Assembly: GCF_013003985.1 (NCBI RefSeq)
Contig: NZ_CP053073.1
Coordinates: 2,480,001-2,544,000 of the forward strand
DNA length: 64,000 nt
From: Usitatibacter palustris
Lineage (GTDB): Bacteria; Pseudomonadota; Gammaproteobacteria; Burkholderiales; Usitatibacteraceae
Direction: 5' to 3'
Under the pieces are notes generated by a model that made no database searches, had not been told where the DNA came from, and saw nothing but the letters and a program-made list of their open reading frames with translations. Positions 1 to 64,000 of the stretch are shown piece after piece (the first letter of the stretch is position 1; every line of letters starts with the position of its first letter). The position numbers were made by a program, and so were the translations under genes.

Positions 1-201
1 CTCGATGCCAGCGCCTCGGCCACGGCCCTGGACTGGAGCGCCGGTGTCGCTCGTGATCCGGAAATCTCGCGAGGCGTTCGCAGCGATGCGCTGCGGCTCA
101 TCGAGGACCTCACCGCTTCCCGCGAGATTCCCGAAGGCTCCGGAGGCGTTGACGAGCGCATCGCCGCCGCCCGCAAGCTCGTGGAAGGCGCGCGGCGCTG
201 A
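1..201 (+). CDS. C-terminal end of an unrecognised protein
   Basis: The first frame is open from base 1 to a TGA at 199-201, giving 66 residues whose start lies before the window. The composition is that of a normal coding region: acidic and alanine-rich, ending in a basic helix (ERIAAARKLVEGARR). I recognise no domain. It converges on the glycosyltransferase gene, which ends 12 bases downstream on the other strand, so no promoter is expected between them. The other readings of this stretch are overlapping frames with poor amino-acid composition. Confidence 0.55.
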   Translation, partial: LDASASATALDWSAGVARDPEISRGVRSDALRLIEDLTASREIPEGSGGVDERIAAARKLVEGARR

Positions 202-213
202 AGCCGCGAGGGA

Positions 214-1815
214 TCAGTTGCCCAGGTCCCAGATCGCCAGAACCTCGTCCTCGAAGTGCGGCGGGCCGAAACGGGTCCGCATCCACGCCTCGCACTTGGG
301 CAACGGCTCGCTCAGGCCGGCCTTGCCCTTGAAGTACGCGAGGTAGGCCACCTGCTTGCCGAGCAGGTCCGCCTCGCTCGAAACGTGAACCGCGTTCTGG
401 AACCGGAAGCGTGAATCGGGCGGAACCTCTCCGTACCGGGTCGCTTCGCACGTTCCCCAGAGAAATGCCGGGATCACGCGCTGGTGGCCGATCAGCTCCC
501 AATACGGCGCGGGCCACTCGTACGTCGCGTACCGAAACGGCGCCACGGCGATGGTGAGTGACTCGGGTGGCGCTGCCGCGATCGCGTTCCACAGGCCCGA
601 TTTCGGGAGTGTGGGCAGGAATTTCCGGACGGGGTTGCGCTCAACGCGGTAGTCGAGCTGGAAGTACGAATGCTGCGTGTAGGAATTGGGTTCATGCAGA
701 AGATCGGGGTGCGGCGACGTCGGCCACCACGCGAGCAAGGCGACGGGAAGGGCCAGCAGGCTCGCGGCAGGACGCGGTGCCGCGCGCCCGCGCCACAGGC
801 GGCGGATCCCGTCGCCCACGCGGAGCATTCCCAACGCGATGGCAAGCAGCACCACCGGCACGACCGCCAGCAGGTAGCGGCCGAACGCGAGCGGCTGGTT
901 GATCCACCAGGGCTGCGTCACGAAGAGCGCCACGACGGTGAGCGTCGCGCCGGCGACCACCCAACGGACGATGTGCGAGCGACGCACCGCCGTGCCGATG
1001 CCCAGCGCGGCCAGCACCAACGCAATCGCGGCCACCGCGGACGATCCCGTCCCGATCCAGAGGTGCCAGGCCCCGACGATCGTATCGACCCCGATTTGGT
1101 CGCGCCCGGACTTGCCGGCGAGCGCCGCGGGGTCGTGCAGCAGCGGCGGCAGTACGAAGACCGCCATGCAAACGCCTGCAAGGGCCGTGAGCTTCACGAG
1201 CGTTGCCCAGCGAATGCCATTCCCGCGCCACACACCCCACGCGAGGAAGGCGAGTGGTGCGACCAATAGCGGCCCCGTGATCGGATGAGCCCAGGCGACC
1301 AGCCCGCAAAGGACGCTGTACGCAACGCCATAGCACCACCGGAATTCGGGCGCATTCCGAATCGCACACTGCAAGCACCACAACGCCGCGTACACGCCGA
1401 GCAGCGTCAGGGCATAAGAACGCGCGATGCGCGAGTACGAGATGAGGAAGGGCGAGACCGCGAGCAGGAACCCGAGGATCGCGATCGCGCGCGTGTCGAA
1501 TGACCGGCGCAACCACCAGGGGATCAGCACCACGGCATAGATGCCGGCCATCAGGGGCGGGATACGCAGATCGAGCTCGCTCACCCCGACGGCATTGGCG
1601 AGCGCGTAGTACCACGCCGTGAGCGGGATGCTGTAGTCGGCGTTTCCGAAAGAGCCGAAGACGTGGAGCCAGGAGTAGTAGATGACCTGGTGGACCGGAT
1701 GCCACTCATCCTCGATCAGGACCTGGTTGGAAAGCTGGTCGATGCGCAGCCAGGCGCCCAGCACGAATGCGAGCGGCAAAGCGAACCACACATACGGACT
1801 GCGGACCCGGCGCAT
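214..1815 (-). CDS. GT39/ArnT-like membrane glycosyltransferase
   Basis: 533-residue polytopic membrane protein with an N-terminal membrane segment (about residues 9-22) followed by a loop carrying the acidic pair D36-E37 (IEDEWHP), the arrangement used by GT-C enzymes such as the PMT/ArnT families that take sugar from a polyprenyl phosphate donor. About ten further hydrophobic segments extend to about residue 360, then a hydrophilic periplasmic-type domain closes the protein. The start has a strong GGGAGGGG ribosome site. Acceptor and sugar cannot be read from the sequence. It follows the VWA gene on the same strand with a 12-base gap, but a functional link is not evident. Confidence 0.72.
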   Translation of the reverse strand: MRRVRSPYVWFALPLAFVLGAWLRIDQLSNQVLIEDEWHPVHQVIYYSWLHVFGSFGNADYSIPLTAWYYALANAVGVSELDLRIPPLMAGIYAVVLIPWWLRRSFDTRAIAILGFLLAVSPFLISYSRIARSYALTLLGVYAALWCLQCAIRNAPEFRWCYGVAYSVLCGLVAWAHPITGPLLVAPLAFLAWGVWRGNGIRWATLVKLTALAGVCMAVFVLPPLLHDPAALAGKSGRDQIGVDTIVGAWHLWIGTGSSAVAAIALVLAALGIGTAVRRSHIVRWVVAGATLTVVALFVTQPWWINQPLAFGRYLLAVVPVVLLAIALGMLRVGDGIRRLWRGRAAPRPAASLLALPVALLAWWPTSPHPDLLHEPNSYTQHSYFQLDYRVERNPVRKFLPTLPKSGLWNAIAAAPPESLTIAVAPFRYATYEWPAPYWELIGHQRVIPAFLWGTCEATRYGEVPPDSRFRFQNAVHVSSEADLLGKQVAYLAYFKGKAGLSEPLPKCEAWMRTRFGPPHFEDEVLAIWDLGN

Positions 1816-1827
1816 TTCCCCTCCCGC

Positions 1828-3000
1828 TTACGCCAGTTCCTTCATGGCGCGTTCGAGACCTGAGACCGTCACAGGATACATGCGGTTCTCCATCAGGCGC
1901 TGGATGTTGAGGGTGCTCGTGGTCCAGCGCCAATGCTCTTCAGCCGTGGGATTGAGCCACGCGGCGTGCCGCCAGGTGCGCAGCAGCCGCTCGATCCAGA
2001 CGTGCCCCGCCTCGTCATTCCAATGCTCGACGCTGCCGCCCTCCTGCTCGAGCTCGTAGGGGCTCATCGCCGCATCGCCGACGAGGATCAGCTTGTAGTC
2101 GTGGCCGTACTTGCGCATGAGCTCGACCGTCGGCACGCGGTTCTGGCGGCGGCGATTGTCCTTCCACACGCTTTCGTACACGCAGTTGTGGAAGTAGTAG
2201 TGCTCGAGGTGCTTGAACTCGCTCTTGGCCGCGGTAAAGAGTTCCTCGACCACCTGGACGTGGTCGTCCATCGTGCCGCCCACGTCGAGGAGCAACAGCA
2301 CCTTCACCGCGTTGTGCAGCTTCGGGACGATCTTGAGGTCGAGCCACCCGGCGTTCTTCGCCGTCGAGCGGATCGTGCCGTCGAGGTCGAGCACTTCCGG
2401 CGCGCCTTGTCGCGCAAAACGGCGCAGCCTGCGCAGCGCAATCTTGGCGTTGCGCACGCCCAGCTCGCGATCGGTGTCGTAATCGCGGAACTCGCGCTGG
2501 TCCCAGACCTTCACCGCGCGCCGGTTGCGTCCGGTGGCCTGCCCGATGCGGATGCCTTCCGGGTTGTAGCCGTAGGCGCCGAAGGGTGACGTGCCGGCGG
2601 TGCCGATCCACTTGGATCCGCCCTGGTGCCGGTCCTTCTGTTCCTCGAGCCGCTGGCGCAGCGTCTCCATGAGCTTGTCCCAGCCGCCGAGCGCCTCGAT
2701 GCGCGCTTTCTCCTCGTCGCTCAGCCAGCGCTCGGTCATCTTGCGCAGCCAGTCGCCGGGGATGTCCTTCAGCAGCGCGTCGGGAATCGCCTGCACGCCC
2801 TTGAAGTACTGCGCGAAGGCGAGGTCGAAGCGATCGAAGTAGGCCTCGTCCTTGACGAGGCACAGGCGCGAGAGCGTGTAGAAATCGTCGACGCTTCCGT
2901 AGATCACGCCCTTGTCGAGCGCCTCGAGCAACACGAGGAACTCCTTCACGCTCGCGGGCACGCCGGCCTTCCGCACGGTGAAGAAGAAATCGAACAGCAC
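1828..3000 (-). CDS. VWA-domain protein, CoxE-like, partner of MoxR ATPase
   Basis: 390 residues from a GTG at 3000, two bases after the stop of the upstream SRPBCC gene. The frame stays open further upstream, but that extension lies antisense-free inside the SRPBCC gene and is alanine/arginine-rich, so the GTG is preferred. The C-terminal half is a von Willebrand A fold with a modified metal site, DVGGTMDDH, in place of DxSxS; this form is usual in the CoxE/DUF58-like group. MoxR-VWA pairs act as chaperone-like modules that insert metals or mature enzyme complexes. The moxR gene sits two genes upstream in the same operon. Substrate unknown. Confidence 0.8.
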   Translation of the reverse strand: MLFDFFFTVRKAGVPASVKEFLVLLEALDKGVIYGSVDDFYTLSRLCLVKDEAYFDRFDLAFAQYFKGVQAIPDALLKDIPGDWLRKMTERWLSDEEKARIEALGGWDKLMETLRQRLEEQKDRHQGGSKWIGTAGTSPFGAYGYNPEGIRIGQATGRNRRAVKVWDQREFRDYDTDRELGVRNAKIALRRLRRFARQGAPEVLDLDGTIRSTAKNAGWLDLKIVPKLHNAVKVLLLLDVGGTMDDHVQVVEELFTAAKSEFKHLEHYYFHNCVYESVWKDNRRRQNRVPTVELMRKYGHDYKLILVGDAAMSPYELEQEGGSVEHWNDEAGHVWIERLLRTWRHAAWLNPTAEEHWRWTTSTLNIQRLMENRMYPVTVSGLERAMKELA

Positions 3001-3002
3001 CG

Positions 3003-3719
3003 CTAGACCTTCTTCGCGGACCGGCCCTTGGGAACGCCCGCCTCGAGCCAGGCGCGCAGGCGCTCGAGGCCTTCGCTCCAGTACACCTTCTGGGCAGCCA
3101 CCGCTTCGGCGTCCGAAAGCTTCGAGTGCTCGACCTGCACCATGCTCTTGTCCGCGCCCTTGGCGTAGAAGTTCACGTCCACGTTGGAGTTGCCGAGCGT
3201 CCAGGTGATGCGCATCGACTTGCCGTCCGTGGAGCGGCGCACGTCGAGCGGCGCGCCGGGAAGCCAGAACTCGCGCAGGCGCGAGTCGTGCCACGCGTCG
3301 TACACGCGATCGAGGTTGGCGTTCATGGTCTTCGAGGCATTCGCCGCGAAGCCGTCGGCCTTCTCGTACGTCGCGCGCAGGCCGCGGGCCTGCTCGTAGC
3401 CGACGGTGACCATCTGGGCCCACCAGTCGGGCATGCCGAATTTTTTCGAGACCATGTCGGCGATCGCCTTGTGCGGCATCTTCGCCGCACCGGCCTTGTC
3501 GAGCACCGCCAGCCACTGCTCCCACGCCTTGCCGGTGGCCTTCATCACGGCTTCACTGCCGATGCCGGCGAACTTCGCGGCCTGGGTCACCGCCTTCTTG
3601 ACCGTCTTCTTGACGGTCTTCTTCACCGTCTTCTTCACGGGCTTCATGACGGGCTTCTTCACCGCCACCTTCTTCGCCGCGGGTTTCTTCTTTTTCACCG
3701 TCGATTTGCGAGTCGCCAT
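3003..3719 (-). CDS. SRPBCC-domain protein with DUF4287-like segment and Lys-rich tail
   Basis: 238 residues. Residues 1-50 are a basic low-complexity tail built of KKTV/KKPV units, like the tails of bacterial histone-like proteins. Residues about 60-115 (WEQWLAVLDKAGAAKMPHK, then the helix after FGMPDWWAQ) resemble DUF4287, which often precedes an SRPBCC/AHSA1 ligand-binding fold; residues about 125-225 fit that fold (FWLPGAPLDVRRS, WTLGNSNVDV). It lies between moxR and the VWA gene, 10 bases after the former and 2 before the latter, so it is cotranscribed. A ligand-binding or nucleic-acid-associated role is possible but not shown. Confidence 0.72.
   Translation of the reverse strand: MATRKSTVKKKKPAAKKVAVKKPVMKPVKKTVKKTVKKTVKKAVTQAAKFAGIGSEAVMKATGKAWEQWLAVLDKAGAAKMPHKAIADMVSKKFGMPDWWAQMVTVGYEQARGLRATYEKADGFAANASKTMNANLDRVYDAWHDSRLREFWLPGAPLDVRRSTDGKSMRITWTLGNSNVDVNFYAKGADKSMVQVEHSKLSDAEAVAAQKVYWSEGLERLRAWLEAGVPKGRSAKKV
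3589..3672 (-). repeat. Seven tandem 12-bp units encoding KK-x-x repeats
   Basis: On the plus strand the units read ACCGTCTTCTTG with minor changes, seven times in register from 3589 to 3672. On the coding strand they give the KKTVKKTV-type tail of the SRPBCC protein. In-frame 12-base units make this tract likely to vary in length between strains. Confidence 0.85.
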
Positions 3720-3729
3720 GTTGCCCTCC

Positions 3730-4575
<846 letters not shown>

Positions 4576-4581
4576 TCCAGT

Positions 4582-4587
4582 ATCTTA
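4582..4587 (-). promoter_or_regulatory. Candidate -10 box of a leaderless moxR transcript
   Basis: The minus strand reads TAAGAT, then six bases, then the moxR ATG. With the usual 6-7 base gap from the -10 box, transcription would begin at or next to the A of the start codon. No Shine-Dalgarno sequence is present. Confidence 0.45.
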
Positions 4588-4642
4588 ACCCCCCGGGCCG
4601 GGACGCCCGTTAACATCCTTACCTGTCCCCTGGAGGTCCCCC

Positions 4643-6142
4643 GTGAAAACTCATTTTCGCCCGCTTGTCCTCGCCATCCTTGTCGCGCTCCCGGCCGCTG
4701 CCGCAGCCCAGACCTCGGTCACCATCTATTCGAGCGCGCAGCCCGGCTCGCTCAGTCCGCACATGATCCAGAGCGGCGGCGAAAGCTCGGCCATTCCCGG
4801 TTACGCCCTCGTACGGCAGGAGCGCTCCTTCACGCTCAAGCGCGGGCGCAACATCCTTCGCGTGACCGATGTCCCGGCGAACATCGATGCCACGACGGTC
4901 GCGTTTGAAAGTCTTACCGACCCGAAAGGCACGCGCGTGGTCGAACAAAGCTTCGAGTTCGACCTGACGAGCACCGACAAGCTGCTCTCGCGCTACCTCG
5001 ATCGCGACGTAACCGTCGAGCAGGCCCGGGGCGCGAGTGTCAGCACTTTTTCGGGAACGCTCGTGGGCACGCGCGGCGGCCTCACGCTTCGCAATCCCGA
5101 CGGCAGCGTGCGCGTCGTGAGCGACTACGCGGGGCTGCGCTTGCCCGAACTGCCCGGCGGGCTGATCAGCAAGCCCACGCTGGTGTGGGACATCGAGACC
5201 GCGGCCGCGGGCGAACACAAGTCGCGCGTCGCGTACCAGACGCGCGGCATGACCTGGTGGACCGACTACAACCTCACCTATTCGGAGCCCGCCGCGGGAG
5301 GATGCCGGCTCGATGTCGCGGCCTGGGTCACGATCGTGAACCAGTCGGGCGCGTCCTTCGACAACGCGAAGCTCAAGCTCGTCGCAGGCGACGTCCAGCG
5401 CGCGCCGGTCGGGGGCCGCGCCTACGCCCTGGCGGCGCCGGCTCCCGCGGCGCTGGAGTTTCGCAAGGCCGAGGGCTTCGCCGAGAAGGCCTTCTTCGAG
5501 TACCACCTCTACACGCTGGGCCGCACGACGTCCCTCGCGCAGAACTCGACCAAGCAGATCGAGCTCTTTCCGACGGCCACCGGCGTGGGCTGCGAGAAGG
5601 CCCTGCTCTACGCAGGCCAGGCGGCGATGCCCTACTACGGCTCGCCGATGACCGACCGAAACTTCGGCGTGCAGTCGAACAAGAAGGTCGATGTGTCCTT
5701 GCGCTTCAAGAACGCGCAGGCGAACCGGCTCGGCATCCCGCTTCCCGCCGGCAAGATGCGCGTGGCCAAGCTCGACGAAGCCGACAAGAGCCTGGAGTTC
5801 ATCGGCGAAGACCTCATCGGCCACACCGCGCGCGACGAAACGCTCATGGTGAAGCTCGGCAGCGCCTTCGACGTCGTGGGCGAACGCAGGCAGGTCGACT
5901 ATCGCGTCGACACGTCGGCCAAGTGGATCGAGGAAGACATCGAGGTGAAGGTGCGCAACCAGAAGCCCGACGAGACCGTGACCGTCGTGGTGAAGGAGAA
6001 CCTCTACCGCTGGAGCAACTGGACCATCCTGAAGAAGACGCAGGACTTCACGAAGGAGGATTCGCGCACGATCCATTTCCCGGTGAAGGTCGCCCCCAAG
6101 GGCGAAGCCGTGGTGCGCTACACGGTGCGCTACACCTGGTGA
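4643..6142 (+). CDS. DUF4139 secreted protein
   Basis: 499 residues from a GTG with GGAGG seven bases upstream. Residues 1-23 are a Sec signal peptide ending AAAAQ. The rest is beta-rich and matches the DUF4139 family: the N-terminal part with SLTDPKGTRVVEQSF and the conserved YQTRGMTWWTDYNLTY segment near residue 195. Family members are predicted periplasmic or surface proteins of unknown function; a few eukaryotic relatives carry mucoidy-inhibitor-like names. It stands alone, divergent from moxR and convergent with the GNAT gene one base downstream. Confidence 0.82.
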   Translation: MKTHFRPLVLAILVALPAAAAAQTSVTIYSSAQPGSLSPHMIQSGGESSAIPGYALVRQERSFTLKRGRNILRVTDVPANIDATTVAFESLTDPKGTRVVEQSFEFDLTSTDKLLSRYLDRDVTVEQARGASVSTFSGTLVGTRGGLTLRNPDGSVRVVSDYAGLRLPELPGGLISKPTLVWDIETAAAGEHKSRVAYQTRGMTWWTDYNLTYSEPAAGGCRLDVAAWVTIVNQSGASFDNAKLKLVAGDVQRAPVGGRAYALAAPAPAALEFRKAEGFAEKAFFEYHLYTLGRTTSLAQNSTKQIELFPTATGVGCEKALLYAGQAAMPYYGSPMTDRNFGVQSNKKVDVSLRFKNAQANRLGIPLPAGKMRVAKLDEADKSLEFIGEDLIGHTARDETLMVKLGSAFDVVGERRQVDYRVDTSAKWIEEDIEVKVRNQKPDETVTVVVKENLYRWSNWTILKKTQDFTKEDSRTIHFPVKVAPKGEAVVRYTVRYTW

Positions 6143-6143
6143 A

Positions 6144-6737
6144 TCAGGCGCGCGGCTTCTCGATCTGCCAGGCGAGGTGCGCCCGGACGGTGGGCCATTC
6201 GGCGAGCGTGATGCTGTAGACGGCCGTGTCGCGCAGCGCGCCGTTGGCGCTGCGCTGGTGATTGCGCAGGATGCCATCGAGCTGCGCGCCGAGCCGCTCG
6301 ATGCCCGCGCGGCTCTGCAGGTTGAAGCGGTGCGTGCGGAATTCGACGGCGATGCAATCGAGCTTGTCGAACGCGTGCCCGAGCAGCATCAGCTTGCATT
6401 CGGTGTTGAGGGCGCTGCGCTGCACGCGTTTCGCGTACCAGGTGCTGCCGATCTCCACGCGCTTGTGGGCGGCATCGACGTTCATGTAGGTGGTCATGCC
6501 CACGGGCGTGCCCTTCGCGTCGAGCACGGTGAAGGGCGTCATCGAGCCTTTCGCATGGAGGCCCAGGCGCCTTTCAATCTCGGCGCCCATGCCCTCGGGC
6601 GAGGGGATGGCGGTGTACCAGAGGCGCCAGAGCTCGCCATCGCCCACCGCCTCCGCCAAAGCCCCCGCGTGCGAGGGCTCCAGCGGAACGAGCGTTGCGT
6701 ACTTGCCGGCGAGCGTGACCGGCGCGGGCCAACCCAA
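6144..6737 (-). CDS. GNAT N-acetyltransferase, RimJ/RimL type
   Basis: 197 residues starting from a TTG that follows the sodC stop by two bases; no ATG or GTG lies nearby in frame. The order LVPLEPSHAGALA, GMTTYMNVDAAHKRVEIGSTW, then NTECKLMLLGHAFDKL and the C-terminal NQRSxxAIERLGA-like segment (here LQSRAGIERLGAQLDG) is that of RimJ/RimL-type acetyltransferases acting on protein or small-molecule amines. It is probably cotranscribed with sodC. Substrate unknown. Confidence 0.82.
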   Translation of the reverse strand: MGWPAPVTLAGKYATLVPLEPSHAGALAEAVGDGELWRLWYTAIPSPEGMGAEIERRLGLHAKGSMTPFTVLDAKGTPVGMTTYMNVDAAHKRVEIGSTWYAKRVQRSALNTECKLMLLGHAFDKLDCIAVEFRTHRFNLQSRAGIERLGAQLDGILRNHQRSANGALRDTAVYSITLAEWPTVRAHLAWQIEKPRA

Positions 6738-6739
6738 GC

Positions 6740-7267
6740 CTAGGGCGCCTTCGTGATCACGGCACAGGCGATGCGGCCGCCGGCATTGCCCGTCGGTTGC
6801 GTCTTGTAGTCGTCCGGGTTCGCGTGGACGATCAGGCCCCTGCCGACGATGTCGTTCTCGCCGCTACCGACCTTCATGAGATCGGAGGTGTAGGAAACCG
6901 TTGCGTTGCCATGCTCGTCGGCCTTGAGGTTCGCCATGTCGCCCACGTGGCGCTCGCCCGCGTGGCCGTGCGGCTTTCCACCCGGGTTGAAGTGGCCGCC
7001 GGTGCTCATGCCGTCCGGGGCACTGCAATCGCCCTTCTCGTGCACGTGGAAGCCGTGCTCGGCATTGGCCTTGAGACCCGACACAGTGCCGCTAACCAGG
7101 ACCTTGTCGCCCTTCTGCTGGAACACGACGTAGCCATTGGCGGAGTTGCCCTTCGTCGCCTTCAGGTTCGCGGTCGCCATCGGGCCATCGGGCTCCGGCT
7201 GGCTCATGTGCGCGCATCCGGCCACCAGCGCCGTCGCGGCGAACAGCCCAAACGTCAATCGAATCAT
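6740..7267 (-). CDS. sodC: Cu/Zn superoxide dismutase, lipoprotein
   Basis: 175 residues from an ATG preceded by GAGGAGAGG. The signal ends in a lipobox LVAGC (Cys18), so the enzyme should be anchored in an envelope membrane facing the periplasm. Metal ligands are visible: HGFHVHEKGDC for copper and the bridging region, STGGHFNPGGKPHG for zinc, and the C-terminal GNAGGRIACAVI with the disulfide cysteine. It disproportionates periplasmic superoxide. It is followed by the GNAT gene two bases on. Confidence 0.93.
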   Translation of the reverse strand: MIRLTFGLFAATALVAGCAHMSQPEPDGPMATANLKATKGNSANGYVVFQQKGDKVLVSGTVSGLKANAEHGFHVHEKGDCSAPDGMSTGGHFNPGGKPHGHAGERHVGDMANLKADEHGNATVSYTSDLMKVGSGENDIVGRGLIVHANPDDYKTQPTGNAGGRIACAVITKAP

Positions 7268-7337
7268 CGTCAGCCTCTCCTCTCGTTGTCGGTCGTTGTC
7301 GAAGCCCCTCGGGACGAAAAATAATACGCCCAAAGAA

Positions 7338-7360
7338 AAGGCCGGATGATCTCCGGCCTT
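7338..7360 (-). terminator. Intrinsic terminator of the formate dehydrogenase operon
   Basis: A perfect 9-bp stem (AAGGCCGGA/TCCGGCCTT) with a five-base loop. On the minus strand it is followed by TTTCTTTG. It lies 27 bases after the last gene of the FDH operon. Confidence 0.8.
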
Positions 7361-7387
7361 GTCTTTTCTGCCCGACTGCGGTTCGCG

Positions 7388-7729
7388 CTACTTTTTCGGT
7401 GCTGCCTTCTCCGCCGGCTTGTCCGGGGCCTTCGCGGGCGCCGCTGCCGCGGGCGCCGGCGCAGGGGCCGCCGCCACGATGGGCGTCGGCTTGGGCACGG
7501 CCTTCTTCTGCTTCTTCATGTTGTCCTGGAAGTTCTTCACCGCCTTGTCCTCGGCCGCGGCCTGTGCGGCCTTCCCCTTCGCGGCCGCTTCGGCGTCCTT
7601 TTTCTTCTTCTCCTCGGCGGCGGCCTTCTGCGCGTCAGTGAGCGGAGGAGGCGGCGGGATTTTCGCCCAAGCCGCGCCCGCACCGAGCGTCAACACCATC
7701 GTGAAAAGCAGGGCTTTCGTGCGTGTCAT
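7388..7729 (-). CDS. Small exported Ala/Lys/Pro-rich protein of the FDH operon
   Basis: 113 residues. Residues 1-22 form a signal peptide (cleavage near AWA-K); the mature part starts with a proline run, continues as a charged alanine/lysine helix (residues 31-80) and ends in a Pro-Ala-Lys tail. A GGAG sits seven bases before the ATG. It is the last gene of the FDH operon, two bases after the cytochrome b subunit, just before the terminator. I do not recognise a family; low complexity makes homology hard to judge. Periplasmic accessory role is a guess from context. Confidence 0.6.
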   Translation of the reverse strand: MTRTKALLFTMVLTLGAGAAWAKIPPPPPLTDAQKAAAEEKKKKDAEAAAKGKAAQAAAEDKAVKNFQDNMKKQKKAVPKPTPIVAAAPAPAPAAAAPAKAPDKPAEKAAPKK

Positions 7730-7731
7730 GG

Positions 7732-8823
7732 TCAGTCTCCCGTCGCCGGTTGGGCAGCGGACGTCGCGATCACTTTCTCGGGGCGATTGCCGGCCTTCAC
7801 GTCTTCGTACCAGTACTGGTGGTGCTCGCGCGCCCAGGTCTCGTCGACCAGGCCGGTCTTCATGGCCTGGAACGCGCCCTTCATCCCGACCGTGCCGAGA
7901 TAGATATGGAAGCACGCCATCGCCATCGCGAAGATCGCAGCCACGCCATGGACGAGGTTCGCGATCTGCATCGCTTCGCGGCCCTGGTTCCAGTTCGGGA
8001 AGTTGAGGATCAATCCCGTGGCGCTCAGCGTGAGGCACAGCACTACCACGAGGCCCCAGAACAACGCCTTCTCGCCCGCGTTGAACTTGCCCGACGGAAC
8101 GTGCTCGCCCGACAGCATGCCGCCAAACTTCGGGAACCACGCCAGGTCGTACGCCTTCGGCAGGTTGTCATGCACGAACAGGAGGATGAACACCACCAGG
8201 GCGAAGATGAACAGCGGCCCGACAAAGTTGTGCAGGTTCTTCCCGACGATGGTGATCCACGCGAAGCCCGCGTGCCCCAGCCACGGCAGGATGATGTGCT
8301 TGCCGAAAAGGATCACGATGCCCGTGAGCGCGAGCACGACGAACGAAATGCCCATCGTCCAGTGCGCGGTACGCTGGATATTCGTGAATCGCTCGATCTG
8401 GCGGCCCGTCAGCGGGTCATGGAGTTTGATCGGCCCCTTCCAGAGATAGAACACGAGCAGCGCCGCGAACGGGAGCAGGAGCAGGATCCCGCCGTAGAAC
8501 GTAACCGGGCCGTTGCGCAGCTTGCGCCATTCGTGGCCCGCGCCCTGGATCAGCACGTTGGTTTCACGTCCTGGCACTGACGCGTAGCCCGGTGCGCGAT
8601 CGACCTTGTCCCACTGCGGCGGTACGTTCCAGCCGGGAGTGGCGGTGGAGCCCGGCGCGGGAACCGGAGCCGCCTGCGCCGGTGCTGGCGCAGGAGCCGT
8701 TGCAGCCGGAGCAGCAGCCTTCTCCGCCGGCGGAGCGCTTTGCTGCGCCGTCGCGACGAGCGGCATCGCAAGGCACGCGCCGAGAACCACCGCGCCGATG
8801 CGACCCAAGTAGCTTTGCAGCAT
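7732..8823 (-). CDS. fdhC: Formate dehydrogenase gamma subunit, cytochrome b556
   Basis: 363 residues from the ATG at 8823, preceded by AGGAGGAGG. A signal peptide (residues 1-26) is followed by a Pro/Ala-rich periplasmic stretch to about residue 60, then four membrane spans of the FdoI/FdnI cytochrome b type (LLLPFAALLVFYLW, WTMGISFVVLALTG, FVGPLFIFALVVFILLF, and a last one around AIFAMAMACFHIYL). It carries electrons from the FeS subunit through two b hemes to quinone. The long N-terminal export region distinguishes it from E. coli FdoI and is typical of betaproteobacterial homologues. Confidence 0.9.
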   Translation of the reverse strand: MLQSYLGRIGAVVLGACLAMPLVATAQQSAPPAEKAAAPAATAPAPAPAQAAPVPAPGSTATPGWNVPPQWDKVDRAPGYASVPGRETNVLIQGAGHEWRKLRNGPVTFYGGILLLLPFAALLVFYLWKGPIKLHDPLTGRQIERFTNIQRTAHWTMGISFVVLALTGIVILFGKHIILPWLGHAGFAWITIVGKNLHNFVGPLFIFALVVFILLFVHDNLPKAYDLAWFPKFGGMLSGEHVPSGKFNAGEKALFWGLVVVLCLTLSATGLILNFPNWNQGREAMQIANLVHGVAAIFAMAMACFHIYLGTVGMKGAFQAMKTGLVDETWAREHHQYWYEDVKAGNRPEKVIATSAAQPATGD

Positions 8824-8840
8824 GGATTCCTCCTCCTTTG

Positions 8841-9071
8841 TTATTGGGGCCGGACGCTTTGCCACGTGGCGCGAGCGCGTTCATTCTGGAAATTCGCGCG
8901 CGCGGCCAGCGCCTGCTCCCATTTCTTCTGGTCACCCTTGAAGGCGTCACCGGCATAGGCTTTTTCATCCACCTTGCCGGCGTAAACCTTCGCCTTCGGA
9001 TCGTCCTGGCCAACCTCCGTGCAGGCCGAGAGCAGCAACGCGGCTGCCGCTACGCCGAGAGCGAACCTCAT
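8841..9071 (-). CDS. Small lipoprotein of the FDH operon
   Basis: 76 residues beginning MRFALGVAAAALLLSAC, a clear lipobox with Cys17. The mature part is short, charged and helical (KWEQALAARANFQNERARATW). Its ATG overlaps the stop of fdhB by four bases and its stop lies 17 bases before fdhC, so it is part of the operon. No family recognised. An envelope accessory or assembly factor for the FDH complex is plausible from position only. Confidence 0.68.
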   Translation of the reverse strand: MRFALGVAAAALLLSACTEVGQDDPKAKVYAGKVDEKAYAGDAFKGDQKKWEQALAARANFQNERARATWQSVRPQ

Positions 9072-9691
9072 GCCTTTGCTCCCGGCTGGTCGGACAGTTT
9101 TGCGCTGCCGCCGTACGCCATTGCCCAGCCCCAGATCTCCTCGCCCTTGCCGCCGCGACCCACCACGCGCGACTTGTAGATGCGCGTGATCACCTCGGCG
9201 TCGCCCGCGAGCAGCGCCTTGGTCGAGCACATCTCGGCGCATGCGGGGAGCTTGCCTTCGGCGAGGCGGTTGCGGCCGTACTTGCGGTACTCCTCGGCCG
9301 TGCCGTTGTCCTCGGGGCCGCCCGCGCAGTAGGTGCACTTGTCCATCTTGCCGCGCAAGCCGAAAGCGCCCGCCTGCGGGAACTGCGGCGCGCCGAAGGG
9401 GCAGGCGTAGAAGCAGTAGCCACAGCCGATGCACAGGTCCTTGTCGTGCAGGACGATGCCTTCGTCGGTCTTGTAGAAGCAATCGACGGGACAAACGGCC
9501 ATGCAAGGTGCATCCGAGCAGTGCATGCACGCCACGGAGATGGAACGCTCGCCGGGCACACCGTCGTTCACGGTCACCAGCCGGCGGCGGTTCACGCCCC
9601 AGGGCACCTCGTGCTCGCTCTTGCAAGCGGTCACGCAGCCGTTGCACTCGATACAGCGTTCGGCGTCGCAGATGAATTTCATTCGTGCCAT
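9068..9691 (-). CDS. fdhB: Formate dehydrogenase beta subunit, 4x[4Fe-4S]
   Basis: 207 residues with the four cysteine groups of a DMSO-reductase-family FeS subunit: CIECNGCVTAC, CMHCSDAPCMAVC, CIGCGYCFYAC and CTYC with CAEMC. It relays electrons from the catalytic subunit to cytochrome b. It lacks the C-terminal membrane anchor helix of E. coli FdoH, so anchoring must come through the gamma subunit. AAGGAG precedes the ATG. It follows fdhA by 10 bases. Confidence 0.93.
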   Translation of the reverse strand: MARMKFICDAERCIECNGCVTACKSEHEVPWGVNRRRLVTVNDGVPGERSISVACMHCSDAPCMAVCPVDCFYKTDEGIVLHDKDLCIGCGYCFYACPFGAPQFPQAGAFGLRGKMDKCTYCAGGPEDNGTAEEYRKYGRNRLAEGKLPACAEMCSTKALLAGDAEVITRIYKSRVVGRGGKGEEIWGWAMAYGGSAKLSDQPGAKA

Positions 9692-9701
9692 GGTCGTCTC
9701 C

Positions 9702-12626
9702 TTACGCCCGCTCGATGTTGCACAGCGTGGTCTTGGTCTCCTGCATCATCGTGACCGAGTCGTATCCGTACGTCGTGGCGGTGTTCACCGCCTCGCCGCG
9801 CACGATCGGCGCGGATCCGTCCGGGTATTTATCGAGCAGGTCCTTGCCCTGCCACCAGCCCGCGAAGTGGAACGGGATGAAGCTCGTTCCCGGTCCCACG
9901 CGTTCGGTGACCAGCGCTCGAACCTTGATCTTCGCGCCGCTCGGGGTCGACACCCACACGTTGTCCCAGTACTTGATGCCCCGGTTCTCCGCGTCCTTGG
10001 TGTTGATCTCGACGAAGTTCTCCTGCTGGAGCTCCGCGAGCCAGGGATTGGAACGGGTCTCGTCGCCGCCGCCCTCGTACTCCACCAGGCGGCCCGAGGT
10101 GAGCACGATCGGATACTTCTCGTGCACCTTGTCCGCGACCGCCTTCTGCTGCACGGTCTTGAAGAGTGTCGGCATCCGCCAGAAAGCCTTGCGGTCGTCG
10201 TGCGTCGGGTACTTCGCGACGAGGTCCGGGCGCGGGCTGTAGAGCGGCTCGCGGTGCTGCGGAATGCCGTCCGGGAAGTTCCACACGACGGCACGGGCCT
10301 TCGCATTGCCCCAGAAGTGCGTGTTGTGATTGACCATGCACACGCGCTGGATGCCGCCCGAGAGGTCCGTCTTCCAGTTCTTGCCTTCGGCTTCCTTCTG
10401 CTCGTCGGGCGTGAGCTCCGACCACCATCCCAGCTTCTTCATGAGGACGTGGTCGAACTCCGGATGCCCGGTCGTGATGTCGGAGTCCTTCGGATGCGAT
10501 CCGTCCGCGGCGAGCAGGTCGACGCCCTCGCGCGAGATGCCGAAGTTGGCTCGGAAACAGCCGCCGCCGTCCATCATCGAAAGATCCGTCCGGTAAAGGA
10601 CGGGCGAGCCGGGGTGCTTGACCTCGGGCGTCCCGTAGCAGGGCCACGGCAATCCGAAGTAGTCGCCCTTGATGTCGTAGCCCGTCTCCTTGTCGACGAC
10701 CGATTCCGTCGCACGCAACGTCCTCGGGTCGAAGTGCTGCATGAGCCGCATGTGGGCCTTCAGGCGCTCGGGCGACTGGCCGGTGTAGCCGATGGTCCAG
10801 GTTCCCTTGTTGAACTCGCGGGTGACGTCTTCCATCACCGGCTCGTCCCATCCGCCCTTGTCCTTCACGAGCTTGTAGTTCTTGGCGAACTCCTTCTCGA
10901 ATCCGAAGCGCTTGGCGAACGCGTACATGATCGCGTGGTCGGTCTTCGACTCGAACAGCGGGTCGATGATCTTCTCGCGCCACTGGATGGAGCGGTTGGA
11001 AGCGGTGACCGAACCGGACGTCTCGAATTGCGTGCACGCGGGCAGCAGGTACACGCCGTCCTTGCGATCGGGCATCGCCGCCGCCGCCGTCGGATACGGG
11101 TCGACGATCACCATCATGTCGACCTTCTCCATCGCCTCCTTCATCTCGAGGCCGCGGGTCTGCGAGTTCGGCGCGTGCCCCCAGTAGATGATGGCCCTGA
11201 GGTTCGAGTCCTGGTCGAGGAGCTCGTTCTTCTCGAGCACGCCGTCGATCCAGCGCGAGACGGTCATGCCCGACTTCTCCATCATCGTCTGGTTCTGGAA
11301 CTGGGCCTTCATCCACTCGTAGTCCACGCCCCAGACGCGGCACCAGTGCTTCCAGGCACCCGCGGCGATGCCGTAGTAACCCGGCAGCGAGTCCGGGTTC
11401 GGACCGATGTCGGTCGCACCCTGGACGTTGTCATGACCGCGGTAGATGTTGGCACCGCCGCCGGCCATGCCGATGTTGCCGAGCGCGAGTTGCAGGATGC
11501 AGGAAGCACGCACGAAGGCATTGCCGATCGAGTGCTGGGTCTGGCCCATGCACCAGATGATGGTGGAGGGCTTGTTCAGCGCCATCGTCTCGGCGGCCTT
11601 GTAGACGTCGGCCTCCGACACACCGGTGACTTCCGTCACCTTGTCCGGCGTCCACTTCTTCATGACGTCTTCGCGGACCTTGTCCATGCCATAGACGCGG
11701 TCGTTGATGTACTTCTGGTCTTCCCAGCCATTCTTGAAGATGTGGTGGAGCATGCCGAAGAGGAGCGCCACGTCAGTGCCCGAACGGAACCGCAGGTACT
11801 GGTCCGCCTTCGCCGCCGTGCGCGTGAAGCGCGGATCCGCGACGATCATCTTCGCGCCGCGCTCCTTCGCAACGAGCGCGTGGAGCATCGACACGGGATG
11901 CGCCTCGGCCGCGTTCGACCCGATGAAGAACATGCACTTCGTGTTCTGCAGGTCGTTGTACGAGTTGGTCATCGCGCCATAGCCCCAGGTGTTCGCGACA
12001 CCGGCAACCGTGGTCGAGTGGCAGATGCGCGCCTGGTGGTCCATGTTGTTCGTGCCGAACATCGACACGAACTTGCGGAAGAGATAGGACTGCTCGTTGT
12101 TGTGCTTCGACGAGCCGATCCACATCGTCGCATCCGCGCCGTGGGCCTTCTTGATGTCGAGGAGCTTGCCGCCGATCTCGTTGATGGCCTGCTCCCACGA
12201 GATGCGCTTGTACTTGCCGTCGACGAGCTTCATCGGATACTTGAGGCGGTGCGAGTGCTCGGTCATCCCGTGCTCGCGGACCGACGCGCCCTTGGCGCAG
12301 TGCGCGCCCAGGTTCAGCGGCGAGTCGAACACCGGCTCCTGGCGGATCCACACGCCATCCTGCACAACCGCGTCGATCGAGCAGCCGACCGAGCAGTGCG
12401 TGCAGACCGAGCGTTTCACTTCGACCTTGCCCTTGGCCGCCTGCGCCTGGGCTTCGCCGATCATGTTGAGGGGCAGCTGGCTCGCGAACGCGGCCGCACC
12501 CACGGTCATTCCCGAACCCTTGAGGAATGCACGGCGGTCGACGGTCTTCGCAGCGAGCGCGGACATGGCCCGCGTGAGCGGGTTCTGCGGCGTTGCCGCC
12601 GTTTGCGCTTTTCTGGTGAGTTGCAT
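9702..12626 (-). CDS. fdhA: Formate dehydrogenase alpha subunit, Tat-exported, Cys type
   Basis: 974 residues. A Tat signal occupies the N-terminus (DRRAFLKGSG near residue 30). The [4Fe-4S] site is C75-x2-C78-x3-C82 with C110. The metal ligand in the HQARICHSTTVAG segment is Cys202, where E. coli FdnG has selenocysteine, so no SECIS element is needed. The rest is a full bis-MGD molybdopterin oxidoreductase. It oxidises formate to CO2 on the periplasmic side; tungsten instead of molybdenum cannot be excluded. GAGGAGG lies before the ATG. Confidence 0.95.
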   Translation of the reverse strand: MQLTRKAQTAATPQNPLTRAMSALAAKTVDRRAFLKGSGMTVGAAAFASQLPLNMIGEAQAQAAKGKVEVKRSVCTHCSVGCSIDAVVQDGVWIRQEPVFDSPLNLGAHCAKGASVREHGMTEHSHRLKYPMKLVDGKYKRISWEQAINEIGGKLLDIKKAHGADATMWIGSSKHNNEQSYLFRKFVSMFGTNNMDHQARICHSTTVAGVANTWGYGAMTNSYNDLQNTKCMFFIGSNAAEAHPVSMLHALVAKERGAKMIVADPRFTRTAAKADQYLRFRSGTDVALLFGMLHHIFKNGWEDQKYINDRVYGMDKVREDVMKKWTPDKVTEVTGVSEADVYKAAETMALNKPSTIIWCMGQTQHSIGNAFVRASCILQLALGNIGMAGGGANIYRGHDNVQGATDIGPNPDSLPGYYGIAAGAWKHWCRVWGVDYEWMKAQFQNQTMMEKSGMTVSRWIDGVLEKNELLDQDSNLRAIIYWGHAPNSQTRGLEMKEAMEKVDMMVIVDPYPTAAAAMPDRKDGVYLLPACTQFETSGSVTASNRSIQWREKIIDPLFESKTDHAIMYAFAKRFGFEKEFAKNYKLVKDKGGWDEPVMEDVTREFNKGTWTIGYTGQSPERLKAHMRLMQHFDPRTLRATESVVDKETGYDIKGDYFGLPWPCYGTPEVKHPGSPVLYRTDLSMMDGGGCFRANFGISREGVDLLAADGSHPKDSDITTGHPEFDHVLMKKLGWWSELTPDEQKEAEGKNWKTDLSGGIQRVCMVNHNTHFWGNAKARAVVWNFPDGIPQHREPLYSPRPDLVAKYPTHDDRKAFWRMPTLFKTVQQKAVADKVHEKYPIVLTSGRLVEYEGGGDETRSNPWLAELQQENFVEINTKDAENRGIKYWDNVWVSTPSGAKIKVRALVTERVGPGTSFIPFHFAGWWQGKDLLDKYPDGSAPIVRGEAVNTATTYGYDSVTMMQETKTTLCNIERA

Positions 12627-12637
12627 GATCGGCCTCC

Positions 12638-12832
12638 TCAGCTCTCGGTAGTCCGGTAGTACTTCTCGATATGTGCGGAGACGTGATAGCCCCTTGCCTT
12701 CTGCTCCGGAGCATCCAACGCCCCCGGTGAAGCGGCTTTCCTTCCCGTCACGACAGCTGCGGCCACACCGGCGGTGCCGGCACTGGCGGCCAGGAGGAAA
12801 TTCCTGCGGGCATTCGGTTTCGCGGTCTTCAT
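12638..12832 (-). CDS. Formate dehydrogenase region Tat-target small protein
   Basis: 64 residues: a twin-arginine motif (ARRNFLLAASAG near residue 9) followed by a short hydrophobic stretch and a 25-residue tail ending EKYYRTTES. This matches the small FDH-region Tat-target family (formate_TAT, TIGR02811) found next to fdh genes in Proteobacteria. AAGGAG precedes the ATG. Its role is unknown; the location directly upstream of fdhA suggests a bound accessory peptide or a chaperone target. Confidence 0.8.
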   Translation of the reverse strand: MKTAKPNARRNFLLAASAGTAGVAAAVVTGRKAASPGALDAPEQKARGYHVSAHIEKYYRTTES

Positions 12833-12863
12833 TGCACGTCTCCTTTTCGCTTCGTGGAGCGAC

Positions 12864-13493
12864 TCAACCCAAACGGAACGACTCTGATTCGATGGCCATG
12901 AACGCAAGCCCGAGCGCGGCGACCCTGCGGTAATAGTTTGCACCGTCCGCCGCGCCCAGCGCGCGGAAAAACTTCACCACGCCCGGCTCGAGGTGGGCCT
13001 GGAAAAAATGCTTCTGCTCGGCCAACGTCGCGCTGGACCGCCCCGCTCCGCCGGCGATCAGGACGCGCATCGCGTCGAAGAGCACGGCGTAGTGATCGTC
13101 GGGCTCGGCAATGTGGTCTGGCTTGGCGAGAAAGAGGTCCGCGAGGTCGGCCCGCAGCCGGATGCGGGGATGATCCACCGCCGTCGCACCCGTGTAGAAA
13201 CCCGAGTAGATCGATACCTGCGAGGCTCCCACGCCCACGAAGAGCGCCTGGTACTCGTCGTCGGCAGCGTCGGCGTCCATCACCGACGAGGCCGACACGA
13301 ACTCGCCCCAGGCCTTGGCCAAAGCCGGATCGCCTTCGGGCGGGATCTCGCTCGCGATCGAGATCGCCCCCAGCAGGCGCGCGTCGGGCGCGGCATGCAT
13401 CAGGCGCGAGAAGAGCGCGTAGAAATCCGCCCGGCCCTGGTCCTCGGGAGCGAGGGGGCGGTTGATCCGGACGGGGCTGGCGACGGCTTCCAT
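12864..13493 (-). CDS. TorD/DmsD-family chaperone for the formate dehydrogenase
   Basis: 209-residue all-helical protein. The DDEYQALFVGVGASQVSIYSGFY segment corresponds to the conserved (Y/F)xxLF...P motif region of TorD-family chaperones, which bind Tat signals and help molybdenum cofactor insertion. Position between the ferredoxin gene and the Tat-target/fdhA genes supports FdhA as its client. It starts two bases after the ferredoxin stop. Confidence 0.82.
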   Translation of the reverse strand: MEAVASPVRINRPLAPEDQGRADFYALFSRLMHAAPDARLLGAISIASEIPPEGDPALAKAWGEFVSASSVMDADAADDEYQALFVGVGASQVSIYSGFYTGATAVDHPRIRLRADLADLFLAKPDHIAEPDDHYAVLFDAMRVLIAGGAGRSSATLAEQKHFFQAHLEPGVVKFFRALGAADGANYYRRVAALGLAFMAIESESFRLG

Positions 13494-13495
13494 GG

Positions 13496-15214
13496 CTAGA
13501 GCTTCAGCACCGAGGCTTCATTCTTGTTGGACATCATGTCCACCACGCGACAGTCGGCGCACATCTGCAAGCGCCGCAGCGCTTCGCCCCCGGCGAACAT
13601 CGAGTGTCCGGCAAGGCGTCCGAGCATCGCATCGACCATCTGCTTGGTGCCGAAAGGCTTGTTGCAACTCACGCAGTGAAAGGGCTGCGTCTCGTTGAGA
13701 ACGCGTGTTTCGCGGACGGCGGGCGTGAGGAGAAGGCGCGGCTTGAGGGTAATGGCGTCCTCGGGGCAGGTCTTTTCGCACAGGCCGCATTGCACGCAAT
13801 TGCGCTCGAGGAACTTGAGCATGGGCACATCGACGCCATCCATGAGCGCCGACTCGGGACAGGCCCCGGCGCACGCCATGCACATCGTGCACTTCGCGCG
13901 ATCGACGACCACCTCGCCATAGGGAGCGCCTGCCGCGAGTGCGATCTCGTCGCGCGGGCTGGGCGCGTGCTTCGCCAGGTGCTCGACCGCGAACTCGATC
14001 GCGGTGCGCTTGTCGTTCGACAACATGAAGGCGGCGGGTACGGGAAGCGAGGGGGCTGGCGTAACGGCCTCGAACGCCGCGCTTGCGGCTGCGCCATCGG
14101 CGGCCTCGACGAGGATGAAATGCGTTCCCGAGTAGCCCAATGCAGAAAGGATGGTTTCGCCAATGGCCATCTGCGCACGAAGCGCGTCGCGGTACTCGCG
14201 CGTCTCGGAGCCCGCGCAAAGCACGGCGACCTGGCTCGCGCCGAACGCAATCGCAGGAAGCAGCAGGTCGAGCCCGATGGAGGCCACGTGCCAGGCCTCC
14301 AGCGGCAACACGCGGGCCGGAATTCCGCGACCGGAGGCCGCGGACGCGGCCAGGAGCTCACGGCCGTCCGTCCCGTTGTGGAAAAGTATGCAGGCATCTT
14401 TTCCGCCGGCATGGCGATACGCCGAAAGCAGTTGCTTGAGTTGTGCGCCGCGGTCGGCCACGCGCGGGAACTGGAAGCTCATCGCGCCGGACGGACACAC
14501 GGTCGAGCACGCGCCGCAGCCCATGCACAGGTGCGGATCCACCTTGACGTGGTCGCCATCCCCGGCAATCGCCTGCGTGGAACAAACCTCGATGCAGGCA
14601 TTGCAGCCCACGATGCCCGATCGGCTGTGCGCGCAAATGCTTTCGCGGTACGCGAAGTAGCGCGGCTTCTCGAACTCGCCGACGGCACTGCGCAAGTCCT
14701 CGAGCATCGTGTCGAGCGACGCGTCGTCGGCCGGTGCGCGGAAGTATCCCTGCGGAGGCTGCGCCATCGCGAAGAGCGGCACGGGCGAGAAGTCGAGGAT
14801 GAGGTCGAACTTCGCGTCGGACGCCGGTTTCGCGGGCAGGCCATCGGCCTTCAGGTCGGAAATGGTCGCGAAGAACTCGCCCAGATACCCGCGAAGCGCG
14901 GTCACTCGTCCGGTCCAGGCCGCATAGGCGGTCGCCGCTCGGCCTTTGTCGGGACTGGCCGCAAGCAGCGTCACGTGGAGGTCGCCGGCCAGCCGCTCGG
15001 CGCAGGAGCGCGCGCGCGCCGAATCGCTTCCGGCAACGATGAACACATTTCCGTGCGACACGTAGCCAACGCTGGCAATGGCATCGGGCGGGGCAAGGTT
15101 GACGAGAGAGGCAAGGGCCGCCGACTTGGGCTCGCAGTCTTCGGCGCGGACAGTCCACCCACGGCTCTCGAGCGAGAACCCTTCGACGGATGCGTCCTGG
15201 TCAAGCAACGTCAT
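13496..15214 (-). CDS. Multi-cluster 4Fe-4S ferredoxin-type protein of the FDH locus
   Basis: 572 residues. Four ferredoxin motifs are visible: CAHSRSGIVGCNACIEVC and CMGCGACSTVC near residues 195-250, then CTMCMACAGAC and CVQCGLCEKTC near residues 445-500. A last cysteine set (CVSCNKPFG and CADC) may hold a metal. Between the pairs lies a domain of about 190 residues without clusters, resembling the HdrA/MvhD-like linking part of related proteins. It is cytoplasmic by sequence. Homologues sit with TorD, DUF3305 and DUF3306 genes in betaproteobacterial FDH operons; they may feed electrons for cofactor maturation. Confidence 0.8.
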   Translation of the reverse strand: MTLLDQDASVEGFSLESRGWTVRAEDCEPKSAALASLVNLAPPDAIASVGYVSHGNVFIVAGSDSARARSCAERLAGDLHVTLLAASPDKGRAATAYAAWTGRVTALRGYLGEFFATISDLKADGLPAKPASDAKFDLILDFSPVPLFAMAQPPQGYFRAPADDASLDTMLEDLRSAVGEFEKPRYFAYRESICAHSRSGIVGCNACIEVCSTQAIAGDGDHVKVDPHLCMGCGACSTVCPSGAMSFQFPRVADRGAQLKQLLSAYRHAGGKDACILFHNGTDGRELLAASAASGRGIPARVLPLEAWHVASIGLDLLLPAIAFGASQVAVLCAGSETREYRDALRAQMAIGETILSALGYSGTHFILVEAADGAAASAAFEAVTPAPSLPVPAAFMLSNDKRTAIEFAVEHLAKHAPSPRDEIALAAGAPYGEVVVDRAKCTMCMACAGACPESALMDGVDVPMLKFLERNCVQCGLCEKTCPEDAITLKPRLLLTPAVRETRVLNETQPFHCVSCNKPFGTKQMVDAMLGRLAGHSMFAGGEALRRLQMCADCRVVDMMSNKNEASVLKL

Positions 15215-15344
15215 TGCGAAGTAGACGTCCGGAGGTTGCGCACCATTTCGGCGCGACCGCCATCTCCTCTGTTATTAGTAGTATCCCCGCGATGGCATGG
15301 GGGACCCTGATATGCAGAAGAGTTTACACCCAATAAATCCGGCG

Positions 15345-15872
15345 TCATTCCCGTACTTCGGGTGGCGGTATTACGGCACCTGGAGTATTGGATGCATCGC
15401 TTGAAGGAGGTTCGGAAAGCCCTTGGTCGCCCTGGGGTTTTTCGGGAACGGCACGATCCCCCTCAAGGGCTTCCTCAGGTGGCTTTTCGGGGACTTTGTT
15501 GAAGTCCCCCAGTCGCGCGACCTGGCGCAGGCTTTCCAGCCACGAAGGCGGCAGCGGATCGGGCTGCGAGTAGTCGGCGATATAGATATCGAGGCCATCC
15601 ATCTCGTTGAATCGCGGGTCCCTGAATAAGGTCCGCAATGCCGATTCCCGCATCTTCGGATCGACGTCGGGCTGCATGAACGGGGCGAAGTCCGAATCCG
15701 GGGTGAGCGATTCAACCGGCGGCAGGGGCTCACGAGGCAACGTGGGTGCCGTTTCGCCACCCCCTTCGACCGGCACTGCCGGGGGCGGCGGCTGATCGGC
15801 TTTTTCGGGCTCGGACCGCGCCTGGACCTTGCGGCGGGACCAACGCGAGAGGAAGGGGTCGTCGGCGCTCAT
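15345..15872 (-). CDS. DUF3306 protein
   Basis: 175 residues matching DUF3306: start with FLSRWSRRK, a Pro/Glu-rich variable middle, and the conserved MRESALRTLFRDPRFNEMDGLDIYIADYS block near residue 90. Function unknown; members pair with DUF3305 in FDH loci. Its start overlaps the DUF3305 stop by four bases. A gap of 130 bases (15215-15344) separates it from the ferredoxin gene; that gap is comparatively A+T-rich and may hold a second promoter, but I could not fix one. Confidence 0.88.
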   Translation of the reverse strand: MSADDPFLSRWSRRKVQARSEPEKADQPPPPAVPVEGGGETAPTLPREPLPPVESLTPDSDFAPFMQPDVDPKMRESALRTLFRDPRFNEMDGLDIYIADYSQPDPLPPSWLESLRQVARLGDFNKVPEKPPEEALEGDRAVPEKPQGDQGLSEPPSSDASNTPGAVIPPPEVRE

Positions 15873-16357
15873 GATTGCCCCTGCTTGCGGAAACGGCCTT
15901 CCTTGCCCTTGAACGACTTCGGCCGCTGCCTCACCTTCGGTTCAGGCCGGTAGTTCGCCTCCACCCACTCACCCATCCAGGCGGTCAGCTCCGGATACGC
16001 GCTCACGCGCTCCACGCGCTCGGCGCTGTCCATCCAGCGCGCAGCCTCGTTGTACGAAAGCGTCGCGAGGAACGGAACCGGGTCGCCGGTAGTCTCATCG
16101 TTGCGAAGGCTGATGAAGACGCTGGGGTCATCGCTTCCGACGTTGAGGTAGTAACCCTCGGCTTCGTCGCGGTACAAGGTGACCAGCACGCCGGGAAACA
16201 TTCGCTGCAGGAAGCCTTCGTGCATCACGATGTCGCGCGCGTCACCACCCACGTCGGGCACGACGCCCGCGACGGTCCAGCGATGGTCTTCCCAGCGACT
16301 CTCGACGGTGACCCTCTCGAGGATCACTGAAAGCATTTGCGACGGCCGTTCCTGCAT
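15869..16357 (-). CDS. DUF3305 protein, first gene of the FDH operon
   Basis: About 162 residues matching DUF3305 ([18 protein letters not shown] near the start, then [16 protein letters not shown]). Three starts are possible: GTG at 16375, ATG at 16357 and ATG at 16336. The 16357 ATG sits six bases after a TATAGT hexamer, which favours a leaderless message; the 16336 ATG has only a distant AGGAA. Paired with DUF3306. Function unknown, but the pair is restricted to formate dehydrogenase contexts in my knowledge of the families. Confidence 0.82.
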
Positions 16358-16363
16358 GCGGCC

Positions 16364-16371
16364 ACTATAAT
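16364..16371. promoter_or_regulatory. Shared bidirectional -10 element for moaA and the FDH operon
   Basis: The plus strand reads ACTATAAT. Read forwards it gives TATAAT (16366-16371), six bases before the moaA ATG. Read backwards it gives TATAGT (16369-16364), six bases before the DUF3305 ATG at 16357. The two start codons are only 20 bases apart. No good -35 box or ribosome site is visible for either direction. Confidence 0.5.
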
Positions 16372-16377
16372 CCACTC

Positions 16378-17463
16378 ATGTCGAAGACCGTCATCCCGCT
16401 CGTTCCGGTCGCGCGCCACTCGCCCGCTCCGCCGCTGTTGGCACCGATCGTGCCGGGCAAGCTCGCGGACACGCTCGCGCGGCCGTTGCACGACCTGCGC
16501 ATCTCGGTCACCGACCGCTGCAACTTCCGCTGCGTGTACTGCATGCCCAAGGAAGTCTTCGACGCGGACTACGAATTCCTTCCGCAGGAGGAACTCCTTT
16601 CCTTCGAGGAGATCGTGCGGCTCGCGCGCATCTTCCGGGGCCATGGCATGCAGAAGATCCGCCTCACGGGCGGCGAGCCGCTGCTCCGGCACGGCATCGA
16701 GAAGCTCGTTGCGATGCTCTCCAGGGAATTTCCCGACGTCGACCTCACGCTCACGACCAACGGCTCGGCGCTGAAGGCGAAGGCCGCGGCCCTGAAGGCC
16801 GCGGGCCTGAAGCGCGTGACCGTGAGCCTCGATTCGCTCGATGAGGCCACCTTCCGCAAGATGAACGACGTCGATTTTCCTGCCGCGCGCGTGCTCGAAG
16901 CGATCGAGGTCGCGGACGCGGCGGGCCTGGCCCCCATCAAGGTCAACATGGTGGTCAAGCGCGGCGTGAACGATCACGAGATCGTCGCCATGGCCCGGCG
17001 CTTCCGCGGCACGGGGCATGTGGTGCGCTTCATCGAATTCATGGACGTGGGTTCGACCAACGGCTGGCGCATGGACGACGTGATCCCCTCCTCCGAAGTG
17101 ATCCGCCGCATCCACGCGGAGTTCCCGCTCGAGCCGGTGGACGCGAACTACAGCGGCGAAGTCGCCGAGCGTTGGCGTTATAAGGATGGCCAGGGCGAGG
17201 TCGGTGTGATCTCCTCCGTGACCGAGGCGTTCTGTTCGACCTGCACGCGCGCGCGTCTTTCCACGGATGGCGCGCTCTACACGTGCCTCTTCGCGCAGAA
17301 AGGTTTCGACTTGAAGACGTTGTTGCGCGGAGGCGCGTCGGACGCCGCCATCTCCGAAGCGATTGCTGCGGTGTGGCAGCGGCGCGAGGACCGCTATTCG
17401 CAGATCCGCACCGAGGCCACCGCGAAAGCGCGCAAGGTCGAGATGTCGTTCATCGGGGGCTAG
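16378..17463 (+). CDS. moaA: GTP 3',8-cyclase MoaA
   Basis: 361 residues, radical SAM enzyme that makes the first molybdopterin precursor together with MoaC. The SAM cluster motif is RCNFRCVYC (near residue 47), the GGEP segment follows ([10 protein letters not shown]), and the C-terminal substrate cluster cysteines are in [11 protein letters not shown] and the later Cys of YTCLF. It starts the molybdenum cofactor run and diverges from the FDH operon that needs the cofactor. The ATG lacks a ribosome site and sits six bases after TATAAT. Confidence 0.95.
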
Positions 17464-17464
17464 C

Positions 17465-18292
17465 GTGGCCTACCGCCCGATCCTCAGCCACGCCGCGCGC
17501 CCGGCCACGTACACCGTGGAAGCGCGCGATGAGAGCGGCGCGCTCGTGCCGACGCCGATCGCGGGCGAACATCCGCTCACGCTCTACGTCGACAAGCGCG
17601 AAATCCTCACGATGATGACGCTGGGCGCCGCGCCCGAGGCGCTGGCACTCGGCTTCCTTCGCAACCAGCGCCTCGTGGAATCGATCGAGGAGATCGTCTC
17701 GGTGCAGGTCGACTGGGAAGTGAACGCGGTCGCCGTCACGACGAAGAACGGTCTTGTCGATCTCGACAAGAAGACCGAGAAACGCACGGCCACCACCGGC
17801 TGCGGCCAGGGCACCGTCTTCGGCGACCTCATGGAAGACATCGAGTCGATCAACCTGCGAACCGATGTCCGCCTCGAAGAGGAAACGCTTTTCGGCCTCC
17901 TCAATGCCGTGCGCCTGCACGAATCGATCTACAAACAGGCGGGCGCCGTGCACGGCTGCGCGCTCGCGAAAGGCACGGAGATCCTCACGTTCGTCGAGGA
18001 TGTCGGCCGCCACAACGCGGTCGACGCGATCGCCGGATGGATGTGGCTCGAAGGCGTCGAAGGCGGCGACAAGATCTTCTATACGACAGGCCGGCTCACT
18101 TCCGAGATGGTGATCAAGGCCGCGCAGATGGGCATTCCCTTTCTCGTCTCTCGCTCGGGCCTCACGAAGATGGGCCACGAGATCGCGCAAAAGGTCGGCA
18201 TCACGATGATCGGACGCGCGGTGAACAAGCATTACCTGCTCTTCACCGGCGCCGAGCGCTTCGTGAAGAGCGCGGCGGCCGCCCATGCCTGA
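17465..18292 (+). CDS. fdhD: FdhD sulfurtransferase for formate dehydrogenase
   Basis: 275 residues from a GTG one base after the moaA stop. FdhD passes sulfur from IscS to the molybdenum cofactor of FDH. The loop that carries the CxxC in E. coli reads TTGCGQGTVFGD here, with a single cysteine, as in many betaproteobacterial forms. Other family segments are clear: FVEDVGRHNAVDAIAG and TTGRLTSEMVIKAA. Its stop overlaps the next gene by eight bases. Confidence 0.93.
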   Translation: MAYRPILSHAARPATYTVEARDESGALVPTPIAGEHPLTLYVDKREILTMMTLGAAPEALALGFLRNQRLVESIEEIVSVQVDWEVNAVAVTTKNGLVDLDKKTEKRTATTGCGQGTVFGDLMEDIESINLRTDVRLEEETLFGLLNAVRLHESIYKQAGAVHGCALAKGTEILTFVEDVGRHNAVDAIAGWMWLEGVEGGDKIFYTTGRLTSEMVIKAAQMGIPFLVSRSGLTKMGHEIAQKVGITMIGRAVNKHYLLFTGAERFVKSAAAAHA

Positions 18293-18680
18293 GTCGGGCA
18301 CGGCGCGTTGCCACTGCGGCGGCGTGGAGATGGTGGCCGAGTTCCCCTCGCGCTTCGTCGCGCACTGCTACTGCGCGAGTTGCCGGCGCACGCATGCCGC
18401 GGGTGTGGTCACCTGGATCGGCTTCAGGCGCGAGCAGGTGCGCATCACGAAGGGCGCGGACCTCATTCGCGACTACGAGTCCTCCCGCGGCACGCACCGC
18501 AAGTTCTGCGGGCAATGCGGGACACGCCTCGCGTTCGAGTCGTCGCATGGGAAATGGGCCGAGGAGGTCCACATGCCGCTGGCGATCTTCACCACGCCGG
18601 TCGATCGCCCTCCGGGCGGCAACGCCTTCCCCGAGGAGCGTCCCGACTGGGCGCCCTTCAATGCCCATGAGCGCGACTAG
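18285..18680 (+). CDS. GFA-family zinc protein
   Basis: 131 residues of the glutathione-dependent formaldehyde-activating (GFA/CENP-V) fold. Zinc cysteines: C-H-C at ARCHCGGVE, HCYCASCRRTH, and KFCGQCGTRL. The family binds glutathione-like thiols or small aldehydes; few members have proven activity. It overlaps both fdhD and mobA, so it is cotranslated with Moco/FDH maturation genes, hinting at a role in C1 metabolism, but this is inference only. Confidence 0.88.
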   Translation: MPESGTARCHCGGVEMVAEFPSRFVAHCYCASCRRTHAAGVVTWIGFRREQVRITKGADLIRDYESSRGTHRKFCGQCGTRLAFESSHGKWAEEVHMPLAIFTTPVDRPPGGNAFPEERPDWAPFNAHERD

Positions 18681-19254
18681 CGTCACCGGCGTCGTGCTTG
18701 CCGGCGGCCAGGGCAGCCGAATGGGCGGCGTCGACAAGGGCCTGCAGGTCTTTCGCGGCCGCCCGATGGTGGCGCACGTGATCGAGCGTCTCGCGCCCCA
18801 GGTCGACGAAGTGCTCGTGAACGCGAACCGCAATCCCGACGAGTATTCGCGCTTCGGGCACCGCGTCATCGCCGACGAGATTCCCGGCTTCGCGGGGCCG
18901 CTCGCGGGCTTCGAGCGCGGGCTCGCGCACGCGTCGGGCCAACTGGTCGTCACCGTGCCCTGCGATTCGCCATTCCTGCCCGCCGATCTCGTGAGCCGCC
19001 TGCGCCGCGCGCTCGAGGGTGGCAGTGCGCCGATTGCGGTGGCGAAGACCGGCGACCAGGCGCATCCCGTGTTCTGCCTCATGCGCCGCGACGTGCACGC
19101 CTCGCTCGAGAAGTTCCTCGCTGCGGGGGATCGCAAGATCGACCGCTGGTACGCGAGCCTGGGCGCCATCGAAGTCGCGTTCGACGACGAGCCCGACGCG
19201 TTCCGCAACATCAACACCCGCGAAGAACTCTCGCAGCTCGAGCCGCGGTCGTAG
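18667..19254 (+). CDS. mobA: Molybdenum cofactor guanylyltransferase MobA
   Basis: 195 residues. The nucleotide-binding start is GVVLAGGQGSRMGGVDKGL, with PCDSPFLPADLV in the catalytic region and the C-terminal FRNINTREEL typical of MobA. It joins GMP to molybdopterin to make the guanine dinucleotide form needed by FdhA. ATG codons at 18661 and 18667 are both possible; both lie inside the end of the GFA gene. No strong ribosome site, consistent with translational coupling. Confidence 0.93.
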   Translation: MSATSVTGVVLAGGQGSRMGGVDKGLQVFRGRPMVAHVIERLAPQVDEVLVNANRNPDEYSRFGHRVIADEIPGFAGPLAGFERGLAHASGQLVVTVPCDSPFLPADLVSRLRRALEGGSAPIAVAKTGDQAHPVFCLMRRDVHASLEKFLAAGDRKIDRWYASLGAIEVAFDDEPDAFRNINTREELSQLEPRS

Positions 19255-19260
19255 CCTGTC

Positions 19261-19812
19261 ATGGGCAGGGCCGTTCGGCTGCCGCGACCCCCGCTCCCCC
19301 GCTTCGCGGTCGCGTGGTTTCCCGCCTTCGAAGGCCTCGAGCGCATCGAAGCGTATCGCCGGCGCCACGATCCGATGGCGAACGACGTTGCGGCGCATCT
19401 CACGCTCGTGTTCCCGTTCCCGACGGCGCTCACCGCCCTGCAGCTGGAAACGCACGTGCGCAAAGTGGCTGCGGGATGGCCGCCGATTCCCGTGACATTC
19501 CGCGCCGTGCGCGTGCAGGCAAATGAATTCGTGTTCCTGATGGCGCAACGTGGCGCGCAGTCGATCGCGGCGCTGCACGATCGACTGTATGCGCGGTCGC
19601 TGCGCCAGCATCTGCGCACCGATCTTGCCTATGAACCGCACATCACAATCGCGCGCAGCCTCGATCCGCGGCAACTGGACGTGTCGTTCGCCGAAGCCGA
19701 GCGCGACCTCGCCGGCGAATTCCACGACGTGTTGCGCGAGGTGACGCTCCTCGCGGTCGCGCCCGACGGTAGAATCGAACGAATCCGAGACTTTCCGCTG
19801 GACACCCGCTGA
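19261..19812 (+). CDS. RNA 2',3'-cyclic phosphodiesterase / 2'-5' RNA ligase family
   Basis: 183 residues with the two HxTx motifs of the 2H phosphoesterase fold: HLTL near residue 43 and HITI near residue 127. ThpR/LigT-type enzymes open 2',3'-cyclic phosphates on RNA or nucleotides. The gene sits between mobA and moeA, six bases after the former, a mixed-function neighbourhood that suggests only shared transcription. Confidence 0.85.
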   Translation: MGRAVRLPRPPLPRFAVAWFPAFEGLERIEAYRRRHDPMANDVAAHLTLVFPFPTALTALQLETHVRKVAAGWPPIPVTFRAVRVQANEFVFLMAQRGAQSIAALHDRLYARSLRQHLRTDLAYEPHITIARSLDPRQLDVSFAEAERDLAGEFHDVLREVTLLAVAPDGRIERIRDFPLDTR

Positions 19813-19814
19813 CC

Positions 19815-21083
19815 ATGGCCGCACTCACGATCGCCCAGGCTTCCTGCGCCGACGACTACGACCCGAACTCGATGCCGGTCGCGAAGGCGCGCGAATTCAT
19901 CTTTCGCTTCCTCGATCCGCTCCAGGCGACGATCCGCGTGCCGATTCGCTCCGCGCTCGGCCGCGTGCTCGCCGAGGACGTGATCTCGCCGGTCGATGTG
20001 CCTTCGCATCGCAATTCGGCGATGGACGGTTGGGCCATGCGCGGCGACGACCTCAAGGCCGACGCGGAGACCACACTCACGGAAATCGGCGTCGCCTTCG
20101 CGGGCAAGCCGTTCGCGGGCCTGTTTCTGCCCGGCCAGTGCGTGCGCATCATGACGGGCGGTGTCGTGCCCGATGGCGCGGACACCGTGGTCATGCAGGA
20201 ACGCGCGCGCGCCGACGGCAAGTCGATCACCTTTTCGGTGGGCCAGAAGACGGGCCAGAACGTGCGCGAGGCCGGCGAGGATCTCAAGCGCGGTTCCGCG
20301 GCGCTCACGCGCGGCCGCCGCATCCGCCCCGCGGAACTGGGCCTCATCGCCTCGCTCGGCATCGGCGAAGTGACGGTCTATCGCCCGCTGCGCGTCGCGT
20401 TCTTCTCCACGGGTGACGAGCTCAAGTCCGTGGGCTCGACGCTCGGCGAAGGCGAGATCTACGACTCCAACCGCTACACGCTGCACGGGATGCTCACGCG
20501 CCTGGGCTGTGAAGTGCTCGACATGGGCGTCGTTCGCGACGACCCGGCGTTGATCGAGGCCGCGTTCGCAACCGCCGCATCAAGCGCCGATGTCGTGATC
20601 ACGAGCGGCGGCGTGTCCGTGGGCGAAGCCGATTTCGTGAAGTCGATGCTCGCCAAGCTTGGGGAGGTCGTCTTCTGGAAGATCGCAATGAAGCCCGGCC
20701 GGCCGCTTGCCTACGGAAAGATCGGCAACGCGCACTTCTTCGGGCTGCCGGGCAATCCCGTCTCGGTCATGGTCACCTTCTATCAATTCGTCCGCGATGC
20801 ACTGCTCACGCTGATGGGGGCGACGAACATCGAACCGGTGCCGACCTTCCCCGCCGTGTGTTCGACGCGACTCAAGAAAGCGCCGGGCCGCACCGAATTC
20901 CAGCGCGGCATCCTCACGCGCGGCACGGACGGCGGCTGGACCGTGCGTCCGACCGGCGAGCAAGGCTCCGGGATCCTCAAGTCGATGAGCGATGCCAACT
21001 GCTTCATCATCCTCGGCGACCACGTGGGCAACGTGGAAGCGGGAACGGCGGTCGAGGTGCAGCTGCTCGAAGGGGTGCTGTGA
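19815..21083 (+). CDS. moeA: Molybdopterin molybdotransferase MoeA
   Basis: 422 residues. Family landmarks: HRNSAMDGWAMRGDD near residue 65, MTGGVVPDGADTVVMQE, FFSTGDEL, YDSNRY, SGGVSVGEADFVKSML, and KPGRPLAYG with GLPGNPVSVMVTF. It inserts molybdate into adenylylated molybdopterin. It starts two bases after the previous stop and overlaps the thioesterase start by four bases. Confidence 0.95.
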   Translation: MAALTIAQASCADDYDPNSMPVAKAREFIFRFLDPLQATIRVPIRSALGRVLAEDVISPVDVPSHRNSAMDGWAMRGDDLKADAETTLTEIGVAFAGKPFAGLFLPGQCVRIMTGGVVPDGADTVVMQERARADGKSITFSVGQKTGQNVREAGEDLKRGSAALTRGRRIRPAELGLIASLGIGEVTVYRPLRVAFFSTGDELKSVGSTLGEGEIYDSNRYTLHGMLTRLGCEVLDMGVVRDDPALIEAAFATAASSADVVITSGGVSVGEADFVKSMLAKLGEVVFWKIAMKPGRPLAYGKIGNAHFFGLPGNPVSVMVTFYQFVRDALLTLMGATNIEPVPTFPAVCSTRLKKAPGRTEFQRGILTRGTDGGWTVRPTGEQGSGILKSMSDANCFIILGDHVGNVEAGTAVEVQLLEGVL

Positions 21084-21544
21084 GCGGCGCGCCCGTCTCG
21101 GCGCTCGAGCGCAGCGGCACCGGCCTCGAATACCTGCAGAAGGTGCTTTCCGGCGAGCACGGCAACGTCCCGATCGGCGACACCGTGGGCTTTCGCATGA
21201 AGGAAGTCTCGAAGGGGCGCATCGTGTTCGAGGGAATGCCGGGCGCCAATGTGCTCAACCTCATCGGCACCGTCCACGGCGGCTACGCCGCGACGATCCT
21301 CGACAGCGCGCTCGCGCTCTCCATCCTCTCCACGCTCGACGCCGATTCGAACTTCACCACGCTCGAGATCAAGGTGAACTACGTCCGGTCCATCACGCCG
21401 GGCATGACCGTGCGCGCCACCGGCGAGATCGTGCACGCCGGCCGCCGCGTGGCGACCTCCGAAGCCAAGCTGACCGACGCCGAAGGCAAGCTCCTCGCAC
21501 ACGGCACCACGACCTGCCTGATCCTCCCGCGCGAGCGGCCGTAA
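21080..21544 (+). CDS. PaaI-family hotdog thioesterase
   Basis: 154 residues from a GTG within the moeA stop (GTGA). The hotdog active-site helix is GTVHGGYAATILDSALALS, with the catalytic acidic residue in it, and a C-terminal strand set (TTLEIKVNYVRSITPG). Such enzymes cleave aryl- or acyl-CoA thioesters. It closes the moaA operon. Substrate unknown. Confidence 0.87.
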   Translation: MSGAPVSALERSGTGLEYLQKVLSGEHGNVPIGDTVGFRMKEVSKGRIVFEGMPGANVLNLIGTVHGGYAATILDSALALSILSTLDADSNFTTLEIKVNYVRSITPGMTVRATGEIVHAGRRVATSEAKLTDAEGKLLAHGTTTCLILPRERP

Positions 21545-21554
21545 CACGCGTGGT

Positions 21555-21610
21555 TTGACACACTGACCCGCGGTCAGTTATCGTGGCCGGCAACTGACCC
21601 GGAGTCATTT
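21555..21610 (+). promoter_or_regulatory. tetR promoter with twin TGACC-N3-GGTCA operators
   Basis: A consensus -35 box TTGACA (21555-21560) is followed after 17 bases by TTATCG. A perfect palindrome ACTGACC-CGC-GGTCAGT covers 21562-21578 inside the spacer; an imperfect copy, ACTGACCCGGAGTCATT, covers 21593-21609, 31 bases (three helical turns) downstream and just before the tetR ATG. The layout fits repression of the tetR-RND operon by its own first product. Confidence 0.7.
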
Positions 21611-21613
21611 GCA

Positions 21614-22279
21614 ATGGTCGTCAAGCAACGCGCCGTCGCCACGGCGGACAAGGCCGAGCGCCGCGGAGAGATCCTCGACGCGGTCGAGGCGATGTTCCTC
21701 CAGCACCCCGACCGCATGGCGAGCGTGGCCGAAGTCGCGGGTGCGGCCGGCCTCGCCAAGGGCACGGTCTATCTGTACTTCCCCAGCAAGGAAGAGATGC
21801 TGCTCGCACTCCACGAGCGCCACGTCGCGGTCTTCTTCCGCGAGCTGATGCGCCTCATCGAATCGGGCCGCAAGGTCGACTTCGACGCGACCATGGCCGT
21901 GACCCTCAAGCACCTGATCCGCGTCCCCGGCTACCTGCCGCTCACCAGCCGGTGCTTCGGGATGATGGATCGCGACATTCCCACCGAGGTCGCCATTGCC
22001 TTCAAGGTGCGCGTCGGCCAGGCCCTCGTGATGGCGGGCGCGGGCCTCGAGCGCCACTACCCGAAGTTGAAGGCCGGCGACGGCGTGACGCTCCTGCAGC
22101 ACAGCTACGGGCTGATCGTGGGCCTGTGGCAGCTCCTGCATCCCATCGAGCGCTTCGGAAAGGCGTTGCAACGCCCGGAGCTGAAGCTCTTCAAGCGCGA
22201 TTACGAACGCGAGATCGAACGGGCCCTGCGCGCCCTGTGGACCGGAACGATCGAGACCGCGAAAGGCAAATCCCGATGA
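21614..22279 (+). CDS. TetR-family repressor of the RND pump
   Basis: 221 residues. An N-terminal helix-turn-helix (residues about 35-58: VAEVAGAAGLAKGTVYLYFPSKEEM) and an all-helical ligand domain. It is first in the operon and its stop overlaps the adaptor start (ATGA). Palindromic sites in the promoter support autoregulation and control of the pump genes. Inducer unknown. Confidence 0.9.
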   Translation: MVVKQRAVATADKAERRGEILDAVEAMFLQHPDRMASVAEVAGAAGLAKGTVYLYFPSKEEMLLALHERHVAVFFRELMRLIESGRKVDFDATMAVTLKHLIRVPGYLPLTSRCFGMMDRDIPTEVAIAFKVRVGQALVMAGAGLERHYPKLKAGDGVTLLQHSYGLIVGLWQLLHPIERFGKALQRPELKLFKRDYEREIERALRALWTGTIETAKGKSR

Positions 22280-23340
22280 AAGCCGCCCTTCCCCTGTTCG
22301 TCCTCGCAGCCGCCGCGCTCGCGGGCTGCGGCAACGGCAAGACCGCCGTCGATCCCGTGCGGCCGGTACTCACGCAGGTTGTCTCGCCCGGTGCGCTCGC
22401 GACGCGCGACACGTATTCTGGAGAAGTACGTGCGCGTCACGAAACCGACCTCGCGTTCCGCGTGGCCGGGAAGATCATCGCGCGTCCCGTCGACGCCGGC
22501 GCGCGCGTCGCGCGCGGCCAGGTCCTCGCGCGGCTCGACCCGGTGGATGCGAAGCTCGCCGCCGACGCCTCGCACGCGCAGCTCGCTTCCGCCGAGAGCG
22601 ATCACGCGCTCGCGAAGGCCGAGCTCGATCGCCACGCCGACCTCCTCAATCGCAAGTTCATCAGCCAGTCGTCCTTCGACGCGAAGCAGAACGCCTACAA
22701 CGCCGCGAAGGCGAAGCTCGAGCAGTCGCGCTCGCAGGCCGCGATCACCACGAACCAGGCCGATTACACGACGCTCGTGGCCGACGCCGACGGCGTCGTG
22801 ATCTCCGTATCCGCCGAACCCGGCCAGGTCGTCGCGGCGGGGCAACCCGTGCTTCGCCTGGCACGCTCCGGCGAGAAGGAGATCGTGATCAACGCGCCCG
22901 AGAACCAGGTCACGCGCTTCAAGCCCGGACAGGACGTCATGGTCCAGCTGTGGGCGGACGCTTCCCTGATTTTCCCGGGCAAGGTTCGCGAGATCGCGGG
23001 CGGCGCCGATCCGGTCACGCGCACGTACACGGTGAAGGTCACGGCGATCAATCCACCGGACGCCGCGCAGCTGGGCATGACGGCCAACGTCGCGTTCAAG
23101 GCCGGGGCCGACAGCGAGCTCGTCTTGCTGCCACTGAGCGCGCTCGCGCGCGACAAGTCCGATCCGGCCGTATGGATCGTGGAACCCAAGAGCGGCAAGG
23201 TGCAGCTTCGCGCCGTGAAGGTGGGCCAGTTCCGCGAGGACGGCGTGACCATCACGAAGGGGCTCGCCGCCGGCGACCGCGTCGTGATCGCGGGCGTGCA
23301 CAAGCTGCGTCCCGAGCAAGTCGTGCGCGTCGCGAACTAG
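22276..23340 (+). CDS. RND efflux periplasmic adaptor lipoprotein
   Basis: 354 residues. Lipobox LAGC with Cys18, then membrane fusion protein order: barrel-sandwich halves (GKIIARPVDAGARVARGQVLARLDP and ADGVVISVSAEPGQVVAAGQPV), a helical hairpin between (residues about 95-160), and a beta-barrel/MP domain. It links the inner-membrane pump to an outer-membrane channel. No TolC-type gene is encoded here, so an unlinked one must be used. Confidence 0.92.
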   Translation: MKAALPLFVLAAAALAGCGNGKTAVDPVRPVLTQVVSPGALATRDTYSGEVRARHETDLAFRVAGKIIARPVDAGARVARGQVLARLDPVDAKLAADASHAQLASAESDHALAKAELDRHADLLNRKFISQSSFDAKQNAYNAAKAKLEQSRSQAAITTNQADYTTLVADADGVVISVSAEPGQVVAAGQPVLRLARSGEKEIVINAPENQVTRFKPGQDVMVQLWADASLIFPGKVREIAGGADPVTRTYTVKVTAINPPDAAQLGMTANVAFKAGADSELVLLPLSALARDKSDPAVWIVEPKSGKVQLRAVKVGQFREDGVTITKGLAAGDRVVIAGVHKLRPEQVVRVAN

Positions 23341-23353
23341 GCCCGCGCCCGCC

Positions 23354-26300
23354 ATGAAGCGCTTCAACCTCTCCGAATGGGCGTTGTCGCACCAGACGCT
23401 GGTGCTGTATTTCATGGTGGTGCTCGCCCTCGTGGGCGTGGGCTCGTACCTGAAGCTCGGCCAGGCCGAGGATCCCGATTTCACGTTCAAGCTGATGGTC
23501 GTGCGCACCATGTGGCCGGGCGCCGACGCGGGCGAAGTCGAGCGCCAGCTCACCGACCGCATCGAGAAGAAGCTGCAGGAGACGCCGCGCCTCGACTTCC
23601 TGCGCAGCTACTCCAAGCCCGGCGAGTCGGTGATCTTCGTCTTCGTGAAGGACAACGCCCGCCCCGACGAGATCCGCGACACCTGGTACCAGGTCCGCAA
23701 GAAGGTCGGCGACATTCGCGCGACACTCCCGCAAGGCGTCATCGGCCCGTTCTTCAACGACGAGTTCGGCGACACCTTCGGCAACATCTACGCCGTCACC
23801 GGCGACGGCTACTCCTACGCCCAGCTCAAGGAAACCGCGGACCGCATCCGCAACGAGCTGCTGCGCGTGAAGGATGTCGCGAAGGTCGACCTCGTGGGCG
23901 AGCAGGATGAGCGCATCTACGTCGAGCTCGCCAACGCGAAGCTCGCCACCTTCGGCGTCGAGCCCGCCGTGGTTTTCGCGGCCCTCCAGCAGCAGAACGC
24001 CGTCACCGCGACCGGCAGCTTCGAGACGCCCACCGACCGCATCTACATCCGCGCGAGCGGCGCGCTCGATTCCGTGGAGAGCGTGAAGCAGATCGCGATC
24101 CGCGCCAACGGAAGGCTGCTGCGCGTGGGCGACATCGCCAACGTCACGCGCGGCTTCGTCGACCCGCCGCAGCCGCGCATGAGATACATGGGCCGCGAGG
24201 CGCTCGGCATTGCCGTGTCGATGGTGCCGCGCGGCGACATCGTGGCACTGGGCAAGTCGCTCGACACCGAGGTCGAGCGCATCGAGGGTGAGCTGCCCGT
24301 GGGCCTGGACCTGCACCGCGTGAACGACCAGCCTGCCACGGTGACGCGCTCGATCAAGGAGTTCACTCGCACGCTCGCTGAAGCCGTGACCATCGTGCTG
24401 GTGGTGAGCTTCCTGTCGCTCGGCCTGCGCACCGGCCTCATCGTCGCGCTCTCGATTCCGCTCACGCTCGCGGTCACGTTCGCGTTCATGTACCAGGCGG
24501 GCATCGACCTGCACAAGATTTCGCTCGGCGCGCTCATCATCGCGCTCGGGTTGCTCGTCGACGACGCGATCATCTCCGTGGAGATGATGGTCGTGAAGAT
24601 GGAGCAAGGCTGGGAACGCGTGCGGGCGGCGAGCTTCGCCTACACCTCGACCGCCATGCCGATGCTCACCGGCACGATCGTCACGGCCGCGGGCTTCCTG
24701 CCCATCGGCCTCGCGCGCTCCTCGACCGGCGAATACACCTTTTCGATCTTCGCGGTCACCACGATCGCCCTCCTCGTCTCCTGGGTGGTGTCGGTGCTCT
24801 TCGTGCCCTACCTCGGCTACAAGCTCCTGCCCGACATGAAGAAGTCCGGCGTGCACTTCGACGAAGGCGCGGTCTACCGCAAGCCCTTCTACCTGCGCGT
24901 GCGCCGCATCGTGGACTGGTGCGTGACGCACCGCTGGATCGTGATCGGCGCGACCGTCGCGGCATTCCTCGTCTCCGTCTTCGCCTTCCGCTTCGTGCAG
25001 CAGCAGTTCTTCCCCGCCGCAAGCCGTCCGGAATTGATCGTCGATCTGCGCCTGCAGGAAGGCTCTTCCATCCACGCGACCGAAGCCCAGGTGAAGAAGC
25101 TCGAGAAGCTCTTCCTCACCGACCCCGCGATCAAGGACAACGTCGACAACTTCGTGAGCTACGTCGGCAGCGGCAGCCCGCGCTTCTACCTGCCGTTCGA
25201 CCAGCAGCTCGTCAATGCGAACTTCGGCCAGTTCATCGTGAACACGAAGGACAACGAAGCGCGCGAGATCGTCCGCGCCCGCCTGATCAAGGCGTTCGAG
25301 GAAGATTTCCCGGAAGTTCGCGGCCGCGTGAACCGGCTCGAGAACGGCCCGCCCGTGGGCTTCCCGGTCCAGTTCCGCGTGATCGGCGAGGACAAGGCGG
25401 TGATCCGCCGCATCGCCAATGAGGTCGCGGAGGTCATGCGCGCCAACCCCTGGATGCGCGACGTCAACTTCGACTGGGACGAGCCCTCGAAGGTGATCCG
25501 CCTCACGATCGACCAGAACCGCGCGCGCGTGCTCGGCATTTCGACCCAGGAGCTCGCGGTGTTCCTCAACACGGTGCTGTCGGGCCAACCGGTCACGACC
25601 TACCGCGAGAACGACAAGCAGATCGACGTCCTTGCCCGCGGCGCGCGCGAAGAGCGCGTGTACGTGAGTCTGCTCAAGGACCTCGCGGTCCCGGTGGGCC
25701 GCGGCCGCTCGGTGCCGCTCTCGCAGATCGCCGATCTTTCCTACGGCTTCGAGCAGGGAATCTACTGGCGCCGCGACCGCCTGCCGGTGATCACGGTGCG
25801 CTCCGACCTCAAGGACGGCGTGCAAGCGCCGGTGGTGAGCGCGCAGGTGAACGCAAAGCTCGAGGACATTCGCGCGAAGCTGCCCTTCGGCTACCGCATC
25901 GACACGGGCGGCGCGGTCGAGGACGCCGGCAAGGGACAGAAGTCCATCGCCATCGTCGCCCCGGTGATGATCCTCGTGATGGTCACCGCGCTGATGCTGC
26001 AGCTCCAGAGTTTTTCGCGGCTCGCGCTCGTATTGCTCACGGCGCCATTGGGCCTGATCGGCGTGGTCATCGCGCTGCTCGCCTTCAACGTGCCCTTCGG
26101 CTTCGTCGCGATGCTGGGCACGATCGCGCTCGCCGGGATGATCATGCGCAACTCCGTGATCCTCGTGGACCAGATCGAGCACGACATCCGCGAAGGGTCG
26201 GAGGCGTGGGATGCGATCGTCGATTCCACGGTGCGTCGCTTCCGGCCGATCGTGCTCACGGCCGCGGCCGCGGTGCTCGCGATGATTCCGCTCACGCGCA

Positions 26301-26422
26301 GCGCCTTCTACGGTCCGATGGCGGTCGCGATCATGGGCGGCCTCGTCGTCGCGACGGCGCTCACGCTCCTTTTCCTGCCGGCGCTCTACGCAGCCTGGTT
26401 CCGGGTGAGGCGGACCGCGTAG
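23354..26422 (+). CDS. RND multidrug efflux transporter
   Basis: 1022 residues, full-length AcrB-type proton antiporter with two sets of six membrane spans and two large periplasmic loops. TM4 carries the proton-relay acidic pair (ALGLLVDDAIISVEMM), and the second half ends with LTAAAAVLAMIPL and ALTLLFLPALYAAW. Closest by pattern to the HAE1/MexF-like proteins with short N-terminus. Thirteen bases after the adaptor gene; regulated by the TetR protein. Substrates unknown. Confidence 0.94.
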   Translation: MKRFNLSEWALSHQTLVLYFMVVLALVGVGSYLKLGQAEDPDFTFKLMVVRTMWPGADAGEVERQLTDRIEKKLQETPRLDFLRSYSKPGESVIFVFVKDNARPDEIRDTWYQVRKKVGDIRATLPQGVIGPFFNDEFGDTFGNIYAVTGDGYSYAQLKETADRIRNELLRVKDVAKVDLVGEQDERIYVELANAKLATFGVEPAVVFAALQQQNAVTATGSFETPTDRIYIRASGALDSVESVKQIAIRANGRLLRVGDIANVTRGFVDPPQPRMRYMGREALGIAVSMVPRGDIVALGKSLDTEVERIEGELPVGLDLHRVNDQPATVTRSIKEFTRTLAEAVTIVLVVSFLSLGLRTGLIVALSIPLTLAVTFAFMYQAGIDLHKISLGALIIALGLLVDDAIISVEMMVVKMEQGWERVRAASFAYTSTAMPMLTGTIVTAAGFLPIGLARSSTGEYTFSIFAVTTIALLVSWVVSVLFVPYLGYKLLPDMKKSGVHFDEGAVYRKPFYLRVRRIVDWCVTHRWIVIGATVAAFLVSVFAFRFVQQQFFPAASRPELIVDLRLQEGSSIHATEAQVKKLEKLFLTDPAIKDNVDNFVSYVGSGSPRFYLPFDQQLVNANFGQFIVNTKDNEAREIVRARLIKAFEEDFPEVRGRVNRLENGPPVGFPVQFRVIGEDKAVIRRIANEVAEVMRANPWMRDVNFDWDEPSKVIRLTIDQNRARVLGISTQELAVFLNTVLSGQPVTTYRENDKQIDVLARGAREERVYVSLLKDLAVPVGRGRSVPLSQIADLSYGFEQGIYWRRDRLPVITVRSDLKDGVQAPVVSAQVNAKLEDIRAKLPFGYRIDTGGAVEDAGKGQKSIAIVAPVMILVMVTALMLQLQSFSRLALVLLTAPLGLIGVVIALLAFNVPFGFVAMLGTIALAGMIMRNSVILVDQIEHDIREGSEAWDAIVDSTVRRFRPIVLTAAAAVLAMIPLTRSAFYGPMAVAIMGGLVVATALTLLFLPALYAAWFRVRRTA

Positions 26423-26423
26423 C

Positions 26424-26450
26424 CACCAATGGGGTCAGACCCCATTGGTG
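26424..26450. repeat. Hairpin with GGGGTCAGACCCC core between convergent genes
   Basis: A perfect 12-bp stem (CACCAATGGGGT/ACCCCATTGGTG) with loop CAG. It sits between the RND gene and the convergent DUF885 gene. There is no T tract, so it is a weak intrinsic terminator at best. The GGGGTCAGACCCC core resembles dispersed REP-like hairpins seen in proteobacterial genomes; only one copy is visible here. Confidence 0.65.
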
Positions 26451-26464
26451 CGCAGTAACAATCG

Positions 26465-28258
26465 CTACCGCATCAGCTTCGCGATGTCCCGCACCGGCGC
26501 GCTGCCGTACGACAGGAACCGGTTGTTGAACCCCTTCACCGAGAACTTCGCGCCCTGCTTCGCACGCAGCTCGTCGCGCAGCGCCGTGATCTCCGCATAG
26601 CCGTTGAAGTAGCTGGTGAGCTGCACCTGCGAGAGCGTCGCGCGCAGCCACTTCTCCGTCGCCTCGCGATCCTGCTGGAAGGCTTCGCGCGTCATCATCG
26701 TCATCGCTGCTTCGCGTTCGAGACCCATCGTCTGGATCTCGATGTCGAGGATCGTGTTCACGACCGAGCGCAGGTTCCACTTCATCCAGAAGAGCCAGAT
26801 CTCGGGCGAGAAGTTGTCGTAGCCCGCGTCGAGCATCACCTTCTCGCTGAACACGGCCCAGCCCTCGATCATCGCGCCGTTGCCGAACAGGCTCTTCACC
26901 ACGCTCGGCGACTTGTTGGCGTGCACGAGCTGCAGGTAGTGGCCGGGAATGGCCTCGTGGATGTTGAGGATCTGCAGCGTCCAGTCGTTGTATTCGCGCA
27001 GGAACGATTCGGTCTGCTCGTCCGTGAGGCCCTCGGGCGGCGTCACGTTGTAGTAGGTGTTGGCTTTCGGATCGAAAGGCCCGGGAGAGCTCACCGAAGC
27101 GCCGGCGCCCACGCCGCGCATGTAGAGCGGCGTCTCGCGCACGAGCAACGGCCGCGTCGGGTCCTGGTCGAGGAGATCCTTCTCACGCACGAACTTCTCC
27201 AGCGAGGGGATCTGCGCGCGGATGGTCTCGACGAATTTCTCGCGCGTCGTGTGCTTGAGCGAGAGCTGGTCGAGCACCGCGCGGATCATCACGAGGCGGT
27301 CGGCCGGCATGGGCTTGCCACCCATCACGCGCGGCCACAGCTCGCGCGCCTTCACTTCCATCGCGTCGTGCAGCGCGGCTTTCTCGGCCAGCGCGCGCTT
27401 GTGCAGCGAGTCCACCGTGAATCCGGACTGGATGTCGTAGGCGAACTTCTGCTCGTAGAGCGCCTTGCCGATGCGGAAGCTGCGCGCCGGACCCGCCTTG
27501 AGCTTCGCCTCGAGCGCGCCCAGGAACGACAGGTAATCTCCGATCGCCACGCGCGCGGCCGCAACCCGCGTCGCGAACAGCGCCTTCTCGTCGGCGGTGA
27601 GTCCCGAGGCCGCCACCTTCGCCTGGAGGTCTTCGCCGAACCCGCGCAGCGCGCCGCGGTTCTGGACGATGGCGAGCGTGGTGTATTCGAGCGTCGGATC
27701 GGCCACGCTCGCCTGGGCGGCGGCGTAGTAGGCCGGCACTTTCTCCAGGCGTTCGATCACCAGCCGCAGGCGCGCATCGAGCGGCGCGAAATTGGTGTTC
27801 AGGATCACGCCGAACTCGCTGCCGACGTTGTACGTGGACGGCTGCCACTGCCAGTTCCTGAATGTCGTGAGGTACCAGCGGCGCGATTCGAAGCGGCTCT
27901 TCATCAGGCCATGATCGACGCGGTTCGACGCGTCGAGCGTGGCGACATCGATGCGCGCCAGCGCGGCGAGCTGCCGGTCATAGAAAGCGATGGCCTCGGC
28001 GCGGCGCTCGGCATCGGGCACCGTCAATTTCCCGGCGTACTTGTAGTTGCCCGCGCGAATCGCCTGCTCGGGGAACGTCTTCCACATTTCCTCGAGCACG
28101 GCGTCGACGTGGCGCCGGAAGCTCGCATTGGCATCGTCTTGCGAAACAGCGGCGGCCGGCGGCGCGGCGGGCTGGGTCGGCGAAGTCGAACAGGCGGGGA
28201 GGAAGGCGGCGGAGCAGGCAACGGCGAATGCGGGAACGAGCGAAGTGCGGATGGACAT
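26465..28258 (-). CDS. DUF885 lipoprotein, predicted metallopeptidase-like
   Basis: 597 residues. Lipobox LPAC near residue 23. The rest matches DUF885: the zinc-type motif HEAIPGHYLQL (HExxxxH) near residue 445, with EGWAVFSEKVM downstream supplying the glutamate ligand. The HExxH-like order suggests a gluzincin-type peptidase, though few members have been tested. Exported to the envelope. Monocistronic, divergent from the Rieske-like gene. Confidence 0.85.
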   Translation of the reverse strand: MSIRTSLVPAFAVACSAAFLPACSTSPTQPAAPPAAAVSQDDANASFRRHVDAVLEEMWKTFPEQAIRAGNYKYAGKLTVPDAERRAEAIAFYDRQLAALARIDVATLDASNRVDHGLMKSRFESRRWYLTTFRNWQWQPSTYNVGSEFGVILNTNFAPLDARLRLVIERLEKVPAYYAAAQASVADPTLEYTTLAIVQNRGALRGFGEDLQAKVAASGLTADEKALFATRVAAARVAIGDYLSFLGALEAKLKAGPARSFRIGKALYEQKFAYDIQSGFTVDSLHKRALAEKAALHDAMEVKARELWPRVMGGKPMPADRLVMIRAVLDQLSLKHTTREKFVETIRAQIPSLEKFVREKDLLDQDPTRPLLVRETPLYMRGVGAGASVSSPGPFDPKANTYYNVTPPEGLTDEQTESFLREYNDWTLQILNIHEAIPGHYLQLVHANKSPSVVKSLFGNGAMIEGWAVFSEKVMLDAGYDNFSPEIWLFWMKWNLRSVVNTILDIEIQTMGLEREAAMTMMTREAFQQDREATEKWLRATLSQVQLTSYFNGYAEITALRDELRAKQGAKFSVKGFNNRFLSYGSAPVRDIAKLMR

Positions 28259-28314
28259 TGTCGGGATGAAAAGGCTGGCAGACGAGGCCCGCAGTATGAG
28301 CTATCTTCACGGGC

Positions 28315-29016
28315 ATGGAACGACGCGACTTCGTGAAACTCTGCGCGGCCTCGGCCGCGGGCGCCACGCTCCCCGAAACCTCGCAGGCGAAGGACCTTTC
28401 GGCGCGCACCTACAACCGTGTGAAGCTCCTCGACGAACGCGGCCAGCCCGTTCGCGTCGATACGCTCGCGAAGGGCGTGGGCTACGTCTTCGAATATCCG
28501 TTCGCATCCACTCCCGCGTTCCTCATTCGCCTCGACAAGCCGGTGGCCGGTGGCGTCGTGCTCAAGACCGAATCGGGCGATGACTACAAATGGGCCGGCG
28601 GCGTAGGCCCCGACAAATCCGTGGTCGCGTATTCGGCGATCTGCGCGCACAAGCTCACGTATCCCACCAAGCAAGTGAGCTTCATCGGCTACCGGCACAC
28701 ACCGAGCCCCGTCGCAGGGCCGGGACGCGTCATTACCTGTTGCTCGGACCGCAGCGTCTACGATCCTTCCGCGGGCGCGCGCGTCGTCTCCGGTCCCGCG
28801 CCGCAACCGCTGTGCACGATCCTGCTCGAGCACGACGCGAAGGCCGATGAGCTGTACGCGCTCGGCACATTCGGCGGCGAGATGTTCACGGAGTTCTTCA
28901 AGCGTTTCGAGTTCCGCCTGCAGATGGAGATGGGCAACCGCACGCGAGCGCAGGCCGATCGCACCGCCACCGTCCGCGAGCTCGCGAACTACAGCGCCCA
29001 GTGGGCGCAGTGCTGA
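28315..29016 (+). CDS. Tat-exported Rieske-like protein with altered ligand set
   Basis: 233 residues. Tat-type start MERRDFVKLC. A Rieske fold is suggested by C110-A-H112 and, 29 residues on, C142-C143-S144-D145, followed by the family tail VYDPSAGARVVSGPAPQPL. Normal Rieske proteins have CxH and CxxH; here the second histidine position is Asp145, and the extra disulfide cysteines are absent. The spacing between halves is also longer. It may hold a differently coordinated [2Fe-2S] cluster or none. The ATG lies seven bases after TATCTT with no ribosome site. Partner enzyme not encoded nearby. Confidence 0.72.
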   Translation: MERRDFVKLCAASAAGATLPETSQAKDLSARTYNRVKLLDERGQPVRVDTLAKGVGYVFEYPFASTPAFLIRLDKPVAGGVVLKTESGDDYKWAGGVGPDKSVVAYSAICAHKLTYPTKQVSFIGYRHTPSPVAGPGRVITCCSDRSVYDPSAGARVVSGPAPQPLCTILLEHDAKADELYALGTFGGEMFTEFFKRFEFRLQMEMGNRTRAQADRTATVRELANYSAQWAQC

Positions 29017-29174
29017 AGGTTTCGATCAAGGGAAGGTCTTTTTTAGCTATAACGAGAAATGTCATGGCGTGTCACATTTCGGGCTTCCATGACGGCGTGC
29101 GCCGTCTCGGGAAATGTGACACGCCATGACATTTCTCGTTATAGCTAAAAAAGACCTTCCCTTGATCGAAACCT
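29017..29174. repeat. 64-bp perfect inverted repeat with 30-base loop
   Basis: Arms 29017-29080 and 29111-29174 are exact reverse complements over 64 bp. The loop holds a smaller hairpin, GACGGCG/CGCCGTC (29091-29106). The arms are clearly richer in A+T than their surroundings and include T6 and A6 runs. The element fills the whole gap between two convergent genes: it starts right after the TGA of the Rieske-like gene and its last two bases are part of the LysR stop codon. Confidence 0.93.
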
Positions 29175-30117
29175 ACAGGCCCTCGAACGGATCGGCGCCC
29201 CGGTTCTCGAGCCCCTCGAGATCCTCGCGCCGCAGGCGCGGGACGAACATGCGGATGAATTCCACCGTGAAGCTGCGCAGATAAGCACCTCGCTTGTAGG
29301 CGAGCCGCGTGGTCTGCGCCGCGAACAGGTGGCCGCAATCGAGCGCGACGAGTCCTTCGTCCTTGCCCTCGCGAAACGCGCGCGAGGAGATGATCCCCAC
29401 GCCCAGGCCCAGGCTCACGTACGACTTGATCACGTCGGAATCCAGGGCCGTGAGCACGATCTCGGGTGAAAGCCCGCGCGCGGCAAAGCTGCGGTCGACC
29501 GACGTGCGGCCCGCGAACATGGGGTCGTACGTGACGATCGGATGCTCGGCGATCGCTTCGAGCGTGAGCCGCTTCAGGCCCGCGAGCGGATGGCCCTCGG
29601 GCACGACGACACAGTGATGCCATTGATAGCAGGGCAACGTCACCAGCTCGGGATAGTCGGTGAGCGCCTCGGTGGCGATCGCGAGGTCGGCCTCGCCGGC
29701 CAGCACATGCTTGGCGAGTTGGTTCGGATTGCCCTGCAGGAGCTTCAACTTCACCTGTGGAAAACGCTTCTTGAATTCGGTGATCACCGGCGGCAGCGCG
29801 TAGCGCGCCTGGGTGTGCGTGATCGCGACCGAAAGCTGGCCCCGGGCGCCCGCGCCGAACTCCTCGCCCACCCCCCGGAGGTTGCCGACCTCGGAAAGGA
29901 TCCGGTCGATGCGTTCGAGGATTTCGCGGCCCGCATCGGTGATCGAGGTGAGGCGCTTGCCCTGCCGGACGAAGATCGCCGCCCCCAGTTCCTTCTCCAG
30001 TTCCCGCAACTGCCGCGAGACCCCGGGTTGGGAGGTGTGGAGCGCCGCCGCGGCCGCCGACACGTTGAGATCGCGCTTGGCGACCTCTTGGGCGTATTTC
30101 AATTGCTGTAGATTCAT
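29173..30117 (-). CDS. cysB: CysB-type LysR regulator of sulfur assimilation
   Basis: 314 residues. Winged HTH at residues 1-60 (MNLQQLKYAQEVAKRDLNVS, SQPGVSRQLRELE), followed by a LysR effector domain. The start MNLQQLRY-type sequence, the AITHTQARYALP segment and the C-terminal ALDSDVIKSYVSLGLGVGII are those of CysB/Cbl. CysB activates sulfate assimilation when O- or N-acetylserine is present. It faces the cysI operon across an 85-base A+T-rich gap. A plausible GGTAAG ribosome site precedes the ATG. Confidence 0.92.
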   Translation of the reverse strand: MNLQQLKYAQEVAKRDLNVSAAAAALHTSQPGVSRQLRELEKELGAAIFVRQGKRLTSITDAGREILERIDRILSEVGNLRGVGEEFGAGARGQLSVAITHTQARYALPPVITEFKKRFPQVKLKLLQGNPNQLAKHVLAGEADLAIATEALTDYPELVTLPCYQWHHCVVVPEGHPLAGLKRLTLEAIAEHPIVTYDPMFAGRTSVDRSFAARGLSPEIVLTALDSDVIKSYVSLGLGVGIISSRAFREGKDEGLVALDCGHLFAAQTTRLAYKRGAYLRSFTVEFIRMFVPRLRREDLEGLENRGADPFEGL

Positions 30118-30202
30118 GGACTTACCTTTATATACGAATATCGCATATCAATAGCATAACAAAGTATTTTTCAGGCATATAGGGTGTGGCTACGATCCGC
30201 GC
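30118..30202 (+). promoter_or_regulatory. cysB-cysI divergent promoter region
   Basis: 85 bases, strongly A+T-rich compared with the genes around. For cysI: TTTTCA at 30168-30173, a 17-base spacer, then TACGAT at 30191-30196, which ends six bases before the cysI ATG, so the message may be leaderless. The stretch ATAACAAAGTATTTTTCAGG upstream is a reasonable CysB site by composition, but the CysB consensus is too loose to prove it. For cysB, TATATA lies 11 bases before its ATG. Confidence 0.6.
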
Positions 30203-31876
30203 ATGTACCGCTATGACGCCATCGACCACGCCATCGTCGCCGACCGGGTTGCGCAGTTCCGCGACCAGACGCGCCGCTTCCTCGCCGGCCAACTGACGGA
30301 GGACGAGTTCCGACCGCTGCGCCTGCAGAACGGGCTCTACATCCAGCGCCATGCGCCGATGCTCCGGGTCGCCGTGCCTTACGGAATCCTCTCCTCGACC
30401 CAGCTTCGGAGGCTGGCTCGCATCGCCCGCGTGTACGACCGCGGGTACGGCCACTTCACGACGCGCCAGAACATCCAGTACAACTGGCCCAAGCTCGAGC
30501 AGGTGCCCGAGATCCTCGCCGAGCTCGCGGAAGTCGAGATGCACGCGATCCAGACGAGCGGCAACTGCGTGCGCAACATCACGACCGATCACTTCGCCGG
30601 CGTCGCGCCCGACGAGCACGTCGATCCGCGCGCGCTCTCCGAGATCCTGCGCCAGTGGTCGACGTTCCATCCGGAGTTCGCCTACCTGCCGCGCAAGTTC
30701 AAGATCGCGCTCAACGGCGCCGACGACGACCGCGCCGCCACGCTGCTGCACGACATCGGCCTGCATGCCGTGAAGAACAACCTGGGCGAGCTGGGCCTGC
30801 GCGTGATCGTGGGTGGCGGCATGGGCCGCACGCCGATGATCGGCCACGTGATCCGCGAGTTCCTGCCGTGGCGCCACATGCTCACCTATGTCGAAGCGGT
30901 CCTGCGCGTCTACAACCGCTTCGGCCGCCGCGACAACATGTACAAGGCCCGCATCAAGATCCTCGTGAAGGCGATCGGCCCCGAGGAGTTCGCGAGACAG
31001 GTCGAGACCGAATGGGCGCTCACCAAGGATTCGCCCTCGGTCATCACCAACGAGGAATACGAGCGCGTGGCCGGGCACTTCACCGCCCCCGCCTACGAGA
31101 AGCTGCCCAACGTCGAAGCGAGCTACATCGAGGCACTCGCCGACAGCCGCGCGTTCTCGCAGTGGACGCAGCGCAACGTGCACGCGCACAAGGTCGACGG
31201 CTACGCCGCCGTGACGCTCTCGCTCAAGAAGTCCGGCGTGCCTCCGGGCGATGCCACCGCCGAGCAGATGGACTGGGTCGCGGATCTCGCCGACCGCTAC
31301 AGCTTCGGCGAGCTGCGCGTGTCGCACGAACAGAACCTGATCCTCTCCGACGTGAAGAAGCGCGACCTCTTCGAGCTGTGGCTCGCGGCGAAGTCGCAGG
31401 GCCTCGCCACGCCGAACGTGGGCCTGCTCACCAACATCGTGTGCTGCCCCGGCGGCGACTTCTGCTCGCTCGCCAACGCGAAGTCGATCCCGATCGCGCA
31501 GGCGATCCAGGAGCGCTTCGACGACCTGGACTACCTGCACGATATCGGCGAGCTCGACCTCAACATCTCGGGCTGCATGAATTCCTGCGGCCACCACCAC
31601 ATCGGCCACATCGGCATCCTCGGCGTGGATAAGAACGGCGCCGAGTGGTACCAGATCTCGATCGGCGGCGCGCAGGGCACCAAGGCCGCGCTGGGCGACG
31701 TGATCGGCCCGTCGTTCGCGGCCGCCGACGTACCCGACGTCATCTCGAAGCTGATCGACACCTACGTCGAGATCCGCCACGACGACGAGCCGTTCGTCGA
31801 CACGGTGCATCGCGTCGGCATCGCGCCGTTCAAGTCGCGCGTGTACTCCGAAGAGAAGGCCGTGGCCCATGCCTGA
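30203..31876 (+). CDS. cysI: Assimilatory sulfite reductase hemoprotein
   Basis: 557 residues, nitrite/sulfite reductase family with two ferredoxin-like halves. The siroheme-[4Fe-4S] ligands are in CCPGGDFCSLANAKS and CMNSCGHHH near residues 415-460. It reduces sulfite to sulfide with six electrons. No CysJ flavoprotein is encoded; the ferredoxin-NADP reductase at the end of the cluster may supply electrons through ferredoxin. First gene of a tight operon under CysB. Confidence 0.93.
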   Translation: MYRYDAIDHAIVADRVAQFRDQTRRFLAGQLTEDEFRPLRLQNGLYIQRHAPMLRVAVPYGILSSTQLRRLARIARVYDRGYGHFTTRQNIQYNWPKLEQVPEILAELAEVEMHAIQTSGNCVRNITTDHFAGVAPDEHVDPRALSEILRQWSTFHPEFAYLPRKFKIALNGADDDRAATLLHDIGLHAVKNNLGELGLRVIVGGGMGRTPMIGHVIREFLPWRHMLTYVEAVLRVYNRFGRRDNMYKARIKILVKAIGPEEFARQVETEWALTKDSPSVITNEEYERVAGHFTAPAYEKLPNVEASYIEALADSRAFSQWTQRNVHAHKVDGYAAVTLSLKKSGVPPGDATAEQMDWVADLADRYSFGELRVSHEQNLILSDVKKRDLFELWLAAKSQGLATPNVGLLTNIVCCPGGDFCSLANAKSIPIAQAIQERFDDLDYLHDIGELDLNISGCMNSCGHHHIGHIGILGVDKNGAEWYQISIGGAQGTKAALGDVIGPSFAAADVPDVISKLIDTYVEIRHDDEPFVDTVHRVGIAPFKSRVYSEEKAVAHA

Positions 31877-32402
31877 CGTGACCCTCCCGACGCTGGTCTT
31901 TCGCCGCGGCGATGTCGAAGCCGATCCCTGGACGTTCATCGGGCTCGACGGCATCGATCCGCTGGCACCCCTGCCCGATGGGCCCGTCGCCGTGCCGCTC
32001 TCGCAATGGCGCCTGCAACGCGCCTCGCTGTGCGCGCGCCACGGCCGCGTCGGCGTGTGGCTCGCTCCCGACGACGACCCGCAGCTTCTCGCCGATGACT
32101 TCGGCCTCCTGACGCTCGTCGCGATCCGCTTCCCGAAATTCACCGACGGCCGTGGCTACTCGACGGCCGTGGTGGTCCGCCGCAACGGCTACAAGGGCGA
32201 GCTGCGCGCCTTCGGCGACATCGGCCTCGACCAGGTCTTCTACCTGTCGCGCTGCGGCTTCGACGCGTTCTCGCTCAAGCCCGGCCTCGACCCGGGCGAC
32301 GCCGCTCGCCACCTGCGCGACTTCGGCAACACGTACCAGGCCGCCGTCGACAATCCGCTGCCGCTGTTCCGGCGCCGCCAGCTTGCGAGAGGTGCCGCGT
32401 GA
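31869..32402 (+). CDS. DUF934 protein of sulfur assimilation
   Basis: 177 residues matching DUF934, a family that sits directly after the sulfite reductase gene in many Proteobacteria. Visible landmarks: FPKFTDGRGYSTAVVVRR, KGELRAFGDIGLDQVFYLSRCGFD. No catalytic motif is known. It overlaps cysI by eight bases and cysH by four, so cotranslation with both is likely. A structural or electron-transfer role for sulfite reductase has been suggested from context. Confidence 0.88.
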   Translation: MPDVTLPTLVFRRGDVEADPWTFIGLDGIDPLAPLPDGPVAVPLSQWRLQRASLCARHGRVGVWLAPDDDPQLLADDFGLLTLVAIRFPKFTDGRGYSTAVVVRRNGYKGELRAFGDIGLDQVFYLSRCGFDAFSLKPGLDPGDAARHLRDFGNTYQAAVDNPLPLFRRRQLARGAA

Positions 32403-33097
32403 GCTTCGAAGACCGCATCGTCCGTTCACGACGCCTGCTCGCCGCCGTCGAGAAGAACCACTCGCCGGCCGTGTTCACCTCGAGCTTCGGCGCCGAGGAC
32501 ATGGTGGTGCTCGACCTGATCGCCCGCGACGGCCTCGCCATCGAGATCGCCACGCTAGACACCGGGCGGCTGCCGAAGGAAACCCTCGACCTCATCGCGA
32601 AGGTGCGCCACGACTACGCGATCGACATCACGATTCACAGTCCGTGGCCCGAGAGCATCGATGCGTACATCGAGGAGTACGGCATCGACGGCTTCTACGA
32701 CGGCATCGAGCAGCGCAAGGCGTGCTGCGCGGTGCGCAAGGTGGAGCCGCTCAACCGGGCGCTGGCCGGCAAGCGCGCGTGGGTCACGGGCCTGCGCCGC
32801 GAGCAATCGGATTCCCGCGCGAAGCTGGTGGAGTCGGAAGCCGACACCGCGCGCCGCCTCTGGAAATTCAACCCGCTCGTCGAGTGGACCGACGAGGACG
32901 TCTGGCAATACCTGCGGCTGAACTCGGTGCCCTGGAACAAGCTCCACGACCGCGGCTATCCGTCGATCGGCTGCGAGCCATGCACGCGCGCCGTGCGCCA
33001 GGGCGAGCATCCCCGCGCCGGGCGCTGGTGGTGGGAGCAGGAGGACGCGAAGAAGGAATGCGGCCTGCACGTGATCCCGCTGAAGGAAATCGCATGA
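32399..33097 (+). CDS. cysH: Assimilatory APS/PAPS reductase
   Basis: 232 residues from a GTG. PP-loop-like SSFGAEDMVVLDL near residue 20. The cysteine pairs CC (KACCAVRKVE) and CxxC (GCEPCTRAV) hold a [4Fe-4S] cluster, which marks the APS-reducing type rather than E. coli PAPS reductase. This agrees with the absence of a cysC APS kinase gene in the cluster. Catalytic C-terminal Cys is in KKECGLHV. Reduces activated sulfate to sulfite. Confidence 0.93.
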   Translation: MSFEDRIVRSRRLLAAVEKNHSPAVFTSSFGAEDMVVLDLIARDGLAIEIATLDTGRLPKETLDLIAKVRHDYAIDITIHSPWPESIDAYIEEYGIDGFYDGIEQRKACCAVRKVEPLNRALAGKRAWVTGLRREQSDSRAKLVESEADTARRLWKFNPLVEWTDEDVWQYLRLNSVPWNKLHDRGYPSIGCEPCTRAVRQGEHPRAGRWWWEQEDAKKECGLHVIPLKEIA

Positions 33098-33993
33098 CGG
33101 CCCTGTCGCATCTCGACGCGCTCGAGTCCGAAGCGATCCACATCCTGCGCGAGACCGTCGCGGAAGTGCGCAATCCGGCCGTGCTGTTCTCGGGCGGCAA
33201 GGACTCGATCGTGCTGCTTCGCCTGGCGGAAAAGGCGTTCCGGCCCGATCGCTTCCCCTTCCCGCTGCTGCACATCGACACCGAGCACAACTTCAAGGAA
33301 GTGATCGACTTCCGCGATGCGCGCGCCGCGGAGCTCGGCGAGACGCTCATCGTTCGCTCCGTCGGCGACTCCATCCGTTCCGGCCGCGTCCACCTGCGCA
33401 CGCCCGACGAAAGCCGCAATGTCCACCAGTCGGTGACGCTGCTCGATGCGGTGCAGGAGCTCGGCCTCGATGCCCTGTTCGGGGGTGCGCGCCGCGACGA
33501 GGAGAAGGCCCGCGCGAAGGAGCGCGTCATCTCGCACCGCAACGCCTTCGGGCAGTGGGATCCGCGCAACCAGCGTCCCGAGCTCTGGAGCCTGTACAAC
33601 GCGCGCGTCGCCCCCGGCGAACACCTGCGCGTCTTCCCGATTTCCAACTGGACCGAGCTCGACGTGTGGCAATACATCCGCCGCGAGGACCTCGCCGTCC
33701 CGTCGATCTACTTCGCCCACAAGCGCGAGGTGGTCGAGCGCCGCGGCCTGCTCGTGCCGGTCACGCCGCTCACGCCGCCCCGCGCCGGCGAGAAGATCCG
33801 CAACCTCAATGTGCGCTTCCGCACCGTGGGCGATATCACCTGCACCTGCCCGGTCGCGTCGGATGCCGCAACGGTCGACCAGATCATCGCCGAGACGGCC
33901 GTGAGCACGCTCACCGAGCGCGGCGCCACGCGCCTCGACGACCAGACGTCGGAAGCCTCGATGGAGCTGCGCAAGAAGGAAGGCTACTTCTGA
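33094..33993 (+). CDS. cysD: Sulfate adenylyltransferase small subunit
   Basis: 299 residues, PP-loop ATP pyrophosphatase: VLFSGGKDSIVLL near residue 30, with GGARRDEEKARAKERV and the SNWTELDVWQYI block typical of CysD. It forms APS from ATP and sulfate, with the GTPase CysN driving the reaction. The start overlaps the cysH stop by four bases (ATGA). Confidence 0.95.
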   Translation: MTALSHLDALESEAIHILRETVAEVRNPAVLFSGGKDSIVLLRLAEKAFRPDRFPFPLLHIDTEHNFKEVIDFRDARAAELGETLIVRSVGDSIRSGRVHLRTPDESRNVHQSVTLLDAVQELGLDALFGGARRDEEKARAKERVISHRNAFGQWDPRNQRPELWSLYNARVAPGEHLRVFPISNWTELDVWQYIRREDLAVPSIYFAHKREVVERRGLLVPVTPLTPPRAGEKIRNLNVRFRTVGDITCTCPVASDAATVDQIIAETAVSTLTERGATRLDDQTSEASMELRKKEGYF

Positions 33994-35276
33994 TGACCGC
34001 CACCCTCGCGCGTCTTCCTGCGGCGGACACGCTGCGTGTCGCGACCTCGGGTTCGGTCGACGACGGCAAGAGCACGCTCATCGGGCGCCTGCTGTTCGAT
34101 TCGAAGTCGCTGCTTGCCGACCAGCTCGCCACCGTGCAGCGCGATACCGCACGTCGTGGCGCGAGCGGTGTCGATCTCGCGCTGCTGACCGACGGCCTCA
34201 CCGCCGAACGCGAGCAGGGCATCACGATCGACGTCGCCTACCGCTACTTCGCCACCGCGCGCCGGCGCTTCATCCTCGCCGACACGCCCGGCCACGAGCA
34301 GTACACGCGCAACATGGTGACCGGCGCTTCCCAGGCCGACCTCGCGATCATCCTCGTCGATGCGCGCTCCGGGATCCTGCCGCAGACCAAGCGCCACGCC
34401 GCGCTGGTGGCCCTGCTTCGCATTCCGCACGTGGCGCTGGCCGTGAACAAGATGGACCTCGTCGATTTCGATCGCGGCGTGTTCGAGCGCGTGCGCGACG
34501 ATTTCCTCGCCCTCACCGCGTCGCTCGGCTTCGAAGGCGTCACCTCGATTCCGCTGTCCGCGCTCGAAGGCGACATGGTCGTCGATCGCGGCGAGCACCT
34601 CGGCTGGTACCAAGGCCCCACCCTTCTCGAATTCCTGGAATCCGTCACGACCGAGCGCCGCGTCACCGGCCCGTGGCGCTTTCCGGTGCAGCTTGTTTCG
34701 CGCTCCCGCTACGGTGCGCGCAACGAAAGCCGCGGATACCTCGGCCGCATCGAAAACGGTGCGGTCGAGGTCGGCGATGAAATCCGCGTCTGGCCCTCGG
34801 GCGTCACCGCGCGCATCGCGCAGATCGTGACGCTCGACGGCTCGCTCGACATCGCGGGTGCCGGCCGCTCCGTCTCGCTGATCCTCGACCGGCAGGTCGA
34901 CGTGGCCCGCGGCGACCTTCTTACGCACGCGAAGCAGGCGCCCGTCGTCACCGACCGCTTCGCCGCGCGCCTCGCCTGGCTCAGCCCCACGCCGCTCGAC
35001 ACGCGCCGCGCGTATCTCGTGAAGCACGGCACCGCGGTCGTGAAGGCACGCATCGCCGGTGTCGATGATCGCCTCGACATCCAGACGCTGCAGCCCATTG
35101 CCGGTCCCGCGACGCTCGGTGCGAATGACATCGGTCGCGTGCGCGTCGAAACTGCGCGCGCACTCCCCCTCGACCGCTACGCCGAGGTTCGCGCGACCGG
35201 CTCCTTCCTCCTGATCGACGAAGCGACCAACGCCACCGTCGCCGCCGGCCTCGTCGAGGAGCTGGCGCATGGGTAA
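33993..35276 (+). CDS. cysN: Sulfate adenylyltransferase GTPase subunit
   Basis: 427 residues. EF-Tu-like GTPase motifs: GSVDDGKST (P-loop), REQGITIDVAYR, DTPGHEQY and NKMDLVDF, followed by two beta-barrel domains. There is no fused APS kinase (CysC) domain, in line with the APS-reducing cysH. Start ATG overlaps the cysD stop (TGATG). Confidence 0.95.
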   Translation: MTATLARLPAADTLRVATSGSVDDGKSTLIGRLLFDSKSLLADQLATVQRDTARRGASGVDLALLTDGLTAEREQGITIDVAYRYFATARRRFILADTPGHEQYTRNMVTGASQADLAIILVDARSGILPQTKRHAALVALLRIPHVALAVNKMDLVDFDRGVFERVRDDFLALTASLGFEGVTSIPLSALEGDMVVDRGEHLGWYQGPTLLEFLESVTTERRVTGPWRFPVQLVSRSRYGARNESRGYLGRIENGAVEVGDEIRVWPSGVTARIAQIVTLDGSLDIAGAGRSVSLILDRQVDVARGDLLTHAKQAPVVTDRFAARLAWLSPTPLDTRRAYLVKHGTAVVKARIAGVDDRLDIQTLQPIAGPATLGANDIGRVRVETARALPLDRYAEVRATGSFLLIDEATNATVAAGLVEELAHG

Positions 35277-36048
35277 GGTCTGGCTCGTCGGCGCCGGCCC
35301 GGGCGCTCCCGATCTGCTCACGCTGCGCGCAGCTCGCCTGCTCGAAGCGGCCGACATCGTTTTCTACGACGCGCTCGTGCATCCGGAGACGCTGGCACTC
35401 GCGAAACGCGCGCGCCTCGTGGATGTGGGCAAGCGCAACGGCAAGGTTTCCACCGAGCAACGCTTCACGAACCGCGCGCTGGTCGAAGCCGCGAAGACCC
35501 ACGCCACCGTCGTGCGCCTCAAGGGCGGCGACCCGATGCTGTTCGGCCGTGCGCATGAAGAGCTCGAAGCGCTGGCTGCCGCGGGCATCGAAACCGAAGT
35601 GGTTCCGGGCATCACCGCCGCGCTCGCCGCGAGCGCCTCGCTCAAGCTTTCGCTCACTCGCCGCGGGCTCTCGCGCAACGTCGCGTTCGTCACGCCGCGC
35701 GCCGGCGAAGGCCAGTCGCCCGCCGAATGGCTGGCGGTCGCTTCGTCCGCGGACACCGTGGCGATGTATATGGCCGCCACGCAAGCCGCGCAGGTCGCCG
35801 CCGACCTCATCGCGGCCGGCCGCTCGCCCGACACGCCCGCCGTCTTCATTGAAAACGCGTCGCTGTCCAATGAGCGGCGCGTCGCTACCCGTCTCGATTC
35901 ACTGCGCAACGGCCCGGCGCCCACCTTTGAAGGGCCCGCGCTCCTGCTCGTCGGAGAAGTCTTCAGGGAAGTCTCGCTTGGTGCCATGGAACACGAGGCG
36001 GAAGTTCGTCTCGCCGTGACCGAGCGATGTCGGGCCCGCTCGGCCTGA
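35269..36048 (+). CDS. cobA: Uroporphyrinogen-III C-methyltransferase
   Basis: 259 residues. Motifs of the precorrin-2 methyltransferase family: [20 protein letters not shown] at the start, [17 protein letters not shown], and [13 protein letters not shown]. It makes precorrin-2, the precursor of siroheme used by CysI. There is no fused CysG oxidase/ferrochelatase domain, so that step must be encoded elsewhere. It overlaps cysN by eight bases. Confidence 0.93.
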
Positions 36049-36101
36049 CGGCTTTCCGCCGGCGCCCCGCGCCGGTTCATCAACGACTTCACGGAGCAAC
36101 C

Positions 36102-37112
36102 ATGATCCGCAAGACCGCTGTTCGCAGTTTCCTCGTCGCCGCATTTCTCGCCGGCGGCATCGCCCACGCCGACGTCACCCTCCTCAACGTGTCGTACGAC
36201 CCGACGCGCGAGCTCTACGCCGACTTCAACAAGGCCTTCTCCGCCCAATGGGAGGCGAGGAACAAGGAGAAGGTCACGGTGAAGCAATCGCACGGCGGCT
36301 CGGGAAAGCAGGCCCGCTCCGTGATCGACGGCCTCGAGGCCGACGTGGTGACGCTCGCCCTCGCCTACGACATCGACGCCATCTCCGAGAAGGCGAAGCT
36401 GCTGCCCGCCGATTGGCAGAAGCGCCTGCCGCAGAACAGCACGCCTTACACGTCGACGATCGTGTTCCTCGTGCGCAAGGGCAATCCCAAGGGCATCAAG
36501 GACTGGGATGACCTCACCAAGCCCGGCGTGGCGGTGATCACCCCGAACCCGAAGACCTCGGGTGGCGCGCAGTGGAACTACCTCGCCGCCTGGGAATACG
36601 CGAAGCGCAAGAACGGCGGGAGCGAAGCGAAGGCGAAGGAATTCGTCACCGCGCTCTACAAGAACGTGCCGGTGCTCGATTCGGGCGCGCGCGGCTCGAC
36701 GGTGACCTTCGTCGAGCGCGGCATCGGCGACGTCTTCATCTCGTGGGAGAACGAGGCGTTCCTGTCGATCAAGGAGCTCGGTCCCGACAAATTCGAGATC
36801 GTGGTCCCGCCGCTGTCGATCCTCGCCGAGCCGCCCGTGGCCGTCGTCGACAAGGTCGTCGACAAGCGCGGCACGCGCAAGCAGGCCGAGGCCTACCTCA
36901 AGTACCTGTACACGGAGGAAGGGCAGGAGATCGCGGCGAAGCACTACTACCGCCCGACCAACGCAAAGGTGGCCCAGAAGTACGCGAGCCAGTTCCCGAA
37001 GGTCACGCTCTTCACGATCGGCGATGCGTTCGGCGGCTGGCAGAAGGCCTCGAAGACGCACTTCCAGGACGGCGGCACGTTCGACCAGATCTACCAGCCG
37101 GGGAAGAAGTAG
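36102..37112 (+). CDS. sbp: Periplasmic sulfate-binding protein
   Basis: 336 residues with a signal peptide ending AHA near residue 23. Family landmarks of Sbp/Cys[45 protein letters not shown], and the sulfate-binding [12 protein letters not shown] and [15 protein letters not shown] lies before the ATG. It delivers sulfate (or thiosulfate) to the CysTWA transporter encoded next. Confidence 0.93.
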
Positions 37113-37113
37113 C

Positions 37114-37956
37114 GTGTCCTTCCTGCAACGACGCCACAGCGTGCTCCCGGGGTTCAACCTCGCCCTCGGGTTCACGGTGCTCTATCTCAGCCTGATCGTC
37201 CTGATCCCGCTCTCGGCGGCGTTCATCAAGACGTTCACGCTCACGTGGGACCAGTTCGTCACGCACGTGACGAACCCCCGCGTGCTGGCGTCGCTGCGGC
37301 TCACCTTCGGTGCGTCGTTCATCGCAGCACTCATCAATGCGGTGTTCGGCCTGCTCGTGGCCTGGGTGCTGGTGCGCTACAAATTCCCGGGCCGCCGCTT
37401 CATCGACGCGCTCGTGGACCTCCCGTTCGCGTTGCCCACCGCGGTTGCGGGCATCGCACTCACGGCGATCTACGCGCCCAACGGCTGGCTCGGGAAGCCC
37501 TTGATGGATCTCTTCGGCCTCAAGGTCGCGTTCACGCCGCTGGGCGTGCTGGTCGCGCTTACCTTCATCGGAATGCCGTTCGTCGTCCGCACGGTGCAGC
37601 CGGTGCTCGAGGACCTGGAGCGCGAGCTCGAGGAGGCCGCGCAGTCGCTGGGTGCGAGCCGCCTGCAGACGTTCGTGCGCGTCGTCCTGCCCACCGTCCT
37701 GCCGGCGCTGCTCACGGGGTTCGCGCTCGCCTTCGCGCGCGCGATCGGCGAGTACGGCTCGGTGATCTTCATCGCCGGCAACATGCCGATGGTCTCCGAG
37801 ATCGCGCCGCTCATGATCATCACCAAGCTCGAGCAGTACGACTACGCGGGCGCGACCGCGATCGCCGTCGTGATGCTCGTCGCGTCCTTCATCCTGCTGC
37901 TGGGCATCAACGGATTGCAGTGGTGGTCGCGGCGCCATGCGGAGCGCAAGAACTGA
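37114..37956 (+). CDS. cysT: Sulfate ABC transporter permease CysT
   Basis: 280 residues from a GTG one base after the sbp stop. Six membrane spans; the EAA loop is [23 protein letters not shown]. First of two permeases of the sulfate/thiosulfate importer. The sequence starts [19 protein letters not shown], typical for CysT. Confidence 0.93.
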
Positions 37957-37957
37957 C

Positions 37958-38821
37958 ATGGCCGCCGTGCTCGCTTCTCCCGCCCCCGCCGTGCGCGCTC
38001 GCCGCGCGCAGCGCCCGATCCCGTGGGTTCCGATCGCGTTGGTGGGCGTGGCTCTCCTCTACCTCACGGCATTCCTCTTCATCCCGCTCTTCGCGGTCTT
38101 CTTCGAGGCACTGAAGAAGGGCTGGGGCGTGTACCTCGCGGCCATCAGCGAGCCCGATGCCTGGGCCGCGATCCGCCTCACGCTCATCGCTGCGGCCATC
38201 GCCGTGCCGCTCAATCTCGTCTTCGGGATCGCTGCGGCCTGGGCCATCGCGAAGTTCGACTTCCGCGGCAAGAGCGCGCTGATCACGCTGATCGACCTGC
38301 CCTTCTCCGTGTCACCCGTGGTCTCGGGCCTCATCTACGTGCTGATCTTCGGCCTTCAGGGCTGGCTGGGCCCGTGGCTGCAGGGACACGACGTGAAGAT
38401 CATCTTCGCGGTGCCGGGCATCGTGCTCGCGACCGTCTTCGTCACGTTCCCGTTCGTCGCGCGCGAGCTGATCCCCCTCATGCAGGCGCAGGGGCGTGAA
38501 GAGGAGGAAGCCGCCGTGCTGCTGGGTGCGAACGGCTGGCAGCTCCTGTGGCGCGTGACGCTGCCCAACGTGAAGTGGGGCCTGCTCTACGGCGTGATCC
38601 TCTGCAACGCGCGTGCGATGGGCGAGTTCGGCGCGGTGTCGGTGGTCTCCGGTCACATCCGCGGCATGACCAACACGCTGCCGCTGCATGTGGAGATTCT
38701 CTACAACGAGTACCAGTTCGCGGCGGCCTTCGCGTGCGCTTCGCTCCTGGCCCTCCTCGCCCTCGTCACGCTGGCCCTCAAGACGTGGGTCGAGTCGCAT
38801 CAACGAAAGGAATCCCGATGA
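37958..38821 (+). CDS. cysW: Sulfate ABC transporter permease CysW
   Basis: 287 residues, six spans, with the EAA loop [22 protein letters not shown]. The N-terminus has an extra 20-residue alanine/arginine-rich cytoplasmic stretch. Second permease of the sulfate importer. One base after cysT; its stop overlaps the cysA start (ATGA). Confidence 0.93.
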
Positions 38822-39819
38822 GCATCTCGATCGCCGGCGTCTCGAAGAACTTCGGCAGCTTCAGCGCATTGAACGACGTGACGCTCGACATCGCGCCCGG
38901 CGAGCTCGTGGCGCTGCTCGGCCCATCGGGCTCCGGCAAGACCACGTTGCTGCGCGTGATCGCCGGGCTCGAGCGCCCCGACCGCGGTTCGGTGCACTTC
39001 GAGGGCGAGGACATCACCGACCAGCGCGTGCAGGACCGCGGCGTGGGCTTCGTCTTCCAGCACTACGCGCTCTTCCGGCACATGACGATCTTCGAGAACG
39101 TAGCCTTCGGCCTGCGCGTGCGCCCGCGCGCGGAACGTCCGACCGACGCGCAAATCCACCGCAAGGTGAAGTCGCTGCTCGAGCTCGTGCAGCTCGACTG
39201 GCTCGCGGACCGCTACCCGCACCAGCTCTCCGGCGGCCAACGCCAGCGCATCGCGCTCGCCCGCGCGCTCGCGATCGAACCCAAGGTGCTCTTGCTCGAC
39301 GAACCCTTCGGCGCGCTCGACGCCAAGGTGCGCAAGGAACTTCGTCGCTGGCTTCGCCGCCTGCACGACGAAATCCACCTCACAAGCGTGTTCGTCACGC
39401 ACGACCAGGAAGAAGCGCTCGAGGTCGCCGACCGCGTGGTCGTCTTCAACCACGGGAAGATCGAGCAGGTGGGCACGCCTTCCGAGGTGTATGACACGCC
39501 CGCCTCGCCCTTCGTCTACCAGTTCATCGGCCACGTGAACGAGCTGGCGAGCGACGAGGGTGTGGCCTACGTGCGCCCGCACGAGATCGACGTCGTCGAC
39601 GCCTCGCATCCGAATGCCGTGCAAGCGCTGCTCGAGCACGTCGTGCGCCTGGGCCCGCGCGTGCGCCTCGAGCTCCTCGCCACCGCGGGCAACACACCGC
39701 TCGAAGTCGAGCTCACCGCCGACGCGTTCGCCTCGCTGAACATCAAGGCCGGGGACACGCTGCACGTCGTGCCCCGCAGCGCACGGGTGTTCCCGATCGC
39801 CGACGCCAGGGCCGCCTGA
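38818..39819 (+). CDS. cysA: Sulfate ABC transporter ATPase CysA
   Basis: 333 residues. Walker [10 protein letters not shown], signature [15 protein letters not shown], Walker [13 protein letters not shown], and H-loop [10 protein letters not shown]. The C-terminal 100 residues form the regulatory beta domain usual for CysA. Completes the sulfate importer and thereby the pathway from uptake to sulfide. Confidence 0.94.
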
Positions 39820-39839
39820 TTCCCAACCGTAACGACGCC

Positions 39840-40616
39840 ATGCAAACCAACGACAAGTTCACCATCGAGACCATCACGGACGTGCGTCCGTGGACCGATT
39901 CGCTGTTTTCCTTCCGCACCACGCGCGATCGCGGCTACCGCTTCGTGCCGGGGCAGTTCGCGCGCATCGGCGTGCAGGACGAATCCTCCGGCGAGAAGAT
40001 CTGGCGCGCGTATTCCATCGCGTCGGCGAGCTACGACGAGCACCTGGAGTTCTTCTCGGTGGTCGTGCCCGGGGGCGCGTTCACGAGCCGCCTCTCCCAG
40101 CTGAAGGAAGGCGATCCCATCCTCGTCGAGCGCAAGAGCTATGGCTTTCTCACCACCGACCGTTTCGAGCAGGGCCGCGACCTCTGGATGCTCGCCACCG
40201 GCACGGGCCTCGCACCCTTCCTCTCCATCCTCCACGAGTTCGAGACCTGGGAGCACTACGACAACCTGGTGCTCGTGCAGAGCGTGCGCACGCAAGCCGA
40301 GCTCGCCTACGAGGACCTCATCCGCGGCTTCGAGGGCAGCGAGTACTACGGCGAATTCGCGCACAAGCTTCGCTACGTTCGCATCGTCACGCGCGAACCG
40401 GTCGAAGGCGCGCTCGGCGACCGCGTGACCAAGCTCCTCACGAGCCACGTGCTCGAAGACAACGTCGGCCTCAAGCTCGACCACGACCGCTCGCGCATCA
40501 TGCTGTGCGGCAATCCGGAGATGGTCGAGGATTCCCGCAAGCTCCTCATCGACCGCGGTTTCAAGCTTTCGCGCCGCGGCGAGCCCGGACACCTCGCGGT
40601 GGAGAACTACTGGTGA
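39840..40616 (+). CDS. fpr: Ferredoxin-NADP reductase
   Basis: 258 residues. FAD-binding RAYSIAS near residue 58 and GGAFTSRLSQL, then NADP-binding LATGTGLAPFLSIL, and the C-terminal Tyr/Trp end (HLAVENYW) of the bacterial FPR class. Its place behind the cys operon fits supply of reduced ferredoxin to sulfite reductase. 20 bases after cysA. Confidence 0.93.
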   Translation: MQTNDKFTIETITDVRPWTDSLFSFRTTRDRGYRFVPGQFARIGVQDESSGEKIWRAYSIASASYDEHLEFFSVVVPGGAFTSRLSQLKEGDPILVERKSYGFLTTDRFEQGRDLWMLATGTGLAPFLSILHEFETWEHYDNLVLVQSVRTQAELAYEDLIRGFEGSEYYGEFAHKLRYVRIVTREPVEGALGDRVTKLLTSHVLEDNVGLKLDHDRSRIMLCGNPEMVEDSRKLLIDRGFKLSRRGEPGHLAVENYW

Positions 40617-41080
40617 GCGCGCGCGAAGGCGGCGCCGAGGTGCTGGCGGCCATCCTCGAGCGCGCCGGCGAGCGAGCGCGCTCGAAAGGCCTGGGCTACG
40701 CGGGCGAGCTCACGCCGTCGGAGGCCTGGCGCCTGCACACCGCGGGTGCCGCACGCATCGTGGACGTGCGCACGAAGCCCGAGTTCGAGCTCGTGGGCCG
40801 CGTCCCCGACACGCCGCTCATCGAATGGCGGCGCTACGGCGACACCCAACCGAATCCGAATTTCCTGCGCGAGCTGGCCGGCGTGGTCGCGCCCGACGAG
40901 CCCGTCCTCTTCCTGTGCCGCAGCGGGGTGCGTTCGCACCACGCCGCGGAGCTCGCAACCCATGCCGGGTACCCGAGCGCGTTCAACATCAGCGAGGGGT
41001 TCGAAGGCGAGCTCGACGACACCTCGCGTCGCGGCGCATCCGGCTGGCGCGCCGCAGGCCTTCCCTGGGAGCAAAACTAG
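40613..41080 (+). CDS. Rhodanese-domain sulfurtransferase
   Basis: 155 residues from a GTG overlapping the fpr stop (GTGA). A single rhodanese domain: VDVRTKPEFELVG, then the active loop LFLCRSGVRSHHAAEL with the catalytic cysteine. It likely handles sulfane sulfur in the sulfur assimilation context. Last gene of the operon, followed by a terminator. Confidence 0.9.
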   Translation: MSAREGGAEVLAAILERAGERARSKGLGYAGELTPSEAWRLHTAGAARIVDVRTKPEFELVGRVPDTPLIEWRRYGDTQPNPNFLRELAGVVAPDEPVLFLCRSGVRSHHAAELATHAGYPSAFNISEGFEGELDDTSRRGASGWRAAGLPWEQN

Positions 41081-41124
41081 CGCACGACACGATCACCTAT
41101 CCGGCGAGCACCGGCCGCAACTTC

Positions 41125-41156
41125 AAAGGCGCGTTCTCGCAAGGGTCCGCGCCTTT
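41125..41156 (+). terminator. Intrinsic terminator of the sulfur assimilation operon
   Basis: A perfect 9-bp stem (AAAGGCGCG at 41125-41133, CGCGCCTTT at 41148-41156) with a 14-base loop, followed by TTCCTTTTTTCTTT. It lies 44 bases after the rhodanese stop. Confidence 0.82.
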
Positions 41157-41201
41157 TTCCTTTTTTCTTTCGCGCGAATGCATGGCTGGCGGCCACCGCT
41201 T

Positions 41202-41215
41202 TTGATTTGGATCAA
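41202..41215 (+). promoter_or_regulatory. Perfect FNR/ANR box upstream of the decaheme cytochrome operon
   Basis: TTGAT-TTGG-ATCAA is an exact match to the FNR consensus TTGATNNNNATCAA. Its centre is at 41208.5. A consensus -35 box TTGACA lies at 41236-41241; a 17-base spacer would place the start near 41270, about 61.5 bases from the box centre, a class I activator position. The expected -10 hexamer (41259-41264) is poor, which fits need for an activator. Confidence 0.75.
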
Positions 41216-41348
41216 CCTTGGCGTTGATTCGATGGTTGACAAGAGGGGCTGCAAAGGCAAACCATTGCGGGGAATAACAAAAAGCCGCTGACACCGACCC
41301 CAAGCAACCCCGGCGAAGCCATCAGCACCGGGATACGAGGTGAAGCAA

Positions 41349-42311
41349 ATGCGACTCCTGCCCCGCTGTGCTGCGACCGCCGTCGCCGCATTGGCCTTGC
41401 TTGTAGGCCTTCCCGCTTCTTCCCAGACTGCCCCACCCGCCAAGGAACCCGCGAAGGAAAAGTACGCGCCTGCGACGCCGGTCTGCGCGGGCTGCCACGC
41501 GCAATCGCATGAGTCGATCGCGATGTCCCATCATGGTGCGAAGAACGATGCCGGCGGGAGCATGTGCCAGGCGTGCCACGGCGACGCCTCCGAACACATC
41601 AAGGATCCCACCACGAACAAGATGGTCAACAAGTTCGTGAAGGCGCCGGCCGCCGAGAAAAGCGCGGTTTGCCTCACGTGCCACACCACGAACCGGCACC
41701 TCGCGTTCTGGGAGTCGGGCAAGCACTCGAAGAACGATGTGGCCTGCTCGGATTGCCACAATATCCATGGCAAGGCCAAGGCGGCGACCGTGGCGCCCTA
41801 CACCACGACCTCGCGCCCGCTCGAAGCCGACACCTGCGGCACCTGCCACAAGCAAGTGCGCAATGCCGCGCTCAAGCCCTCGCACCACCCGATCATCGAA
41901 GGCAAGGTGAAGTGCTCCGACTGTCACAATCCGCACGGTGCCGTCACTCCTGCGATGCTCAAGCACGAAACGGTCAACCAGCAGTGCTTCTCCTGCCACG
42001 CCGACAAGCGCGGCCCCTTCGTCTTCGGGCATCCGCCGGTCGAGGAGAACTGCCTCACGTGCCACACGCCGCACGGCTCCTCGCATGAAAAGCTCCTGAC
42101 GGAGAAGGCGCCCAACCTCTGCCAGGACTGCCACGTGACGGGTCGCCATCCCACCAGCTTCTACGGCTCGGGCCAGGGCTGGAACCTTCCAAGCGGGGCT
42201 CCCAACAGCGCCGTCAGCTCGCGCTTCATCGCGCGGGGCTGCCTCAACTGCCACAACTCGGTCCACGGCTCCAACGCCCCGACCAGCCGTGGCAAGTTCC
42301 TGATCCGATAG
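41349..42311 (+). CDS. Periplasmic decaheme cytochrome c, MtrA/DmsE family
   Basis: 320 residues from the ATG at 41349, with GAGGTGA six bases upstream; an in-frame GTG at 41340 is part of that ribosome site. A signal peptide ends near ASS-Q. Ten CxxCH motifs are present: CAGCH, CQACH, CLTCH, CSDCH, CGTCH, CSDCH, CFSCH, CLTCH, CQDCH, CLNCH. Length and heme number match MtrA, MtoA, PioA and DmsE, which sit inside an MtrB porin and pass electrons across the outer membrane. The partner porin gene follows after 10 bases. Confidence 0.93.
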   Translation: MRLLPRCAATAVAALALLVGLPASSQTAPPAKEPAKEKYAPATPVCAGCHAQSHESIAMSHHGAKNDAGGSMCQACHGDASEHIKDPTTNKMVNKFVKAPAAEKSAVCLTCHTTNRHLAFWESGKHSKNDVACSDCHNIHGKAKAATVAPYTTTSRPLEADTCGTCHKQVRNAALKPSHHPIIEGKVKCSDCHNPHGAVTPAMLKHETVNQQCFSCHADKRGPFVFGHPPVEENCLTCHTPHGSSHEKLLTEKAPNLCQDCHVTGRHPTSFYGSGQGWNLPSGAPNSAVSSRFIARGCLNCHNSVHGSNAPTSRGKFLIR

Positions 42312-42321
42312 GAAGGCGACC

Positions 42322-44430
42322 ATGAACCGCAAACTGATCGCAATCCTCGTCGCCAACGTCTTCGCGGCCGCGACCTCGCCCGCCTTCGCGCAGTCGAGCG
42401 ACTTCAGCGTCACCGGTACCGCCAGCGTCGGCGGAATCATGACGGACACAAACGCCGTCGACGCGTCGAAACTCAACGAGTACCAGGACCTCTCCAGCGG
42501 CCTGATGACCCTGTTCGACATCCGCGGACGCGGCAGCCGATACTGGTTCGACCTCTTCGGCGAGAACCTCGGCCGCGACGACCAGTACATCGCGATGCGC
42601 GGCGGCCTCTATGACGTCTTCAAGTACCGCCTCTCCAGCGATTCGCTGCGCCACAACTTCCTCTTCAACGGTCGCACGCCCTACAGCGGTGCCGGCAGCG
42701 ACATTCAGACGGCGGCCCCCCCCTTCCCGCGCCTCAACCAAGGCACGTGGAACAACATCGACATGGGCTACAAGCGTCGCGACGACGCGGGCATGTTCGA
42801 GTACCAGGGAACCGATCCGTGGTACTTCCGCGTCGACGGCAACCAGGTGACCACGAAGGGCACGAAGCCCGGCGCCGCTTCGCAGGGCCTGAGCCCGGGC
42901 AACGGCTTCGTGGACCTCTCGCTTCCAGTCGACTACGTCACGCGCAACGTGAGCGTCGAGGGCGGCTATACGACCCGCACGATGCACTTCAACGTGTCGT
43001 GGATGACCAGCAAGTTCGAGACCGACAACGAAGCCGTCACCTGGCAGAACGGGTACTGGGGCAACGGGATCGACCGCACGGCGCTCGCGGCCGACAACAA
43101 GTACACGCGGGTCATGGCCAACGCCACGTTCCGGCAACTGCCGCTCGCGACCACGCTCGCCGCGCGCTACACCAGCGACGAGCTGGAGAGCGATGTGGGA
43201 CTCCCGGGTTCCGTCCTGAGCACCACCACGGGCGGCACGTCGCCGACCGGGGCGACGAGCAGCACTTTCGGCGGCAAGGTGACCAACAAGACCCTGACGC
43301 TCTCGGCGGTGTCCGCGCCGATGAAAGCGCTCGACACGCGGCTCTACTACAACTACCGCGAGCGCGACGACGAGTCGTCCACGGTGAGCTTCGAGAACGG
43401 CGCCTACGTGACCGAGCCGTTCTCGTACGAGAAGGACAACTACGGATTCGAGGCCTTCTACCGCCTCGATCGCGGCAACCGCATCGGCGTGGGCTACGAC
43501 TACCTTGAAACGGACCGCGAGGGCCGGAGCGACTTCGACCGAACCAAGGACCGGCGCCTGTTCGCCGAATGGAAGAGCACGTCGCTCGAGGATCTTTCCG
43601 CGCGCCTGAAGTACCAGCGGCTCGAGCGCGAATCGAACTTCCTCCATGCCAACGACGGGACGAGCAGCACCGACGTCAACTACCTCAACCGCTACGTGAC
43701 GGCGTTCGACCTTTCGAACGTGGACCAGGACCTCTGGAAGCTCACGCTCGACTGGACGCCGTTCGCGAACCTCGACCTGGGCTTCGAAGGCATCATCAAG
43801 AACAACAAGTTCAAGGACAACTCGCTGGGCCGGCTCAAGGACGACCGGCGTGAAATCTACGTGAACGCGTCATACGCGATTCCCGGCGGCGCCAGGTTCA
43901 CCGTGTTCGGCGACTCCGAGGAGATCAAGTACGACTCGACACACCGCATCATCGGCTCAGGCACGACGACCGGCGCGTACGATCCGGCCTCTCCCGCGAA
44001 CGCGAGCAACTACAACTGGTCGGGGAAGATCAAGGACCGCAACTGGGCGGTGGGCGCTGCGTTCGACTGCCCGATGGGCGAGAAGCTCTCGATCAAGGCC
44101 TCGGCCATCTACTACAAGACCGACGGAACCGTCGACCTCGCGCTGCAGGATGGCGTCCCCACTTCGGTCACGCGGCCGCTTCCGATCGCCGACTGGGATG
44201 ACACGCGGCGCACCTCGTTCACGCTCAAGGCGGTGTACGCCTTCAGCAAGACGTGGTCCTTCACCGCGGGCTACGCGTACGAGCGCTACGAGTACAAGGA
44301 CTCCCAGTTCGACGGATATCGCTACACCATCCCGGCGTCGACCAATCAGGACAGCTACCTCTCCGGCGTCTACGCCAACCCGCAGTACAAGGCCAACTTC
44401 CTCTACGGGCTGGTGAACTACCGCTTCTGA
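42322..44430 (+). CDS. MtrB/PioB-family outer membrane beta-barrel
   Basis: 702 residues. Signal peptide ending AFA-Q; the rest is a large barrel of alternating strands rich in aromatic girdles, ending NFLYGLVNYRF with the C-terminal Phe of outer membrane proteins. It belongs to the decaheme-associated MtrB/PioB family by length, pairing and segments such as RYWFDLFGENLGRDDQYIAMRGG. The CxxC near the N-terminus of Shewanella MtrB is absent. Together with the decaheme protein it should form an electron conduit; no MtrC-type surface cytochrome is encoded here. Confidence 0.88.
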   Translation: MNRKLIAILVANVFAAATSPAFAQSSDFSVTGTASVGGIMTDTNAVDASKLNEYQDLSSGLMTLFDIRGRGSRYWFDLFGENLGRDDQYIAMRGGLYDVFKYRLSSDSLRHNFLFNGRTPYSGAGSDIQTAAPPFPRLNQGTWNNIDMGYKRRDDAGMFEYQGTDPWYFRVDGNQVTTKGTKPGAASQGLSPGNGFVDLSLPVDYVTRNVSVEGGYTTRTMHFNVSWMTSKFETDNEAVTWQNGYWGNGIDRTALAADNKYTRVMANATFRQLPLATTLAARYTSDELESDVGLPGSVLSTTTGGTSPTGATSSTFGGKVTNKTLTLSAVSAPMKALDTRLYYNYRERDDESSTVSFENGAYVTEPFSYEKDNYGFEAFYRLDRGNRIGVGYDYLETDREGRSDFDRTKDRRLFAEWKSTSLEDLSARLKYQRLERESNFLHANDGTSSTDVNYLNRYVTAFDLSNVDQDLWKLTLDWTPFANLDLGFEGIIKNNKFKDNSLGRLKDDRREIYVNASYAIPGGARFTVFGDSEEIKYDSTHRIIGSGTTTGAYDPASPANASNYNWSGKIKDRNWAVGAAFDCPMGEKLSIKASAIYYKTDGTVDLALQDGVPTSVTRPLPIADWDDTRRTSFTLKAVYAFSKTWSFTAGYAYERYEYKDSQFDGYRYTIPASTNQDSYLSGVYANPQYKANFLYGLVNYRF

Positions 44431-44437
44431 AAGTGAA

Positions 44438-44465
44438 ACGGGCCGCAGCTAACGCTGCGGCCCGT
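44438..44465 (+). terminator. Terminator after the decaheme/porin operon
   Basis: A perfect 12-bp stem (ACGGGCCGCAGC/GCTGCGGCCCGT) with loop TAAC, then TCTTC. It starts seven bases after the porin stop and also lies downstream of the convergent cytochrome gene, so it may act in both directions. Confidence 0.78.
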
Positions 44466-44491
44466 TCTTCATCCCGAGGCGTTGCGGCGCC

Positions 44492-44773
44492 TTACTGCGA
44501 CAGCACCCACTTCGCGAGCGCTTTCCGGTCATCGGCGCTTGCCTTCTCGCCACCGTGGTGCTTGGCGAGCTTGGCGACAACCGCGTCTTCCTTGCCCTTG
44601 TTCTTCGCGGCGATGTCCTTGAACGCCGGGCCGACTTTCTTCGCCGCCACGTCGTGGCAGGTCATGCAGCCGCTCTTCTTGGCGAGCTCTTCCGAGCCCT
44701 GGGCCGAAACCGCGACCAGGCCGAGGCCCGCGCCGAGGACAACGGTGGTGACAATCGCGATGCTGGCTTTCAT
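44492..44773 (-). CDS. Small class I cytochrome c
   Basis: 93 residues. Signal peptide to about residue 24 (VSAQG), one heme site CMTCH near residue 36, and a distal methionine expected in the C-terminal part; the only candidate Met after the heme motif is not obvious, since none appears after residue 37, so the sixth ligand is uncertain. About 70 mature residues, the size of cytochrome c8/c552-type carriers. It lies 64 bases after the NapC-like gene and may shuttle electrons among the periplasmic respiratory proteins. Confidence 0.88.
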   Translation of the reverse strand: MKASIAIVTTVVLGAGLGLVAVSAQGSEELAKKSGCMTCHDVAAKKVGPAFKDIAAKNKGKEDAVVAKLAKHHGGEKASADDRKALAKWVLSQ

Positions 44774-44837
44774 GTCATCTCCTCAAACGGCCGCGGGGCG
44801 GCCTACGTTGGGTTGAACTACACCTGCGTTACCTGAT

Positions 44838-45419
44838 TCAGGGCGCTGTATGCGCAATGCCCTTGTGGCAGTCGATGCACGTCGCCTTGCCCTCCATCAC
44901 CGTGGCGTGGATCGGCCGCACCATTTCCTTCTGCTTGGCGAGTACTTCCTTCGTGAAGACGTGGCAGTTGCGGCAGGCCTGGGAATTGTTGCCGGCGTAT
45001 TCCTCCCACACGTGCTTGGCCATTTCCATGCGGGCCGCCTTGAATTTCGCCTCGGTGTCGATCACCCCGCGCATCTCGCCGATGACGTCCTTGATGCCGG
45101 CCCTCGCCTTGTAGAAGAGGAGGTAGGGGTAATCCTTCGGGATATGGCAGTCGTGGCACGTGGCGGCCACGCCGGTGCGATTGGTGCCATGGATACCGTC
45201 GCGGTGCTCCTTCGCGACCCATTGCATCGAGTGGCAGGCCGTTCCGCAGAATTTGTCCGTACCCGTGACGTTGACCATGACCTGCGTGCCGATGATCGCC
45301 ACCGATCCGATCACGAAGCCCACCACGAGCAAGCCCAGCACGGACCACTTCGCGCTCGGACTGCGAAGGCGATGCCAGGTGCGTTTCAGGAAGCCAGGAT
45401 TTCCGTTCTCTGCGGCCAT
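44838..45419 (-). CDS. NapC/NirT-family membrane tetraheme cytochrome c
   Basis: 193 residues. One N-terminal membrane anchor (residues about 25-47), then four heme sites: FCGTACH (CxxxCH), TCHDCH, ACRNCH and TCIDCH. The family oxidises quinol in the membrane and hands electrons to periplasmic reductases; here NrfA, encoded in the neighbouring operon, is the likely partner, in the role of NrfH. The decaheme conduit is another possible acceptor. AGGAG precedes the ATG. Confidence 0.9.
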   Translation of the reverse strand: MAAENGNPGFLKRTWHRLRSPSAKWSVLGLLVVGFVIGSVAIIGTQVMVNVTGTDKFCGTACHSMQWVAKEHRDGIHGTNRTGVAATCHDCHIPKDYPYLLFYKARAGIKDVIGEMRGVIDTEAKFKAARMEMAKHVWEEYAGNNSQACRNCHVFTKEVLAKQKEMVRPIHATVMEGKATCIDCHKGIAHTAP

Positions 45420-45466
45420 TTGTTCTCCTCGGCGGGTACAGCGGTCTAGAGTTTATCCTCCCCGGC

Positions 45467-45485
45467 TCCGCGCGCAAAGCGCGGA
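45467..45485 (-). terminator. Possible weak hairpin between radical SAM 1 and the NapC gene
   Basis: A 7-bp stem TCCGCGC/GCGCGGA with loop GCAAA in the 94-base gap 45420-45513, without a T tract. Downstream on the minus strand TAAACT (45455-45450) could be a -10 box for the NapC gene. Evidence for both is modest. Confidence 0.35.
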
Positions 45486-45513
45486 CTGGCGGAGATGAGA
45501 GTCATTGTCATGT

Positions 45514-46470
45514 TCATGCGGCATGAACGGGCCAGGTTTCGTTCGCGTGGCGCAGGAGGGCGGGCTCGGTGGCACATCGGCCGATGAAGTCGCGCACCTC
45601 GGCGCTCTTCCACGCAGCCCTATAGGCGTCCCACGCCTGCTCGATGGAATCGTGGCGCAGGTCGGCCGGCGCGAATGGCAGCGCATTGAGCAGCTTCACC
45701 TTGCCGTTGGGCACGACCAGCAGCATCGCCTGCGGGCTGTCGAGGCGCGTGCGCACCTCCTGCAGGATGTCCCAGGGATAGATCGACAGCTCCACCGTCG
45801 AGCGCGTCTCCAGCGCACGTGCGCGCAGGGCCTCGACAGCCGCGGTCCACGCGGCGGGATCGGGGGAAACCGTTTCCCAGGAGAGCGCCGCGCGGCCCAG
45901 GCGCATCAGGGGGCCGGTGACGAAGGCCTCGCAGCCGAGCTCGCCCGCGAGATCGTAGGCGGCGACGATTTCGTGCAGGTTGAAGCGCGTGGGGGCGAAC
46001 ACGAACTGCGACTTCATCCCGCGACGGGCAAGGCGCTCGATCGCGCCGACGGCGGCTGCAAAGCTCGATCCGGGCCGGACGCGCTCGTGGGTTGCGGCCG
46101 TCGCGCCATCGACGGAAATCTGGATGCACTGGATGCGAAGCGCGGCGATGCGGTCGGCCCCCGCCTCGTCGATGCGGCTGCCGTCGGTCTCGAGCTTCAG
46201 CGAAACGCCGCCACGCGTGAGGACCTCGAAGATGTCGTACGCATGCGGGACGCCGAGCGGTTCGCCGCCGCCGAAGGCCGCATACGGAATGCCCGCCTCG
46301 ACGATCGCGCCAGCCAGGCGCAACGCCTCATCGCGCGACAGCTCGTCGCGCCACGCCTTGTCGGGACCGGATTCCTCGCAGCAGGTGATGCAGCGGGCGC
46401 TGCATCGATTGGTCAGCTGCCAGGCAATGAAAAGGGGCGCGCGGTACGACTCGACCGCGCGCCCCGGCAT
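45514..46470 (-). CDS. Radical SAM protein 1 of the PqqA-like peptide cluster
   Basis: 318 residues. SAM cluster motif C23-x3-C27-x2-C30 (NRCSARCITC), GGGEPL near residue 68, and QISVDGATAATHERVR. The C-terminal block VPNGKVKLLNALPFAPADL, then SIEQAWDAYRAAW, mirrors the SPASM/twitch region of PqqE-type enzymes (PNGxVxxC...GN...SLxExW) but has lost the auxiliary-cluster cysteines. It is homologous to the other two radical SAM proteins of this operon and starts 13 bases after the small peptide gene. Probably modifies that peptide. Confidence 0.85.
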   Translation of the reverse strand: MPGRAVESYRAPLFIAWQLTNRCSARCITCCEESGPDKAWRDELSRDEALRLAGAIVEAGIPYAAFGGGEPLGVPHAYDIFEVLTRGGVSLKLETDGSRIDEAGADRIAALRIQCIQISVDGATAATHERVRPGSSFAAAVGAIERLARRGMKSQFVFAPTRFNLHEIVAAYDLAGELGCEAFVTGPLMRLGRAALSWETVSPDPAAWTAAVEALRARALETRSTVELSIYPWDILQEVRTRLDSPQAMLLVVPNGKVKLLNALPFAPADLRHDSIEQAWDAYRAAWKSAEVRDFIGRCATEPALLRHANETWPVHAA

Positions 46471-46483
46471 GGAGTGCGGAATA

Positions 46484-46636
46484 TCAGGTGAAGCGGATAT
46501 ACGGCTGCGCCATCACCTCGGCGGAGACGTCTTCCATCTTCGGCGTTTCCCAGGGCTGCTTGTCCTGCGGCAGCGTCTTGCGCGTGACAGGTTCCGGGGT
46601 GCCGGGCTGCTCGATCGAAAGCTTCGGTTCGCTCAT
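46484..46636 (-). CDS. 50-residue PqqA-like peptide, candidate RiPP precursor
   Basis: A short gene with GAGGAG seven bases before its ATG. The first half is a polar Pro/Glu/Lys leader-like stretch. The second half carries W29-x2-P32-x3-D36-x3-E40, then Y46-I-R-F-T at the end. PqqA has W-x2-P-x3-D followed by E-V-x-x-x-Y-I; the core here keeps W, P, D, E-V and Y-I with changed spacing. It lies between two radical SAM genes, with a PqqD-like gene in the same operon, which is the expected setting for a modified peptide. Not matched to any named precursor family by me. Confidence 0.75.
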   Translation of the reverse strand: MSEPKLSIEQPGTPEPVTRKTLPQDKQPWETPKMEDVSAEVMAQPYIRFT

Positions 46637-46648
46637 CGCTCTACTCCT

Positions 46649-47602
46649 CTAGGCATTGACCAACGGTAACAGCTGCCACACATTCGCTCGCGCGTGCCGG
46701 GACTCGTCGGCAACCGCATCGCGCACGGCTGCCGCCATTGTAGCCTCGTGCCACGCGCGTTGATAGGCCCCCCACGCCTCGGCAAGGCTCTCCCGCCGCA
46801 GGTCCGCGCAGGCCTGCGGCAAGGCGGCGGCGACCTTCACCCAGCCGTTCGGGAGCACCAGGAGCGTGGCCGGAGGGTCCCCGAGGCTCGAGGCGAGGGC
46901 CTCCTCAAGGCTGAAGGGCTCGAAGCACATCTCCATGCCGGTTTGCGACGCCGCCTCCCGGAGCAGTGTCCGGAAGGCGACCCAGGCGTCCTCGGCTGGC
47001 GCCACCTTGTTCCAATGGCGCGCGGCGGTTCCCACCCGCATGAGCCGTCCCGAATTGAAGCGGAATGCACCGAACGAGCGCGCCCGGTCGATCACGGCAC
47101 GGGCCTCATGCAAATTGATTCGGGTCGGGGCGAAGGTGATCTCCAGTGGCAGGCCTGCTTCGCGGACCGCGTGGCACGCCTCGTGCGCCCGGGCGAGCGA
47201 GCCTCCCGGCCGCTGCTTCGCATAGACCTCCTCGGTATCGCCATCGAGGCTGATCTGGATCGAGCGGATCGGCAGCTTCGCGAGGCGCTGCGCAATGGCC
47301 GCGTCGAACCGTTGGCCGTTCGTTTCGATCTTGAGCTGCACGCCGCGCGAGCCCAGCGACTCGGCGACCTCGAAGAAATGCGGTGCCACGAGCGGCTCGC
47401 CGCCCGCCAGCATCACGTAGGGCACCTCGTTGGCGACGATGTCATCGGCCAGGCGCAGCGCCTCCTCGCGCGTGAGCTCGTCGGGCAAGCGCTTGCCGGG
47501 GGCCGAATCCGTGCAGCAATGCAGGCAAGCGAGATCGCAATCGCGCGTGAGCTGCCACGTGATCAGCAGTGGCGACCTCAGCGCATCGATGCGATGGCTC
47601 AT
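46649..47602 (-). CDS. Radical SAM protein 2 of the PqqA-like peptide cluster
   Basis: 317 residues from the ATG at 47602, which overlaps the prenyltransferase stop by four bases. Motif C22-x3-C26-x2-C29 (RDCDLACLHC), then AGGEPLVAPHFFE and QISLDGDTEEVY. The C-terminal block LPNGWVKVAAALPQACADL has one cysteine only, so a normal SPASM auxiliary cluster is not possible. The frame is open further upstream inside the prenyltransferase gene, but that reading is arginine-rich and not favoured. Its stop lies 12 bases before the peptide gene. Confidence 0.87.
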   Translation of the reverse strand: MSHRIDALRSPLLITWQLTRDCDLACLHCCTDSAPGKRLPDELTREEALRLADDIVANEVPYVMLAGGEPLVAPHFFEVAESLGSRGVQLKIETNGQRFDAAIAQRLAKLPIRSIQISLDGDTEEVYAKQRPGGSLARAHEACHAVREAGLPLEITFAPTRINLHEARAVIDRARSFGAFRFNSGRLMRVGTAARHWNKVAPAEDAWVAFRTLLREAASQTGMEMCFEPFSLEEALASSLGDPPATLLVLPNGWVKVAAALPQACADLRRESLAEAWGAYQRAWHEATMAAAVRDAVADESRHARANVWQLLPLVNA

Positions 47603-48519
47603 CGCACTGCCTGCGCGACGATGCCGAGCGCGAAGCCGCCGGTGGCCACGAGGTACGCGAGCACCATCGCGCGCATGGCCGGAAGGAATTCGCGCGGCGC
47701 GGAGTGATGGCGAAGCGACGTGCGCGCACTGGTCACGACCAACGGCGCCGCGAGGAGCGCGGCGAGGCACCCCACCGGAAACATCTTCGCCACCACGCCG
47801 ATCAAGACGATCGCGAGACCTGCAATCGCAAGGCCGAGATAGAGGCGCACGGCCGGCTCGCGCCCGAAGCGCACGACGAGGTTTCGCTTGCCGACGAGGC
47901 GGTCCTGGTGGAAATCGGGAATCGCGTTCACGACGGCGAGCGCCATGATGAAGCACGCGGGCACGAGCGACGCGGCGAACGCTTCCCACGAAACCGAGCG
48001 CGTGTGCAGATACAGGCTCCCCAGCACCATCCACGGGCCGTACGAGAGCGCGATGACGAGCTCGCCCAACCCGCGGTAGGACCAGCGGATCGGCGGCGCT
48101 TCATAGAAGATCGCCGCGGCGCCGCCGAGCAGCGCGAAGACGATGATCGGCCAGCCGATGTGCCAGGCGAGGTACACGCCTACGGCGAGCGCACCTGCGA
48201 AGGCCACGGTGCCGATCCAGAACACGGCCTGCGCGATAGGCGGGATGTCCTCCGGATTGAACACGCGATCGGTGCCCATGCGCGCGTCGAAGTATTCATT
48301 GAACGCTTCCACGCCGATCACGCTCAGCACCACGCCACCGAACGCGCTCCAGAAGGCGGCGGTGTCGAACGCACCCGCGATCGCCCACGCCCACGCGGCG
48401 CCGAGCAGGTAGGGAAGTAGCCCCGCGTAGAGGAAGAAGCGGTAGCGGACCAGGCTCGCGATGCGCCAGAGCCGCGCCGCGAAACCCGTCTCGGCGACCG
48501 GACGGGGCGCTGCGCTCAA
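47599..48519 (-). CDS. UbiA/MenA-like prenyltransferase in the peptide cluster
   Basis: 306 residues with eight to nine membrane spans. Both Asp-rich motifs of the superfamily are visible: NEYFDARMGTDR near residue 85 and the DFHQDRLVGKRNLVVRFG segment near residue 205, closest in pattern to MenA-type enzymes that prenylate dihydroxynaphthoate. The favoured start is a TTG overlapping the stop of radical SAM 3 (TTGA); a GTG at 48531 is possible. Being locked by overlaps between two radical SAM genes suggests it attaches a prenyl tail to the cluster product rather than serving ordinary quinone synthesis. Confidence 0.82.
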   Translation of the reverse strand: MSAAPRPVAETGFAARLWRIASLVRYRFFLYAGLLPYLLGAAWAWAIAGAFDTAAFWSAFGGVVLSVIGVEAFNEYFDARMGTDRVFNPEDIPPIAQAVFWIGTVAFAGALAVGVYLAWHIGWPIIVFALLGGAAAIFYEAPPIRWSYRGLGELVIALSYGPWMVLGSLYLHTRSVSWEAFAASLVPACFIMALAVVNAIPDFHQDRLVGKRNLVVRFGREPAVRLYLGLAIAGLAIVLIGVVAKMFPVGCLAALLAAPLVVTSARTSLRHHSAPREFLPAMRAMVLAYLVATGGFALGIVAQAVR

Positions 48520-49469
48520 ACGTGCACCCACTTGTGCAGCGTGCGGGTGCGCTCCGGATCGACCGCGAGCTCGTCGACGAAGCTCACGACGCGCGGGTCG
48601 TGCCAGGCACGGCGGAAATTCGCCCACACTTCGGCGAGCGATTCCTTGCGCAGGTCCCCGCAGATGAACGGCAGCGCGTTGATGAGCTTCACGAGGCCGT
48701 TGGGCAACACGATGAGCAGCGCTGCCGGGTGTTCGAGGCGGTAACGAAGCTCCTCGAGCAAGCCCGCCTCGTGATAGTTCACCTGCATGCGGCCGCGATA
48801 CTCGAGGCGCTTGACCGCGAGCGTCTGGAAGTACTCGGCGTATTGATCATCGGTCACCGAAAGATGGCGCCAGGCCTTGACCGCATTGCCGGTGAACATG
48901 GTGCGGCCGGAGTAGAAACTCGCGGCGCCCAGCTCGAACGCGAAATCGACGATGCGCTCGGCTTCATGGATGTTGAAGCTCGCGGGCGAGAAGTTCACCT
49001 CGATGGGCACGCCCGCCGCGGCGAGATTGCGGATGCCCGAGACCGTGCGATCGAATTGCCCGAGCACGCGCATGCGCCCGAACGTCGCACTCGATGCACC
49101 ATCGAGGCTCACCTGCACCGCCTTCACGCCGAGGTCCTTCAGGCGCGCGCAGTTCTCCGGGGTGAGGTAGTGGCCGTTGGTCTCGATCTTGAGCTGGCTG
49201 CCGCGCGTGGTGACACGCTCTACCATCTCGAAGAAGTGCGGATGCAGCATCGGCTCGCCGCCCGAGAACGAGAGGTACGGCACCTCGTTGTCCATGAGCT
49301 GATCGATGACGCCGAGCACTTCCTCGCGCCCGAGCTCATCGGCAAAAGCCTTGCCCGGACCGCTCTCCTCGATGCAGTGCAGGCAGGCGAAATTGCACTC
49401 GTTGGTGATCTGCCACGCGACGTAGAGCGGCGCGGCGAGGTCTTCGGAGTGCGCGGCGCTGCCGCTCAA
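48516..49469 (-). CDS. Radical SAM protein 3 of the PqqA-like peptide cluster
   Basis: 317 residues from a TTG that overlaps the PqqD-like stop (TTGA). SAM cluster C25-x3-C29-x2-C32 (NECNFACLHC), SGGEPMLHPHFFE, VQVSLDGASSATFGRM. C-terminal block LPNGLVKLINALPFICGDL followed by SLAEVWANFRRAW, with one cysteine only. Best preserved of the three and nearest to PqqE in pattern; its direct overlap with the PqqD-like gene suggests these two work as a pair. Confidence 0.88.
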   Translation of the reverse strand: MSGSAAHSEDLAAPLYVAWQITNECNFACLHCIEESGPGKAFADELGREEVLGVIDQLMDNEVPYLSFSGGEPMLHPHFFEMVERVTTRGSQLKIETNGHYLTPENCARLKDLGVKAVQVSLDGASSATFGRMRVLGQFDRTVSGIRNLAAAGVPIEVNFSPASFNIHEAERIVDFAFELGAASFYSGRTMFTGNAVKAWRHLSVTDDQYAEYFQTLAVKRLEYRGRMQVNYHEAGLLEELRYRLEHPAALLIVLPNGLVKLINALPFICGDLRKESLAEVWANFRRAWHDPRVVSFVDELAVDPERTRTLHKWVHV

Positions 49470-49717
49470 TCCTGCACCAGCCCCTTCTCGCGCATCTCCG
49501 CGAGGAACGCCTGCACCTCTTTTTCGATGGTTTCCGCCGGCGCTTCGAACTTCGTCGCGAGCCGCGGCGCGATCTCCGCCGCCCCCGCGCCCGCCACGAT
49601 CTCGCGCACGATGGCCGCGGCCGTCGGGGTCAGCGTGAACACTTTCTCGGAGCGCGTCTCGAACAGCACGCCGCCGAACTTCTCCTCACGGAACTTCACA
49701 TATTGCGCAAGCTGCAT
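49466..49717 (-). CDS. PqqD-like peptide-binding protein (RRE)
   Basis: 83 residues. Pattern of a PqqD fold: VKFREEKFGGVLFETRSEKVFTLTP forms the beta part, then helices starting TAAAIVREIVAGAG. PqqD-type RRE domains hold the leader of a precursor peptide for the radical SAM enzyme. It follows nrfA by 18 bases and overlaps radical SAM 3. GGGAG lies 10 bases before the ATG. Confidence 0.88.
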   Translation of the reverse strand: MQLAQYVKFREEKFGGVLFETRSEKVFTLTPTAAAIVREIVAGAGAAEIAPRLATKFEAPAETIEKEVQAFLAEMREKGLVQD

Positions 49718-49735
49718 GGATCAATCGCTCCCGTT

Positions 49736-51196
49736 TCAGGATTTCTTCGCGGGAGCCTTTTCGGGCGCCTTCGCGGGTGACTTTTCAGCCGCTTTCGCAG
49801 GTGCGGCCGGCGGCGGCGGGATGTCGACGACCGGCACCGTCGGCTTGAAGTTCTTGTCGCGCAGCGCGATCTGTCCCTGGCGCGCGAAGTCCATCGACTC
49901 GCCGAGGATCCTCGCGCCTTCCTGCGGCGCATGGAACCCCGTGGAGTTCTCGGCTTCGGCGAAATCGAGGTAGAACTGCGCGCGCCGCTGCAGGTAGAGG
50001 GCGGTCTTGAGGTCCGCCTCAGTCCGTCCTGCCGCCTTCGCCTTCTTCAAATCATTGATCAGGCCGACCACGGCCGTCATCGCCTTCTCGCGAAGCTCCC
50101 AGTGACGGTCCTGGATCTGGTCGACGCGGGCCTTGAGGTCCACGGCGGTCACCTTGTCGTCATGCTTCTTGTGGCAGGTCACGCACGCCGCCTCGATGTT
50201 GAGCACGGGACTGCGCACCCAGTGATCCGTGAAGCTTCCCGAGATCGACGGCATATGGCAGTCGGAGCATGTCACACCTGCGCGCGCATGCGGCCCCTGG
50301 CTCCACATCTCGAATTCCGGGTGCTGGGCCTTCAGCGCGGGTGCGCCCGTGTCCTTGTGCGTCCAGTCGCGGAAACCGATCTCGTCGTAATAGGCGGTGA
50401 TCTCCTCGACCTTGATGCCCTTGGCCCACGGATACGTGAGCCGCTTCTGGTCGCCCTTGAAGTAGTACTCGACGTGGCACTGGCCGCAAACGTAGGCCCG
50501 CATCTCGTTGGACGAGGCCTGCTTGTTGACGTCGTAGTCCTTCACGCCCTGCGTCGCCTTGAGGGCACGGATCCCTTCGATGAACGCGGGGCGCGAGACG
50601 CGCAGCGCGAGCGTCTTGCCATCGTGGCAGTCGATGCACGCGACTGGATGGTTCACGAGCTTCGCCGCCTCCGCGTAGGGCATCGCGTTGATCTTCTCAA
50701 AGCCCTTCGTGATGTCGCCACCGCCCGCCTTCTTGTAGGCGACATACATCGACGCGTGGCAATTGATGCAGGCACCCGGTTGCTTCACGACCACCTGGCG
50801 CTGCGTGAGCTTCTGGTCCTCGAGCATGTACGCGTGGCCGCGCTCTTCGCGGAAATCCGCGGCGAAGGCGTAGCCCGCCCAGATCGCGCGGAGGCCCGCG
50901 TCTTCGTCGCTCTTGGAGCGCGCGACGACCGAGCGCGGATCGGCTTGCGTCGCCTTGTGCGGCACGGCCTCGCTGCCGCCGTGCTTCGTGCGTTGCATGT
51001 CGACGGTCTTCTTGTAGAGCTCGTAGTGCTTGGGGAAAGCCTTGCCCCACACGGCCGGATCGTCGGTGTCGTCGTTGTACGGGGGACCCGCTTCCTTCTT
51101 CGCTTCCTGCGGGATGCTCGCGGTGGGGAAAAGCAGCAGCGTCGCCATGAAGGCAGCGATGGTCATGCGAAGTGCGGAACGCGGCTTGGCAATCAT
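49736..51196 (-). CDS. nrfA: Pentaheme ammonia-forming nitrite reductase NrfA
   Basis: 486 residues with a signal peptide. Five heme motifs: C143-INCH, C187-IDCH, C237-GQCH, C310-SDCH, C338-VTCH. The first is the catalytic heme; it has CxxCH where E. coli has CxxCK. Active-site residues fit NrfA: R202 region (LRVSRPAF), Y235 (AYVCGQCHVEYYF) and H303 (GPHARAGVTC). Reduces nitrite to ammonium in the periplasm. The last 30 residues are a Pro/Ala/Lys tail not needed for the fold. GGAGAG precedes the ATG. It heads the operon with the peptide-modifying genes. Confidence 0.92.
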   Translation of the reverse strand: MIAKPRSALRMTIAAFMATLLLFPTASIPQEAKKEAGPPYNDDTDDPAVWGKAFPKHYELYKKTVDMQRTKHGGSEAVPHKATQADPRSVVARSKSDEDAGLRAIWAGYAFAADFREERGHAYMLEDQKLTQRQVVVKQPGACINCHASMYVAYKKAGGGDITKGFEKINAMPYAEAAKLVNHPVACIDCHDGKTLALRVSRPAFIEGIRALKATQGVKDYDVNKQASSNEMRAYVCGQCHVEYYFKGDQKRLTYPWAKGIKVEEITAYYDEIGFRDWTHKDTGAPALKAQHPEFEMWSQGPHARAGVTCSDCHMPSISGSFTDHWVRSPVLNIEAACVTCHKKHDDKVTAVDLKARVDQIQDRHWELREKAMTAVVGLINDLKKAKAAGRTEADLKTALYLQRRAQFYLDFAEAENSTGFHAPQEGARILGESMDFARQGQIALRDKNFKPTVPVVDIPPPPAAPAKAAEKSPAKAPEKAPAKKS

Positions 51197-51231
51197 GGGA
51201 GTCTCTCCGGTAGGCGGCGATGCGTGGGCGG

Positions 51232-51237
51232 ATTGTA
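51232..51237 (-). promoter_or_regulatory. Candidate -10 box of the nrfA operon
   Basis: The minus strand reads TACAAT at 51237-51232, 35 bases before the nrfA ATG, which leaves room for the GGAGAG ribosome site. No FNR box or good -35 box is visible in the 96-base gap shared with the divergent aat gene, although the neighbouring decaheme operon has one. Confidence 0.4.
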
Positions 51238-51292
51238 TGCCCTGGGACCCTGTCGCGCACCCGGCCCGGGGCTCCTGCGATAGATTAGGGCC

Positions 51293-51970
51293 GTGATCCC
51301 CTGGCTCCGCGGCGACGAACCGTTTCCCCCTGTCACGAAGGCCCTCGCCTCCCCCAACGGGCTGCTCTGCGCCGGGGCGGACCTCTCGCCCGAGCGCATC
51401 CTCGACGCCTACAGCCATGGCATTTTTCCCTGGTTCTCGGACGGCGACCCGATCCTGTGGTGGTCACCGGATCCGCGCATGGTCCTGTTTCCCGATGAGC
51501 TGAAGGTCTCGCGATCGCTGCGGAAGACGATCGCGCGCGGCACCTACGAGGTGCGGATGGACACCGCCTTCGGGCGCGTCATGGAGGAATGCGCGGCACC
51601 CCGCGATGGGCAAGCCGGCACCTGGATCGTCCCGGAAATGGTCGCGGCCTACACGCGCCTGCACGTGCGCGGCATCGCCCACTCGGTCGAGTCGTGGAGC
51701 GGCGACACGCTGGTGGGCGGCCTCTACGGCTTGGCGCTCGACAAGGTGTTCTTCGGCGAGTCGATGTTCTCGCGCGCCGACGATGCCTCGAAGGTGGCGC
51801 TGGTCGCGCTGGTGGAGCGCCTCCGCGCGGACGGATTCCGGCTGATCGATTGCCAGCAGGCCACCGCGCACCTCGCCTCGCTGGGTGCGCGCGAGATCTC
51901 CCGCGCCGAGTTCACGCGCCTGCTGCAGGAGTCGATACAATATCCGCCAACCGGCAGCACCTGGAGCTGA
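51293..51970 (+). CDS. aat: Leucyl/phenylalanyl-tRNA-protein transferase
   Basis: 225 residues from a GTG. Family landmarks: [41 protein letters not shown] at the start (read in parts) and [19 protein letters not shown] near residue 145. It adds Leu or Phe to N-terminal Lys/Arg of proteins, marking them for ClpAP. TAGATT lies six bases before the start codon and no ribosome site is present, so the message may be leaderless. Followed by bpt, another N-degron enzyme. Confidence 0.95.
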
Positions 51971-51981
51971 CTTCCGAGGCC

Positions 51982-52704
51982 ATGGCGAAGCTCAACGACC
52001 TCCCGATCGCGAACCTGCAGTTCTACGCGACCGCACCGTATCCGTGCAGCTATCTGCCCGGACGGCTTGCGCGCTCGCAGGTTGCGACGCCGAGCTACCT
52101 CATCGACACCGACACCTACGGCGCGCTGGTCTCCGCCGGGTTTCGCCGCAGCGGCGCGTTCACTTACCGCCCCTACTGCGACCACTGCCACGCCTGCGTG
52201 CCGGTGCGCGTGATCGCCGCCGAGTACGAGCCCAACCGCGCCCAGCGCCGCTCCTTCGCGCGCCACTCCGCGCTGGAGCCGCGCTACGGCGAGCTGAAAT
52301 TCAACGCCGAGCACTACGCGCTCTACCGGCTCTACCAGGGCGAGCGTCACCGCGGCGGCGGGATGGACCACGATTCGCGCGAGCAATACGCCCACTTCCT
52401 GCTGCAATCGAACGTGGCCACGCGGCTGATCGAGTTCCGCGAGGGCGACCAGCTGCGGATGGTCTCGATCATCGACGAGCTGGCTGATGGCCTCTCTTCG
52501 GTCTACACGTTCTTCGATCCGCTCGTGCCCAAGGCGAGCTACGGCACCTACAACATCCTCTGGCAGATCGAGGAGGCGCGCCGCCGCGGCCTGGCCTACG
52601 TCTACCTGGGCTACTGGATCGGGCAGAGCCGCAAGATGAGCTACAAGAACCAGTTCCGTCCCATCGAGGGGCTGCAGCGCGGCGAGTGGAAGCGCCTCGC
52701 CTAG
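51982..52704 (+). CDS. bpt: Aspartate/glutamate leucyltransferase
   Basis: 240 residues. Family segments: [22 protein letters not shown] at the start (read in parts), [16 protein letters not shown], and [20 protein letters not shown] near the end. It transfers leucine to N-terminal Asp or Glu, the second branch of the bacterial N-degron pathway begun by aat, 11 bases upstream. Its TAG stop lies within the CTAG that flanks the inserted element downstream. Confidence 0.95.
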
Positions 52705-53002
52705 GGAGCCTCTGAACAATGCCCAGGGGATACGCGTTGCGGCAGATGCGGATGGATGCGAGGCGCGCGGCGCAGCGAATGGCCAGCCCCATTCGCAAGC
52801 CAAGCAACGAAGCAGACGCCGCATCTGCCGCAACCCTTTAGATGACGAATCAAATATTGGTACCGTCGCCGGGACGGGCGATTTCGGGCCGCTTCGTCGT
52901 TGCTCGTCCTAGCAAGGTGCTCGACCTTGCGTCGGACTCGGCGCCTAGAATCGATCCCGAAATCGAACCGTCGCGTACCCCTGGTCATTGTTCAGAGACT
53001 CC
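52705..53002. mobile_element. 298-bp IS5-like MITE between bpt and pyrD
   Basis: Imperfect terminal inverted repeats of about 32 bp start GGAGCCTCTGAACAATG on the left and, read inwards, GGAGTCTCTGAACAATG on the right. CTAG flanks both ends (52701-52704 and 53003-53006), a likely 4-bp target duplication. Inside are further stem-loops: GTTGCGGCAGATGCGG paired with its complement near 52830, and CGATTTCGGG/CCCGAAATCG in the right half. No transposase frame is present. GGA-N6-GAACAA ends and CTAG targets fit the IS5 group, from memory of that family. Confidence 0.78.
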
Positions 53003-53005
53003 CTA

Positions 53006-54016
53006 GTGCTCTATTCCCTCGCCCGCGCCGCCCTCTTCAAGCTCGATCCCGAAGTCGCCCACGACGTAGCGCTGAAGTCGCTTTGCGCGCTCGGGCCCGG
53101 CGTTGCCCTGCTCGGCGCCGGCGCCGATGCGGGCGAGTCGAAGCGCGTGATGGGGCTGGACTTCCCGAACCCCGTCGGTCTCGCCGCGGGCCTCGACAAG
53201 AACGGCGAGTACATCGACGCGATGGCCGCGCTCGGTTTCGGCTTCCTCGAGATTGGCACCGTCACGCCGCGTCCACAAACCGGGAACCCCAAGCCACGCA
53301 TGTTCCGGCTGGTCGAGCACGAGGCGATCATCAACCGGCTGGGCTTCAACAACGTGGGGCTCGAGCAGCTCGTGAAGAACGTGGAGAAAGCGGCATTCCG
53401 CGGCGTGCTCGGCATCAACATCGGCAAGAACTTCGACACGCCCAACGAGCGCGCGGTGGACGACTACCTCGCCTGCCTCGATGGCGTCTACGAGCGGGCG
53501 ACCTACGTCACCGTGAACATATCGTCGCCCAACACGAAGAACCTGCGCGACCTGCAGTCGCCCGAGAAGCTCGACGAATTGCTCGCGGCGATCATGGCGC
53601 GGCGCGACGCGCTCGCCGCGAAGCACGGCCTGGTGAAGCCGATGGCACTCAAGGTCGCGCCCGATCTCGACGGCGAGCAGGTCGAGGCCATTGCCGGATT
53701 GGCGGTGAAGCATCGCATCGACGCGCTGATCGCCACCAATACGACCATCGACCGCACCGGCGTCGAAGGGCATCGAAACAGCGTCGAGGCGGGCGGTCTT
53801 TCGGGGCGCCCTTTGTTCGCAAAGTCCACCGCGACGCTGCGCGCGTTCGCGAAGGCGCTCGGCGGCAAGATCCCGCTCATCGGCGTGGGCGGCATCCTCG
53901 ACGGCAAGGACGCCAAGGCGAAGATCGACGCGGGGGCAAGCCTCGTGCAGGTCTACACCGGATTCATCTACCGCGGCCCGGACCTCATCGCCTCGGCGCG
54001 CAAGGCGCTTCGCTAG
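53006..54016 (+). CDS. pyrD: Dihydroorotate dehydrogenase, class 2
   Basis: 336 residues from a GTG at 53006 (VLYSLARAALFKLDPEVAHD, matching the usual PyrD start). Class 2 traits: N-terminal amphipathic helix pair for membrane and quinone contact, NPVGLAAGLDKNGEYIDA, the FMN site, and NISSPNTKNLRDLQ. Oxidises dihydroorotate with quinone in pyrimidine synthesis. The first base of its start codon is the last base of the CTAG flanking the MITE, and no ribosome site remains upstream. Confidence 0.93.
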   Translation: MLYSLARAALFKLDPEVAHDVALKSLCALGPGVALLGAGADAGESKRVMGLDFPNPVGLAAGLDKNGEYIDAMAALGFGFLEIGTVTPRPQTGNPKPRMFRLVEHEAIINRLGFNNVGLEQLVKNVEKAAFRGVLGINIGKNFDTPNERAVDDYLACLDGVYERATYVTVNISSPNTKNLRDLQSPEKLDELLAAIMARRDALAAKHGLVKPMALKVAPDLDGEQVEAIAGLAVKHRIDALIATNTTIDRTGVEGHRNSVEAGGLSGRPLFAKSTATLRAFAKALGGKIPLIGVGGILDGKDAKAKIDAGASLVQVYTGFIYRGPDLIASARKALR

Positions 54017-55065
54017 TGCGCATCGGCGTTCCCCGCGAGACCAAGGACGGCGAACGCCGTGTCGGGCTCGCGCCGGCGCAGATTCGTGCGCTTGTCGATG
54101 CGGGTCATGAGGTCCACGTGGAATCGGGCGCGGGCTTCGGCATCGGCGTGACCAACGGGGACTACGCACAGGCCGGTGCCACGGTCGGCGATGCGGCGAG
54201 TGCGTGGGCGAGCGAGCTCGTCGTGAAGGTGAAGGAACTGCAGCCGGGCGAAGCTGAAGGCGTCGGTGCGGATTCCACGGTGTTCTCTTATCACCATCTT
54301 GCCGGCGAGCCCGCTCGCACGCGCGAGATGGCCTCGCGCGGCCTCACCGCCATTGCCTACGAACGCGTGCGCGACGAACAAGGCGGCTATCCCCTGCTTG
54401 CCCCGATGTCCGTCATGGCCGGGAAGATCGCGGTCCAGGTCGGCGCGCACCTCATGAGCCAGCAGCAGGGCGGCGCGGGCACCCTGCTCTCGGGTGCCAC
54501 GGGAAGCGAACCGGCTCGCGTGCTCGTGCTGGGTGCGGGCCATGCCGGTTCGAATGCCGCGCGTCTCGCCGCTGCCATGGGCGCGAATGTCACCGTGCTC
54601 TGCCGCAGCGAGAGGACGCGGGACGCGCTGCGCAACACATTGGGCGCCACCGCGACGATCGACATCGCGACGCCGGAATCCATCGAGGCAGCCGCCCTAT
54701 CCGCGGACCTCGTTGTCGGTGCGGTGTTCATTCCCGCGACACCCACGCCGAAGCTACTCCCGCGGACGCTCGTCGCACGCATGAAGCGCGGCGCGGTGAT
54801 CGTGGATATCTCGATCGATGCGGGCGGCGTGGCCGAGACCTCGCGTCCGACCTCGCACGCCGAGCCCACCTTCGTGAAGGAAGGCGTGGTGCACTACTGC
54901 GTGGCGAACATGCCGGCCGCGTTCGCGAAGAGCGGCACGCATGCGCTTGCGAGTGCGGTGCTGCCCTACGTCCTGGAGCTCGCGGGCAAGGGGATCGAGA
55001 ACGCCGTGCGCGACAACTCGGCGCTTCGCGCCGGCGTGGTGATCTGGAAAGGCGTGCCGGCGTGA
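54016..55065 (+). CDS. ald: Alanine dehydrogenase family protein
   Basis: 349 residues. Starts from a GTG sharing its G with the pyrD TAG stop (TAGTG). Landmarks: [30 protein letters not shown], the NAD fold [22 protein letters not shown], and [19 protein letters not shown]. Length and order fit Ald rather than PntA. It interconverts alanine and pyruvate plus ammonium; with NrfA producing ammonium nearby a link is conceivable but not shown. Confidence 0.9.
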
Positions 55066-55577
55066 GCCTCAAGGATCTCGCGTCGAGGATCGACGCACTC
55101 CTGCCGCAGACGCAGTGCACGAAGTGCGGCTACGCGGGCTGCGCGCCGTATGCCGATGCGATCGCGAGCGGTGTCGCCGACATCAACCAGTGCCCGCCGG
55201 GCGGGGATGAAGGTGTCGAGCAGCTCGCCGCGCTCCTCGGACGCGAGGTGAAGCCGCTCAATCCGGACAATGGCCTCTACCGTCCTCCGCAGGTCGCGTT
55301 CATCGACGAGGCCATCTGCATCGGCTGCATGAAGTGCATCGACGTGTGTCCCGTGGACGCGATCGTGGGCGCCACGAAGCTCATGCACACCGTGATCGCC
55401 GAGTGGTGCACGGGCTGCGAACTGTGCATCCCGCCCTGCCCCGTCGATTGCATTTCGCTCGAGCCGGTCGATGCGCTGCCCGATGCGGACCTCTCGCGCG
55501 ATCGCTTCGCCTTCCACAACTTCCGCCTGCAACGCGACCGCGACGAGCGCGCCGCGAAGCTCGCCGCCTACGAATGA
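55062..55577 (+). CDS. RnfB-like iron-sulfur protein without membrane anchor
   Basis: 171 residues from a GTG overlapping the ald stop. An Fe-S domain ([11 protein letters not shown], later CPPGG) near residues 18-48 is followed by two ferredoxin clusters, [11 protein letters not shown] and [11 protein letters not shown]. RnfB/RsxB has in addition an N-terminal membrane helix, which is missing here. No other rnf genes are present. Such stand-alone forms next to nth are common in Betaproteobacteria; their role is unsettled. Confidence 0.85.
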
Positions 55578-56245
55578 CCCCCGCCAAGCGCCACGAGTTC
55601 TTCAGCCGCCTGAAAAAGGCGATGCCCGACCCGAAGAGCGAGCTCGACCACGCCACGCCCTTCGAGCTGCTGGTCGCCGTGATCCTCTCCGCGCAGGCGA
55701 CCGACAAGGGCGTGAATGTCGCCACCGCGAAGCTCTTCCCGGTCGCCAACACGCCCAAGGCACTCGCGGCGATGGGCGAAGAGAAACTGATGGAGTACAT
55801 CAAGACGATCGGGCTCTTCCGCATGAAGGCGAAGAACGTCGTGGCGATGTCGAAGATCCTGCTCGAGAAGCACGGCGGCGACGTGCCCCGCTCGCGCGAG
55901 GCGCTCGAAGCGCTGCCCGGCGTGGGCCGCAAGACCGCGAACGTGGTGCTCAACGTCGCCTTCGGCGAGCAGACCATTGCGGTCGACACGCATGTCTTCC
56001 GTGTGGGCAATCGAACGGGCCTCGCGCCCGGCAAGGACGTGCTGGAAGTCGAGCTGAAGCTCCTCAAGGTGACGCCCCCTGAGTTCCTGCAGCACGCGCA
56101 CCACTGGCTGATCCTGCACGGCCGCTACACATGCCTCGCCCGCAAGCCCCTCTGCCCGCAATGTGTCGTGCGCGAGCAGTGCGAGTTCAAGGACAAGACA
56201 CCCGCGGAGCCGCCCGCGAAGAAGACCCGCCGGGTCGGAACCTGA
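55574..56245 (+). CDS. nth: Endonuclease III
   Basis: 223 residues. HhH motif [19 protein letters not shown] with catalytic Lys, then [15 protein letters not shown] with catalytic Asp, and the [4Fe-4S] loop [17 protein letters not shown]. Removes oxidised pyrimidines from DNA. The start overlaps the previous stop (ATGA), the usual rnfB-nth pairing. Confidence 0.95.
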
Positions 56246-56667
56246 TGTTCAGCCCGACGCGCGACCAGGTCCGCGAATTCTTCTTCGGCGTGTGGCAGAA
56301 GTCCCAGGCCGGACAGGCGCTCACGCCGCTCGAATCGATGGCGCTCGCGATCATGCTCGAGCATCCCGAGTACCACGAGGTCCTCGGGGACCGCGAGCGA
56401 TACGCGAACAAGGAGTGGACGCCCGAGCAGGGCGAGAGCAATCCATTCCTGCACCTCTCGATGCACCTCGCGATCGAGGAGCAGCTCTCGATCGACCATC
56501 CGCCGGGTATTCGGGTCGAAGTGGAGCGGCTCTCACGCAAACTGGATTCCGCGATGGCCGCGCGCCATGCGGTGATGGAGTGCCTTGCGGAACAGGTGTG
56601 GCAGGCTCAGCGCAACGGCGTGGCCTTCAGCAACGAGGCCTACCTCGAGTGTTTGCGCAAGGCTTAG
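56245..56667 (+). CDS. DUF1841 protein
   Basis: 140 residues matching DUF1841: [19 protein letters not shown] at the start and NPFLHLSMHLAIEEQLSIDHPPGI in the middle, with conserved histidines. Function unknown; small, soluble, helical. Its ATG overlaps the nth stop (TGATG). Confidence 0.9.
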   Translation: MFSPTRDQVREFFFGVWQKSQAGQALTPLESMALAIMLEHPEYHEVLGDRERYANKEWTPEQGESNPFLHLSMHLAIEEQLSIDHPPGIRVEVERLSRKLDSAMAARHAVMECLAEQVWQAQRNGVAFSNEAYLECLRKA

Positions 56668-56674
56668 GTCGGGT

Positions 56675-57058
56675 CTAATCGGATAGCAGCGCCCAGGCCA
56701 CCATCCCGATGAAGAACACGCAGAACACGAACAGCGCCACGTAGGTCACTACCGACCACTTTTGTTTCCATGGCGGTGGTCGCGGGCCTTTTTCGTGCGC
56801 CTTGCGCAGCGCTTCGACGTAGGTGTAGTAGCTGCCGAACACCAGCCAGAACTTCGGCGGCAGTGCCACCAGTCCCATCATCGCAAGGAGTGTTGCCAGG
56901 GCCTTCAAGCCGTAGTGGTCCAGCGCAGCGTAGATCCCGATGAAGGCCGCGCTACCCACGACATGAATCAGCACACTCCACCGAAACTCGTGGAACTCCG
57001 CCTCCGTCGGCGCAACAAAAAAGCCCGGCGCAGGGCCGGGCTTTTCGGGGACGTGCAT
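56675..57058 (-). CDS. Small membrane protein of unknown function
   Basis: About 127 residues from ATG 57058 (GTG at 57064 also in frame). Three hydrophobic segments: VLIHVVGSAAFIGIYAAL, LATLLAMMGLVALPPKFWLVF and YVALFVFCVFFIGMVAWALL, with a basic loop between the last two. I recognise no family. Oddly, codons for residues 6-15 fall within the terminator hairpin of the upstream cytochrome gene, so the true start may be a GTG at 56974 just before the first membrane segment. Confidence 0.55.
   Translation of the reverse strand: MHVPEKPGPAPGFFVAPTEAEFHEFRWSVLIHVVGSAAFIGIYAALDHYGLKALATLLAMMGLVALPPKFWLVFGSYYTYVEALRKAHEKGPRPPPWKQKWSVVTYVALFVFCVFFIGMVAWALLSD
57019..57045 (-). terminator. Terminator after the tandem cytochrome c genes
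   Basis: An 11-bp perfect stem (AAAAGCCCGGC/GCCGGGCTTTT) with loop GCAGG. On the minus strand the stem ends in a run of six T. It lies 21 bases after the stop of the second cytochrome gene and inside the 5' part of the following open frame. Confidence 0.85.
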
Positions 57059-57065
57059 GGCCACG

Positions 57066-57386
57066 TCAGTACTTGACCGACAGTCCCTTGAGGCCCGAGT
57101 AGTACGCGGCGAGGTCGTTGATGTCCCTCACCGAGAGGTTCGCGGCCTGGCCCTTCATGATCTCGTTCTTGCGCTTGCCATTCTTGTAGTGGTTGAGCGC
57201 GGCGACCATGTAGTCGAAATGCTGGCCGGCGAGGTTCGGGAATTCCGGGCTGACGCTGACGCCGGCTTCGCCGTGGCAAGCCTTGCAGGGCTCGGCCTTC
57301 TTCTTGCCGGCAGCGCCGTCACCGCTGGCGACCGCGGGAAGCGCGGCGGCGAGCACGGAGGCGAGGAGGATCGTCTTCAGGTTCAT
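57066..57386 (-). CDS. Monoheme class I cytochrome c, downstream copy
   Basis: 106 residues. Signal peptide ending VASG near residue 22, heme site CKACH near residue 34, and the distal ligand Met expected in EIMKGQAANLS. The pattern (PNLAGQHFDYMVAALNHYKNGKR) is that of the cytochrome c4/c553-like domain that feeds oxidases. It lies 11 bases after a paralogous gene. Confidence 0.9.
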   Translation of the reverse strand: MNLKTILLASVLAAALPAVASGDGAAGKKKAEPCKACHGEAGVSVSPEFPNLAGQHFDYMVAALNHYKNGKRKNEIMKGQAANLSVRDINDLAAYYSGLKGLSVKY

Positions 57387-57397
57387 GTTCGCGCCCC

Positions 57398-57733
57398 TCA
57401 CTTCGTCGCCGACGTCGGGACGGCCGCGCCGTAATAGGCGGCGATGTCCTCGATGTCCTTGTCGGAGAGGTCCGCGGCGATGGCCTTCATCGTCGGGTGG
57501 TCGCGTTCGCCCTTCTTGTAGGCCTTCAGCGCCGCGGCGATGTACGCCGGATGCTGGCCGCCGAGCTTGGGCACGTTGTAGACCTCGGGGAACGCGGTCT
57601 TCCAGCCGGGGATGCCGTGGCAGCCCTGGCACTGGTAGTTCTTGTGTCGCCCTGCGACGGGATCGCCGGCCGCTTGCGCGCCCAGCGAGAGGACCGCAGC
57701 AACGGCGGCAACAGCGATTCGGGGAGAAAACAT
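57398..57733 (-). CDS. Monoheme class I cytochrome c, upstream copy
   Basis: 111 residues. Signal peptide ending QAAG near residue 23, heme site CQGCH near residue 35, distal Met in DHPTMKAIAADLS. Paralogue of the next gene (KLGGQHPAYIAAALKAYKKGER versus NLAGQHFDYMVAALNHYKNGKR, read in parts), so the pair resembles a split cytochrome c4. Likely periplasmic electron carriers. Confidence 0.9.
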   Translation of the reverse strand: MFSPRIAVAAVAAVLSLGAQAAGDPVAGRHKNYQCQGCHGIPGWKTAFPEVYNVPKLGGQHPAYIAAALKAYKKGERDHPTMKAIAADLSDKDIEDIAAYYGAAVPTSATK

Positions 57734-57776
57734 GGGGACGTTTTGGGCTTCTGTTGGTTATCTTTTTGCGCGCGCC

Positions 57777-57785
57777 ATTATAGCA
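57777..57785 (-). promoter_or_regulatory. Extended -10 promoter of the tandem cytochromes
   Basis: The minus strand reads TGCTATAAT, a perfect extended -10 element, 43 bases before the cytochrome ATG. It overlaps the last codons of the upstream cupin gene. No -35 box is needed for this class. Confidence 0.65.
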
Positions 57786-58251
57786 GCGCGGCACCCTTCC
57801 TTCCACCGGTGCGGACGTAGAGCAGGCATCCGGTTTCGGTGCGGATCGCGCCGTGGCGCAGGCCCGCGGGCGCGTAGTGGAAATCCCCCGCCTTGCAGAA
57901 GACATCGCCCAGCCACACTTCGCCCTCGAGGACGAGGCTCTCTTCGGGCGTGGGATGGCCGTGCGCGGGCAGCGAGGCGCCCGGCTCGAGCTTGAGGATG
58001 CAGGCGTAGTGGCCGGCGAGGTCGACGAGGCGCTTCTCCATCACGTTGGGCGCGATCGTCCGCCACGAACCTTCACCGCGGTGGACCGTCACGAAGTCCC
58101 CGCCCTGCTTGAGCGCGACGACATCGGCCATCAATTTCGCGCGCATCGCGCCCACGCGCACGGGCGCGGGCTCGATGGGGGCGAGCGCTTCGAAGAGCTC
58201 GCCTTCGAGGAGCGCATCCAGCACGGGATTGGGCTCGCCGCGGAGCTTCAT
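57778..58251 (-). CDS. Cupin-domain anti-sigma-like protein, ChrR type
   Basis: 157 residues. The C-terminal cupin is clear: HGHPTPEESLVLEGEVWLGD and FHYAPAGLRHGAIRTETG, with His/Glu metal ligands, like the C-terminal domain of ChrR. The N-terminal 55 residues lack the H-x3-C-x2-C zinc site of ChrR anti-sigma domains. Its start overlaps the stop of the ECF sigma gene (ATGA), so it probably controls or senses for that sigma factor despite the missing zinc motif. Confidence 0.8.
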   Translation of the reverse strand: MKLRGEPNPVLDALLEGELFEALAPIEPAPVRVGAMRAKLMADVVALKQGGDFVTVHRGEGSWRTIAPNVMEKRLVDLAGHYACILKLEPGASLPAHGHPTPEESLVLEGEVWLGDVFCKAGDFHYAPAGLRHGAIRTETGCLLYVRTGGRKGAALL

Positions 58252-58916
58252 CAGTGCGGGGCCCCCAGGTCGGCATGCAGTTGCGCGAGAGCACGGCGGA
58301 TGTAGGTCTTCACGGAGCCGAGCGGCAGTTGCGCGTGTGCCGCGATCTCCTGGTGCGTCAGGCCGCGGAAGAATGCGAGCGCAATGAGTTGCCGCTGCAG
58401 GGGCGTGAGGGCCGCGAGGGCGCGATGCAGGTCCTCGTGGCCATCGCAGGCAGCGAGGAGGTCCAGGGGATCGTCGGACGTAGCGCGATTCTCGGCGCTG
58501 GCGAGACTCTCCGGATCGGCGTGCGGCTCCGCGGGCTCCGCTCGCCGGAGGTAGTCGAGGGCACGGCTGCGGCAGATCGTGAGCAGCCACGTGACGGGTC
58601 CGCCGCGAAGGGCGTCATAGGTCGCGGCGCTGCGCCACACCTGCAGGAATACGTCCACTGCGACTTCCTCGGCGGCTTCGCGCGTGCGGACGATGCGAAG
58701 CGCAAGACCGTACACGCGGCCGACGGTGGCCGCATGGAGTTCCTCGAGGGCCTTTTCGTCGCCACGGGCAATGGCTTCGATCATCGATGCGAGGCTCCGG
58801 TCGCGCTGCTCCCGCGCCGCGGCATCCGGCGCGCTCGTTCCACTACGCGAGGCGGGCGATTCCGGATTTGGCATCCGGGCCTGTTCGGCCGCTTCGTCCT
58901 CGCGATGACGGGCCAT
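58251..58916 (-). CDS. ECF-family RNA polymerase sigma factor
   Basis: 221 residues. Region 2 (ALRIVRTREAAEEVAVDVFLQVWRS), region 4 (LTPLQRQLIALAFFRGLTHQEIAAHAQLPLGSVKTYIRRAL). Resembles the RpoE/ChrR-linked ECF11-like group. A 40-residue charged extension precedes region 2; a later ATG at 58874 is possible. It follows the GGDEF/EAL gene by one base and is coupled to the cupin gene. Targets unknown. Confidence 0.88.
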   Translation of the reverse strand: MARHREDEAAEQARMPNPESPASRSGTSAPDAAAREQRDRSLASMIEAIARGDEKALEELHAATVGRVYGLALRIVRTREAAEEVAVDVFLQVWRSAATYDALRGGPVTWLLTICRSRALDYLRRAEPAEPHADPESLASAENRATSDDPLDLLAACDGHEDLHRALAALTPLQRQLIALAFFRGLTHQEIAAHAQLPLGSVKTYIRRALAQLHADLGAPH

Positions 58917-58917
58917 G

Positions 58918-60657
58918 TCAGGCAGCGTCGAACAGCGCTTCCCAGGGCCGGGGCGGCGAGAGATAGAAGCCCTGCCCCCAGGTGATGCCGATCTGTATGA
59001 GCTTCTTCGCGATCTCCTCGTTCTCGACGTACTCGGCCACCGTCTGCAGGCCCAGGCTCGTGCCGATCTTCTGGATCGATTCGACCAGCGCGTAGTCGAG
59101 GTAGCTCTTCGCGACGCCCTTCACGAACAGGCCGTCGATCTTGATGCCGTCGACCGGGAAATGCTTGAGGTAGTTGAACGACGAGAGGCCGCTGCCGAAG
59201 TCGTCGAGGTAGAAGCGCACGCCGATCGCGCGCAGCGATTCGATGAGGGCCCGCGCGCGCTCCACGCTCGCGATGGCCGCGGTCTCCGTGATCTCGAAGT
59301 ACAGCGCCTGCGGCGGCACGTTGAAGTGCGCGAGCTTCTCCTGCAGGAACTCCGCGAAATCCGGGCTCGAGAGCGTGTGGCCCGAAAGGTTGATCGAGAA
59401 TTCCGCGGGGTTGGGCGTGCCGCGATGCTTCGCGAGGCGCCGGTAGTCGCCGAACGCGCGCTCGATCACCCAGCGGTCGATCGTGCGCATGAGGTCGTAG
59501 CGCTCGGCGACGGGAATGAAGGACATCGGCAGGATCAGCTCGCCGCCGGTGTCGCTCATGCGCAGCAGCGCTTCGACGCGGCCGGGCGGGAGCTTGTTGG
59601 GGCTGTCGATCGGCAGGATCGGCTGGTAGAGCAGCGTGAAGGCCCCTTCGGCGAGCGCGTCGTTGATGCGTTTGAGCCACCCGCGGCTCGTCTGGCGCAT
59701 GTACTGCGTGGTGCTCGCGTCGTGGAACGCGAACACGCGGTTGCGCCCCTGCTCCTTCGCGGTGAAGCACGCAGTGTCGGCCTCGCTGAAGATGGCGGCG
59801 ATGCCCGGCGTGAGGCGCGTGATCGCCACCACGCCGATGCTGACGCCGACCTGGAAGGCCTTGTCGGTCCATTCGAATTGCCAACCCTGGACGGCGTCGC
59901 GGATGCGCGTGGCCGCTTCCATCGCGTACTCCGCGCTCACGTTCTCCAGCACCACCGCGAATTCGTCGCCGCCGATGCGCGCGAGCACTTCGTCCTCGCG
60001 CAGGCACGACTGGATGAGCGGCGCGATGCGCCTCAGCAGTTCATCGCCGGCGAGATGGCCGAAGGAATCGTTGATGCGGTGGAAAAAATCGATGTCGATG
60101 TAGAGCAGCGCATGCGTGCTGCCCTGCCCCTTCGCGGTGACCATCACCATTTCCAGCCGTTCCTCGAGCGTCTTGCGATTCGCGAGGCCCGTGAGCGGGT
60201 CGTGGCTGGTGAGGAAGAAGATCTGCTGGCGCGCCGTGTCGAGCTTCTCCTGCAATCGCCCCTGGCGCGCGGCGAAGTCCTGCGCAAGTTGCAGGACCTC
60301 GTGCTTCATGTTCTCGAGCGGCGGCGTGAGCTCGGGGAGCGGGGGCTGCTCGCCGCCACTGACCACGTGCCGCACCGCCTCGCTCACGGCTTCCACTTCG
60401 CCCACGACAGCACGGGCCGCCAGGCGCGAGAGGGCCGCCACCGAGACGACGCTCGCGGCGAGCGCGGTGACGAAGATCCAGGCCTGCATCTCGATCGACG
60501 TGCCCAGCGCCGCGCGCATGAACACGAAGACGGCGCAGAACACGGCAATGGGGATCAGCCCCAGCCCGAAGAGTCGGCCGGCGAGGCGCCCGAGGGACTC
60601 CTTGCGGGGCGTCGGGGCCGGAGGTGCCGGGGTCGGTGTCGGGGTCGTAGTCGTCAC
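58918..60657 (-). CDS. Membrane GGDEF-EAL cyclic-di-GMP protein
   Basis: 579 residues from a GTG. Two membrane segments (residues about 25-50 and 58-80) with no large periplasmic loop, then a HAMP-like linker, a GGDEF domain with intact active site (RIGGDEFAVVL) and an EAL domain starting FTLLYQPI with the signature VEALLRM and DDFGSGLSSFNYLK. Both domains look catalytically possible, so it may make and degrade cyclic di-GMP. It precedes the sigma factor gene. Confidence 0.9.
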   Translation of the reverse strand: MTTTTPTPTPAPPAPTPRKESLGRLAGRLFGLGLIPIAVFCAVFVFMRAALGTSIEMQAWIFVTALAASVVSVAALSRLAARAVVGEVEAVSEAVRHVVSGGEQPPLPELTPPLENMKHEVLQLAQDFAARQGRLQEKLDTARQQIFFLTSHDPLTGLANRKTLEERLEMVMVTAKGQGSTHALLYIDIDFFHRINDSFGHLAGDELLRRIAPLIQSCLREDEVLARIGGDEFAVVLENVSAEYAMEAATRIRDAVQGWQFEWTDKAFQVGVSIGVVAITRLTPGIAAIFSEADTACFTAKEQGRNRVFAFHDASTTQYMRQTSRGWLKRINDALAEGAFTLLYQPILPIDSPNKLPPGRVEALLRMSDTGGELILPMSFIPVAERYDLMRTIDRWVIERAFGDYRRLAKHRGTPNPAEFSINLSGHTLSSPDFAEFLQEKLAHFNVPPQALYFEITETAAIASVERARALIESLRAIGVRFYLDDFGSGLSSFNYLKHFPVDGIKIDGLFVKGVAKSYLDYALVESIQKIGTSLGLQTVAEYVENEEIAKKLIQIGITWGQGFYLSPPRPWEALFDAA

Positions 60658-60664
60658 GGCGCTC

Positions 60665-61369
60665 TCAATTCACCGTCACGGGACCGTCGGTCCAGAGGCA
60701 GCGGCCGCCCGCTTCCTTGGCGATGCGCACGCACATCGCGGCGTGGCGCGCGATCTCCTCCGCGTCGGCGATGATCACTCGCAGCCTCGCCGGGCGCGCG
60801 GACTCGATGGCGCCGATGCCGGTGGTCGGTGTCGAAAGGTCGATGGCGAGCGAGTCCTGCCCGCGGGTAAGCCCCAGCCAGACTTCGAACAGCAGTTGCG
60901 TATCGAGGAGCGCGCCGTGAAGCGTACGGCGCGAGTTATCCACGCCGTATCGCTCGCACAACGCGTCGAGCGAATTGCGCTTGCCCGGATTGAGCTCGCG
61001 CGCCATCGCGAGCGTGTCGCACACCGTGCACACCGATTCGATCGGCGGGCGCTGCACGCGTGCGAGCTCGGCGTTGATGAAGGCGACGTCGAAGGGCGCG
61101 TTGTGGATCAGCAGCTCCGCGCCCGAAAGGAAATCGAGCAACTCGTCGGCGAGCTCGGCAAACAGCGGCTTGCCCGCAAGGTCCTCCGCGGTCATGCCGT
61201 GCACCTGGGTCGCGGCGATGTCGATGTCGCGCTCCGGGTTGAAATAGCGATGCAGCTGCCGCCCGGTGGGCCGGCGTCCGGAGAGCTCGATGCAGGCGAT
61301 CTCGATGATGCGGTGGCCCTGTTCGGGCTCGAGACCCGTGGTCTCCGTGTCGAGGACGATGCGCCTCAT
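60665..61369 (-). CDS. dnaQ: DNA polymerase III epsilon subunit
   Basis: 234 residues. Exonuclease motifs: [11 protein letters not shown] (Exo I), [14 protein letters not shown] (Exo II) and [14 protein letters not shown] (Exo III). Proofreading 3'-5' exonuclease of the replicase, with a C-terminal tail for binding the alpha subunit. Start overlaps the rnhA stop (ATGA), the usual rnhA-dnaQ arrangement. Confidence 0.94.
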
Positions 61370-61821
61370 GCGAGCGCCACCTCGACACCGCGATTGGCCA
61401 GCGCATCGGCGCGTTCATTGCCTTCGTCGCCCGCGTGACCCTTCACCCACTTCCATTCGATCTCGTGCCCGTTGCGCGCTTCGTCCAGGAGCAACCAGAG
61501 ATCCACGTTCTTCACCGGCTCCCTGGCCGCGGTCTTCCAGCCGCGCGCCTTCCAGGCGTGGATCCACTCGGTGATGCCCTTCATGACGTACTGGGAGTCG
61601 GTGTGAAGGACGACCTGGCACGGGCGCCTCAGCGCGCCGAGTGCCTCGATCACAGCCGTGAGCTCCATGCGGTTGTTGGTGGTCGATCGCTCGCCGCCGA
61701 ACATCTCGCGCTCCTCGCCGTTGAACTTGAGCCACGCTCCCCACCCGCCCGGCCCGGGATTGCCCTTGCAAGCGCCGTCGGTGTAGATGTGGACCGCTTC
61801 TACCGCGGTTTTATTCTTCAA
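61366..61821 (-). CDS. rnhA: Ribonuclease HI
   Basis: 151 residues starting from a TTG directly after the methyltransferase TAA; no ATG or GTG is available before the first motif. [41 protein letters not shown] and [17 protein letters not shown] carry the four acidic catalytic residues. Degrades RNA in RNA-DNA hybrids. Confidence 0.95.
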
Positions 61822-62568
61822 TTACTTGATGATCTTGAGATGGCCTGATTTCACGTGCCCTTCGCGCTTGGCCGCCGCGATGAGGCTCCTTTCGCGCGCG
61901 GCCTTCTCCTGCCACGCGGGGGTGAGAAGACGCATGCCGCGAACGCGCTTCACGGCTTGCAGCATATAGACCGCGCCGCCGATTGCCCACCACCGGTCGC
62001 CCGCGGGCTCCATGAAGCCGAAGCGGCGGCGCCACTGGTCGCTGTCGAAGGGCGGCACGTAGGCCGCCAGGCGGCCGGCATTCACGTCGAAGCCGAGGAG
62101 TGCGAGCCAGTCCTTCACGCGCGGCAGGGATACGAACGTTCCATTCCAGGGATGCTGGTGGCGCGTGAAGCCGATGGAACTGCGCAGGCCCCAGAGGCTC
62201 CACGGATTGAAGCCCAGGATCACGAGTCGGCCCTCGGGCATCATCACGCGGTCGATCTCGCGCAGGACGGCATGGGGATCGGCAGCGAATTCGAGGACGT
62301 GCGGCAGGACGGCGAGGTCGATCGATTGCGTGGCGATCGGCAGCTCGTGGCTCTTGGCCCGCAGGCTCGCACCGTCGCCCCACGGGGCGATGCGCATCCG
62401 GTGCGCGATGCGGCTTTCGCGAAGCAGGTCATGCTCCGCGAGACCGATCTGCAGCGCGTGGTAGCCGAAGATGTCGGGCGCCACGTCATCGAGGTACGCG
62501 CGCTCCTTGCCGAGCAGGTATTGCCCCAGCGGAGTCGCGAACCACTCGTTGAGCGTGTTGGTCGCCAT
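61822..62568 (-). CDS. SAM-dependent methyltransferase beside gloB
   Basis: 248 residues, type 11 methyltransferase pattern: the SAM region is degenerate early (residues about 40-80) but IDLAVLPHVLEFAADPHAVLREIDRVMMPEGRLVILGFNPWS is clear. Homologues sit between gloB and rnhA across Proteobacteria (YafS-like); substrate unknown. First gene of the run to dnaQ. Its ATG is six bases after TAGAAT with no ribosome site. Confidence 0.87.
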   Translation of the reverse strand: MATNTLNEWFATPLGQYLLGKERAYLDDVAPDIFGYHALQIGLAEHDLLRESRIAHRMRIAPWGDGASLRAKSHELPIATQSIDLAVLPHVLEFAADPHAVLREIDRVMMPEGRLVILGFNPWSLWGLRSSIGFTRHQHPWNGTFVSLPRVKDWLALLGFDVNAGRLAAYVPPFDSDQWRRRFGFMEPAGDRWWAIGGAVYMLQAVKRVRGMRLLTPAWQEKAARERSLIAAAKREGHVKSGHLKIIK

Positions 62569-62574
62569 GGGGCA

Positions 62575-62580
62575 ATTCTA
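62575..62580 (-). promoter_or_regulatory. Candidate -10 box of a leaderless methyltransferase transcript
   Basis: The minus strand reads TAGAAT, then TGCCCC, then the ATG at 62568. On the other strand TAGACT (62582-62587) lies eight bases before the gloB ATG, so divergent starts again share a gap of 27 bases. Confidence 0.45.
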
Positions 62581-62595
62581 ATAGACTCTGGGCTC

Positions 62596-63360
62596 ATGCT
62601 GCAGGTCCATCCCGTGCCGGCGTTCCAGGACAACTATCTGTGGGTCCTCGAGGCCAACGGCCGGGCGGCCGTGGTCGATCCGGGCGATGCCGCGCCCATC
62701 GAAGCCTTCCTGTCCGAGCGCCACCTTCCGCTCGCCGCCATCCTCGCCACGCACCACCACGCCGATCATGTCGGGGGATTGTTGCAGCTCGCCCAGCACT
62801 GGAAGTGCCCGGTGTTCGGACCCCGGGGCGAAGCGATCACCGGTCTCACGCAGAAGCTCGCCGAGGGCGATGCCATCGTGGTGCCCGGACTCGACCTGCC
62901 CCTCTCGATCCTCGACGTCCCCGGCCACACGCGCGGCCACATCGCCTATACGGGCGACGGCGTGGCCTTCGTGGGCGACACGCTCTTCGCGTGCGGCTGC
63001 GGCCGGCTGTTCGAGGGCACGCCGGCGCAGATGACCTCCTCGCTCGCGAAGATCGCGCGGCTTCCGGGGCACACGCGCGCGTACTGCGCGCACGAATACA
63101 CGATGTCGAACATCCGCTTCGCCGAGACCGTGGAGCCCGGCAACGCGAAGCTCGCCGCTCGCAAGACACGCGATGCGGCCCGGCGCGCGCGCGGCGAGCC
63201 CACGGTGCCTTCAACCATTGCCGAAGAGCTAGAGACCAATCCCTTCCTGCGATGCGAGGAGCCCGAAGTCATCGCGTCGGCCGAGCGCCACGCGGGACAC
63301 AAGCTTGCCGACGCCGTCGCCGTCTTCGCCGAGATCCGCGCATGGAAAAACAATTTCTGA
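62596..63360 (+). CDS. gloB: Hydroxyacylglutathione hydrolase
   Basis: 254 residues. Metallo-beta-lactamase fold with THHHADHVGG near residue 53, GHTRGHIAY, GDTLFACGCGRLFEGT and the C-terminal glutathione-binding part (CAHEYTMSNIRFA). Second enzyme of methylglyoxal detoxification. Its end overlaps the next gene by 19 bases. Confidence 0.94.
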   Translation: MLQVHPVPAFQDNYLWVLEANGRAAVVDPGDAAPIEAFLSERHLPLAAILATHHHADHVGGLLQLAQHWKCPVFGPRGEAITGLTQKLAEGDAIVVPGLDLPLSILDVPGHTRGHIAYTGDGVAFVGDTLFACGCGRLFEGTPAQMTSSLAKIARLPGHTRAYCAHEYTMSNIRFAETVEPGNAKLAARKTRDAARRARGEPTVPSTIAEELETNPFLRCEEPEVIASAERHAGHKLADAVAVFAEIRAWKNNF

Positions 63361-63830
63361 TTCGCCCGGCCACACCCGGCGACGTCCCTGAACTTCTACG
63401 GCTCGTAAAGGCGCTCGCCGATTACGAGAAGATGTCCGAGCTCGCCGTCGGCACCGCGCCGATGCTGCAGGAGGCGCTCTTCGGCGCAAAGCCTTGCTGC
63501 GAGGCGTTGCTCGTCGAACGTGACGGCCGAGCGGTGGGATTCGCGCTCTACTTCACGACGTTCTCCACGTTCCTGTGCAAGCCCGGCCTCTATCTCGAGG
63601 ATCTCTTCGTCGAGCCCGAGAGCCGCGGGCTGGGTCTCGGGAAGGCGCTGCTGGTTCGCCTCGCCTCGCTCGCGGTCGAGCGCGGCTGCGGCCGCTTCGA
63701 GTGGCGCGTGCTCGACTGGAACGAACCGTCCATCAAGTTCTACGAGTCGCTCGGCGCGGCGCTCATGCCGACCTGGGTGCTCGTGCGGATGGACGCGACG
63801 GGATTCGCAGCACTCGCACGCCGCCCCTGA
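63342..63830 (+). CDS. GNAT acetyltransferase, diamine/thialysine type
   Basis: 162 residues. LIRPATPGDVPELLRLVKALADYEKM at the start, GLYLEDLFVEPESRGLGLGKALL as the acetyl-CoA site, and the RFEWRVLDWNEPSIKFYESLGA block typical of the SAT/PaiA-like group that acetylates polyamines or thialysine. The start lies inside gloB, suggesting coupled translation. Confidence 0.88.
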   Translation: MEKQFLIRPATPGDVPELLRLVKALADYEKMSELAVGTAPMLQEALFGAKPCCEALLVERDGRAVGFALYFTTFSTFLCKPGLYLEDLFVEPESRGLGLGKALLVRLASLAVERGCGRFEWRVLDWNEPSIKFYESLGAALMPTWVLVRMDATGFAALARRP

Positions 63831-63926
63831 CCCGGGACTTCCGGCCTACGACTTCCGGCGGAAGCGGCGCGGCGCCCGACGCGCCAGAATGCTCCGTGCC
63901 GGCATGGCCACGCGAGGAGGCTCCCG

Positions 63927-64000
63927 ATGCTCAAGCGACAGGACGACATCTTCGACCGCGAAGACGAGGGCGCCATGTCCGCGAGGGACCGTGAGCACTT
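63927..64000 (+). CDS. Start of an unrecognised gene, cut by the window end
   Basis: GAGGAGG seven bases before an ATG opens a frame of at least 24 codons (MLKRQDDIFDREDEGAMSAR and on) that runs off the window. The start is strongly charged and hydrophilic. Too short to assign. Confidence 0.5.
   Translation, partial: MLKRQDDIFDREDEGAMSARDREH

Follow-up and report, generated by a model that had tools for sequence, protein, structure and literature searches.

A conserved six-gene operon for a short peptide, three radical SAM enzymes and a MenA-like prenyltransferase: a candidate pathway to a peptide-derived membrane quinone

A stretch of 64,000 nucleotides from Usitatibacter palustris (here called the window) contains a compact operon of six genes, which encode a PqqD-like protein, three radical SAM enzymes (rSAM1, rSAM2 and rSAM3), a UbiA-type prenyltransferase and a short peptide. 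The operon is real and far beyond chance, since its gene order recurs across phyla and the last eight peptide residues are identical in all 59 related loci that reach them. These six genes may well constitute a self-contained pathway to a membrane quinone, the aromatic head group of which would be cut from a ribosomally made peptide; the product is probably menaquinone or demethylmenaquinone, made by a chemistry that we infer. More tentatively, we propose a third menaquinone pathway, in which the three radical SAM enzymes would build the naphthoquinone ring from the peptide end AQPYIRFT, and which would have originated in Elusimicrobiota and spread to Proteobacteria. To our knowledge, menaquinone is made by only two routes, classical and futalosine, and both begin at chorismate. 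If the proposal is true, the cassette would provide a third route to menaquinone (vitamin K2) and the first known lipoquinone to derive from a ribosomal product. It would establish a new bioenergetic principle, open up new radical chemistry and explain the respiration of Rhodopila and of a group of Elusimicrobiota without known quinone genes, with the one peptide gene as a simple genetic handle on the pathway.

The operon and its recurrence

All six genes lie on the minus strand where a sequence-only reading of the window had placed them, as a tight operon. Their order is pqqD (49466-49717; an RRE/peptide chaperone of 83 residues; PF05402, 52 bits), rSAM1 (48516-49469, TTG start), the MenA/UBIAD1-like UbiA prenyltransferase (47599-48519, TTG start; PF01040, 84 bits), rSAM2 (46649-47602), the precursor peptide (46484-46636) and rSAM3 (45514-46470), with the three radical SAM proteins scoring 70-84 bits against PF04055 (Radical_SAM) in Pfam. 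Four-base overlaps join pqqD to rSAM1 (TTGA), rSAM1 to the prenyltransferase gene (TTGA) and the latter to rSAM2 (ATGA), and the peptide gene is separated from rSAM2 by 12 bases and from rSAM3 by 13. On one side, 18 bases lie between the stop codon of nrfA, encoding an ammonia-forming cytochrome c nitrite reductase (49736-51196, minus strand; Cytochrom_C552, PF02335, 423 bits), and the ATG of pqqD. On the other, a gap of 94 bases separates rSAM3 from the gene for a NapC/NirT-family tetraheme quinol dehydrogenase (44838-45419, minus strand; PF03264, 185 bits), beyond which are a small c-type cytochrome (44492-44773, minus strand; PF00034, 24 bits) and a decaheme/porin pair (41340-44430, plus strand) convergent to the operon. 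No Rfam match was obtained in the window.

Of 65 related loci, 51 have the complete gene order and 14 are interrupted by contig ends (one of the latter, L098, is also frame-broken). The hosts belong to two distant phyla, as Elusimicrobiota and as Alpha-, Beta- and Gammaproteobacteria, and the co-occurrence of peptide, PqqD, three radical SAM enzymes and prenyltransferase, on which the sequence-only reading depended, is seen in fixed order across these loci. When the five large genes are compared pairwise across 48 loci, their distance matrices show correlations of 0.64-0.88, and none of 500 permutations reaches the observed value for any gene pair. PqqD is 81% identical in the sister genome GR16-43, 42% in L089 and 54-66% in the other loci having it, and the window genome has no second PqqD match. 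One locus, L106, combines peptide, PqqD and prenyltransferase with a single radical SAM enzyme, and thus three such enzymes are not always needed. Spread on plasmids was considered and rejected: the cassette peptide has no plasmid match, and rSAM1 has only eight remote plasmid relatives (31% over 86% of the query, 42% over 45%).

The peptide and its enzymes

The C-terminal core of the peptide occupies 46487-46516 (minus strand, the stop codon at 46484-46486 excluded). Of the 59 loci that extend this far, 58 have VMAQPYIRFT and one has VTAQPYIRFT. The core is encoded by varying synonymous codons, up to four per site, and the leader varies around a conserved W-x-x-P-x-x-E-x-V-S. The only aromatic residues of the core are Tyr -5 and Phe -2. 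Judged from these alignments, the core shows cofactor-like constancy, and the combination expected of a RiPP cofactor, a constant-core peptide together with an RRE and a maturase, is found in the 51 complete loci of the 65. The predicted length of 50 residues was correct, but the label 'PqqA-like' gains no support from family models: neither Pfam nor NCBIfam gave a match at E ≤ 1, to PqqA or to any other family, in a search that so short a peptide can escape.

The CX3CX2C motif is intact in 55/55 homologues of rSAM1, 58/59 of rSAM2 and 54/55 of rSAM3. The three enzymes had been described as sharing a PqqE-like C-terminal block; the enzymes are there, but the block is a degenerate SPASM remnant, and in the PNG..K region rSAM1 keeps one cysteine in 55/55 loci; of 55 rSAM3 sequences scored, 46 have no cysteine there. 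The predicted model of rSAM1 (pLDDT 90) is closest to the solved folds of SkfB and PqqE. Among the best 25 NCBIfam matches per protein, no family of heme, PQQ, mycofactocin or other radical SAM enzymes was reached at its cut-off, in agreement with the sequence-only reading, which had hinged on these enzymes not being orthologues of a known heme or quinone pathway. The best model is AhbD for rSAM1 and MftC for both rSAM2 and rSAM3.

The AhbD match and the adjoining cytochromes would suit radical SAM enzymes acting on heme, in the manner of heme d1 synthesis or AhbD, with the UbiA protein as a heme farnesyltransferase. This is most improbable: at 124 bits the match falls short of the cut-off of 500, the best 25 NCBIfam matches of the cassette prenyltransferase include no heme o synthase model, and the window genome, Rhodopila globiformis and four Elusimicrobiota each encode another protein that best matches heme o synthase. 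(Of five second UbiA-family proteins typed in Elusimicrobiota, one is MenA-like and four are nearest to heme o synthase, whose cut-off two of these exceed.) We also know of no place for a dedicated peptide and RRE in known heme pathways. A secreted prenylated RiPP, serving as antibiotic or signal, would fit the usual RiPP layout of RRE, radical SAM enzymes and short peptide as well as the SkfB-like fold of rSAM1. The cores of antibiotic and pheromone peptides, however, are as a rule not invariant across phyla, as this core is, and no exporter or immunity gene occurs among the typed neighbour clusters (many clusters are untyped); we consider this reading very doubtful.

For the prenyltransferase, the best NCBIfam models are those of MenA (NF004751, 110 bits against a cut-off of 264; TIGR00751, 74 against 102), and on sequence grounds it is MenA-like, not a recognised MenA. 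UBIAD1 is the closest solved structure both by sequence (1.1e-11) and by Foldseek, and also leads the VIA-align comparison, with Z 25.1 across 269 residues and 21.4 for the runner-up, at 15-19% identity over the fold. The Asp-rich motifs of the UbiA family are present as N(E)xxDxxxGxD (strict form in 51/55) and NxxPDxxQDRxxGK (42/55), and N72, D76, G80, D82, N196, D200, Q203 and D204 are invariant in 24 alignment rows. In 34 of the 37 Elusimicrobiota-type loci having pqqD, a polyprenyl-diphosphate synthase is encoded directly upstream of it. A further MenA-like protein in each of Rhodothalassium (L132), G480 (L134) and the window genome (L139) was rejected as a cassette member, with only 23-41% identity in local alignments; the presence of these proteins speaks against the proposed quinone pathway.

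The cassette shares a short precursor peptide, a PqqD chaperone and a radical SAM enzyme with the biosynthesis of PQQ, itself a quinone derived from aromatic residue(s). It differs in having its core at the extreme C-terminus, three radical SAM enzymes without a full SPASM domain, and a membrane prenyltransferase; PqqB, PqqC and the Pqq peptidase are not seen in the window operon, no peptidase common to all cassette loci was found, and scores stay below cut-off for PqqE (TIGR02109, 39-80 bits for the radical SAM proteins against 381) and PqqD (TIGR03859, 35 against 46). An RRE, a radical SAM enzyme and a constant C-terminal core are also features of mycofactocin, where the MftA core ends in Val-Tyr; the cassette core instead ends in Tyr-Ile-Arg-Phe-Thr and a prenyltransferase takes the place of a glycosyltransferase (MftC, TIGR03962, 102-123 bits against 265; MftB, TIGR03967, 22 against 33). 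GeoRSP and SynChlorMet likewise combine a PqqD relative with radical SAM/SPASM proteins, but we know of no prenyltransferase in either, and their models (TIGR04302/04303 and TIGR04248/04250/04251) give about 19.5 bits for PqqD against 100 and at most 85 for the radical SAM proteins against 400. The heme d1 and AhbC-D models (TIGR04545, 04546, 04051, 04054, 04055) give at most 124 bits against 500-650.

Among quinone pathways, the classical one (MenF/D/H/C/E/B/A/G) resembles the cassette in its MenA-like last step, its UbiE/MenG methylase in Proteobacteria and the proposed product, whereas the cassette head group would come from a peptide and not from chorismate. In the futalosine pathway (MqnA-E, MqnP), too, a prenyltransferase of the UbiA family acts downstream of radical SAM enzymes, but that of the cassette is MenA-like and not MqnP-like (cf. 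L130). UBIAD1, the menaquinone-4 synthase to which the prenyltransferase is structurally closest, prenylates menadione. Outside subscription papers and preprints, none of the papers listed for the gene set or for a peptide-derived quinone seemed to describe such a system, which is weak evidence of absence, and literature on Usitatibacter and quinones was unrelated by title among the matches listed.

Quinone genes in the host genomes

Rhodopila globiformis DSM 161 is reported to have menaquinone in its membranes, modelled at the QA site of the reaction centre (PMC9640540). The same strain carries the cassette (L052/G477). Its genome, which like most other cassette genomes is a draft, gave neither a MenD score above cut-off nor any MqnA/D match, and its MenB-like match was rejected as MenB, being BadI. 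The cassette protein is its only MenA-like prenyltransferase, the other four UbiA-family proteins best matching the 4-HB, bacteriochlorophyll, heme o and PRK08238 types. Near-cut-off MenB matches occur in four Rhodopila genomes (G467, G476, G477 and G482) and in G466; the three scanned (G477, G482 and G466) are BadI. MK-10 is likewise reported for Rhodovibrio (PMC7179689), and Rhodovibrio sodomensis has the cassette (L064); it stood outside the whole-genome searches.

Of the 20 proteobacterial genomes with the cassette, 19 have no match above cut-off to either MenD or MenB. MenD exceeded its cut-off in 1/51 genomes (G595, G617 and 18 cassette-free genomes being left out of this search) and MenB in 1/71, in both cases in G469, a cassette-bearing MAG with true menB and menD, which counts against the proposed pathway. 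A strong MqnA/D match (PF02621) was found in 0/50 full-cassette genomes of the 71 searched; the sole match among the 50, in G507, is weak and partial (33 bits against a cut-off of 26). UbiE is present in all 20 proteobacterial cassette genomes, which makes ubiquinone probable there.

In cassette-bearing Elusimicrobiota-type genomes, cut-offs were exceeded by MenB in 0/30, MenD in 0/29 and MenG/UbiE in 0/30, and MqnA/D gave a weak and partial match in 1/30, while NuoH scores at least 245 bits in 29/30 and full-length CydA occurs in 6/30. Judged by gene content, complex I is retained in cassette-bearing Elusimicrobiota in the absence of known quinone genes, and the same holds for some cassette-free members. 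Two strong PF02621 matches, as MqnA and MqnD, occur in 6 of 18 cassette-free Elusimicrobiota (Fisher 0.0015), which were hand-picked and not a random draw. As evidence, however, such absence lacks specificity: 7 of the 13 picked cassette-free genomes with NuoH of at least 245 bits also have neither strong MqnA/D nor MenB over cut-off; these are drafts, and some NuoH matches may be hydrogenase subunits.

The lack of MenG in cassette-bearing Elusimicrobiota suggests an unmethylated or a different product there. It also favours the reading that the cassette makes a non-menaquinone peptide-derived lipoquinone, such as a new benzo- or heterocyclic one, with Rhodopila menaquinone arising by another unrecognised route. 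Probable ubiquinone in the 20 UbiE-bearing Proteobacteria and the single-enzyme variant L106, which indicates that the set can differ, would suit this reading as well. We nevertheless judge it rather unlikely, because R. globiformis has menaquinone without MenD, MenB, MqnA/D or another MenA-like prenyltransferase, and because the nearest models and folds are those of naphthoquinone prenyltransferases.

For the proposed menaquinone pathway, we envisage PqqD holding the leader in the region of W-x-x-P-x-x-E-x-V-S and delivering the C-terminal core to rSAM1, rSAM2 and rSAM3. By cross-linking or cyclisation of core residues (Tyr -5 and/or Phe -2), these enzymes would form a bicyclic aromatic acid with hydroxyl groups, resembling 1,4-dihydroxynaphthoate, which would then be released. 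The MenA-like enzyme would exchange the carboxylate for a polyprenyl chain, giving demethylmenaquinone, which UbiE could methylate to menaquinone in Proteobacteria. The cassette would be the sole quinone route of many Elusimicrobiota lineages, and, having moved to phototrophic and anaerobically respiring Proteobacteria, would fill the QA site of Rhodopila.

Neighbouring genes and NrfA

The window operon joins nrfA, the NapC/NirT gene and cytochromes on one strand, an arrangement from which the sequence-only reading had derived a coupling to NrfA, and which would suit a prenylated, lipid-anchored peptide cofactor for multiheme cytochromes such as NrfA or NapC. That reading is improbable: NrfA was found at more than 60 bits in 0/65 related loci (flanks of up to 10 kb, several loci being short), NapC/NirT lies near the cassette in 1/65, on the opposite strand in GR16-43, and other cassette hosts have different neighbour genes. 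The coupling was thus not upheld, and of the four partners expected to co-occur, peptide, PqqD and UbiA do so, but NrfA does not. It adjoins the cassette only in this window, where it is locally attached and not a conserved part. A membrane quinone that diffuses freely fits the data better than a lipid-anchored cofactor of one enzyme; what stands of the earlier proposal is a peptide-derived, prenylated, probably quinone-like compound of respiration. The NapC/NirT quinol dehydrogenase, NrfA and cytochromes of the window would be local users of a low-potential quinone.

In GR16-43, pqqD comes after an alpha/beta-hydrolase gene, and a small c-type cytochrome, with a relative in L092, is also encoded near the cassette on the opposite strand. 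A caspase-domain/ankyrin gene overlaps the rSAM3 end in five related loci only. A COQ10/RatA gene adjoins rSAM3 in six loci (L041, L051, L057, L067, L084 and L097), but was rejected as a conserved partner: it is on the cassette strand with certainty only in L041, L051 and L057 (three Rhodopila MAGs), has the opposite orientation in L067 and L097, and is missing in R. globiformis. In L057, the next gene encodes a PIN-domain protein.

The operon and its precursor peptide

The operon occupies exactly the position given to it by the sequence-only reading, with all six genes on the minus strand: pqqD (49717-49466), rSAM1 (49469-48516), a UbiA-type prenyltransferase gene (48519-47599), rSAM2 (47602-46649), the precursor peptide gene (46636-46484) and rSAM3 (46470-45514). 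All were assigned by Pfam except the peptide, which matched no family there and had zero NCBIfam matches. Neighbouring genes either overlap by 4 bases or are 12-13 bases apart. Among the NCBIfam matches listed for the cassette proteins, models for the PQQ, mycofactocin, GeoRSP, SynChlorMet and heme systems all fell below cut-off.

The end of nrfA lies 18 bases from pqqD, and 3′ of the cassette come genes for a NapC/NirT protein and for a small cytochrome c. The proposed coupling of a peptide-derived redox cofactor system to NrfA was not borne out, NrfA being a local neighbour of the cassette and not a partner. In the sister genome GR16-43 the adjoining NapC/NirT, cytochrome and porin genes are on the opposite strand, and hence outside the cassette operon there. 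The picture that remains, of a conserved and transferable cassette, is stronger than the original claim. Convergent with the cassette in the window is a decaheme cytochrome and outer-membrane porin pair (41340-44430, plus strand), MtrA/MtrB-like by appearance, which also adjoins the cassette in GR16-43 and has weaker relatives at loci L056 and L093. Judged from translations only, sulfite reductase, PAPS/sulfate-adenylyltransferase, siroheme and sulfate ABC-transporter genes stand in a row at 30203-39819.

The peptide ends in AQPYIRFT followed by a stop at all 59 loci that reach it, where the search pattern had preset Gln-Pro, Tyr or Phe, and Ile, and every locus with an rSAM2-rSAM3 interval matched. 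The ending is VMAQPYIRFT in 58 of the 59 and VTAQPYIRFT in one; with the window and loci L106 and L107 counted in, the last eight residues are common to 62/62 peptides. Codons of this core vary synonymously across the 59 loci (Pro, for example, is CCC in 33, CCG in 17, CCT in 7 and CCA in 2). Upstream, W-x-x-P (60/61 and 61/61) and E-[ED]-V-[ST] are almost constant, and the leader beyond them is variable. From sequence, this pattern would fit a cofactor precursor rather than an antibiotic.

Radical SAM enzymes and distribution

The CX3CX2C motif is kept in 55/55 rSAM1, 58/59 rSAM2 and 54/55 rSAM3 homologues, both misses being frame-broken genes of the Elusimicrobiota genome JAD_PAG50586 (L077). 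Most cysteines of the SPASM region are gone. An AlphaFold model of rSAM1 (pLDDT 90) is nearest to the RiPP maturase SkfB, with PqqE next.

Two of six genomes of the window's own genus carry the cassette, and among 369 genomes drawn from its class true relatives of rSAM2 were found in the window's own genome only (best other match 89 bits). A scan of a species-genome collection with a three-radical-SAM alignment and two exact motif patterns yielded 65 loci, from the best 80 of 86 confirmed stretches. Their hosts are Elusimicrobiota, Rhodopila, Acidocella, Acidiphilium, Rhodothalassium, Rhodovibrio, and metagenome-assembled genomes (MAGs) of Azospirillaceae/Kiloniellales and of beta/gammaproteobacteria, one of the last being a metagenome bin that bears the doubtful name Bordetella parapertussis. 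Cassette-level matches occurred in 8 of 149 drawn Elusimicrobiota. The order PqqD-rSAM1-UbiA-rSAM2-peptide-rSAM3 is complete at 51 of the 65 loci, a count that takes in L061 (split UbiA) and L089 (rSAM2 scoring nearer rSAM1); the other 14 are broken by contig ends, L098 being frame-broken as well. The breaks in rSAM2 and rSAM3 at L077 and in UbiA at L061 are perhaps sequencing errors. The cassette is interrupted at one place only, where a 500-residue frame of unknown kind (L094:12468-13970) splits the peptide from rSAM3. A reduced set in one of the eight matching genomes of the 149-genome draw, the Elusimicrobiota genome G617 (L106:8288-10869), consists of a peptide ending VMAQPYIRFT, PqqD, a single radical SAM protein and a prenyltransferase.

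Prenyltransferase and quinone genes

Among solved structures, UBIAD1, the menaquinone-4 synthase, is nearest to the cassette prenyltransferase (model pLDDT 88) by sequence profile, Foldseek and VIA-align (Z 25.1, rmsd 3.7, 269 aligned; runner-up Z 21.4), a likeness of fold that does not prove function; no bacterial MenA stood among the solved-structure matches listed. Genome searches found the cassette enzyme as the sole UbiA-family protein in four cassette genomes, G486, G506, G507 and G508. A polyprenyl-diphosphate synthase gene (PF00348) lies immediately 5′ of pqqD at 34 of 37 Elusimicrobiota-type loci holding pqqD (missing in L085 and L091; L089 begins within pqqD) and adjoins the cassette at 0/21 proteobacterial ones, as would be expected if the chain there were drawn from ubiquinone synthesis. 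Rhodothalassium salexigens has a second MenA-like prenyltransferase (111 bits to a MenA model) immediately adjoining a NapC/NirT gene, away from the cassette (L132:4091-6157). A remote MenA-like protein of 333 residues in the window's genome, outside the window (L139:6706-7704), shares 25-26% identity with this protein and that of G480, and had no match to the cassette prenyltransferase in the same comparison.

The strongest single case for cassette-made menaquinone is Rhodopila globiformis DSM 161 (L052, genome G477). Its membranes are reported to contain ubiquinone, menaquinone and rhodoquinone, and menaquinone is modelled as QA and ubiquinone as QB in a 2.24 Å reaction-centre structure from the same strain (PMC9640540); the menaquinone is given as MK-9 (PMC12542754), and rhodoquinone is also recorded in Rhodopila (PMC10715153). 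MenD of the classical route reached 74 bits in this genome against a cut-off of 244, and MqnA/D of the futalosine route gave zero matches. The best MenB-like protein is BadI (TIGR03210 465 bits, MenB 319, each slightly below its own cut-off). Its five UbiA-family proteins are of 4-hydroxybenzoate, bacteriochlorophyll and heme o types (above cut-off), PRK08238 type (below) and the cassette enzyme. No candidate source other than the cassette was found for the menaquinone that this organism is known to have. MenD and MqnA/D were likewise not found in the Rhodopila MAGs G467, G476 and G482, which share the near-cut-off MenB-like match; that of G482, the sole one typed, is BadI. MK-10 is reported for Rhodovibrio (PMC7179689). 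R. sodomensis carries the cassette at L064. Rhodothalassium also contains MK-10.

Across 20 proteobacterial cassette genomes, UbiE exceeded cut-off in all, MqnA/D in none, and MenD with MenB in one, the bog gammaproteobacterial MAG G469; its true menB and menD (L111:7702-10981) may mean that a single cell has both pathways or that the bin is mixed.

The Elusimicrobiota-type group comprises 30 cassette genomes, eight titled 'bacterium' only, of which two were drawn as phylum members. Matches above cut-off numbered 0/29 for MenD, 0/30 for MenB and 0/30 for the methylase UbiE/MenG; MqnA/D appeared in 1/30 (G507, 33 bits, weak and partial). The complex I subunit NuoH matched at 245 bits or more in 29 of the 30 (G484, 119 bits), and six have a full-length quinol oxidase CydA. 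In a non-random control of 18 cassette-free Elusimicrobiota, from the rows listed of the 149-genome draw, six had two strong PF02621 (MqnA/D) matches each (Fisher p 0.0015 against the 30) and five had MenG above cut-off (p 0.005). Seven (G516, G524, G527, G532, G573, G607, G630) of the 13 cassette-free genomes with NuoH of at least 245 bits also had neither strong MqnA/D nor MenB above cut-off, so such absence alone is no mark of the cassette. In the cassette-bearing group of respiring Elusimicrobiota, the cassette is a good candidate for making quinones. G617, with the reduced set, has MenG; MenB and MqnA/D were not found.

Proposed pathway and spread

From the observed enzyme classes and constancy of the substrate, we infer each chemical step of a route to a membrane quinone. 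PqqD would recognise the peptide leader, the radical SAM enzymes would cross-link or cyclise the core, the modified product would then be released, the prenyltransferase would add a prenyl chain with decarboxylation, and UbiE, where present, would methylate the result. This scheme leaves three main gaps: the carbon balance, a general peptidase and, in Elusimicrobiota, a methylase. A caspase-domain/ankyrin gene shares its first four bases with the end of rSAM3 at five related Elusimicrobiota-type loci (L054, L058, L060, L061, L094); the copy scanned, that of L058 (L058:13944-15506), gave Peptidase_C14 and ankyrin matches. Its product is a possible precursor peptidase, the sole one met and not a general one.

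The five large cassette genes co-evolve (r 0.64-0.88 over 48 loci; 0/500 permutations as high for every pair). In the rSAM1 tree, several long branches of which leave details unsure, the deep and diverse branches are Elusimicrobiota, with Proteobacteria nested within and five Elusimicrobiota-type rows placed among the Proteobacteria; this topology makes transfer of the cassette between phyla likely. A Rhodovibrionaceae MAG with the cassette has a second, remote pair of PqqD and radical SAM genes (L071:2486-4055).
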